Part shown: positions 1-33,901 of the stretch, piece after piece
Numbering within the stretch: position 1 is the first letter of the stretch
How the letters are laid out: each line of letters begins with the position of its first letter
NCBI RefSeq assembly: GCF_000177675.1
Contig: NZ_ADGX01000091.1
Location: forward strand, 1 to 33,901
Direction: 5' to 3'
Origin: Parafrankia sp. EUN1f
GTDB taxonomy: Bacteria > Actinomycetota > Actinomycetes > Frankiales > Frankiaceae
Length of the DNA stretch: 33,901 bases
Program-made: the position numbers and the translations under genes
Notes under the pieces: generated by a model
Told to the model about the DNA's origin: nothing
Database searches by the model: none
Seen by the model: the letters and a program-made list of their open reading frames with translations, nothing else

Positions 1-1245
1 TCCCGCCCTGGCCGGGACGGCTCGCGTTGCGGCCGTCGCGCCGACGGAGTTCCGGCCGGACCTGGTCCCAGCCGGGGCCGCGCCGACGCCCGCACCCTCC
101 GAGCGGTTGACCCTGGCGCGTGCAGTCCCGGCGGCACCCGCACGGGCAGGCGTTCCGACCGGCGCCGGGGAACCGGACCCTCCGCGGCCGGGCCGCACCG
201 CCGGACGGGCCGCGGGAACGGTCGACCCGCCGAAGGCACCCGCGTCGCCGAGCATTCCCCGGTTTCTGGTCTGCAGCCGTGAACCGATTCCGCGGAACGT
301 CTCCCGGGACGTCGAACCGAGCAGCGCGCCGGCGCCGTGCCCGAACGACGCCGCACTGCGCTGCCCGGCGGACCCGACCGCGCGCATGAGCTGGACGTCG
401 GCGAATCCGAGCAGGTGCATCAGCATGAACGGCGAGAGGACGGCCGCGATCATCACTACGACACCACTGAGAATGCTCAGTGTCTGGTCAACCGTGGATC
501 CACCGGTGTCCTGGGCGATGCCGGCGCCGAGCGCGAAAATCGCGTAGATGACGGGCTTCGCGAAAATCAGCGCTACCAGCGTCTCCGTGGCGCGCTTCAT
601 CCACGCGCTGGTCGTCATCGTGGGCTGCCCCGCCAGATAGAGCGGGATGAACACCGCCACCACGATGATCGCGACCTTACGGATGTAGAGCACGACGAAA
701 AGCGTGAACGCGAAGATCGCCACCAGGAGGGACAGCACGAGATCTAGCGCGAAATTTCCCTGTTCGGGTAGCTCTCGGAGCTGCGCTACGAGGTCCGCCC
801 CCAGGGCCTTGTCATTGCCGAAGGCCTCGGCCATGCCGTCCGAGGCGGCCAGGACCATCTGGAGCAGCGTCAGGGCGATGAACGAGCCGATGATCGCCGT
901 GCCGGTGGTGGCCAGGGCCCGGACGAACACGTGCGGATCGCCCCGTAGTGCCGCTACGGTGCACGAACAGAGGAAAAGCCCGGTGACGATGAGCACCGAT
1001 ACGCCGAAGACGATGTTGTAGTTGTCGACGACATACTGCGCGTTGAGATCTACAGCGGTCTTCTGTGCCGCAAAGCTGAAGACGGACGACGAAAGGTCCG
1101 CCGCCATGTTACAGAACGCTTTGCCGACAGATTCCAAAAAGTCGTCGGCGGCGCCACCGGCGAGATCTTTTAGTGGCGTCAAAGGAGTCCACGCAAGGAC
1201 TACATTCTGATCTGCTGGCGCGGAGGCCACCATGCCACCCGTCAT
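1..1245 (-). CDS. TrbL/VirB6-like polytopic T4SS membrane protein (partial, C-terminus outside window)
   Basis: The frame is open from an ATG at 1245 to the left edge (415 codons, no stop), so the gene is truncated by the window. The product has a polar N-terminal stretch of about 75 residues, then five to six hydrophobic segments (roughly residues 75-100, 110-135, 160-205, 220-245, 260-290), then a low-complexity Ala/Gly/Arg/Pro tail from about residue 310. This layout is typical of TrbL/VirB6 inner-membrane channel subunits of conjugation machines, including actinobacterial ones. The start is well fixed: GGAGG lies 9 nt upstream, and the ATG overlaps the stop of the preceding gene as ATGA (1242-1245), implying translational coupling. 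Family assignment rests on topology and neighbours, not on a diagnostic motif. The first ~250 bases are visibly lower in GC than the rest. Confidence 0.72.
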   Translation of the reverse strand, partial: MTGGMVASAPADQNVVLAWTPLTPLKDLAGGAADDFLESVGKAFCNMAADLSSSVFSFAAQKTAVDLNAQYVVDNYNIVFGVSVLIVTGLFLCSCTVAALRGDPHVFVRALATTGTAIIGSFIALTLLQMVLAASDGMAEAFGNDKALGADLVAQLRELPEQGNFALDLVLSLLVAIFAFTLFVVLYIRKVAIIVVAVFIPLYLAGQPTMTTSAWMKRATETLVALIFAKPVIYAIFALGAGIAQDTGGSTVDQTLSILSGVVVMIAAVLSPFMLMHLLGFADVQLMRAVGSAGQRSAASFGHGAGALLGSTSRETFRGIGSRLQTRNRGMLGDAGAFGGSTVPAARPAVRPGRGGSGSPAPVGTPARAGAAGTARARVNRSEGAGVGAAPAGTRSGRNSVGATAATRAVPARAG

Positions 1246-2027
1246 GATTGCGGACCTCCAGCCACTACAAACTCTTTGAAGTCTCCGGCGCTACGACTGT
1301 GAAGTAGCGGACCATCCGGACCGTCGTCTGCGTTTACCAGCTTCCAGTCGTCCTCCTGCCAGCGAACTTGACAGGTTTCGGAGCCCCATCGAACTTGTGC
1401 TTGCTTGACAGGGTCAACCGAGTCGTAAACGCCTAGTGAAATTGCGCCCCAGATCAGTATCTTTGCCTGGGAATCGGAGCTGGCTTCTATCTGATATCCG
1501 AGCGGTCGAGCGTCGAAGTTAACCAGCGGATCCTGGATTGATGGAACTCCGAGAATCGTGGCGTTTTCCTGATCAACCTGCAAGATGCCACTAGCGAGCG
1601 CTTCGACTGATCTTGGATCTGAAATTGAAGAAAAGAACCCGCGAATTCTTTCCTCTGATCTATTGGTGCGCTTATTGTAGGCGGTATAGTAGTTTCCGCA
1701 GGCGCTTATGGCGCCGGACTTTGTGTGGGGGTAGCCGACCGGGACCCCGAACTCGTTGACCCGCGTGGGGGCGCCGACCGGGCCGGCTTCGCCTGTGGGC
1801 GTGGGCACATCGTCGGGCGTGGGGACCACGGCTGGCGGCGCCGCCGAAGCCTGCGCCGAGGGCGTGGCGGGCTCCGGCTCGGCGCTGGCCGATGCCTCAG
1901 GGCTGCTGTCCACCGAATGCCGTCCGATGAAGAAAGTCACGGTGCCGACTCCGACCGCGGTCACCGTTGACGCTGCGACGATGACAACGATCAGACGTCC
2001 GAATGCCCACTCTGCGAGGCTCACCAA
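1242..2027 (-). CDS. Bitopic VirB8/TcpC-like conjugation-type protein
   Basis: The 261-residue product has one N-terminal transmembrane helix (about residues 11-33), a Pro/Ala/Ser/Glu-rich linker (40-85) and a soluble C-terminal domain (about 100-261) that would lie outside the membrane. That architecture, next to TrbL-like and VirB2-like genes, matches VirB8/TcpC-type subunits with an NTF2-like fold; I see no motif that proves it. The ORF opens with TTG at 2027, and an adjacent GTG at 2024 is equally possible; a GGAGGGGAG run lies 6-9 nt upstream. The stop overlaps the downstream TrbL-like start. The part coding for the C-terminal domain is much poorer in GC than its neighbours (55 of 120 bases at 1561-1680 by hand count), so it may be of foreign origin or under unusual selection. 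Confidence 0.65.
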   Translation of the reverse strand: MVSLAEWAFGRLIVVIVAASTVTAVGVGTVTFFIGRHSVDSSPEASASAEPEPATPSAQASAAPPAVVPTPDDVPTPTGEAGPVGAPTRVNEFGVPVGYPHTKSGAISACGNYYTAYNKRTNRSEERIRGFFSSISDPRSVEALASGILQVDQENATILGVPSIQDPLVNFDARPLGYQIEASSDSQAKILIWGAISLGVYDSVDPVKQAQVRWGSETCQVRWQEDDWKLVNADDGPDGPLLHSRSAGDFKEFVVAGGPQS

Positions 2028-2096
2028 CGCCTACTCCCCTCCGTTGCCGGCAGGGTCATCATCGCAATGTCGGAGGCCAGATACCTCCGGAACCGC

Positions 2097-2534
2097 CTAG
2101 AAGTCTGCGGACGGCGGCGCATGGACCACGTCGGGATCATCGACGATGTCTTCGGCGGGGGCTGGGGTGATGGTCAGGACCACTGCAGGCGGACGCATGC
2201 TGTTGGTGTCGGTGGTGGCGTCGTCCGCGCTGGCACCGGTGGCGATGAAGAAATTGACGAAGGTGGCGGCGGCACCGACCAGGAAGGCGAGGCCGAAGCC
2301 CGCGAGGACACCGCTCTTGCCGACGGCCGAAGCGCGATCCAGCCCCATCCGCTCACCGAGAGCCCATGCGATTCCGCCCAACAACACGGAGGCCACGGCG
2401 GCGACGACCGCATACGCGGCCAGCCCGTTGACCAGGTCTTTCAGCGCGTTGATGCCGGGCGCCTTGGCCTCGTTCGGCTTGACTTCCACGGCGAGAAAGG
2501 CTGTTACCGAGGCGGTTGCCGCACCCACGATCAT
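2097..2534 (-). CDS. Two-helix VirB2-like/DUF6112-like membrane protein
   Basis: The 145-residue product has two hydrophobic helices (about residues 33-60 and 72-97) separated by a short polar loop containing a GERMG stretch, then a Ser/Thr/Asp/Pro-rich acidic tail. The pattern of a helix ending in GxxWxxG, a basic/polar loop and a second helix ending in an NFF-like motif resembles the VirB2/TrbC-like small membrane proteins found beside TrbL-like genes in actinobacteria. The ATG at 2534 overlaps the stop of the upstream MinD-like gene (ATGA, 2531-2534), and GGAAGGGAA lies just upstream. The likely role is pilin-like or channel subunit of the T4SS-like complex, inferred from context. A 69-nt gap separates it from the next gene of the operon. 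Confidence 0.7.
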   Translation of the reverse strand: MIVGAATASVTAFLAVEVKPNEAKAPGINALKDLVNGLAAYAVVAAVASVLLGGIAWALGERMGLDRASAVGKSGVLAGFGLAFLVGAAATFVNFFIATGASADDATTDTNSMRPPAVVLTITPAPAEDIVDDPDVVHAPPSADF

Positions 2535-5500
2535 CTTGGTTCCCTTCCCGCGGGCGGTTGACCGCCCAGACGATCCGGCCCGGACACCCTCGTGGGTGTG
2601 CTTCCGGGCCGCAGGTCGCCAAATGATACGCCGGGCACCTCGGGGTGATCGGCATCGCCGGTGTGTAGCCGCGTCGAACCGTTGGGAATCGCTAGCGGCG
2701 ACGGTGGGCTCAAGGGCGGGCGGTCCGCCGGCACCGGCGCGCTGACCTCGGCGTCTGCCATTGCGGCCAACGCGTCCACCGTCTGGGCGGCCAGCCGCAG
2801 ATAGGACCGCCGGGTCGCCCAGCGCAGCCTCGGAATCCGAACGGGGGTTCCGCGGCTGGGGTCGAGGCGCGGGTCGTAGGGGACCCGCACGATTGCGTCG
2901 ACATAGCGGGCCAGCTGGGCCGTGGCGGTCCTGGTCCGGGGTGAGGGCCGCCCTCGCCGCGGTGACACCACGGCGGCGATGACAGCGGGGCCGGGATGGG
3001 CGCCGGCTTCGTCGCGGCGAAGCCGTTCCCGGCTGTTCACCCCGACGCCGGCCAGCGCGCCCTGCGGGTCGAGCAGGTCGGCGAGGGTGGTCTCCAGATC
3101 GGAGGCGGTCGCCAGCGTCACGAGAATCACCGCGTCCGCGGAGCGGATCGCCGTCGGAGTGAGCGGGGCCGCCGCCGGTGCGTCCAGGAGAATCAGCGGA
3201 TAGGCGTGGGCCAGCGCGCCGAGCACGGTTCGGAGCGTTCCCGGCGTGACCGGCTCGGCCACTGGCACCAGGGCGCCGGCGCCCTGATCCGCGCCCTTTC
3301 CTGCGGGGCGCTCGATGGGCAGTACGTCGAGGTCGAACAAGGCGCCCGAGCGACGTGCACCGATGAGGGCCTGAACCTCCTCGGGTGGCATCGCGGCGCC
3401 GGATCCGCGCTGCCGCGCGATGTCCGAGACGGTGGTGACACCCCGGCTGCCCACGCGGCTCACCAGGTTGTCACCACGTGATTCGTCGATCTCGATGCTG
3501 TCGGCGGTGGGGGGCACGAAGCCGGGGGTGGTCGTCCCCGGATGGAGATCGACACCGAGCACCGGCTCCGCGCGGACACCGGCCAGGGTCAGACCGACGA
3601 CGCCGGCCAGCGTCGTGGTGCCCGAGTACGGGAAGAGCGAGGTCACCGCGATCCGCCACGAGCCCGGCAGGACGGCTGCGGCGCGGTCCATGAGAGTGAT
3701 CCGCAGTGGGATCTCCTCCCAGGGCTCGTCGTCGTCCGCATCGGCCCAAGTCTCCTGCCCCGGCCAGGCGCTCCGGGACGAGGCTCGGTTCGCGACCGCC
3801 GACGGGTGCTCCCGGGTGTGGTCGGGTTCGAGGCCTGACCTGCGGTGCGGGCCTGATGGCAGGAGCGCCGTCGACGAACGCCGCGGGCGCCCGTCCTCGG
3901 ACGACACCGGGGACGCCGGGGACGCCGACGACAGCGGGGCATCGTCATCGCCCCACACGTCGACATCGCTCTGCGGGTAGCCGGCGCTTTCCTCCGCGTC
4001 CGGATCATGACCGAGCAGGGAGACCTGATCGGCTGCCTCGGTCGCGAGCTCGCCGTCTACCTGGTCGACGTGATCCGCCTCGGCGACGCCGTGCGGTGCG
4101 ACGGAGACGGGGCGGTCACCTGACTCGACGGGCAGCGGCGGGATCTCGGGCTGGAGCGGCGCGGCGGCCTCGGTGACACCGGGCCCCTGGGACCACCCGT
4201 CGACGTCGCCCCAGGCCGAGGCCGCAGCGGCGCCGGTGTCACCGAGGGCGCCACCGGCGGTGTCTGCGGCGGCTGCGGATTCCGGCGTGGACTCGACTAC
4301 CGGCCAGGCCTGACCATCAGCTGGCCAGGCCTGATCGGCCGACGGCCACGTCTGACCTTCCGCGGGCCAGGCGGGGTCGGCAGCAGGCCAGGCCGGGTCC
4401 ACCGTGGGCCAGGCCTGGCCCGCGGAAACCGCCGGTGTGGCCGGATGGGCCTCGGCTGGGTAGATCTCGGCCGGGTAGATGGGCTCCGCGCCACTGACTT
4501 CGCTCTGACCGGGGTAGCTGGGCACTTCCGGCGGCGCGTACGAATCCACCGACCGGGCCGCGGCCTCGTCCGCCACCGCTGGTGCCTGGGCTGGCCAGCC
4601 GTGCTGCTCCCAGGCCGCCGGCGGCGTGGGAGCCGGGTCGCCTGTGGGCGCCGGATCGGTTACGGGCGCTGGGCCGGTTACGGGTGCCGGGTCGGTTACG
4701 GGCGCTGGGCCGGTTACGGGCGCTGGGCCGGTTAGGGGTGCCGGGTCGGTCGCGGGTGTCCTGGGTGCGAGCGCCGACGGACGGCCGGGCCGACGCGGGC
4801 CGGCCGTCGTGGGCCGCCGGCCAGGTGGCGGCGCGCTGGTGCCGCCCTGGTATCCGCCGCGACGCGCCGACGGCTCGGCGGGCTCGGGACGCTGGCCCGG
4901 CGAGGTCGTCGAGGCACCGGAGCCGCTGATCGTTTCTCGGCCACCTGAGGCCCCGGAAGCACCGGAGGCCCCGCGGCCGGAACCGGACCCGGCGCGCCCG
5001 CGGGGCGTTCCGGCGGGGCCTGGTGCCGCTGTGCCGCCGGGGCTGCCGGTGGCACCGGGACCGGCACCGACGCCGGTGCGGGAGCTGCCGGTGTTGGCCA
5101 GGGAGCCCGAGGTGGCCGGCGGGAAGCTGGGGTCCTTGCGGCCCATCGGCGCCGGCGGCGGGACGGCCCGGGGCGTGGCGGCCCGACGGAGCACGGGGCG
5201 GCGGTTCAGGGTGTCGTCCGCGGCCGTGTCCGGTGTGGCGCTCTGGTCGTCGGTTGCCGTGACCCGTGGCAGCGACGGGGTCGCCGCGAACCGGCCGGGC
5301 GGCACCGGTGCGGGAACCCGGGCCACCTCGACCCGCCGGGGTGGCTCGCCCGCGACGGGCGGCTCCGGCCGGGCCGCTCGTGGCGCGATGGCTCGTCGCC
5401 CGCCGCCGCTCACCTCACCGCCGGCCGTGGCCGAGGTGTCGCGACCGGCGCTCGGGGGTGTGCGTGGAAGGCGACGGCCGCGCCGCTGGGCCTGGCCGCG

Positions 5501-5887
5501 CGGTTCCTGGTGGCTGCCGTCGCCACTGTCGTGGCTGTCGGTGCGCGGCGGGTCGGCCCGGCCTGACTCCGGCATGCCGGTTCGGCCTGTGCCCGACATG
5601 CCGGACCGGCCTGCGGGCCTGGCGCCGCCGGGTGCCGCATCCTCCAGATGGAACGCCTGGTCCTGCCACGATCCGTCACCAGCGCCGGTGGCGGCGGGCT
5701 CGTCCGAGTCACCGCGCCTGCGGTGCCTGCGGCGGGCAGCCCGGGTGGCGGAACGGTCGTCGCTCTCGCCGTCGCGAGCCGGGAGCTCGGCCGCGTACGG
5801 CGTGGATGAAGGGATTCGGGCGCCAATCAGCGAAACGGGCCGCGCGTCCCCCTCCTCGCCGTACGGTGCCTGTGGCACATCGCTCAC
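2531..5887 (-). CDS. Large MinD/ParA-like protein with degenerate P-loop and long disordered N-terminus
   Basis: I start this 1118-residue protein at GTG 5887 because AGGAGGG (5897-5903) sits 9 nt upstream; the frame is open to 6010, but that extension has no such signal. Residues 1 to about 720 are low-complexity (Pro, Ala, Gly, Arg, Thr), with a GPAPVT hexapeptide array (about 376-422) and a Trp-Pro array (about 486-532). The last ~380 residues resemble a MinD/ParA/SIMIBI ATPase: strand, P-loop position, VDLHPG (Walker A-following Asp) and LLDAPAA (Walker B-like). The P-loop reads LFPYSGTTTLA, so both lysines of the deviant Walker motif (KGGxGKT) are missing. It is probably a pseudo-ATPase acting as scaffold or regulator of the T4SS-like complex encoded downstream, to which it is coupled by ATGA. 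Confidence 0.8.
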   Translation of the reverse strand: MSDVPQAPYGEEGDARPVSLIGARIPSSTPYAAELPARDGESDDRSATRAARRRHRRRGDSDEPAATGAGDGSWQDQAFHLEDAAPGGARPAGRSGMSGTGRTGMPESGRADPPRTDSHDSGDGSHQEPRGQAQRRGRRLPRTPPSAGRDTSATAGGEVSGGGRRAIAPRAARPEPPVAGEPPRRVEVARVPAPVPPGRFAATPSLPRVTATDDQSATPDTAADDTLNRRPVLRRAATPRAVPPPAPMGRKDPSFPPATSGSLANTGSSRTGVGAGPGATGSPGGTAAPGPAGTPRGRAGSGSGRGASGASGASGGRETISGSGASTTSPGQRPEPAEPSARRGGYQGGTSAPPPGRRPTTAGPRRPGRPSALAPRTPATDPAPLTGPAPVTGPAPVTDPAPVTGPAPVTDPAPTGDPAPTPPAAWEQHGWPAQAPAVADEAAARSVDSYAPPEVPSYPGQSEVSGAEPIYPAEIYPAEAHPATPAVSAGQAWPTVDPAWPAADPAWPAEGQTWPSADQAWPADGQAWPVVESTPESAAAADTAGGALGDTGAAAASAWGDVDGWSQGPGVTEAAAPLQPEIPPLPVESGDRPVSVAPHGVAEADHVDQVDGELATEAADQVSLLGHDPDAEESAGYPQSDVDVWGDDDAPLSSASPASPVSSEDGRPRRSSTALLPSGPHRRSGLEPDHTREHPSAVANRASSRSAWPGQETWADADDDEPWEEIPLRITLMDRAAAVLPGSWRIAVTSLFPYSGTTTLAGVVGLTLAGVRAEPVLGVDLHPGTTTPGFVPPTADSIEIDESRGDNLVSRVGSRGVTTVSDIARQRGSGAAMPPEEVQALIGARRSGALFDLDVLPIERPAGKGADQGAGALVPVAEPVTPGTLRTVLGALAHAYPLILLDAPAAAPLTPTAIRSADAVILVTLATASDLETTLADLLDPQGALAGVGVNSRERLRRDEAGAHPGPAVIAAVVSPRRGRPSPRTRTATAQLARYVDAIVRVPYDPRLDPSRGTPVRIPRLRWATRRSYLRLAAQTVDALAAMADAEVSAPVPADRPPLSPPSPLAIPNGSTRLHTGDADHPEVPGVSFGDLRPGSTPTRVSGPDRLGGQPPAGREPR
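4647..4757. repeat. 18-bp tandem repeat array inside the MinD-like gene
   Basis: About six imperfect copies of an 18-bp unit (plus-strand form close to GGGCCGGTTACGGGCGCT) encode GPAPVT/DPAPVT hexapeptides on the minus strand. The period is a multiple of three, so copy-number change would keep the frame. Confidence 0.8.
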
Positions 5888-5955
5888 GCGCCGTCGCCCT
5901 CCTGGCAGGTCTGACTGGTTCCTCGATCTGGTGTTGGTGGTGGCCAATTGGTGCC

Positions 5956-5980
5956 AGTTACAGTTACTTACTGTTACTTG
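5956..5980 (-). promoter_or_regulatory. Triple GTAAC motif in the divergent T4SS-like control region
   Basis: On the minus strand GTAAC occurs three times within 25 bases, with starts 10 and 6 bases apart. The cluster lies between the candidate promoter (6002-6030) and the GTG start at 5887, so it is in the 5' leader or acts as an operator. AGTAACAGTA from this cluster recurs at 17888-17897 ahead of the STAS gene. The adjacent HTH protein is a possible ligand (inference). Confidence 0.4.
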
Positions 5981-6001
5981 CTCTCGGCTGCGGTCGGATC
6001 G

Positions 6002-6030
6002 ATGTAACACGAGCCGTTCAAGTATGACAA
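6002..6030 (-). promoter_or_regulatory. Candidate promoter for the leftward T4SS-like operon
   Basis: On the minus strand, TTGTCA (plus 6025-6030) is followed after 17 nt by TTACAT (plus 6002-6007). The -35 matches TTGACA at five of six positions; the -10 is weak. This would give a leader of about 105 nt before the GTG at 5887. Confidence 0.4.
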
Positions 6031-6126
6031 GCGATAGTTGGGACTCGCCAGGGTCGGCATTGCGGTGTTAGCCTCCCTCGCCGACGCGTAACGGCTGTCG
6101 GTTGTCGGCCGAGAAGGGGGCCCTGG

Positions 6127-6438
6127 GTGGTGCAGGATCGCTTTCCGACGGCCTCGTCACGCCCGCCGCGAATGCCTGCCCGGCCCGTGGCCAGGACGGC
6201 GGAGCCACCGGCCGCGCCGGTGGCCGCAGGCGCGTCACCTGCGATGTCGCCTCGTCCGGCGCTCCATTCGGACGACGACGACGTGCTCACTGTCGACGAA
6301 CTGGTGACCTGGTTGCGGCTGTCGGAGAGCACGGTTCTGAAGCTCCTGTCGGAACGCGCGATCCCCGCGCGCAAGGTCGGTCATCAGTGGCGGATTCGTC
6401 GCGGCCGGGTCCGTGACTGGCTGGACGGCCACGAGTGA
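6127..6438 (+). CDS. Excisionase/BldC-type helix-turn-helix DNA-binding protein
   Basis: The 103-residue protein has a Pro/Ala-rich N-terminal half and a C-terminal winged-helix HTH (about residues 54-103): VLTVDELVTWLRLSESTVLK, a turn, then an RKVGHQWRIRRG wing with basic residues. This is the HTH_17/excisionase-like module shared by Xis proteins and the MerR-related BldC. GTG at 6127 is preceded by GAAGGGGG; internal ATGs at 6172 and 6244 are possible alternatives and would remove most of the tail. It overlaps the next gene as GTGA (6435-6438). Placed first in the rightward arm, 240 bp from the divergent arm, it is probably the local transcription regulator of both. No integrase is present, so I do not call it a phage excisionase. 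Confidence 0.82.
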   Translation: MVQDRFPTASSRPPRMPARPVARTAEPPAAPVAAGASPAMSPRPALHSDDDDVLTVDELVTWLRLSESTVLKLLSERAIPARKVGHQWRIRRGRVRDWLDGHE

Positions 6439-7145
6439 GACCACGCGGACACGGGAGAAGAACACCGCACCACCGCCTTGATCGCGCCCGGTTCCGCCTT
6501 GCTGTTGGATTCGTGACATTGATCTCGCTGCTACTTGTTACGGCGGCGGGCTGTGCAGCGCTCGATGACACCTCTGACCAGCCATCGGCTGCCCCGACCA
6601 GGACCGGGCCTCCGCCGGGAGCCAGTCAGGCGCCGGGTCCGCCGCTCGCCACCGCCACCGCTGAAAATCAGGCCACGGTTGATCCCACAGATCCCGCTGC
6701 GGTGGCTCGTGACTGCTTCACGAAATGGCAGTCGTTCGACGCCCGCAACGACGCCGGCCCGGCAGCCGGCGTCGAACGGGCCCGCGACTGCCTGACCCCG
6801 GACTTCGCCGCCAAGCTCGCCGGGGCCGGCACCGGCGGCTCTGACGGCACCGCCGGGGGAGACAACGACCCTCAGGCCGGTCGTGCCTGGGACGAGCTGC
6901 GCGCCGCCGGCACCCGCTCCACGGTCTCGGTGCTCGCGGTCACACCCGTCGGGGGCGTCGACACCAGCACGTCCGGGCAGGTGGCGCTCCTGCTCAATGT
7001 GCGCCGAGAGACGATCTCCGGTGCCGGGCCCGCCGAGATCACGGTTTCGACACCGGCGGTCACGATGCTGGTCGGCACTGACGGCACCTGGCGGATCGCC
7101 GGTGCCGATCTTGAGAACGCCGCCGGCGACGCGCCGGGCCGGTAG
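6435..7145 (+). CDS. Putative lipoprotein with possible VirB8/NTF2-like domain
   Basis: The 236-residue product carries a basic n-region, a hydrophobic core and a lipobox-like VTAAGC with Cys40, so it should be exported and lipidated. A Ser/Pro/Thr-rich linker (about 43-75) precedes a globular domain (about 78-225) beginning DPAAVARDCFTKWQSFDAR and ending in a TDGTWRIAGADL strand. The closing W-x-I pattern is common in NTF2/VirB8-like folds of actinobacterial T4SS proteins, but this is a weak inference. GTG at 6435 overlaps the HTH stop (GTGA), so the two are probably co-translated; the wall hydrolase follows after 32 nt. It is most likely an envelope component of the T4SS-like apparatus. Confidence 0.65.
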   Translation: MRPRGHGRRTPHHRLDRARFRLAVGFVTLISLLLVTAAGCAALDDTSDQPSAAPTRTGPPPGASQAPGPPLATATAENQATVDPTDPAAVARDCFTKWQSFDARNDAGPAAGVERARDCLTPDFAAKLAGAGTGGSDGTAGGDNDPQAGRAWDELRAAGTRSTVSVLAVTPVGGVDTSTSGQVALLLNVRRETISGAGPAEITVSTPAVTMLVGTDGTWRIAGADLENAAGDAPGR

Positions 7146-7177
7146 TACGGACGCGACGAGCAGAGGCGGCGGCTGGG

Positions 7178-8179
7178 ATGGCGAGGACGTCGCGCGGCAC
7201 GGTCCGGGGCGGGCGCTTGCTGGTCTGGCTCGGCGTCGGCGGCTTCGTGACCATCGGCGGAATCTTCCTGCTGATCTCCGTGCTGATTCTGCTGATCGCC
7301 GCGCCCTTTCTCGACGAACAGAACATCGGCGGGCGCGTGATCACGAATTCCGAGGGGATTCCGACGGAGTACGTGCAACTGATCACGGATGCGGCGAACG
7401 CCTCCGGCTGCCCCGAGGTGGTGACGCCCTCGCTGCTCGCCGCCCAGTTGCGCCAGGAATCCGGGTTCAACCCCCGGGCCCAGTCGCAGGTCGGCGCGAT
7501 GGGAATCGCCCAGTTCATGCCGGGAACCTGGGCCGCCCACGGCAGCGGCGACGTGTGGAACCCGGCCGATGCCATTCCCGCGGCGGCGCGCTACGACTGC
7601 GCGGTCGCGGCGGCCGTCGCCTCCGTACCCGGTTCGGCGCAGGAGAAGATGCTGGCCGCCTACAACGCCGGCCCGGGTGCGGTGCTGGCATTCGCCGGTG
7701 TGCCGCCCTATCCGGAAACGCGTAACTATGTCCGTACGATCCTGGCGCAGGCCCAGGTGTACGGCGATTCGCTCGACACCGGCGTCGAGGTGTCGGTCGA
7801 GACACTTCAGCCGGTGATCGATTTCATGTGGTCGCAGATCGGAAAGCCCTATGTCTGGGGGGCGACGGGTCCGGGTGCCTGGGACTGCTCGTCGCTGGTG
7901 CAGGCCGCCTATCGGGAGATAGGTGTCTCGCTCCCGCGGGTCACGACCGAACAGGTGGCCTACGGTCCCCGTGTCAGCGGGGTCGAGCCCCAGCCGGGTG
8001 ACCTGCTGTTCATCCCCGGCTCCGACGGGACGGCCATCGCGCCGGGCCACGTCGGCATGTACGTCGGGAACGGTCAGGTCATCGCCGCGAAGGGCGCCCG
8101 CTGGGGGGTCGTGCTCTCGGAACTCTCCGACTGGACGACTGTCGTCGCGGTGACCCGACCGCTGGCTCGAAGCTTCTGA
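7178..8179 (+). CDS. Membrane-anchored VirB1-like lytic transglycosylase / NlpC-P60 endopeptidase
   Basis: This 333-residue bifunctional peptidoglycan hydrolase has one N-terminal membrane helix (residues 12-42). An SLT-type transglycosylase domain (about 60-195) has catalytic Glu94 in RQESGFNPRAQS and the following GAMGIAQFMPGTW and AYNAGPGAV motifs. An NlpC/P60 domain (about 208-330) has Cys237 in WDCSSL and His291 in GHVGMYVG. It would cleave both glycan strands and stem-peptide bonds outside the membrane. This two-domain pairing is the usual cell-wall-opening subunit of Gram-positive conjugation systems (VirB1/CwlT type), fitting its place in the rightward arm. ATG 7178 follows a GGCGGCGGC run, which is a poor Shine-Dalgarno. 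No inactivating change is visible. Confidence 0.92.
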   Translation: MARTSRGTVRGGRLLVWLGVGGFVTIGGIFLLISVLILLIAAPFLDEQNIGGRVITNSEGIPTEYVQLITDAANASGCPEVVTPSLLAAQLRQESGFNPRAQSQVGAMGIAQFMPGTWAAHGSGDVWNPADAIPAAARYDCAVAAAVASVPGSAQEKMLAAYNAGPGAVLAFAGVPPYPETRNYVRTILAQAQVYGDSLDTGVEVSVETLQPVIDFMWSQIGKPYVWGATGPGAWDCSSLVQAAYREIGVSLPRVTTEQVAYGPRVSGVEPQPGDLLFIPGSDGTAIAPGHVGMYVGNGQVIAAKGARWGVVLSELSDWTTVVAVTRPLARSF

Positions 8180-8237
8180 TCGATGGTTGTCGGTGTCGGT
8201 GTCGGCGTGGTTGGCGGTGTCGGTCGTCGCGCCGCTG

Positions 8238-8396
8238 TCAGACGGCGACGTCGGAGACGAAGCTGCTGAGCCCGTCGGCCACGGTGCCCAGCGCACCGAA
8301 GGCGCTGTGGACCACATCGGCGGCGTCTCCCGGCGCGGTGACCATGAAGAAGATGATGAAGATGGTCACTCCCCACGGCCAGATCAACTGCTTCAT
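8238..8396 (-). CDS. Small (52-residue) membrane peptide
   Basis: ATG at 8396 is preceded by AGGAGGT (plus 8401-8407) with 5 nt between AGGAGG and the ATG, one of the best ribosome-binding sites in the window. The peptide starts MKQLIWPWGVTIFIIFFMVTA, so it has one strong N-terminal membrane helix (about residues 4-20), then a short amphipathic tail (GALGTVADGLSSFVSDVAV). The frame is open much further upstream, but that part has no start signal and is compositionally non-coding. It converges with the wall-hydrolase gene, 58 nt from its stop. The tail resembles small pilin-like or channel-accessory peptides, but I do not recognise the family. A promoter candidate lies at 8481-8509. Confidence 0.7.
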   Translation of the reverse strand: MKQLIWPWGVTIFIIFFMVTAPGDAADVVHSAFGALGTVADGLSSFVSDVAV

Positions 8397-8480
8397 GTGG
8401 ACCTCCTGAACTGCGATTGGCGAGCCGGTGCCTGCCGGGACCGGCGCCGGTGGTGACTGTCGGTGGTTGCCGACAGCACG

Positions 8481-8509
8481 TGTGTACTGACTTTGAGTAG
8501 TGGTCGCAA
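8481..8509 (-). promoter_or_regulatory. Candidate promoter for the 52-residue membrane peptide
   Basis: On the minus strand, TTGCGA (plus 8504-8509) and TACACA (plus 8481-8486) are separated by 17 nt. A start near 8474 would give a leader of about 78 nt to the ATG at 8396. I see no other gene in 8397-8883, apart from this site, the ribosome-binding site and the hairpin at 8781-8814. Confidence 0.4.
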
Positions 8510-8780
8510 GGGGAACCGCCGTGCCACAACCGGGTCCACGCGCGGACTTCCGGTGGTCTTCGTGATGCCGCAGGGAACCACGCGGCCGCGCTGTCGCCTC
8601 CTTGACCGGCCGGTGCGGGGAGGTGGTCGCGCTTCCCGGGCGATCAGTGCCCCTCGGACCGGGAACGCCTGCCATCGCGGAGACATCGCCAGGTGTCGGC
8701 GGACATGGAACGGACAGCGGTTGGACTAGAGGCAGCCAGTAGTCGGAGGTGGGGATCAACCGATGTACTGATCCACACCG

Positions 8781-8814
8781 CTCCGGGCAGGTGACGTCGA
8801 CTCCCTGCCCGGAG
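8781..8814 (-). terminator. Hairpin downstream of the flavoenzyme gene
   Basis: CTCCGGGCAGG (8781-8791) and CCTGCCCGGAG (8804-8814) form a perfect 11-bp stem around a 12-nt loop. It starts 69 nt past the stop of the flavoenzyme gene and has no U-tract, as is usual for high-GC actinobacterial terminators. The perfect symmetry would let it act on either strand. Confidence 0.6.
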
Positions 8815-8883
8815 TGGCGACAGCCTGTAGTTGTCGCTACCTTCGGTAATCTCGATCTTCGTTGGTGGGCGGGTGAAGATCCG

Positions 8884-10635
8884 TCACGCGGGGCGGATGC
8901 CCTGGGCGAAGGCGAAGACGTTGTCCGGGTCGTAGGCGCGCTTCACCGAGCGCAGGCGCGCCAGATTCGAGCCGTAGTAGGCCGTCTCCCAGCTTCTGAG
9001 CTCCGGGTCGATGTAGTTCTGGTAGGCCGACTCCGCCACGTACGGGCCCATCCGGACCGTGGTCGCCCGCAGCCACTCGGCGTTGCGGGCCTTGAGCTCC
9101 GCGCTGTCCCCGATGTCGTAGCCGGCGACGTACTGGGCGCTCGCCAGCACGTCGCGGTGCACGAACGCGGTGTCCTGCGGGCCGACCTGACCGATGGCGC
9201 CGCCCCAGCTGTCGAGAATGACACCGCCGGACCGAAGCCCGGCCTCGCGTTGCCTGGCCTCGACGGCGGCGAGCACGGCCTCGGTGCCCGCGGCCGGCAG
9301 CCGCGTGGTGAGGAAGTTCGAGGCCGCCAGCTGGGCGGCCCGCTGCAGGGTTCCGCCTGGATGGCGCCCGGCGAGGTGGCACTGCGCCACGCTTCGCCCC
9401 GAGCAGCCGCCTTCGATCAGCATGGCCTCCAGCGGCCCACGCTGGGCCGCGAAGGTGGACGCGGGCCGGCTGCCCACCGCGTCGACAAGTTGGGCGAGCA
9501 GGTCCCGCGCCGGCGCGGCCACGGTGCTGCCCGCGCTGCCGCCGAGCGCGGTCCGCGAACCGGTGCCGCCGCCTGTGCCGGTGGTGCCGCTGCTGGTGCC
9601 GGTGGTCGAGCCGCCCGGCTCGCTGAGCACGCCGCTGACCCGGATCGCGGGTGTGCCCTTCCCATCGGAGCCCGTGGTCGTCGTGACGACACACGTGGAC
9701 CACAGCTCGTCGGGCGCGTCGGCGCCGAGATTCCAGTCCTGCCAGGCGGCCACCACCTCGGCGGCGGCGTCCCAGGGCCAGCGATAGCTGAACACCGTCA
9801 GTGGTGTGGCCGGATGTGTGGCGAACGTGAAGGAGGTGACGACCCCGAAGTTCCCGCCGCCACCGCCACGCAGCGCCCAGAAGAGGTCGGCGTCCCGTTC
9901 GGCGTCCACCTGGACGATCTCCCCCGACGCCAGGACGACCTCGGCGGCCAGCAGCTGGTCGCAGGTCAGCCCATGGCGCCGGCCGAGGACGCCGATGCCG
10001 CCGCCGAGGGTCAGCCCGGCGATGCCGACAGTCGGGCAGGAGCCGGCCGCGATCATCGCGCCGGCCTGGATGAGCTGGTCGTAGACATCGACGAGCGGGG
10101 CCCCGGCGCCGACGGTGGCGACCCCCGACCTCGCGGTGGCTCCGCCGCCCGCGGCGACCCCCAGACCCGACCGGTTGCCCGGATGCACCTCGTTCAGTGT
10201 CGAGACGTCGATGACCAGGCCGCTCGTCGTCGAATAGCCGCCGTAGCTGTGCCCGCCGGAGCGGGCCGCGAGGGCGATGCCCGCGGAACGCGCGAAGCCC
10301 ACGGCAAGGGCCACATCCGAGGCGGACGCGCAGTAGGCGACCGCCTGCGGCTGGATCTTGTCGAAGGCGGGGTCGAACAGCTGGAGCGCGGTGCCGTACT
10401 CGCCGGATCCAGGCCGGACCAGGCGACCCGAGAGCTGCTCCGACAGCCGCTGCCAGTCGCGCTCGCTCGGCGTTCCCTCGTCGACGCCGCCCGGTCTGCC
10501 GGGGCCGTCGTCGTCATCGCCACCGCAGCCGGCGAGACCACCGGCGGCGAGCCCGCCGGCACCGAGCACGGCCAGCCCCCTGCCGGCCAGGCGCAGCACC
10601 TCGCGACGGTCGAAGGACTCCCGCCGATCGAACAT
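8884..10635 (-). CDS. Tat-exported FAD-linked oxidase lipoprotein, berberine bridge enzyme type
   Basis: The 583-residue protein begins with a twin-arginine signal (DRREVLRLAG) and a lipobox LAGC at Cys37, so it is probably exported folded with its flavin and lipid-anchored. An FAD_binding_4 (PCMH) domain follows (about 90-270), with ARSGGHSYGG and PTVGIAGLTLGGG, then the substrate domain, and a C-terminal BBE motif (YQNYIDPELRSWETAYYG). His129 in GGHS and Cys200 just before PTVG match the two residues that bind FAD in bicovalent members such as berberine bridge enzyme, so bicovalent flavin is likely. A Gly/Ser/Thr-rich insertion (about 340-365) interrupts the substrate domain. ATG 10635 has GAGGAG upstream. 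It follows the kinase gene by 31 nt and may share its transcript. The substrate is unknown. Confidence 0.88.
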   Translation of the reverse strand: MFDRRESFDRREVLRLAGRGLAVLGAGGLAAGGLAGCGGDDDDGPGRPGGVDEGTPSERDWQRLSEQLSGRLVRPGSGEYGTALQLFDPAFDKIQPQAVAYCASASDVALAVGFARSAGIALAARSGGHSYGGYSTTSGLVIDVSTLNEVHPGNRSGLGVAAGGGATARSGVATVGAGAPLVDVYDQLIQAGAMIAAGSCPTVGIAGLTLGGGIGVLGRRHGLTCDQLLAAEVVLASGEIVQVDAERDADLFWALRGGGGGNFGVVTSFTFATHPATPLTVFSYRWPWDAAAEVVAAWQDWNLGADAPDELWSTCVVTTTTGSDGKGTPAIRVSGVLSEPGGSTTGTSSGTTGTGGGTGSRTALGGSAGSTVAAPARDLLAQLVDAVGSRPASTFAAQRGPLEAMLIEGGCSGRSVAQCHLAGRHPGGTLQRAAQLAASNFLTTRLPAAGTEAVLAAVEARQREAGLRSGGVILDSWGGAIGQVGPQDTAFVHRDVLASAQYVAGYDIGDSAELKARNAEWLRATTVRMGPYVAESAYQNYIDPELRSWETAYYGSNLARLRSVKRAYDPDNVFAFAQGIRPA

Positions 10636-10666
10636 GCAGCTCCTCGCTCGGTGCCTGCGTTGTGAT

Positions 10667-13072
10667 CTAGTCGGCTGCCTTTCGCAGGACGGTCGTCACG
10701 AGCTTGTCCGGACCAATCCGTCGGACGGTACCCCGGTCGGGCTCACTCACGTAAACCGCGCCGGAGGCGTCGATCGCGAGCCCGGAGGGATAACTGAACT
10801 CGGTCTCGGTCGCGAGGGCACCGTCAGCGGTGTTCGCGTCGACGTCATCCGTGCCGGCGAACGTGTTGATCTTACCGTCCGTGGTGACCACGCGAATCAC
10901 ATCGTTGTAGGTGTCGGCGATGTAGAGCTCGCCCTCCGGCCCGACCGCGAGGCTGTGCGGGTTGTAGAGCTTCGCCGAGGTCGCGGCGCCGCCGTCACCG
11001 GAGTAGCCGTAGGCGCCGGGCGTGCCGGCGACCAGCGTGATCTTCCCGTCGGTTGAGATCCTGCGAACCGTGTGCGCGCTGCTGTCCGCGACGTAGAGCG
11101 TTCCGTCGTCGGCGAGAGCGAGGCCGGACGGGCTGGTGAAGGTCGCCTTCTCCGCCAGGCCGTTGTCGCCGGTGGTGCCGGAGTCGCTGGTGCCGGCGAT
11201 CACCCTGATGATGCCGTCCGACGTCACCTTGCGGACGCGGTAGCCGGAGGCGATGTAGAGGTCACCCTCATCGGAGACCGCCACCGCTCGGGGATCGGAA
11301 AGCTTGGCGCCGACGGCCTTGCCGGAGGTTCCGCTGAACCCCTCACCCGGCCCGGCACCGGCGACGGTGGTGATCTTCCCGTCGGCGACGCGGCGGATCC
11401 GGCCGTCGTCGCTGTCCGCGACGTAGACGTCGCCGTCGGGCCCGGCGGCGACCGCGACCGGGGCGATCAGGTCCGCGCGCGTGGCCGGCCCATCGTCGCC
11501 GAGCACCGGCGTCGGTGACGGCGTCGGTGACGGTGAGCTCGATGGGGACGAGGCCGGTGCGTCCGTGCTTTCGGCGGTGGGGCTCGGCGTGGTATCGGGC
11601 GGGCCGACCCCGGCGAGATGGGTGAGCTTCCCGTCGGGGCTCAGTCGCAGGACCTGGCCCTGCCACTTTCCGGACGAGCCGCTGTCGGCGAGGTACAGCG
11701 AACCGTCGGGGCCGATGCCGATCCCGTCCGCTCTGTAGAGACCGCTTACCTCGACCGCCTCGCTGCCGGCGTAGGCCGGTCCCTCGGGGTCCGAGCCGCC
11801 GGCGGTGAGCCAGATCCCCAGCCCGAGTGCCACCGCGAGCACGGCCACGGCCGTCGCCGACGCGGTGATGATCTTTGCGCGCCGCGAACGGCCTCCTGGG
11901 CCGGTCGGCTGGCGGTGCCCGTTGCGGCCGCTGTGCCCGCGGGGCCCGGTCGATGGGCCGACCGTCTCATCCGCGTAGTCCTCGACCCTGGTCGGGGCTA
12001 ACCCCGCGGTACCCGCGTACGGAGCGGTACCCGCGTACGGAGCGGTACCCGCGTACGGAGCGGTACCCGCGTACGGAGCGGTACCCGCGTACGGCGGGCG
12101 GCCGGCGGCTCCGTCGCCGCCGAGCTGCCTGGCGATCTCGGCGGGCCTCGGAGTGGTGCCCTGGGTGTGGCCGGCGGCGGCGAGCACGTCGTCGGCCAAT
12201 CGCACCGGGACGCCGCTGACGGCGAGCCAGCCGGGTCCGAACACGGAGGTGGCCGCGGAGGCGAGGGACAGGGCGAAGTCGTGCGCCGTCGGCGGGCGCC
12301 AGGCCGGCTCCTTCGCGAGCGCGGTGAGGAGCACCGCCGCCAGCGGCGGCGGAGCCTCGTTGAGCGGCAGTGGCGGCACCGACATGTGGTGGTGCAGCAG
12401 CGCCGGGACGGTCAGGCCGGCGGGGAACGGGGTCCGCCCCGCGAGCAGCTCGTACAGGACGACACCGAGGGAGTACAGGTCGGTGCCCGGCCCGAGCCGG
12501 GAGCCGGTGATCTGCTCCGGGGCCATGTACCGCGGAGTGCCGACGAGGCCGGTGGTGGTCGCCGCCGTCGTCTCAAGGATCTTGGCGATGCCGAAGTCGG
12601 TGACCTTGGGCGTGCCGTCTCCGGCGAACATCAGGTTGTCGGGCTTGACGTCCCGGTGCAGGACGCCGCGATCATGGGCGGCGGCCAGCGCCGCCGCGGC
12701 CGCCAGCCCGACGGCGCAGGCGGCGCGCGGGTCGCGCAGGCCCGGCCCGCGGGTCTTCAGGCTTCCGCCGGTGAGCTGCTCCATGACCAGCAGGCACAGG
12801 CCGTCCTGCTCGACGTAGTCGTAGATGCGCACGACATGCGGGTGGTCCAGGCCAGCCAGGACGCGGGCCTCGGAGAGGAACCGGTCCCGCAGGTCGCTGT
12901 CGCCCCCGCCGTGGGCGCCGGCCGGCTCCAGCAGGACCTTGACCGCGACGTCCCGGTCAATAAGGCGATGCCGGCCGGCCAGCACGGCGCCGAAACCGCC
13001 GCGCCCGAGCTCCGCTCCGAGCTCGTAGCCCGTCAGCGCGCCGGCGACTCGCCCCAGGTCGATGGAAGTCAC
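10667..13072 (-). CDS. Receptor-like Ser/Thr protein kinase with extracellular NHL propeller (copy 1)
   Basis: The 801-residue PknD-like kinase has a complete Hanks domain (about 15-280): GRGGFG loop (23-28), Lys45, HRDVKPDN with Asp141 and Asn146, DFG Asp159 and PRYMAPEQ, so it should be active. A juxtamembrane segment carries five PYAGTA hexapeptides, followed by one membrane helix (about 394-421). The outer part has six NHL-type repeats (YLAD/YVAD signatures followed by V/I-R-x-I and AGT turns), fitting a six-bladed beta-propeller. After the kinase domain comes FGPGWLAVSGVPVRLADDV, a motif shared with the neighbouring paralogue. GTG 13072 has GGAGAA 8 nt upstream. The outer domain probably senses a wall or extracellular ligand. 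It lies 57 nt after the second kinase and 31 nt before the flavoenzyme. Confidence 0.92.
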   Translation of the reverse strand: MTSIDLGRVAGALTGYELGAELGRGGFGAVLAGRHRLIDRDVAVKVLLEPAGAHGGGDSDLRDRFLSEARVLAGLDHPHVVRIYDYVEQDGLCLLVMEQLTGGSLKTRGPGLRDPRAACAVGLAAAAALAAAHDRGVLHRDVKPDNLMFAGDGTPKVTDFGIAKILETTAATTTGLVGTPRYMAPEQITGSRLGPGTDLYSLGVVLYELLAGRTPFPAGLTVPALLHHHMSVPPLPLNEAPPPLAAVLLTALAKEPAWRPPTAHDFALSLASAATSVFGPGWLAVSGVPVRLADDVLAAAGHTQGTTPRPAEIARQLGGDGAAGRPPYAGTAPYAGTAPYAGTAPYAGTAPYAGTAGLAPTRVEDYADETVGPSTGPRGHSGRNGHRQPTGPGGRSRRAKIITASATAVAVLAVALGLGIWLTAGGSDPEGPAYAGSEAVEVSGLYRADGIGIGPDGSLYLADSGSSGKWQGQVLRLSPDGKLTHLAGVGPPDTTPSPTAESTDAPASSPSSSPSPTPSPTPVLGDDGPATRADLIAPVAVAAGPDGDVYVADSDDGRIRRVADGKITTVAGAGPGEGFSGTSGKAVGAKLSDPRAVAVSDEGDLYIASGYRVRKVTSDGIIRVIAGTSDSGTTGDNGLAEKATFTSPSGLALADDGTLYVADSSAHTVRRISTDGKITLVAGTPGAYGYSGDGGAATSAKLYNPHSLAVGPEGELYIADTYNDVIRVVTTDGKINTFAGTDDVDANTADGALATETEFSYPSGLAIDASGAVYVSEPDRGTVRRIGPDKLVTTVLRKAAD
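12006..12095. repeat. Five 18-bp direct repeats in the kinase juxtamembrane region
   Basis: Five head-to-tail copies of GCGGTACCCGCGTACGGA (12006, 12024, 12042, 12060, 12078), identical except for the last base of the fifth, encode PYAGTA hexapeptides on the minus strand. The near-absence of synonymous differences points to recent expansion or conversion. Each unit also contains the palindromes GGTACC and CGTACG. Confidence 0.95.
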
Positions 13073-13129
13073 CGGGCCATTCTCCGCACGCTGCTGTTCC
13101 GATTCGTTCGGGGCATGTCTTTTTCCGGC

Positions 13130-15778
13130 TTACTCGGCGATCGTCGTGATCGTGCCGTCGGGGGCTATGCGCCGGATCCGGTTGTTGCCCGAATCGGCGA
13201 TGTAGAGCGCCCCGGTGGAGTCCTCGACCACCGAGCTCGGATCGGTGAACTTGGCCTCCGTCGCCGGGCCGCCGTCACCGGAGCTGCCCTCGGATCCGGT
13301 GCCGGCGATGGTGGTGATCGTGCCGTTCGCGTCCACCTTGCGGATCCGGTTGTTGCCGTAGTCGGCGATGTAGAGCGTGCCGTTGCGGCCCAGGGAGACC
13401 GACGGAATGGAGAGCTGGGCCTTGGTGGCCGGGCCGCCGTCGCCGGAATAGCCCTGCTCACCGGTTCCGGCCACGGTGTGGATGGTTCCGTCCGTGTTGA
13501 TCTTCTGGATGGTGTCGCTGCCGAGGTTGGCGATGTAGAGGGTGCCGTCGCTGGCCACCTCGACATCGTTCGGGCCGTTCAGCGTGGCGGCCGTGGCCGG
13601 GCCGCCCTCTCCGGAGTAGCCGTCGACGCCCGTGCCGGCGATCGTGGTGATTATTCCGTCCGTGGAGATCTTCCGGATGCGGTGGTTCTCGTAGTCCGCG
13701 ATGTAGATCGATCCATCCGGGGCGACCGCCAGCTTTTCCGCGCTTTTGAGCTGCGCGGCGGTCGCCGGGCCGCCGTCACCCGAATACCCGGCGACGCCGG
13801 TGCCCGCGATCGTGCTGATGGTCCCGTCTGCGGCGATCTTCCGGATGCGGTAGTTCCGCGCGTCGGGAATGTAGATGTTGCCCTTCCCGTCGGTCACCGC
13901 GGAACCCGGACCGTCGAGTTTCGCGGCGGTCGCGGGCCCGCCGTCACCGCTGAACCCGCCCGAGCCGGTGCCGGCGAGGTCGGACACCGAACCGGTGGCG
14001 GAGATCTTCTGCAGCCGGTCGGTCGCGAGGCTGGTGATCAGCAGCGCACCCTGGTCGTCGATCGAGAGGCTGTAGGGGCTCAGCCCCTGCACCGTGACAG
14101 CCGCCCCGCTGTAGGCGGCTGCGTTCGCCGGGCTGGAGCGGACCTCGTCGCCGCCGTGGTCCTTGTTTCCGCCGCCGGACAGGGCCACGACGAGGCCGAC
14201 CGTCAGCGCGACGACCAGAACGAAGACGACCGCCGCGATGATCAGGGTGCGACTGTTGTCGTTGCTGTCCTGGTTGCGGTGGCCGGGCGGCCGCTGGCTC
14301 CCCGGCGGCGTGTGCTGCACCGGGGGGCGCTGGGTCGGTGCCGCGTTCGCGCCGCCCCAGCCCTGACCGCCGAAGTTCGACCCGCCCTGGCCCGGCTGGC
14401 CGGGAAAGGGACGGGTCGGCCCGGGACGCCCCAGCGGCGCCGGCTGCGGTGTCGCGCCTGGCGGCGGCCCCACCGGGCGTGGCTGTGGTGTCGATCCTGG
14501 CGGCGTGAGCGGGCCGGGCGCGGGCGTCGTGCTCGGTGGGCCCTGCAGTGGCCGTGGGTGCGGAGTGCTGCCGCCGGGCTGCCCGTAGCCGGGTTGGCCG
14601 TAGCCCGGCTGGTTGAAGCCGGTTTGGCTGTAGCCGGGCTGACCGGGGCGGCTCATACCTGGCAGCTGGGCACCCGTGCCCGGGTAGCCCGGGTGCGGAT
14701 GGCCCTGCGGCTGGCCGCGGTAGCCGCCGCCCACGGGCTGGCCGGGTCCCTGCTGGCCGGGTCCCTGCTGGCCCGGTCCCTGCTGGCCCGGTCCCGGCGG
14801 GTAGCCCGGGCCGCCGGGGCCACCGGCCGGGAAGTTGCCACTGGCGCGAACCGTCGGGGCGGCGCCCGAGTGCATGCCCGTGCCGGTGCCGCCCAGCGCG
14901 GCGCGGATGTCGTCATCCACCCGCACCTTCACCTCGGAGCGGGCGAACCAGCCCGGGCCGAACGAGCGGGTGCCCGCGGCGGCGAGCTCCTGGGCGAGCT
15001 CCGACGCGTCCGAGAAGCGGGCGCCGGGCTCCTTGGCGAGGGTGCGCATGATGACCGCGGAGATCGGCGCGGGCACCATGGTGAGCGGTTCGGGCATCAC
15101 GCTCAGGTGGTGATGTGTCAGCGGCTGCACGGCCATCTGCCGGCCGAACAGCGGCCTGTCGGCGAGCATCTCGTAGAGGACGCCGGCCAGCGCGTACAGG
15201 TCGGTGGAGGGGAACAGCCGCCCGCCCATGATCTGCTCGGGGGCCATGTAGCGCGGCGTGCCGAGAATGGCGCTGGCGGTCGTCTCGGCGCCGTCGAAGA
15301 TCTTCGCGATGCCGAAGTCGGTGACCTTGAGCAGGCCGGCGCCGTCGAACATCATGTTGTCGGGCTTGACGTCCCGGTGAAGCACGCCGTGGCTGTGCGC
15401 GGTCGCGAGCGCGGCTGACGCGGCGATGCCGATGGCGCAGATGGTCTCCGGGGAGAGCTTCCCGGTGGCCATCCGCTGCTTCAGCGTGCCGCCGGAGAGC
15501 AGCTCCATCACCAGCAGGCAGGTTCCCTGGTGCTCGACGTAGTCGTGGATGCGCACGATGTGCGGATGGTCGAGCTCGGCGAGGACGCGGGCTTCGGAGA
15601 GGAAACGCGCACGTAGATCGGGGTCGTCGCTCGTGTCGAGGAGGATCTTGATGGCGACCTTGCGGCCGATGAGCCGGTGCTGGCCGGCGAGCACGAGGCC
15701 GTAGCCTCCCTTGCCGAGGTCCCCCTCGACCGTGTAGCCAGGGAGCGCCGCCTCCACGAGAGATCTGTCGATAAGCAA
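13130..15778 (-). CDS. Receptor-like Ser/Thr protein kinase with extracellular NHL propeller (copy 2)
   Basis: The 882-residue paralogue of the next gene has the same plan. Its Hanks kinase domain (about 15-275) has GKGGYG, Lys44, HRDVKPDN with Asp136 and Asn141, DFG Asp154 and PRYMAPEQ. A shared FGPGWFARSEVKVRVDDDI motif follows, then a very long Pro/Gly/Gln-rich linker (about 305-500) with GPGQQ and QPGYG repeats, one membrane helix (about 509-533), and six NHL repeats with near-identical GYSGDGGPAT turns. It would sense outside and phosphorylate inside. The start is TTG at 15778, chosen because the N-terminus then aligns with copy 1; the ribosome-binding site is weak (GGACGGAA). An inverted repeat lies 43 bp upstream. 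It is probably the first gene of a kinase-kinase-flavoenzyme unit. Confidence 0.92.
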   Translation of the reverse strand: MLIDRSLVEAALPGYTVEGDLGKGGYGLVLAGQHRLIGRKVAIKILLDTSDDPDLRARFLSEARVLAELDHPHIVRIHDYVEHQGTCLLVMELLSGGTLKQRMATGKLSPETICAIGIAASAALATAHSHGVLHRDVKPDNMMFDGAGLLKVTDFGIAKIFDGAETTASAILGTPRYMAPEQIMGGRLFPSTDLYALAGVLYEMLADRPLFGRQMAVQPLTHHHLSVMPEPLTMVPAPISAVIMRTLAKEPGARFSDASELAQELAAAGTRSFGPGWFARSEVKVRVDDDIRAALGGTGTGMHSGAAPTVRASGNFPAGGPGGPGYPPGPGQQGPGQQGPGQQGPGQPVGGGYRGQPQGHPHPGYPGTGAQLPGMSRPGQPGYSQTGFNQPGYGQPGYGQPGGSTPHPRPLQGPPSTTPAPGPLTPPGSTPQPRPVGPPPGATPQPAPLGRPGPTRPFPGQPGQGGSNFGGQGWGGANAAPTQRPPVQHTPPGSQRPPGHRNQDSNDNSRTLIIAAVVFVLVVALTVGLVVALSGGGNKDHGGDEVRSSPANAAAYSGAAVTVQGLSPYSLSIDDQGALLITSLATDRLQKISATGSVSDLAGTGSGGFSGDGGPATAAKLDGPGSAVTDGKGNIYIPDARNYRIRKIAADGTISTIAGTGVAGYSGDGGPATAAQLKSAEKLAVAPDGSIYIADYENHRIRKISTDGIITTIAGTGVDGYSGEGGPATAATLNGPNDVEVASDGTLYIANLGSDTIQKINTDGTIHTVAGTGEQGYSGDGGPATKAQLSIPSVSLGRNGTLYIADYGNNRIRKVDANGTITTIAGTGSEGSSGDGGPATEAKFTDPSSVVEDSTGALYIADSGNNRIRRIAPDGTITTIAE
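14741..14806. repeat. 15-bp tandem repeats encoding GPGQQ in kinase copy 2
   Basis: About four imperfect copies of a 15-bp unit (CTGCTGGCCCGGTCC form) encode GPGQQ pentapeptides in the disordered linker on the minus strand. They differ mainly at single wobble-like positions. Confidence 0.8.
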
Positions 15779-15820
15779 GGTCGGTTCCGTCCGTCACCGG
15801 CTGCCGGGTCGTCACCATGA

Positions 15821-15837
15821 TCACCACACGGTGGTGA
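15821..15837. promoter_or_regulatory. Perfect inverted repeat upstream of the kinase operon
   Basis: TCACCAC (15821-15827) and GTGGTGA (15831-15837) flank a 3-bp spacer, 43 bp upstream of the TTG start. Size and position suit a dimeric regulator. The rest of the divergent gap to pgi (15838-16162) shows nothing else I can support. Confidence 0.45.
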
Positions 15838-16162
15838 CACCCGAGGGCCACATCGTGCGGGATTGTGTCTGCGCAGCCCCGCGGTTGGTTCGCATCTGTT
15901 GCCGTGTTGGATGGTGCTGGTTCCGCCTCGGTTGCCCGCGTCACGCGCGACCGCGGGACGCTTGCTTCCAATGCGGGGCCATCAGCGCTTTCCCGGCGAT
16001 ACTACGGCCTCATACCCCCCATTCCGCCCCTGGTAGCGACCCGGCGGGCGCGTCAGATGGGCGACTGCAGCATGCTGGTCATCGTCGACAGGTGTTCGGC
16101 CGTGCGGGCGCGCGGGGACGCGGCCGCACGGGAGCACTGCCATCGAGGAAGGGCCCCACGTC

Positions 16163-17815
16163 ATGGCGAACACCGAGCCCACCGCCCGCGCGGCGGGAAC
16201 GGCCGTGGAACGGACCCCCCAGTGGGCGGCGCTCGCCGCGCACCACACGGAGATCTCCGGGGTGACGCTGCGCCAGCTTTTTGCCGATGACCAGAAGCGG
16301 GCCGAGTCATTCACCGTGCAGGCGGACGGCCTTTATCTGGACTATTCCAAGAACATCGTCACATCTCGGACGATCGAGCTGCTCGTGGCGCTCGCCGAAG
16401 CGGCCGGGCTGCGGTCGGGCATCGAGGCGATGTTCGGCGGCGAGCGGATCAACGTGACCGAGAACCGGCCGGTCCTGCACGTCGCGCTGCGCGCCCCGGC
16501 GGGCGTCAGCATCCGGGTGGACGGGGTCGACGTCGTGCCCGAGGTGCACGCGGTGCTCGACCGGATGTCGGCCTTCGCGGACCGGGTCCGTTCCGGGGTG
16601 TGGACGGGTGCGACCGGCGAGCACATCACGACCATCGTGAACATCGGCATCGGTGGCTCCGACCTCGGCCCGGCCATGGCCTACGAGGCACTACGGGACT
16701 ACACCGACCGCTCGATCGCGGTCCGGTTCGTCTCCAACGTCGATCCGACCGACGTCTGGGAGGCGACCCACGACCTGGACCCGGCGAAGACCCTCTTCAT
16801 CGTCGCGTCCAAGACATTCACGACCCTGGAGACCATCGCGAACGCCCGGGCCGCCCGTTCCTGGCTGACCGCGGCGCTCGGGGAGGATGCCGTCTCAGCC
16901 CACTTCGTCGCGGTCTCGACCAACGCGGAGAAGGTGGCCGAGTTCGGTATCGACACCGCCAACATGTTCGAGTTCTGGGACTGGGTGGGCGGGCGTTACT
17001 CCATGGACTCCGCGATCGGCCTGTCGCTGATGGTCGCGATCGGCCCGGCGCACTTCCGGGAGATGCTCGCCGGTTTCCACGCGATGGACGTTCATTTTCG
17101 GACCGCTCCGTTCGAACGGAACATTCCGGTTCTCCTCGGTCTGCTCGGCCTGTGGTACCGGGACTTCTTCGGTACCCAGACGCACGCGGTGCTGCCCTAC
17201 AGCCAGTACCTGGCCCGCTTCCCGGCGTACCTGCAGCAGCTCGACATGGAGAGCAACGGCAAGTCAGTTGATCTTGATGGCCGGCCCGTACAGGTGCCCA
17301 CCGGCCCGGTGGTGTGGGGCACTCCCGGCACCAACGGTCAGCATGCCTATTTCCAGCTCCTGCATCAGGGAGCGACCGTGGTCCCGGCCGACTTCATCGG
17401 CTTCGTGCGACCGAACCACCCCGGTGTCGGCGAGGTCGACCAGCACATCCTGCTGATGGCCAACTTCCTGGCCCAGACCGAAGCACTCGCGTTCGGCAAA
17501 ACGGCCGCGGAGGTGGCGGCCGAGGGTGTCGCGCCGGAGCTCGTCGCGCACCGCACGTTCGCCGGGAACCGGCCGACGAACACGTTGCTGGCGTCCAGGC
17601 TGGATCCGTTCACGCTGGGGCAGCTGGTGGCCCTCTATGAACACAAGGTCTTCACCCAGGGCGTGATCTGGGGGGTCAACAGCTTCGACCAGTGGGGTGT
17701 GGAGCTGGGCAAGGTGCTCGCCGGGCGGATCATCCCCGAGCTGACCGATCACTCGGTGCCGCTGCGGCACGACAGCTCCACCAACGCGCTGATCAGCCTG
17801 CTCCGCTCCGCCTGA
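16163..17815 (+). CDS. pgi: Glucose-6-phosphate isomerase
   Basis: The 550-residue full-length cytoplasmic isomerase interconverts glucose-6-phosphate and fructose-6-phosphate. Family features are clear: [18 protein letters not shown] (phosphate site), [42 protein letters not shown], the [16 protein letters not shown] region and [15 protein letters not shown] near the C-terminus. ATG 16163 follows GAGGAAGG. The residue before PGTNGQH is Thr387, where rabbit and E. coli enzymes have the catalytic-base Glu (Glu357 in rabbit); I believe some actinobacterial enzymes share Thr here, but this should be aligned. In this locus it may feed glucose-phosphate precursors toward the nearby exopolysaccharide genes (inference). 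The stop lies in a 21-bp tandem duplication. Confidence 0.97.
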
Positions 17816-17861
17816 GGCCGATCCCGCTCCGCCTGAGGCCGATCCCGCTCGGCCTCGGGCC
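17804..17861. repeat. 21-bp tandem duplication spanning the pgi stop codon
   Basis: A 21-bp unit (17804-17824) is repeated exactly at 17825-17845, with a diverged partial third copy to 17861. The unit includes the pgi stop TGA (17813-17815), so a second TGA follows in the same frame at 17834. Confidence 0.9.
17835..17856 (+). terminator. Hairpin after pgi
   Basis: GAGGCCGA (17835-17842) and TCGGCCTC (17849-17856) form a perfect 8-bp stem with a 6-nt loop, 20 nt past the pgi stop. No U-tract follows. The hairpin is built from the second and third copies of the stop-spanning repeat. Confidence 0.5.
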
Positions 17862-17917
17862 GGCGCGGCCCCGCGGCAGCAACAATCAGTAACAGTAGTT
17901 CAACGATTACCGCGTTC

Positions 17918-18337
17918 ATGTTACTCTCTGTGACCAGCCCACGGGATGGTTGCCCGTGCTGCGACGGACGGACATCCCGGGGGCCACAGGTGCGGGTCGA
18001 CGCGACAGCGACGCGAATGACGGTGCGGCGGACCGGCGACGAGGTCGTCATCGAGCTCGGTGGCGAGTTCGACACCGTCGGCAGGCTACGTTTCCGCGAG
18101 CAGATCGGCGAGCTGCTGGGCCGGGGCGGCGGTGTGGTGACGGTGGATGTCGGCGATCTTGCGTCGGTGGACATCGCGGGCCTTGCCGCCCTCCTCCGGG
18201 CGGAGCTTCTGCTGCGCCGTGTCCACACCGAGCTGCGCATCCGCGCGGCCCTGCCCGCCTTCGCCGAACTTGTCCGCGAGACCGGTCTCGCCGGTCGCCT
18301 GCGGGTCGAGGAGGCCGCCCGCCGGCCCGCCGGGTGA
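17918..18337 (+). CDS. STAS-domain protein, anti-sigma-factor-antagonist type
   Basis: The 139-residue product contains a STAS domain (about residues 25-130): DEVVIELGGEFDTVGR as the first strands, VTVDVGDLASVDIAGLAALL as the conserved loop-helix, and a C-terminal ELVRETGLAGRLRV helix. In SpoIIAA-type antagonists the loop ends D-S-S-G, with the second Ser phosphorylated by the anti-sigma kinase. Here it reads D-I-A-G, so phosphorylation at that site is impossible, and the protein may be constitutively active or serve another partner. The start is uncertain. ATG 17918 gives an N-terminus with a CPCC cluster unlike the family, whereas GTG 17990, with GGGGG upstream, gives a standard 115-residue STAS protein. 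No anti-sigma factor is adjacent. Confidence 0.8.
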   Translation: MLLSVTSPRDGCPCCDGRTSRGPQVRVDATATRMTVRRTGDEVVIELGGEFDTVGRLRFREQIGELLGRGGGVVTVDVGDLASVDIAGLAALLRAELLLRRVHTELRIRAALPAFAELVRETGLAGRLRVEEAARRPAG

Positions 18338-18607
18338 GCCATCGACCACCTCGACCCCGGCCCGGCTGAGCCCGGTCTGGCTGACTGGGCCCCGGCCACG
18401 GCCTGGTTCGTTGCCGGCTTCGTGGGGCGTGCCGTCCGCCGGACCTGCCGAAGCCGGGCGGGTTGGAACCGATTCGTCCGCGATCGACCCTTTGCGTGGT
18501 CCTACCGCCGAAAGGCTCCTTTCGATCCTGCTCATCATCAGCATTCCGATCATCGCGATGAGCGGAAAGCTGAGCATGATCAGGATTGCTGGTGACGTCA
18601 GATCCAC
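18086..18607 (-). CDS. Possible small membrane protein, antisense-overlapping the STAS gene
   Basis: GTG at 18607 has AGGGGGGG about 4 nt upstream. The product starts VDLTSPAILIMLSFPLIAM and continues through IGMLMMSRIERSL, a clear single membrane helix followed by basic residues, as in small bacterial membrane proteins. Codons 1 to about 90 keep high G/C third positions. The 173-residue frame then runs about 250 bp antisense into the STAS gene, and that C-terminal part looks like a shadow. Either the true protein does overlap, or the functional piece is the N-terminal portion. I do not recognise the family. The plus strand here is also somewhat hydrophobic but has no start signal. Confidence 0.42.
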   Translation of the reverse strand: MDLTSPAILIMLSFPLIAMIGMLMMSRIERSLSAVGPRKGSIADESVPTRPASAGPADGTPHEAGNEPGRGRGPVSQTGLSRAGVEVVDGSPGGPAGGLLDPQATGETGLADKFGEGGQGRADAQLGVDTAQQKLRPEEGGKARDVHRRKIADIHRHHTAAPAQQLADLLAET

Positions 18608-18902
18608 CGGTCCCCCCCTGGTGATCGGGCTGGAAGGGTGCCGGTTTGGCCCCCGCAGGTCCGCTTACCCGACCTGGAGGTCACCTCACATACTCACCGG
18701 CCCGGGCCCCATGCTCACCCCCGTCGGGTAATCACCCACCCGGTGCCGGCTCGCCGAGGTGTGGGCAATCCCGTGCTGTGCTCACCACCCGAATGCTCGT
18801 ACGATTCTGGAGAGGATGTCCGGCGGCCCATGATGATTTTCGGCTCCGCTGAACTCCTGATCTCCTGATCTCCCAGGGCGGTCGACGGTAGGGAGGTTTC
18901 CC

Positions 18903-19178
18903 ATCAGCACCGAGGACCTGCGTGCCCGCCTCGCGATGGTGACCGAGCAGGTCGACTTCGCGCTGGCCGAGGTCGCCCTGCTCGGGGCTGCCTACCGGCG
19001 CGCGGGTCATGATGGCGCCGACTGGCGATGGCCGCCCGAGTCGTTGCAGAATCTCGCCCGGCCCGAGGTCGCCCGGGCGCTGGCGGCGCAGCTGGCGGCG
19101 GTGGCGCGACTGCGCCTGTGGGCGCAGGAGCTGTACTGGCTGCAGGAGCAGGTACGGCTGCGCGCCATGGTCCCCTGA
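18903..19178 (+). CDS. Small hypothetical helical protein (possible ATC start)
   Basis: The certain part starts at ATG 18936 and encodes 80 residues rich in Ala, Leu, Arg and Glu, predicted mostly helical, with a WRWPPES stretch and a C-terminal ELYWLQEQVRLRAMVP. The same frame is open and codon-typical for 11 more codons up to ATC at 18903 (STEDLRARLA follows). A good ribosome-binding site, GGGAGG (18891-18896), sits 6 nt before that ATC, whereas ATG 18936 has none. I therefore give 18903 as the likely start, with 18936 as the conventional choice. The gene converges with the beta-helix lipoprotein gene, 29 nt apart. I do not recognise a family. The 295 bases upstream (18608-18902) hold nothing else I can support. 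Confidence 0.55.
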   Translation: MSTEDLRARLAMVTEQVDFALAEVALLGAAYRRAGHDGADWRWPPESLQNLARPEVARALAAQLAAVARLRLWAQELYWLQEQVRLRAMVP

Positions 19179-19207
19179 GCACACGCTCGCCCTGACCCGA
19201 GCCGGCG

Positions 19208-20371
19208 TCAGGTGCCCGTGCAGTCGATGTTCGACGGCCCGGACTGCGCGCCGGTGACCTGGTTGTCACATCCAACGATGTTCTGGGTCTTGTCGCCGTC
19301 GTGGATGTAAACGCCGAAGCCCTTCGCGTTAACGGTCAGCGTGTTATGACGGATGGTGTTCTGCCGCCCCCAGTCCTTTTTGATGACGTGGGTCTGGATT
19401 CCGTCCTCCAGCGTTCCGCCACCCGTACCGATGTTGTCCTCGACGAGCCAGCCGTTGCCCTTCAGGTCGATCCAGGAGTCGGCCTCGACCAGAGCATCCG
19501 AGGAGAGGGTGTTCCCGCGGACCACGCCTCCGGTCGTGCCCTCCTTGATATCGATGTTCTCGGAGGTCGTACCGGCGATGTCGTTGCCGATGACGGAGTT
19601 GCGGTCGCTGCGGTCGGGCTCACAGTCCGTATAGGTGCACCAGTTGCTCTCGGCGCTGCCGATGTAGACGCCCTCGCCGAACTTCTCCCGCCGGTTTCCG
19701 GTATCCCGGATCACGTTGCCGACGACCGTGTTGTCGGAGCTTGCGGTCCGCAGATGGATCGCCTCGTCGCCGATCGTGTTGACCTGGAGCCGGGCGATGA
19801 TCGAATGCTGGAGACGGTCCGCCATCACTCCCTTCTGCCCGTTGCGCACGGTGAAGCCGACCACTCGGACCCAGGACGCGCCGTCCAGGTGCAGGACGTA
19901 GTTCACCTGGTCGTCGTCCTCGGTGCCGTCGAGGATCGCGTCCTTCGAGCCGCACAGCCAGATCGGCGCGGCCTCGGTGCCTGCCGCCGTGAGCTTGAAC
20001 TTCCCCTTGTAGACGCCGTCGGCGATCCGGATGACCGTGCCCGGTTTCGCCGTGGCCAGCGCACTGCGCAGGTCGCCCGCGTCACTCACGGTGGCGCCAC
20101 CGGCCGGGCAGGTGATGCCGCCGTCGACGGCCGCCGTGGCGGAGGCCGACGCGAACGGGTCCGGGCCGGCGGTGGCCCACGCCGTGGCGGTGTCTGTGGG
20201 CTCCGCTCGCGGACGAGCGGTCGATCCCGGTGGCTCCCTGTCCGGGGCGGGGTCCGACCCGTTCCCTGACCCGCAGGAGGTCACCGCGACCGCGACTCCG
20301 GCGAGAATGCTGGTCGCGGCCAGGGTCATGGTCCGGCGGCGGTGCGAACGGACCGGGCGACGGCTGATCAC
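19208..20371 (-). CDS. Right-handed beta-helix lipoprotein, PL6/chondroitinase-B-like
   Basis: The 387-residue product has a basic n-region, a hydrophobic stretch and lipobox VTSC (Cys33), then a Pro/Thr/Ala linker. The mature part (about 90-385) starts with the parallel beta-helix entry motif of polysaccharide-lyase family 6 relatives (TVIRIADGVYKGKFKL, then GTEAAPIWLCGSKDAILDG). It continues with short repeated strands ending in N-x-I/V turns (NTVVGNVIRDTG, NSVIGNDIAGT, NTIRHNTLTVN). It probably acts on an extracellular uronate polymer as lyase, epimerase-like enzyme or binding protein; catalytic Lys/Arg cannot be assigned by eye. GTG 20371 overlaps the upstream gene's stop (GTGA, 20368-20371). 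It is the last gene of the leftward polysaccharide arm. Confidence 0.82.
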   Translation of the reverse strand: MISRRPVRSHRRRTMTLAATSILAGVAVAVTSCGSGNGSDPAPDREPPGSTARPRAEPTDTATAWATAGPDPFASASATAAVDGGITCPAGGATVSDAGDLRSALATAKPGTVIRIADGVYKGKFKLTAAGTEAAPIWLCGSKDAILDGTEDDDQVNYVLHLDGASWVRVVGFTVRNGQKGVMADRLQHSIIARLQVNTIGDEAIHLRTASSDNTVVGNVIRDTGNRREKFGEGVYIGSAESNWCTYTDCEPDRSDRNSVIGNDIAGTTSENIDIKEGTTGGVVRGNTLSSDALVEADSWIDLKGNGWLVEDNIGTGGGTLEDGIQTHVIKKDWGRQNTIRHNTLTVNAKGFGVYIHDGDKTQNIVGCDNQVTGAQSGPSNIDCTGT

Positions 20372-22218
20372 GCGCTGGATTCTCCCTCGGACCGTTGTTT
20401 GCGAAGCTGGTGTGGGTCGTCGCCCGGCGGACCGACGGTCTCCAACTGTCTGGTCTCCGGCTGTCCGGTTCCCGGCTGCCCGGCGTGGCCGGTGACGTCA
20501 TCCGCCGGCTCGGCGGTGCCGAACAGGTCGAACGGGGCACCGCGCTGCCCGGGGATGCCGGAGAAGGCGGCGGCGGGGCGCATCGTGCCGCCGGTCAGCC
20601 GCCGGACCAGCAGCTCCGACTCCGGGTATGGATGGCTCGGCGGCCGCCGGCGGGCCCGGTGGCGGGTCCAGGCGCCGGCGATCGGGAACAGCGCCACGGC
20701 GCCCCACACCAGGAGCGCCGGGTGCCGGCGGATCAGCGTGTACCAGTGCTGCGGCTCACGTTCCACCCAGGCCTGTGTGTTGTTGTTGTGGACGTCGCCC
20801 CCGTCGATCCCGGTGGACTGGCGGGTGTCGACCGCACGCCAGCCCTCACCGCCCAGGTTGTTCCACTGGATGACCGAGTCGTCCGCTATCCCGCGGACGG
20901 TGATCGCGAAGTCGGTGGCCCCGCGTACCAGGTTGCGGCTGATGATGGTCGTCATGGCGTCCTGGGTGATGACGCCCAGCCGGCCGTCGGCCATCGAGTT
21001 CTCGGTGATCGCGGTGCGGCGCGCGTCCGGGCCGATCTGGATGCCGGCCTCCGCGGCGCCGTTGATCGAGTTGGCGGTGACCTGGGTTCCGTTGGCGCCG
21101 CTCTTGACGAGGATGCCGAGCTGCCCTCCGCTGATCTTGTTCTTCCTGACGATGGTGTTCTCACCGCCGACGACCCGGATCCCGTACCGGCCGTTGCCGG
21201 TGATGGTGTTCTCCTCGATGAGGGTGTCCTTGATCTGGTTGACCGTCACACCGGTCGCCGTGGCGACCACGCCGAGGCCACGGCCGTCCAGGGAGATGCC
21301 GTCACCGCTGTTGTCGGTCACCGTGCTTCGCATGACCCGGGAGGAGGACGCCCGGTCGATGGTCATGCCGTCGCCGTGGTTGCGCGACGACGTGACCCCG
21401 GATACCAGGGTGGTGATGGCGTCCCGGTGGACGGCCAGGCCGGAGCGCTCGTTGTCGACCAGCCGCACGCCGACCATCTGGATGCCCTCGCTGCCCGAGA
21501 TGTAGGCACCGTAGATGTTGTCGCTGAACGTCGAGTTGGCCGCGCCGCCGGTGCTCGGCTCGCCCTTGCTCCCGGTCCAGGCGATCCCACCGGTCCGGCC
21601 GTTCCAGAAGCCCAGGTGGTTGGCACTGGTGTTGCGCACGATCAGCTCACCGCCCATGGTGCGCAGGTAGGCCCGCCCGTCGGTGGTGAGGGTGTCCGGT
21701 TCGAGGTTCTGGACGTCCCAGCCGACGATCGTGAGCGGGTCCTGCGGTGAGGCTCCGGCGAACTCCAGCCCCCCGCGCCAGCTGGCGACGGAGGCGAATC
21801 CGGACGCCCCGCTGGCCAGCCGCAGGGTGTGCACACCGGCGTCGATGACGAGCCTGGCCTGCGGGCCGACCAGCACGTGGGTGGTGAACATCACCGCCCC
21901 GTCCACCTCGTGGCGCCCGCCGCCGGCCGCGATGACGTCCTCAGCGCTGTAGGGCTCCTTGCGCGCCGGCAGCAGCAGCGTGGGCAGGCTGCCGGTGGTC
22001 TCGACCAGCGTCGGCTCGGTGAGCACGCCGAACCGCGCGAACATGGACCGCAGCCGGATGTCCTCCGCGTCGACCAGCTCGGACTGCTTCTTCGCGTCCG
22101 CGGAGCTGACCGGCGGCAGGGGCGCCACGGGTGACGCCTGGGCGGGCGCCGCCGGCAGCAGGATCGCGCCGGTGACGACGGCGAGGACAGCGAAGACGAA
22201 GGAGACGGCGGCCCTCAC
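20368..22218 (-). CDS. Secreted, C-terminally anchored parallel beta-helix protein (NosD/AlgG-like)
   Basis: The 616-residue protein has an N-terminal signal peptide with an AQA-S cleavage site near residue 29 and a domain with many beta-helix coils (about 200-470; repeated NTI/NTIT/NGxYGIRVxGGENTIV patterns). One membrane helix lies near the C-terminus (about 499-520), followed by a basic, then Pro/Gly-rich cytoplasmic tail. This resembles the CASH/NosD-type helices of alginate C5-epimerases (AlgG) and related processing proteins. The start is GTG 22218, overlapping the glycosyltransferase stop as GTGA; the frame is open to 23286 but would then overlap the whole synthase. It probably modifies or guides the polymer as it leaves the synthase (inference from coupling). 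Confidence 0.85.
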   Translation of the reverse strand: MRAAVSFVFAVLAVVTGAILLPAAPAQASPVAPLPPVSSADAKKQSELVDAEDIRLRSMFARFGVLTEPTLVETTGSLPTLLLPARKEPYSAEDVIAAGGGRHEVDGAVMFTTHVLVGPQARLVIDAGVHTLRLASGASGFASVASWRGGLEFAGASPQDPLTIVGWDVQNLEPDTLTTDGRAYLRTMGGELIVRNTSANHLGFWNGRTGGIAWTGSKGEPSTGGAANSTFSDNIYGAYISGSEGIQMVGVRLVDNERSGLAVHRDAITTLVSGVTSSRNHGDGMTIDRASSSRVMRSTVTDNSGDGISLDGRGLGVVATATGVTVNQIKDTLIEENTITGNGRYGIRVVGGENTIVRKNKISGGQLGILVKSGANGTQVTANSINGAAEAGIQIGPDARRTAITENSMADGRLGVITQDAMTTIISRNLVRGATDFAITVRGIADDSVIQWNNLGGEGWRAVDTRQSTGIDGGDVHNNNTQAWVEREPQHWYTLIRRHPALLVWGAVALFPIAGAWTRHRARRRPPSHPYPESELLVRRLTGGTMRPAAAFSGIPGQRGAPFDLFGTAEPADDVTGHAGQPGTGQPETRQLETVGPPGDDPHQLRKQRSEGESSA

Positions 22219-23489
22219 TGGGCACCACTCGCTGCCGACACGGCTGCCGGGCGTGCCGCGGACCCGGTGCGGGTCGAGGCGTCGGTCTGCCCCTCCCCGC
22301 CGATGAGGTCGGATCTCCGGGTGAGCCAGCCCTGCTTGTTCATCGACACGAAGGCCCAGGCCTTGATCGGCAGGGCGACTATGATGATCATCAGCACGGT
22401 CAGCGGGAGGATGAAGATGTCGCGCGGGTGCTCCCGCAGGTGTGAGAGCCCGCGGATGAGACGGCCGAGCAGCAGCCAGCAGATCGCGATGATGGGTGCG
22501 TTGGCCTCGGGCCGGAACATCCACAGCACGAAGTAGGTCATCGCGACGCCCATCGTCACGGGCGTGAGGACGATCTGCAGCACACTGACCTGGGTGACCA
22601 GCGGCTGCCGCCACAGCCATCCCTTGTAGATGGCTGTGAGGTAGGTGCGGTAGGAGTTCCGGCTCCAGCGCACCCGCTGCTTGATGAAGGCCCGGAGGTT
22701 GTCGGGGAACATCGACATCGCGTGGGCTGTGTGCTGGTGCATCGTCTTGTAGCCGGACGCGAGCACCAGCCAGGTGAGCCGGCCGTCGTCGCCGGCGATG
22801 CACCGCCGGCCGAGGAAGAACTCGTGTTCCAGGTTGTGCAGCACCGGCAGGATCGCGGAGCGCCGGTAGGCCGCGGTGCGCCCGGAAAGGCAGGCGACGG
22901 CGCCGACCCGTCCCTGGGCGGGCACGTAGTCCAGGTAGCGGATGTCGACCAGCCAGTTCGCGACCCGTCGCCAGACGCTGCTGCGTGGCTCGTAGACGTT
23001 CTGCCGGGTGCCCACCCCGCCGACCTGCGGATCGATGAAGGGCATCTGGACCGCGGCGAGGAGCCCGGGCTCCCACGCGGTGTCGGAGTCGCAGAGGACG
23101 ACGACGTCCATCGTCGCTGCGGACAGGCCGACGCCGAGCGCGGACCGCTTGCCCTCGTGGACGAAGGGGATCACCCGAACGGTCGGATCGGCGCGCATCG
23201 CGAGTCGAGCGATGAGCTCCGCGTCCTCGATGTCGGGGATGATGATGATCTCGTCCGGCTCCTGGGCGAGCCACGTTTCCAGGCATCGCATCAGGACGTC
23301 CGGATCCTCCCGGAAGGAAGGAACCACAACGGACGTTGTTGTCCGGAAATTATTTCGTATAGGTCGGTATCTGGTCGAGAGTATCCGGCGTGTGAGCCAG
23401 ACCACCCAGGACACGACACCGGCGATTCCGAGCGGTACCAGAGAGCGATGATCGCGGATGAACTGCACCGCATCGCCGAGCCACTCCAT
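22215..23489 (-). CDS. Processive family 2 glycosyltransferase (hyaluronan-synthase/NodC/Alg8-like polysaccharide synthase)
   Basis: From ATG 23489 (GGGGGGAG about 11 nt upstream) the protein has 424 residues. One N-terminal membrane helix (about 14-33) is followed by a cytoplasmic GT-A domain with VVVPSFREDPD, GKRSALGVGL, DSD (134-136), GDD (233-235) and QRVRW (271-275), then several C-terminal membrane helices. DxD, GDD and QxxRW are the signature of processive, membrane-embedded synthases that polymerise and export from nucleotide sugars. The longer frame to 23711 is not codon-typical. It heads a leftward arm coupled by GTGA to two beta-helix genes, and the divergent dehydrogenase would supply UDP-glucuronate or GDP-mannuronate. 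Which sugar is used cannot be read from the sequence. Confidence 0.92.
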   Translation of the reverse strand: MEWLGDAVQFIRDHRSLVPLGIAGVVSWVVWLTRRILSTRYRPIRNNFRTTTSVVVPSFREDPDVLMRCLETWLAQEPDEIIIIPDIEDAELIARLAMRADPTVRVIPFVHEGKRSALGVGLSAATMDVVVLCDSDTAWEPGLLAAVQMPFIDPQVGGVGTRQNVYEPRSSVWRRVANWLVDIRYLDYVPAQGRVGAVACLSGRTAAYRRSAILPVLHNLEHEFFLGRRCIAGDDGRLTWLVLASGYKTMHQHTAHAMSMFPDNLRAFIKQRVRWSRNSYRTYLTAIYKGWLWRQPLVTQVSVLQIVLTPVTMGVAMTYFVLWMFRPEANAPIIAICWLLLGRLIRGLSHLREHPRDIFILPLTVLMIIIVALPIKAWAFVSMNKQGWLTRRSDLIGGEGQTDASTRTGSAARPAAVSAASGAQ

Positions 23490-23715
23490 GCGAAATTCCG
23501 CTCCCCCCGAGCGTGGGTAACCGAGATCACAGAGTTCGTCGGCGAGGAGCTGGAGGGCGTGCGTGAACCGTCGGGCGCGCCAGCCCTCGGTGTTACCCCC
23601 TGCAACCCGCCGCTTCCCTTTGTGGGTGGCGTTGTCAATACCTTGACCTGAAGCAACGCGACGGCAGGCAGGACGGTAGCAGTCGCCACAACCTTCCTGA
23701 ATGGGTGTCACTCAT

Positions 23716-23758
23716 TTGTAACCCAGGTGTACTCAACTATTACTTTTAGTAGTTGAGT
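23716..23758. promoter_or_regulatory. Candidate promoter and inverted-repeat operator between the polysaccharide arms
   Basis: ACTCAACTA (23731-23739) and TAGTTGAGT (23750-23758) form a perfect 9-bp-arm inverted repeat with a 10-bp AT-rich spacer. On the plus strand, TTGTAA (23716-23721) and TATTAC (23738-23743) are 16 nt apart and could be the dehydrogenase promoter, with the repeat covering the -10 region. This is the only conspicuous element in the gene-free stretch 23490-23872. Confidence 0.5.
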
Positions 23759-23872
23759 AGTCGCGAGCCGGGGCGTGTCCGCCTCTTCGGTACCCCGCTC
23801 ACCCCAACGAAACGTGGACGAGTCACAATGCGCTCCGCGGCCTGACGGCAGAAGCTAGGTGGGGGGAACACC

Positions 23873-25285
23873 ATGGGTACCGATACGGCGGGCACCGGGC
23901 CGGTGACTGCACCACTTCGGATCAGCGTCATTGGCACCGGGTACCTGGGCGCCACGCACGCGATCTGCATGAGCGAGCTCGGTTTCGACGTCGTGGGTGT
24001 CGACGTCGATCCCGACAAGGCGCGCCGGCTGTCCGACGGCGAGGTGCCCTTCTTCGAGCCCGGTCTGGAAGCGCTGCTGCGCAAGAACCTGGAGACCGGC
24101 CGGTTGGCGTTCACCACGTCGTTCGCCGACGCGGCCGACGCCGACGTGCACTTCCTGTGCGTGGGCACCCCGCAGCGTCCGGACTCGGGCGCCGCGGACA
24201 TGACCTACGTGGACGGTGCGGTCGAGGCGCTGCTCGCCGCCGGGCCGAAGGCCGGCTCCCTGCTGGTGGGCAAGTCGACGGTCCCGGCCGGCACGGCGGT
24301 GCGCCTCGCCGGCTGGCTGGCCCGTGAGGCCCCCGAGGTCGACCTCGCGTGGAACCCGGAGTTCCTGCGGGAGGGTTTCGCGGTCGAGGACACGCTGCGC
24401 CCGGACCGCCTGGTCTTCGGCCTGCCCGCCGACGACGAGTGGTATGGCGTGGCGGACCGCACCGACCTCGGGGTCCAGACCGGGCGCCGGGAGCGGGTGG
24501 AGGCCACGCTGCGGGCGGTCTACGCGACCGCGCTGGCCGCGGGCACGCCCGCCGTCGTCGCCGACTTCGCCACGGCGGAGCTGGTGAAGGTCGCCGCGAA
24601 CGCCTTCCTTGCCACGAAGATCTCCTTCATCAACGCGATGTCCGAGGTCTGCGAGGTCGCCGGTGCCGACGTGAAGACCCTCGCCTCGGCCCTGTCGTAC
24701 GACACCCGGATCGGCGGGCGTTTCCTCGGCGCCGGCCTCGGCTTCGGCGGCGGCTGCCTGCCCAAGGACATCCGCGCGTTCCAGGCCCGGGCCGCGGAGA
24801 TCGGCGCCGGTGACGCGCTGCGCTTCCTGGACGAGGTCGACACCGTCAACCTGCGTCGCCGCACGCGGACGGTGGAGCTCGCCATCCATCTGCTCGGTGG
24901 TGGCGCGGCCGGGCGGCGGGTCGCCGTGCTCGGCGCCGCGTTCAAGCCCAACAGCGACGACATCCGCGACTCGCCAGCGCTCGACGTGGCCGACACGCTG
25001 CGTCGTTCCGGCGCCCGGGTGACGGTCTACGACCCGGCCGCCATGGTGAACGCCGCCCGCAAGTTCCCCGACCTGCGTTACGCCGCCGGGGTCTCGGAGG
25101 CCGTCGCCGACGCCGACATCGTCCTGCACCTGACCGAGTGGGCGGACTTCCGGGAGATCGAGCCGTCGTTGCTGACCTCGCTCGTGCGCCGGCCGGTGAT
25201 CATCGATGGCCGTAACACCCTCGAGCCGCAGCGGTGGCGCGACGCGGGCTGGATCTACCACGCGCTCGGCCGTCCGAACGTATGA
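23873..25285 (+). CDS. UDP-glucose / GDP-mannose 6-dehydrogenase
   Basis: The 470-residue cytoplasmic NAD-dependent enzyme oxidises a nucleotide hexose to the uronic acid. The N-terminal Rossmann motif GTGYLG is at 21-26 and FLCVGTP at 94-100; NPEFLREG has Glu163; Lys239 and Asn243 lie in ELVKVAANAF; the catalytic Cys295 is in GGGCLPKD; and the C-terminal domain has VLGAAFKPNSDDIRDSPAL. ATG 23873 follows AGGTGGGGGG closely. The superfamily contains both UDP-glucose (Ugd) and GDP-mannose (AlgD) enzymes, and the sequence alone does not decide; UDP-glucose is more common in actinobacteria. It is coupled by ATGA to the lyase-like gene and divergent from the synthase, so it is the likely precursor supplier. 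Confidence 0.94.
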   Translation: MGTDTAGTGPVTAPLRISVIGTGYLGATHAICMSELGFDVVGVDVDPDKARRLSDGEVPFFEPGLEALLRKNLETGRLAFTTSFADAADADVHFLCVGTPQRPDSGAADMTYVDGAVEALLAAGPKAGSLLVGKSTVPAGTAVRLAGWLAREAPEVDLAWNPEFLREGFAVEDTLRPDRLVFGLPADDEWYGVADRTDLGVQTGRRERVEATLRAVYATALAAGTPAVVADFATAELVKVAANAFLATKISFINAMSEVCEVAGADVKTLASALSYDTRIGGRFLGAGLGFGGGCLPKDIRAFQARAAEIGAGDALRFLDEVDTVNLRRRTRTVELAIHLLGGGAAGRRVAVLGAAFKPNSDDIRDSPALDVADTLRRSGARVTVYDPAAMVNAARKFPDLRYAAGVSEAVADADIVLHLTEWADFREIEPSLLTSLVRRPVIIDGRNTLEPQRWRDAGWIYHALGRPNV

Positions 25286-26226
25286 GCAGCGGCGGGTCGA
25301 GGCGGGCGCTGCTCGCCTCGACCGTCGGCTCGCTGGCCCTGGCGGCCGCCACCGGATGCGGGATCTTCCCGGCTGATCGGCGCTTCGACCCGGCGAGTGA
25401 GGTGCTTCCGCCCGACGCCACCACGAGCCCCGCCGTGACCGCGACACCCGTGGCGGCGCGGCGGCGGACCCTCGCCGACCCGGCGGCGTCGCGCGAGTTC
25501 TTCGGCAAGGCGCTGGTCCCCACCGACCGGATGACCTTCGGGCTGGACCGTGCCGAGATCATGCGCTCGGACGACCCCCGCTTCCCGTCGTTCCTGCGTG
25601 TCTCGCTCCCGGTGGACGCCGCGAACCCGGAGGACCGGCGCATCTACCGCGACGGGACGACCTACGGCGGGACGCAGCTGTTCGTCGACCACACGCTGCG
25701 GTCGCCTTACGAGCTGTACCTGCGCTACTACCTCCGGTTTCCGGAGGCGTTCGACTTCGGCAAGGGCGGCCGGCTGCCCGGGTTCTTCGGCACCATCGTG
25801 AAGAACCGTGAGCGCACCGAGACCCTGCGCAGCGGGCTGGCGACGCGATTCGCCTGGCGGGAGGGCGGCGCGGGCCTGGTCTACGCGAACACCGCCCGCC
25901 CGGACCATCCGTTGAACGTGATCGGGAAGGCCTCCTGGTACTGGCCGACCGGCCGGTGGGTGTGCGTCGAACAGGGGGTGAAGCTCAACTTCGAGGGCTT
26001 CGCCGACGGGGTGATCCTGATGTGGCTGGACGGTGCGCTGGCCCACAAGGAGAAGTTCAATCCGCGGATCTCGAACGATCTGCGGATCGGTGGGGTCCTC
26101 ATGCAGGCGACCTTCGGTGACGGCGGTTCGGCGTTCGCGCCGACCGCACCTGCGACGATCGATCTGGCCGGCTTCACCTACGGCACCGCCCGGCTCAACC
26201 CACTGCCCCGGCCGGAGAAGACCTAG
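25282..26226 (+). CDS. Polysaccharide lyase family 14-like lipoprotein
   Basis: From ATG 25282, which overlaps the dehydrogenase stop (ATGA), the protein has 314 residues. The signal SRRALLAS with lipobox ATGC (Cys26) suggests export, perhaps by Tat, and lipidation. The globular part (about 70-305) contains FDFGKGGRLPGFFG, the hallmark of the beta-jelly-roll PL14-type alginate/glucuronan lyase fold, followed by strands such as FAWREGGAGLVYAN and GVILMWLDGALAHKEKF. It probably cleaves or trims a uronate polymer at the cell surface, similar in role to AlgL in alginate systems (analogy). Catalytic residues cannot be assigned by eye. The longer frame from 25234 has no start signal. Confidence 0.78.
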   Translation: MSSGGSRRALLASTVGSLALAAATGCGIFPADRRFDPASEVLPPDATTSPAVTATPVAARRRTLADPAASREFFGKALVPTDRMTFGLDRAEIMRSDDPRFPSFLRVSLPVDAANPEDRRIYRDGTTYGGTQLFVDHTLRSPYELYLRYYLRFPEAFDFGKGGRLPGFFGTIVKNRERTETLRSGLATRFAWREGGAGLVYANTARPDHPLNVIGKASWYWPTGRWVCVEQGVKLNFEGFADGVILMWLDGALAHKEKFNPRISNDLRIGGVLMQATFGDGGSAFAPTAPATIDLAGFTYGTARLNPLPRPEKT

Positions 26227-26228
26227 CC

Positions 26229-26286
26229 GAGGTGCTGTTCAGCCGAGGTGCTGCGCTAACTGAGGTGCTGCGCTAACCGAGGTGCT
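26229..26286. repeat. Four 16-17-bp repeats spanning the cyclase stop codon
   Basis: GAGGTGCT recurs at 26229, 26245, 26262 and 26279 within a 16-17-bp unit. The last copy codes for the end of the minus-strand cyclase protein (AEHLG and its TAG at 26273-26275). The others fill the 46-bp convergent gap and carry extra stop codons, as if the gene's end had been duplicated outward. Confidence 0.88.
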
Positions 26287-29200
26287 CGGCGTTGAGGCGT
26301 TCGAACAGCCGCCGGCCCATCGTCGCGGCGGCGCGGTTCCCCCGGCGGAGGAAGCGTGCCGCGGCGGCCTCCAGGCTTTCCGCGGCGTCCTCCTTGCGCC
26401 CGGCGCGGTAAAGGACCTCGGCGCGGGCCAGCAGGGCGGTGCCCTGCCCGTCGATGTCGTCGGTGCGGCTGGCGAGATCGCAGGCCGTGTCGGCGAACCG
26501 CAGGGCCTCGGCGTCCCGGCCGGAGATCGCCAGGAGCCGGGCGTGCACCGAGCACCAGCCGGCCTGGGCCGGTAGTTGGTCACCCGCGGCGGCGTCCCGG
26601 CAGCGGTTCACGTACTTGGTCGCCTCCTCCAGCTTGCCCAGCCGGACCAGGACGTCGGCGAGCAGGGCGGCCCGGGTCGCCAGATGCGCGCGCTCGCCCA
26701 TCCGCGACAACTGGCGGCAGCTGCGGCGGAGCTCGCGCTCGGCGATCTCCGGCTCGTCGGCGAGCAGCGCGACCCGGGCGACGACGAAACCGCTGTGGAA
26801 CGGGTCCGTCCGGGCGCCGCGGATGTCCCCGATCAGCTCGTCGGCGTCCTTGAGGTGGGTGCGGGCGGCCTCCATGTCGCCGGACATGGCGTTGAGCAGC
26901 GCGAGCTGGGCGAGAACCGCCCGGCGCAGGCCGCGGTCGTCACCGGCCGCCTCCAGCATCGCGGTGGCCTTCACGATCGAGAAGGGCACCGGGCTCGGCA
27001 CGAGGCTCAGCAACAGGACGAGCTCGCGGCGCAACGAGTGCGCGGCCCTCGGCACCCCGGACTCCTCGGCATGCCGCACCGCGTTCTCCAGGGCCTTCTC
27101 GGCGGCGGCGAACTGCCCGGCGGCGCCGTACGCGGCACTCTGGCTGCGGCAGGCGAGCGCCGCCCCGACGTCGTCGCCGTCGCGGACGAAGGAGGCGAGT
27201 GCCGCTGTGGCCTCGGTGAGGGTGCTCGCCACCAGGCCCTCCGGATCGGTGGCGAACAGCACCCGCAGGTGCGCGAGCCGGGCGTGGGCGCGTAGCCCGT
27301 CCTCGCCGGCGCGCCGGGCCCGCTCACTGACCTGGCGCAGGATGCGCTCGGCATCGGAGAGCCGGCCGAACGAGTACAGCGCCCAGCCGAGGTCGATCTC
27401 CGCGCGCAGCCGCAGCGGGTCGGTCTCAGGAAGGAGCGTGATCGCGCGCTTCAGCAGTTGCGCGGCGCCTGTCTCGTCACCCTGGCGAACCCGGTCGGCC
27501 GCCTCGATCAGGCAGGTGGCGGCGGACCGGCCGAGCTCCACCATCTCGCTGTCGCGCTGGCCGAGCTCCACCCGGTAGCGGTACGCCTGCTCCAGGTGGT
27601 AGCCGACCAGCTCGTCGTGCTCACCCGGGCCGCCGACCATCCGGGCCTGCAGCCAGCCGGCGAACCGCTGGTGCAGGTCGGCGCGCTGGCGCTTGGACGT
27701 CGTCTGGTACGCGCAGTCACGCAGCAGGACGTGCAGGAACCGGTAGGCCTCCACCCCCGGCAGGTCCGAGCGGTCGGGGTGCACCAGCTCCTTGCGGACG
27801 AGTGACAGGCAGTGATCCAGGACGTATGGCCGCTCCGCCGGGTCGGAGAGCTCCACCACGGCGTCCAGGTAGAAGCGCTCGCCGACGACCGCGGCCCGTT
27901 CGAGGACCTGGCGCTCCGGTGGGTCGAGGCGGTCGAGACGGGCGGCGAGCAGTGCTGAGATGGTCGGCGGCACGGTGACGCCGCGCAGGTTGCCGGCGGC
28001 GATCCACCGGTTGCCCTCCCGGCGCAGCAGGCCGTCGTCGACGAGCGCGGCGACCATCTGCTCGACGAACAGCGGGTTGCCCGCCGCCGAGGTGGTGATC
28101 CGGGAGACCAGGGCCGGATCCAGGTCGTCCGAACCCATCAGGGTACGGATCAGCCGGTGGCAGCGGTCCTCCGTGAGCGGTGCCAGCAGCATCGAGGTGG
28201 CGTTGAGCTTGCCGCCGCCCCACTGGCGCCGGTCCTCCAGCAGCTCGGGCCGGGACAGGCACAGCAGCAGGATGGGAGCGTCGCGGGACCAGTCGGCGAC
28301 GTGCTCGATCAGATCCAGCAGGGTCGGCTCGGCCCAGTGGACGTCGTCGAAGCACAGCACCAGCGGCCGCTGCTCGGCCAGCGCCTGGAAGAAGGTGCGG
28401 ACCGCCCAGAAGCTCTCCTGGGTGCCCAGCTCCGCGCCACCCAGCCCGACCAGTGGGGCGAGTGCGTCCACCACCTCGGCGGCCTGCGGGACGCCGGTGA
28501 GCAGCCTCTTGAGGCGCAGGCGGCCGTCCGGCGCGCTCTCGTCGGCGGACATGCCGGTGGCCTGGCGCACCATCTCCATCAGTGGCCAGTAGGCGATGCC
28601 CTCGCCGTAGGACAGGCAACGGCCGGAGAGCACGGTCGCCCGGCTGGTGATGGACTGGCAGAACTCGCCGACCATCCGGGACTTGCCGATGCCGGCTGGC
28701 CCCAGCACGGTGAACAGGTGGCAGGTCCGCTCCTCCACGACCGCCTCGAAGGCGTCCTGGAGCCGGCGGCGTTCGCGGTTGCGGCCGATCACCGGCGCCG
28801 CGAACCCCTGCACGGGCTCCCGCAGGCCGGGGCCCGCCGTCGGGTTGCGTAGCCCGAGCAGCCGGTGCGCCCGCACGGGTTCCCGCTTGCCCTGCACCAC
28901 CAGCGGCCCGACCGGGCTGACCGTGACACTGTGGCGGACGAACCGGTAGGTGCTGTCGCCGATGAAGATCTCGTCCGGCGGGGCGGCCTCCTCCAGCCGG
29001 GAGGCCACGTTGACCGGGTCACCCGTCGCACCGCCGCCGGCGACGGTCACCTCGCCGGTGTTGATGCCGATCCGCACCCGCAGCCGAAGGCCCAGATCAC
29101 GATGGAACTCGGCGTTGAGCTCCTCCATAGCGGTGCGGATGTCCAGCGCGGCCCGGACGGCGCGCAACGCGTCGTCCTCGTGCAGCACCGGGATGCCGAA

Positions 29201-29476
29201 GACGGCGAACACCGCGTCCCCGATGAACTTCTCGACAGATCCGCCGTGGGCGTAGATGACCTCGCGGACGGTGGTGAAGAACCGCCACATGACCTGCTGC
29301 AGCTGTTCGGAGTCGATCTTCTCGCCCATGTCCGTCGACCCGGTGATGTCGACGAACATGATTGTGACGATCTTGCGTGCGCCGCTGCCGGCGACGGGCA
29401 GCGGATTCCCGCACTCGGAGCAGAAGCGCGCTCGATCGGGGTTCCCCTGCTCCCCGCATGTCGGGCACAGCGCCAT
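26273..29476 (-). CDS. Zinc-ribbon / class III adenylate cyclase / AAA ATPase / TPR signalling protein
   Basis: The 1067-residue protein starts at ATG 29476; the frame stays open to 30316 but that would overlap the ABC permease. An N-terminal zinc ribbon (C4-x2-C7, C19-x2-C22) leads into a class III nucleotide cyclase domain (about 33-205) with metal Asp43 (FVDITGS) and Asp87 (FIGDA), base-selecting Lys83 and Asp153, and Asn156/Arg160 (NVASRLE). All expected residues are present, so ATP to cAMP activity is likely. An AAA/STAND ATPase domain follows (P-loop GPAGIGKS 259-266; Walker B-like LVLCFDDVHWAE), then a TPR-like helical region to the end. No membrane helix is visible. It is probably a cytoplasmic sensor in which NTPase/TPR state controls cAMP output; the ligand is unknown. 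Confidence 0.93.
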   Translation of the reverse strand: MALCPTCGEQGNPDRARFCSECGNPLPVAGSGARKIVTIMFVDITGSTDMGEKIDSEQLQQVMWRFFTTVREVIYAHGGSVEKFIGDAVFAVFGIPVLHEDDALRAVRAALDIRTAMEELNAEFHRDLGLRLRVRIGINTGEVTVAGGGATGDPVNVASRLEEAAPPDEIFIGDSTYRFVRHSVTVSPVGPLVVQGKREPVRAHRLLGLRNPTAGPGLREPVQGFAAPVIGRNRERRRLQDAFEAVVEERTCHLFTVLGPAGIGKSRMVGEFCQSITSRATVLSGRCLSYGEGIAYWPLMEMVRQATGMSADESAPDGRLRLKRLLTGVPQAAEVVDALAPLVGLGGAELGTQESFWAVRTFFQALAEQRPLVLCFDDVHWAEPTLLDLIEHVADWSRDAPILLLCLSRPELLEDRRQWGGGKLNATSMLLAPLTEDRCHRLIRTLMGSDDLDPALVSRITTSAAGNPLFVEQMVAALVDDGLLRREGNRWIAAGNLRGVTVPPTISALLAARLDRLDPPERQVLERAAVVGERFYLDAVVELSDPAERPYVLDHCLSLVRKELVHPDRSDLPGVEAYRFLHVLLRDCAYQTTSKRQRADLHQRFAGWLQARMVGGPGEHDELVGYHLEQAYRYRVELGQRDSEMVELGRSAATCLIEAADRVRQGDETGAAQLLKRAITLLPETDPLRLRAEIDLGWALYSFGRLSDAERILRQVSERARRAGEDGLRAHARLAHLRVLFATDPEGLVASTLTEATAALASFVRDGDDVGAALACRSQSAAYGAAGQFAAAEKALENAVRHAEESGVPRAAHSLRRELVLLLSLVPSPVPFSIVKATAMLEAAGDDRGLRRAVLAQLALLNAMSGDMEAARTHLKDADELIGDIRGARTDPFHSGFVVARVALLADEPEIAERELRRSCRQLSRMGERAHLATRAALLADVLVRLGKLEEATKYVNRCRDAAAGDQLPAQAGWCSVHARLLAISGRDAEALRFADTACDLASRTDDIDGQGTALLARAEVLYRAGRKEDAAESLEAAAARFLRRGNRAAATMGRRLFERLNAEHLG

Positions 29477-29580
29477 GTGCGGGATCGTAGGCCGATCGTG
29501 GTGCCGAGCGGAAAGGGATGCGGAGACGCGCCGTGCCGGCAGTGACCTATGCCACATCACGGAATCGGGCGGGGGGCTGT

Positions 29581-30306
29581 TCAGGATGGCAGATCCCGTC
29601 GCAGTGAGGCGCTCGCGACGGCGGTCAGGATGACGGCCCACGCGATCGCGGCGGACAGGGAGGTGGCGTTCGTCTCGGTGGTGGGCCAGAGCAGAACACC
29701 CGATGGTGCCGTGACCGGACCGTGGAAGCGGCCCCCGTCGGACACGGCCTCGACCAGGCCGCACACGGCGATGGTCGCGGCGGCGAGGCCGAGGCTGCGG
29801 GTGATGGCACCCAGCGCCGCGCCGGTGATTCCTGTCGCGCACACGACGACGACCACGATGAGATACGCCGACAGCACCTCGGCCGGACGGTCCGCGCGCA
29901 TCGCGGCCACACCGTGCCGGCTGGCGCCGCGTAGCCACCAGGCCGTGAAGACAGCGGTGGTGAGGAGCGCTCCGATCAGGGCCACGACCGTGACCTGGGC
30001 GACCAGCACTCGCACCCGGCCGGGGGTGATGAGCCAGGAGTGGGTGACCGTGCGGAACCGGAACTCGCTGGAGGTCAGGACCACACCGAAGAACATCATC
30101 GCGTAGGCGAGCAGCCAGCCGGAGCGGGAGCGCAGGCCGTTCCACTCGAGCGCCGGCTCCGCCTGGGCGCCCCACAGCAGCAGTGGCAGGGCGTGGACGG
30201 CGAGGACCGCCATGAGCCCGACGAGCTGCCACCGGCCAGTAAGGATCTTGAGAAGCTCGGCGGCCACCAGGTGCTGCCGCGTTTTCGTGGTGCCACCGGC
30301 TCTCAT
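29581..30306 (-). CDS. ABC-2-type transporter permease
   Basis: The 241-residue polytopic protein has about six membrane helices (around residues 28-46, 65-80, 98-122, 142-165, 168-185, 215-233). A conserved SSEFRFRTVTHSWLITPGR region lies after the second helix, typical of short ABC-2 permeases of the NatB/antibiotic-efflux type. ATG 30306 overlaps the stop of the ATPase gene (ATGA, 30303-30306), so the two subunits are made together as a half-transporter that probably dimerises. The substrate is unknown; MarR control suggests a drug, lipid or small toxic compound. No oddities are seen. Confidence 0.88.
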   Translation of the reverse strand: MRAGGTTKTRQHLVAAELLKILTGRWQLVGLMAVLAVHALPLLLWGAQAEPALEWNGLRSRSGWLLAYAMMFFGVVLTSSEFRFRTVTHSWLITPGRVRVLVAQVTVVALIGALLTTAVFTAWWLRGASRHGVAAMRADRPAEVLSAYLIVVVVVCATGITGAALGAITRSLGLAAATIAVCGLVEAVSDGGRFHGPVTAPSGVLLWPTTETNATSLSAAIAWAVILTAVASASLRRDLPS

Positions 30307-31238
30307 GCGGCGCCACCGGCTGCCCGACCGGTCAGCTCGAAGAAGGCCCGCTCAAGGTCCGGCCCGGTGGTGTGCAGCTCGACCAGGGGGATTCCATGCA
30401 GCGCGCACAGCTGCCCCACCCGCTCGGCCCAGCCGTACGGCAGCCGCAGCGAGTCATGACCGGTGCGCACGGCACCCGCGCCGCCGAGCAGCTCGGCGAG
30501 CTGGTCCGCCTGCGGCGTGCGGACCTCGACTCGGCCCGCGCCCACCGCGGCGGCCTCCGCGGCCAGCACCACCCGGCCCCGTTCGATGATCACGACATGG
30601 TCGACCGTCTGTGCGACCTCGGCCAGCACATGGCTGGACACCAGCGCGCTGCGCCCCTGCGCGGCCCAGCCCCGCAGAAAGCGCCGCAGCCAGCGGATTC
30701 CCTCCGGGTCGAGGCCGTTCGCGGGCTCGTCGAGGACGAGCAGCTCGGGATCGCCGAGCAGGGCGCACGCGATGGCGAGGCGCCCGCGCATGCCCAGCGA
30801 GTAGGTGCCCACCGGCCGATCCGCCGCCGCGGTGAGCTCGACCGTGCCGAGCACCTCGTCGACGGCGTGCCGGCGGCTCCGGCGCGGCAGGCCGAGCGCG
30901 AGCGCCAGGCAGCGCAGATGATCCAGCCCGGTGCGGGCGGGGTGAGCGGTCGGTTCCAGCACGGCGCCCACTGTCCTCGCCGGGTCCGACATTTCCCGGT
31001 AGGGGCGACCATGGATCAGTGCGCTTCCGCTGGTGGGCGCGACCAGACCGAGCAGGATGCGCAGGGTCGTGGTCTTGCCCGACCCGTTCGCGCCGAGGAA
31101 ACCCGTCACCGCCCCCGCGGGGACGGTGAACGAGACGTCCTGCAGGGCCGCCACCCGCCCGTACCGCTTGGTGAGGCCGCGCACATCGACGATCGCGGCA
31201 GCGGTGTCGCGGCCGGATCGGGTGCGCTCACCCACCAC
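30303..31238 (-). CDS. ABC transporter ATP-binding protein (efflux type)
   Basis: The 311-residue ATPase has Walker A GANGSGKTTT (about 49-58), a signature YSLGMRGRL in place of canonical LSGGQ, Walker B LLVLDEPANGLDPEG and switch His in VSSHVLAE, followed by a C-terminal accessory domain as in NatA-like exporters. The start is uncertain. GTG 31238 is the first standard start before the conserved domain but lacks a close ribosome-binding site. The strongest Shine-Dalgarno (GAGGAGG at 31259-31265) points at a GTA codon (31251-31253). The frame also continues into the marR gene. It is second in the marR-ATPase-permease operon, 52 nt after marR, and coupled to the permease by ATGA. Confidence 0.9.
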   Translation of the reverse strand: MVGERTRSGRDTAAAIVDVRGLTKRYGRVAALQDVSFTVPAGAVTGFLGANGSGKTTTLRILLGLVAPTSGSALIHGRPYREMSDPARTVGAVLEPTAHPARTGLDHLRCLALALGLPRRSRRHAVDEVLGTVELTAAADRPVGTYSLGMRGRLAIACALLGDPELLVLDEPANGLDPEGIRWLRRFLRGWAAQGRSALVSSHVLAEVAQTVDHVVIIERGRVVLAAEAAAVGAGRVEVRTPQADQLAELLGGAGAVRTGHDSLRLPYGWAERVGQLCALHGIPLVELHTTGPDLERAFFELTGRAAGGAA

Positions 31239-31290
31239 GGCGGAGCTGGATACGGTGGCCTCCTCGGTCGGAACGGCCCCTGTGATCGTC

Positions 31291-31746
31291 TCACGGTAAC
31301 GGTCGTGTGTTACCAGCGGACGCGTTGTCGAGCAGGAGCCGGAGCAAACGGCCCAGAGTGGCCCGTTCGTCCGCGGACAGCGCGCCGGTGAAGTGCTCGA
31401 CGGCACCCGCGGCGTGCGTCTGCGCGCGGTCGAGCGTGGCGCGGCCCAGCGGCGTCAGCTCCAGCAGGATCGCCCGCCGGTCGGTGGGATCCACCCGGCG
31501 GCACACCAGGCCGTCGGCCTCCAGCCCGTCGACGGTCTCGGTCATCGTCCGCGGCGCGACGGCGACGGCCTGGGCCAGGTCGCGAGGTCGGACGGGCCCC
31601 CGATCCGCGACGAGGCGCAGCACCTTCAGGCGGGCGAGCGTGAGGCCGGCGCCCGTGCGCAGGGCCTCGTTGACCGCGCGCCTGACCTGATGGCCCACAG
31701 CGAGGACGAGGTCGATGACCGGGTCGCCGGTGTCAGGTGGGGGCAT
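31291..31746 (-). CDS. MarR-family transcriptional regulator
   Basis: The 151-residue winged-helix repressor has an N-terminal dimerisation helix, LTLARLKVLRLVADRG, recognition region VRPRDLAQAVAVAPRTMTETVDGLEADGLVCRRVDPTDRRA with the DxR wing (DPTDRR), and a C-terminal helix pair. ATG 31746 gives the usual MarR length; upstream starts up to 31839 exist but run into the operator. It heads an operon with the two ABC genes. A palindromic operator (31825-31839) sits in a candidate promoter reading toward it, consistent with autorepression and ligand-released export. Confidence 0.9.
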   Translation of the reverse strand: MPPPDTGDPVIDLVLAVGHQVRRAVNEALRTGAGLTLARLKVLRLVADRGPVRPRDLAQAVAVAPRTMTETVDGLEADGLVCRRVDPTDRRAILLELTPLGRATLDRAQTHAAGAVEHFTGALSADERATLGRLLRLLLDNASAGNTRPLP

Positions 31747-31821
31747 CGCCCGAAGTCCGCCTTTCGCAGTGATCTGTGGAGCAAGGGACTCTTGCGAGGC
31801 ATGAAGCATGGAGCCTGCCCT

Positions 31822-31850
31822 ATTATGAGGGCACCTCATTGAAATGGGAA
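31822..31850 (-). promoter_or_regulatory. marR promoter with embedded palindromic operator
   Basis: On the minus strand, TTCCCA (plus 31845-31850) and CATAAT (plus 31822-31827) are 17 nt apart. Between and over them lies the perfect inverted repeat ATGAGG-GCA-CCTCAT (31825-31839). Binding would block RNA polymerase on marR and, 57 bp from its start, could also affect the divergent nitroreductase gene. Confidence 0.65.
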
Positions 31851-31895
31851 GCGCGAGCCTCGCCAGTGCTCGGATCCCGAGTCGAACGGAGCAAC

Positions 31896-32522
31896 GTGGA
31901 CGCCCTGACCTGCCTGATGACCCGCCGCACGGCCACCCGCCTGGTCGAGCCGGGCCCGACCACCGAACAGCTCGCGGTCATGCTTGCGGCCGCGACCACC
32001 GCACCCGATCACAAGACGCTGCGCCCATGGCGGTTCGTGGTGGTGCGTGGCGAGGCGCGCGCCGCGCTGGCCGACGCGATCCGCCAGGCGGCCGAGGCCG
32101 TCGGTGATCTGGCCGAGCCGGTGATTCGCAAGGCTGCCGGCAAGGCGACCCGTTCGCCGGCCCTCATCGCCGTGATCGCCTCACGGGTGCCGGGCGCCCG
32201 GGTACCCCGCGCCGAACAGGACGCTTCCGCCGCGGCCGCGGCGCAGAACATCTGCCTCGCCGCCCACGCCCAGGGTGTCGCGTCGGCGTGGAAGTCCGTG
32301 CCGCTGCCCGAAAGCGACCAGGTCCGCGCCGTTTTCGGCCTGATCGGCAGCGAGGAGCTGATGGGCTGGATCGAACTCGGCACGCTGTCCGACGCCGTCC
32401 CGATCCCGCCGCGTGAGCCGGCGGATCTGGCCGCGTTCACCACCGAGCTCACCGCGACCGGTGAGCTCGCCGTGATGGAGCTGGCGGGCACCACCGTAGC
32501 GGTGCCCGCGCAGACCCACTGA
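31896..32522 (+). CDS. Nitroreductase-family FMN-dependent oxidoreductase (YdjA-like)
   Basis: From GTG 31896 (CGGAG just upstream) the protein has 208 residues, close to the compact YdjA-type nitroreductases. The N-terminal TRRTATRLVEPGPT motif and APDHKTLRPWRFVVVRGEAR form the FMN-binding entry. AAAAAQNICLAAHAQGVASAWKSVPL is the conserved central helix, and GWIELGTLSD closes the core; the Ala/Thr-rich C-terminal tail is extra. It would use NAD(P)H to reduce nitro compounds or quinones in the cytoplasm. The longer frame from 31776 runs through the marR operator and is unlikely. Divergence from marR-ABC with a shared operator region suggests a joint detoxification response. Confidence 0.88.
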   Translation: MDALTCLMTRRTATRLVEPGPTTEQLAVMLAAATTAPDHKTLRPWRFVVVRGEARAALADAIRQAAEAVGDLAEPVIRKAAGKATRSPALIAVIASRVPGARVPRAEQDASAAAAAQNICLAAHAQGVASAWKSVPLPESDQVRAVFGLIGSEELMGWIELGTLSDAVPIPPREPADLAAFTTELTATGELAVMELAGTTVAVPAQTH

Positions 32523-32797
32523 CCGCGCCAGTGCCCCCGCCGGACGTCCACGGACCGCATCGGGCCTGATGGTGGCGATGGGCGTGTCGCGGGGTAGAGA
32601 GACACCTGCGGACGGCGTTCTCGCGCTGTCGCGGAGCCATCGACCAGCGCCGGAGGAGGCAGTGAGGACGACAGCCCGGCACCGGCCGGGGCCGGTCCGT
32701 TTGGGTACTGGTCCCGGAAAGTAGTGACATCCGGCGCCTGGAGCTACCTAAGCTGGATCTGAGGCCGAGAGCCAGGGCCTGCGAGGGGAGTGGCGCG

Positions 32798-33415
32798 GTG
32801 ACCAGCACTCGCCCGTCCGGTAGGGCCTGTCATGCCGTGATCGTCGGCGTGCTGTTCGCGGGGGCGCTGGTGGGGTGCGCGCAGTCGGGCGCCGACACCT
32901 CGAGCACGGGCGCCCGTCCGGCCGCCGCGGCCGCCGCCGCTGGCCCGTCGCCGACGGCGCCGGCGTCAACGCGTGCTCCGACCGGCACGACCGGCGGGAC
33001 TGGCGGGACCGGCGGGACCGGGGCGGGCTCGGCGGCCACGCCCGGAGCCGCCGCCACCGGGCCGGCCGCCGCGTCGACGGGGCTGCCCGTCTCCGGTCTG
33101 CCTTCGGTGGCCCCGTCCCCGGTCTTTCTGGGCGAGGCGTGCATCCCGGATCTCGATGTCGAGCCCGCGGTGGCCGTCAACGGCCTGCTCCTGTACTGCG
33201 TTCCGGCACCGGAGCCGAAGGTCGCGGGGGCACAGGTGGGCGGTGCCGGCCGTTGGTCCCCCGAGACGCCCTCGCAGTCGGCGCAGGCCGGGCCCCAGCC
33301 CGGCAGCGAGTGCGACCCCGACGACGTCGGGAAGATCGTCCAGGGTGCGGGCGGCCGGCCGGTGTCCTGCCTGCGCGAGTCCGACGGCGGAATGCGCTGG
33401 GCGGACGTCTCCTGA
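32798..33415 (+). CDS. Putative lipoprotein of unknown function
   Basis: The 205-residue product starts at GTG 32798 with GAGGGGAG upstream, and has a lipobox LVGC (Cys27) and a long Ala/Gly/Thr/Pro linker (about 30-100) that includes a TGGTGGTGG run. The C-terminal region (about 105-205) contains four cysteines (in EACIPDLD, LLYCVPAP, SECDPDD and VSCLRE) that could form two disulfides outside the membrane, and ends in GGMRWADVS. I do not recognise a family. The 275 bases before it (32523-32797) show no gene and no convincing promoter. Its stop lies in a 14-bp tandem duplication. Confidence 0.75.
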   Translation: MTSTRPSGRACHAVIVGVLFAGALVGCAQSGADTSSTGARPAAAAAAAGPSPTAPASTRAPTGTTGGTGGTGGTGAGSAATPGAAATGPAAASTGLPVSGLPSVAPSPVFLGEACIPDLDVEPAVAVNGLLLYCVPAPEPKVAGAQVGGAGRWSPETPSQSAQAGPQPGSECDPDDVGKIVQGAGGRPVSCLRESDGGMRWADVS

Positions 33416-33429
33416 GGGACGTCTCCTGA
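33403..33429. repeat. 14-bp tandem duplication spanning the lipoprotein stop codon
   Basis: GGACGTCTCCTGA occurs at 33403 and again at 33417 (period 14). The first copy contains the stop TGA at 33413-33415; the second lies just after it, in another frame. Confidence 0.9.
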
Positions 33430-33442
33430 CCGGCGCCCGTGT

Positions 33443-33901
33443 TCAGGTCCTGCGCCGGCCGCCCGCGACCGTGCGCCAGCTCGTCAGGCCGACCAGCACC
33501 AGCCCCGCAGCGGTGAGCAGCAGCCCGAGCCCGCCGACCGCGCCACCCTGGGTGAAGGCGACCGCCAGACCACCGACGAGCATGATCACCCCCAGGCCTG
33601 TGGTCACCCGGTGCCGGTGGCGGGCGGCGTCGTCGACAGCGGCATAGAGCAGCCGGGTGACGGTGCGCACCACGAAGGCGGCCGGGCGGAAGGGCCACGG
33701 CAGCGCGTGCAACGACGCCAGCCATGCGGTCAGCACGGCCAGGGTCTGGGCGACCAGGGAGACGAGAATCCGGCTGTTCGGCCGGTCGGTCAGCCGTTCG
33801 TCCGCGACGTGGCAGAGCCGCAGTACCCGGTCGGTGTCGGCGGGATCCACCCGGTCGGCAGCCGGTTCCGCGGCGCCGGCGGCACCGGCGGCGCCGGCGG
33901 C
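33443..33901 (-). CDS. Two-helix membrane protein, N-terminus outside window
   Basis: The frame is open without a stop from 33443 to the right edge. The part from GTG 33850 has 135 residues; upstream of it the frame continues with Ala/Gly-rich, G/C-third-position codons (AAGAAGAAEPAADR) and no ribosome-binding site, so the true start is probably outside. Visible are a DxDRVLRLCHVADERL segment, a moderately hydrophobic stretch (around SLVAQTLAVLTAWLASLHALPW) and two helices near the C-terminus (TGLGVIMLVGGLAVAF and GGLGLLLTAAGLVLVGL) followed by a basic tail. I do not recognise the family. It converges with the lipoprotein gene, 27 nt apart. Confidence 0.6.
   Translation of the reverse strand, partial: AAGAAGAAGAAEPAADRVDPADTDRVLRLCHVADERLTDRPNSRILVSLVAQTLAVLTAWLASLHALPWPFRPAAFVVRTVTRLLYAAVDDAARHRHRVTTGLGVIMLVGGLAVAFTQGGAVGGLGLLLTAAGLVLVGLTSWRTVAGGRRRT

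Follow-up and report, generated by a model that had tools for sequence, protein, structure and literature searches.

Five clustered genes of Parafrankia sp. EUN1f (NZ_ADGX01000091.1), a bacterium of soil and root-nodule type, at positions 19208-26226 of the 33,901-nucleotide stretch analyzed here (the window), probably constitute an actinobacterial synthase-dependent uronan system whose most likely product is β-1,4-glucuronan. Much as in alginate production, their products would probably build, reshape, and trim a polymer of glucuronic acid, which is likely a glucuronan-type uronan rather than alginate. The five-gene set of the original prediction is present, with matches above the Pfam cut-offs to GT2 (protein C), right-handed β-helix (A and B), NDP-sugar dehydrogenase (D), and PL14 (E) domains. 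These assignments are backed by NCBIfam and PDB matches, and codon bias backs A, C, D, and E as coding.

The cassette is divided into two divergent arms. On the reverse strand, C (22215..23489) encodes a 424-aa processive GT2 synthase and is followed by B (20368..22218), an AlgG-like β-helix protein with an N-terminal signal or anchor and a C-terminal helix predicted at low confidence, and A (19208..20371), a PL31-type polyuronate lyase. On the forward strand, D (23873..25285) encodes a putative UDP-glucose 6-dehydrogenase and E (25282..26226) a PL14-like, presumably secreted protein. The genes within each arm are as tightly coupled as had been claimed, with 4-base overlaps at C/B (22215-22218), B/A (20368-20371), and D/E (25282-25285). 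B is a 616-aa ORF whose reading frame stays open far upstream, and E most likely starts at 25282, in the ATGA overlap, rather than at 25234. A start for C at 23711 was rejected, as the homology of relatives begins at Met 23489 and the near-identical locus L021 has an upstream stop codon. Since C begins at Met 23489, the divergent C-D gap (23490..23872) measures 383 bp. Pfam detects no acetylation or outer-membrane genes and no Alg44/PilZ co-polymerase among the five genes.

The five genes had been expected to be conserved together, and a synteny check shows that the cassette recurs, even where the gene order is changed and the genes still lie together (L033 and L034). Among 33 main-clade loci, C has B beside it in 32, A in 29, D in 24, and E in 14, E being confined within this clade to Frankiaceae; C, B, and A occur together in 29. 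Two of the four loci without A (L020 and L030) end at a contig edge just after B or C. In a third (L087), no A lies in the 2 kb that follow B and the contig breaks off inside C; in the fourth (L077), A is truly missing nearby. Cassettes are also found in actinobacterial families well outside that of the window. The clustering exceeds chance, as this gene combination is found again in many further genomes.

Other neighbors are less constant. In seven distant loci scanned for adjoining genes (L034, L072, L073, L078, L081, L083, and L084), an acyltransferase, an FG-GAP protein, a GH8 protein, GHMP kinase/SIS/HAD genes, a PAPS reductase, and ABC transporter parts each appear in one locus, and ABC-type ATPases in two. 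Owing to this sporadic occurrence, none is counted as a part of the cassette. The nine g1/g6 loci, the window among them, have PGI and STAS genes next to the cassette; these were not seen in L029-L034 and are therefore likewise not counted.

A phylogenetic profile of 58 relatives, 15 with a close C and 43 without, follows the same pattern. A is present in all 15 and in one of the 43, where it is a broken fragment (G029). B is detected at E≤1e-30 in 13 of the 15 and in none of the 43; the two misses reflect a cut contig (G015) and a divergent B that is present by HMM (G050). E is detected at E≤1e-50 in 14 of the 15 and in none of the others. D is found in 56 of the 58 relatives. Nine of the 33 main-clade loci have no D in the fetched stretch, and all seven of their genomes that were tested carry a 61-66% identical D elsewhere. 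D is thus viewed as a general, housekeeping-like enzyme common to other uses.

The cassette-less family member inspected, G005, belongs to the same genus. It keeps D and the flanking genes in order, but the genes otherwise found to either side of D (C, B, and A on one, E on the other) are missing. The two arms had been proposed to form one system, and they are indeed missing together; as G005 retains D without the other four genes, both arms are regarded as one unit in which D also serves other purposes. The arrangement in G005 presumably reflects cassette loss, given that the cassette is present elsewhere in its genus and in sister genera. The original prediction also placed one regulatory site between the arms; none was found. 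In an alignment of nine g1/g6 sequences, the C-D gap is poorly conserved, with a short TAGCAGT-like stretch as the only recurring element and no palindrome common to these nine gaps. Approximately 89 bp of the gap adjoining D still align in G005.

C can be classed by profile and motifs as a processive GT2 of the hyaluronan-synthase/NodC type, which upholds the predicted processive synthase. It has the GT2 processive motifs DxD, GDD, and Q..RW plus hydrophobic segments, with DSDT, GDDGRLTW, and QRVRW conserved. Its profile matches hyaluronan synthase at 8.5e-36 and cellulose synthase at ~1e-3, and hyaluronan synthases are its nearest relatives among solved structures, in a comparison that included no Alg8 reference. 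The alignment with class I hyaluronan synthases (viral HAS and HAS1) spans most of C and includes the GDD and Q..RW motifs common to both, but the similarity is distant. More generally, no enzyme of known product is more than distantly similar to C; the closest relatives of C produce hyaluronan or chitin oligosaccharides. In the fetched stretches around GT2 relatives at 28-36% identity (L037-L039), B, A, and E are absent; the L037 stretch has a dehydrogenase fragment at its edge.

The proximity of C to hyaluronan synthases, together with a D that would supply UDP-GlcA, is what favors a HAS-type enzyme making a hyaluronan- or heparosan-like polymer of alternating GlcA and GlcNAc. Hyaluronan lyases belong to PL8, PL16, PL30, and PL33. 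To our knowledge, the AlgG-fold and PL31 proteins that accompany C are not known from hyaluronan systems. The lyase families beside C (PL31 and PL14) are instead listed with alginate lyases, and PL14 also under EC 4.2.2.14, in the accessible portions of the sources; no other lyase family matches the five proteins (Pfam, E≤0.01), and B comes closest in fold to a homouronan epimerase. An alternating polymer is thus unlikely.

Less likely still is a neutral or amino-sugar polymer as the product of C, with D as an incidental neighbor. This reading draws on NodC being the best NCBIfam model for C (5e-38), although far below its cut-off (131 vs 550 bits), and on D being housekeeping-like and kept in G005 without the cassette. 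However, polysaccharide lyases require uronate, and one of PL31 type is found with C in 29 of the 33 loci. In addition, the distant L083 cassette has beside it a UDP-glucose dehydrogenase of E. coli type that is not orthologous to D (631.7 bits, under the model cut-off of 757).

D is itself assigned to the UDP-glucose 6-dehydrogenases on the basis of database matches. It scores 307.5 bits against 4a7p and 266 against 2y0e, both UDP-glucose dehydrogenases, versus 163 against the GDP-mannose enzyme 1mfz; its best NCBIfam equivalogs, TuaD and AglM, match below their cut-offs. At E≤1e-10, the genome of the window (G000) encodes two NDP-sugar dehydrogenases, D and the UDP-HexNAc-type L041, and no GDP-mannose dehydrogenase (draft of 396 contigs, 99.1% complete); a known GDP-mannose dehydrogenase matches D at 1e-46. 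The proposed parallel to AlgD therefore extends to the presence of an NDP-sugar dehydrogenase but not to its type, and the likely precursor is UDP-glucuronate.

These data bear on the possibility that the product is alginate proper, that is, polymannuronate made from GDP-mannuronate and epimerized to guluronate. The AlgG fold of B, the membership of A in an alginate-lyase family, and the DPH-type β-helices of some relatives are consistent with alginate. The UDP-glucose type of D, with a UDP-HexNAc dehydrogenase as the only other such enzyme found in G000, and the UDP-glucose dehydrogenase of L083 count against it. Furthermore, G366, in which B carries DPHD, has a single such dehydrogenase at E≤1e-15, also of the UDP-glucose type, in a genome that is 95% complete. 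Alginate is consequently a highly improbable product of the cassette. Sister synthases are accompanied by a shortened dehydrogenase whose profile scores 194 bits against GDP-mannose and 205 bits against the best UDP-glucose enzyme, and these near-equal scores leave alginate possible for them.

Protein A matches PsAly, a PL31 alginate lyase of Paenibacillus FPU-7 (6kfn), with a phmmer E-value of 9e-40. Of the 17 residues that the accessible text of PMC6796002 assigns to the active site or the cation site, A shares 14 with PsAly in the alignment, including Y184 and K221, and differs at the equivalents of D188, K191, and Y244. The catalytic residues Tyr184 and Lys221 and the cation ligands Glu181, Glu216, and Asp219 (PsAly numbering) are kept in the window and in all 29 aligned A sequences, which remain of 30 found after one below 60 bits was dropped. 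In contrast to PsAly, A is encoded in a biosynthetic operon and is probably a lipoprotein, judged from a hydrophobic N-terminal stretch followed by a lipobox-like VTSC (hydropathy). The same partly accessible source reports that the characterized PL31 enzyme prefers polymannuronate (PMC6796002), and the accessible PL31 literature yielded no PL31 enzyme with glucuronan activity. Several carriers encode further A-type proteins elsewhere, the number of matches rising to four in G006 and G025. The role of AlgL counterpart had been given to E; A, which occurs with the synthase in 29 of the 33 main-clade loci, is the better counterpart.

The AF2 model of B (pLDDT 77.6) has an AlgG-like fold, with AlgG (E=2.9e-11, Z 35.6) and AlgE epimerases as its best matches. 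The top seven VIA rows are all AlgG/AlgE epimerases (Z 33.3-35.8) and are followed by NosD (Z 30.6); rows below the epimerases, NosD and phage tailspikes, were counted as common fold only. By sequence, B matches 4nk8 at E=0.0016. In the window, B has AVHR where epimerases carry DPHD, named as the epimerase site in the available part of PMC11468063. Excluding B sequences below 60 bits (one each in L035, L036, and L086), the DPHD aspartates are absent from all 28 HR-type sequences, whereas the HR motif in their place retains R in 28 and H in 26. DPHD-type motifs occur in L082 (DPHD) and L087 (DPHT), and in G427 a DPH-bearing β-helix is fused to a synthase in one 825-aa ORF. For AlgG H319 and R345, the residue roles are assumed. 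The tree of C, which bears on the order of the DPHD changes, has several deep forks left open and carries a long-branch warning.

The absent aspartates make it nearly an even prospect that B is a non-catalytic scaffold guiding or protecting the chain, a role that is compatible with glucuronan synthesis. A precedent is offered by the title of Gimmestad et al. 2003, as cited in PMC4432689, according to which the AlgG protein, and not its activity, is needed for the Pseudomonas polymer. On the other hand, the retention of HR at the DPHD position suggests continued function at that site, and the relatives in L082 and L087 still carry DPHD and DPHT.

E matches PF21294 at E=8.9e-25 (88.1 bits vs a cut-off of 27) and has a Tat/lipoprotein-like N-terminus; its structural model is poor (pLDDT 43). 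The Lys of GGKLPG and the Tyr pair YxY are taken here to be the PL14 catalytic residues. In the window, GGRLPG and YAN replace GGKLPG and YAY, and of 16 aligned PL14 sequences, 7 have Lys and 9 have Arg at the Lys position of GGKLPG. The predicted PL14-like lyase thus stands as to its domain, while its putative catalytic Lys is replaced by Arg. With these residues altered in E and the DPHD aspartates missing in B, the activities of both proteins are uncertain. A second PL14 gene lies elsewhere in G000. EC 4.2.2.14 is presumably glucuronan lyase. PL14 includes vAL-1, which is listed under this number in the accessible part of PMC8618178.

In the proposed mechanism, D would oxidize UDP-glucose to UDP-glucuronate, and C, a single membrane GT2, would polymerize and extrude a linear β-uronan, most likely β-1,4-glucuronan. 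Outside the cell, the anchored AlgG-fold protein B may hold or C5-modify the nascent chain, the putative lipoprotein lyase A may trim or clear it, and E may bind or cleave the polymer.

The cassette resembles the Pseudomonas/Azotobacter alginate system (Alg8, AlgG, AlgL, and AlgD) in its clustered GT2, AlgG-fold, and uronan-lyase genes and a superfamily-related dehydrogenase. The alginate parallel originally drawn accordingly holds for the fold of B and the alginate-lyase family of A. The two systems differ in the synthase, which here best matches the HAS/NodC group, in the dehydrogenase, which is of the UDP-glucose and not the GDP-mannose type, and in B, which is without DPHD. The lyases differ as well, being of the PL31 and PL14 types, whereas AlgL is a PL5 enzyme. 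A survey of synthase-dependent exopolysaccharide operons finds those for alginate mostly in Pseudomonas, and in Gram-positives those of the PNAG and Pel types; its accessible text does not mention the combination of synthase, epimerase fold, and lyase (PMC7112194). The cassette is not named in the literature found, in a search without most subscription papers. The imp and wps clusters of Actinoplanes were considered and rejected, as they are of the Wzx/Wzy type, with no helix or lyase in the available text (PMC12691653 and PMC13390465).

The polymer proposed here, β-1,4-GlcA, is the one made by Sinorhizobium meliloti M5N1CS and Peteryoungia rosettiformans, and a 2023 source describes the genes behind glucuronan biosynthesis as unknown (PMC10180729, accessible portion). 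The compact actinobacterial cassette is a directly testable candidate for such genes. It also bears on the source of brown-algal alginate-type enzymes, because Actinobacteria are reported in the accessible part of PMC11468063 to be the closest bacterial kin of brown-algal ManC5-epimerases (~30% identity). The same 2024 source reports PL41 homologues as well, chiefly from Streptomyces, in organisms for which no alginate pathway is known, and separate donors of epimerase and lyase; an actinobacterial origin of the algal dehydrogenase is not strongly supported. In contrast to the brown-algal PL41 lyases, A is of the PL31 type and keeps residues missing in the algal SjAly (PMC6796002, accessible text).

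A bolder proposal, on balance doubtful, sees in the cassette the first genes for glucuronan synthesis in bacteria, with an AlgG-fold member converting D-glucuronate to L-iduronate in the polymer. If so, DPHD members such as that of G366 would act as true C5-epimerases of glucuronan, B of the window and the rest of the HR-type group would represent a diverged form, and the surface polymer would amount to poly(GlcA/IdoA), a bacterial analogue of alginate built from GlcA and IdoA. In Frankia-like root symbionts, the cassette may define a surface polymer.

The window corresponds to contig C306 of a draft genome of 9.35 Mb (G000) and harbors a cassette of five real open reading frames in two arms. 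The minus arm encodes a PL31-type lyase (A, 19208-20371), an AlgG-like beta-helix protein (B, 20368-22218), and a GT2 synthase (C, 22215-23489), and the plus arm encodes a predicted UDP-glucose dehydrogenase (D, 23873-25285) and a PL14-like protein (E, 25282-26226). The C/B, B/A, and D/E junctions each have a 4-base overlap. The start of C is placed at 23489 rather than 23711, since homology across relatives begins at Met 23489 and the near-identical locus L021 has an upstream stop codon. The original prediction described two arms around one regulatory site; its five genes are sound with corrected gene starts, and no conserved regulatory site was found in a comparison of the C-D gap across nine g1 and g6 sequences. 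A short TAGCAGT-like stretch at 23670-23690, with counterparts at the corresponding place in L021-L028, is the most regular element shared within the C-D intergenic region.

Several neighboring genes are of note. The gene at 26273-29572, which converges on E and is kept in the fetched g1 and g6 loci, encodes a large, regulator-like protein combining guanylate-cyclase, AAA, and TPR domains. Two adjoining long kinase-type proteins are encoded at 10667-13072 and 13130-15778, the former matching protein kinase and NHL-repeat models and the latter resembling it in tblastn cross-matches. The gene at 8884-10635 encodes an FAD enzyme of the berberine-bridge type whose N-terminus is Tat/lipoprotein-like.

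C-like proteins occur in 25 of 58 relatives (E<=1e-10), with a close form (at least 62% identity) in 15. A class-level search for C identified 33 of 393 genomes (E<=1e-60), and a phylum-level search with the L082 synthase as query identified 5 of 396, four of them new. The fetched neighborhoods were scanned with HMMs made from relatives, and the main clade comprises 33 loci, window included, whose synthase is at least 55% identical to that of the window or L082. Of these, 32 include B, 29 A, 24 D, and 14 E; the loci are related, and the counts are thus not independent. The sole B miss, L030, is cut by a contig end. A is missing from four loci: L020 and L030 are cut, L087 extends 2 kb past B without A and is cut within C, and L077 has no A in the fetched stretch. 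The gene order can be rearranged: D lies on the strand opposite C-B-A-E in L033, and the order in L034 is C-B-B'-A-D.

Among the 58 relatives, A is found in 15/15 close-C genomes versus 1/43 others, B (E<=1e-30) in 13/15 versus 0/43, and E (E<=1e-50) in 14/15 versus 0/43, while D is found in 56. One of the two B misses is cut (G015), and the other is divergent yet detected by HMM (G050). Four of the 43 non-carriers (G005, G010, G017, and G028) show weaker PL14 matches, six carriers including G000 have a second PL14 copy, and several carriers have further A-type copies elsewhere. The one A-type match outside the close-C genomes, G029:C1:5518895-5519212, is a broken fragment interrupted by two stop codons, and its genome lacks a close synthase.

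G005, from the same genus, retains the order kinase-PGI-STAS-small gene-D-cyclase of the window and lacks segments matching window 19179-23783 (A, B, C) and 25308-26276 (E). As the cassette is present in other members of the genus and in sister genera, this arrangement is read as loss of both arms with retention of D. Thus, C, B, A, and E behave as one unit, and D has other uses.

A is similar to PsAly, an alginate lyase of family PL31 (6kfn; E=9e-40), whose catalytic residues are Tyr184 and Lys221 and whose cation ligands are Glu181, Glu216, and Asp219 (PMC6796002). In an alignment numbered from the Tyr184-Lys221 spacing, the window A shares 14 of the 17 residues that this study lists and differs at D188, K191, and Y244. 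The catalytic Tyr and Lys, the three cation ligands, His154, Arg156, and Lys252 (PsAly numbering) are invariant among the 29 A sequences aligned, and Asp250 is kept in 28 of them. A looks competent, whereas B and E may not be. All three proteins have signal-like N-terminal stretches.

A model of B, built from four sequences (mean pLDDT 77.6), has AlgG as its best PDB match (Foldseek E=2.9e-11; VIA Z 35.6, rmsd 3.2 over 345 residues). AlgE epimerases follow (VIA Z 33-34), and non-epimerases score lower (NosD, 30.6; phage tailspikes, about 30). By sequence, AlgG is the sole PDB family matched at E<=0.01 (4nk8, E=0.0016). The window B carries AVHR at the position of the AlgG DPHD. A motif comparison of 41 sequences, from which three weak ones had been left out, placed 28 in a group with HR in place of DPHD; R is kept in all 28, and H in 26, being replaced by Q in L029 and by N in L025. 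DPH is found in five (L082, L087, L105, and one copy each in L035 and L036), and the remaining eight have neither. The three fetched genomes of family f17 (L034, L076, and L080) encode two adjoining B paralogues.

E harbors a PL14 domain (PF21294, 88.1 bits versus a cut-off of 27). Nine E sequences from g1 and g6 have GGRLPG, while the other seven have GGKLPG; 13 PL14 sequences have YAN or YSN where two sister-clade proteins have YAY. The GGKLPG and YAY positions are putative catalytic residues. Given these alterations and the AVHR of B, the activities of B and E may be changed or lost.

More distant synthases (L035, L036, and L086, 41-42% identical to the window; L105 and L106, 46% and 38% to L082) are accompanied by beta-helix proteins and a shortened dehydrogenase. 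The profile of these shortened dehydrogenases clearly favors neither substrate, with 205 bits to an archaeal UDP-glucose enzyme versus 194 bits to GDP-mannose dehydrogenase. PL14 accompanies four of the five, within the fetched stretch in L086 and L106 and about 11 kb from the synthase in G028 (L035) and G010 (L036); none was seen in the L105 stretch. L035 and L036, from the window's family, represent a sister cluster with a 42% identical synthase, three beta-helix genes, and a shortened NDP-sugar dehydrogenase. In L105 (G427:C102, 9323-11797, minus strand), a single 825-residue reading frame fuses a DPH-type, C5-epimerase-like beta-helix to a GT2 synthase (Pfam domains at 264-390 and 466-695), supporting a common pathway.

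D is by similarity a UDP-glucose 6-dehydrogenase (307.5 bits, versus 163 to GDP-mannose dehydrogenase). At E<=1e-10, G000 shows only two members of this superfamily, D and L041; a GDP-mannose enzyme would be expected to appear, as a known one matches D at 1e-46. L041 is best matched by UDP-ManNAc dehydrogenase among specific models, and its adjoining reading frame resembles, by eye, UDP-GlcNAc 2-epimerase. D is missing nearby from nine of the 33 loci; seven of these genomes were tested, and each encodes a 61-66% identical D elsewhere. The UDP-glucose dehydrogenase of the G277 cassette (L083) is distinct from D and of the E. coli type (631.7 bits, below the cut-off of 757), although G277 also encodes a 58% identical D elsewhere. 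Together, the dehydrogenases of G000, the distal D genes, and L083 point to UDP-glucuronate as the donor. G366, the genome of the DPH-bearing L082, shows a single superfamily dehydrogenase at E<=1e-15, also of the UDP-glucose type. Although the cassette works like an alginate system, it lacks two tested features of one, GDP-mannose dehydrogenase and DPHD, and alginate is an unlikely product.

C is a processive GT2 enzyme with hydrophobic segments and conserved DSDT, GDDGRLTW, and QRVRW motifs. Hyaluronan synthases are nearest (profile E=8.5e-36), cellulose synthases match its profile only at about 1e-3, and the NodC model matches at 5e-38, far under its cut-off. The lyases, together with the donor evidence, suggest that the product is a 1,4-linked homouronan of glucuronate, with a GlcA-GlcNAc polymer as the main rival. 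EC 4.2.2.14 denotes glucuronan lyase. The PL14 member vAL-1 is entered under this number in PMC8618178, and the characterized PL31 enzyme prefers polymannuronate (PMC6796002).

Glucuronan biosynthesis genes are described as still unknown in PMC10180729, and the portion of the PMC7112194 survey of synthase-dependent operons that was consulted does not mention this cassette type. No description of it was found in the literature searched, which consisted mostly of open-access papers. According to PMC11468063, the ManC5-epimerases of brown algae have their nearest bacterial relatives in Actinobacteria, PL41 homologues occur mostly in Streptomyces, without a known alginate pathway, and an actinobacterial origin of the algal dehydrogenase lacks strong support; transfer from an actinobacterium is proposed again in PMC8307928. 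The genomics supports well the originally predicted synthase-dependent uronan system, with glucuronan as its most likely product.
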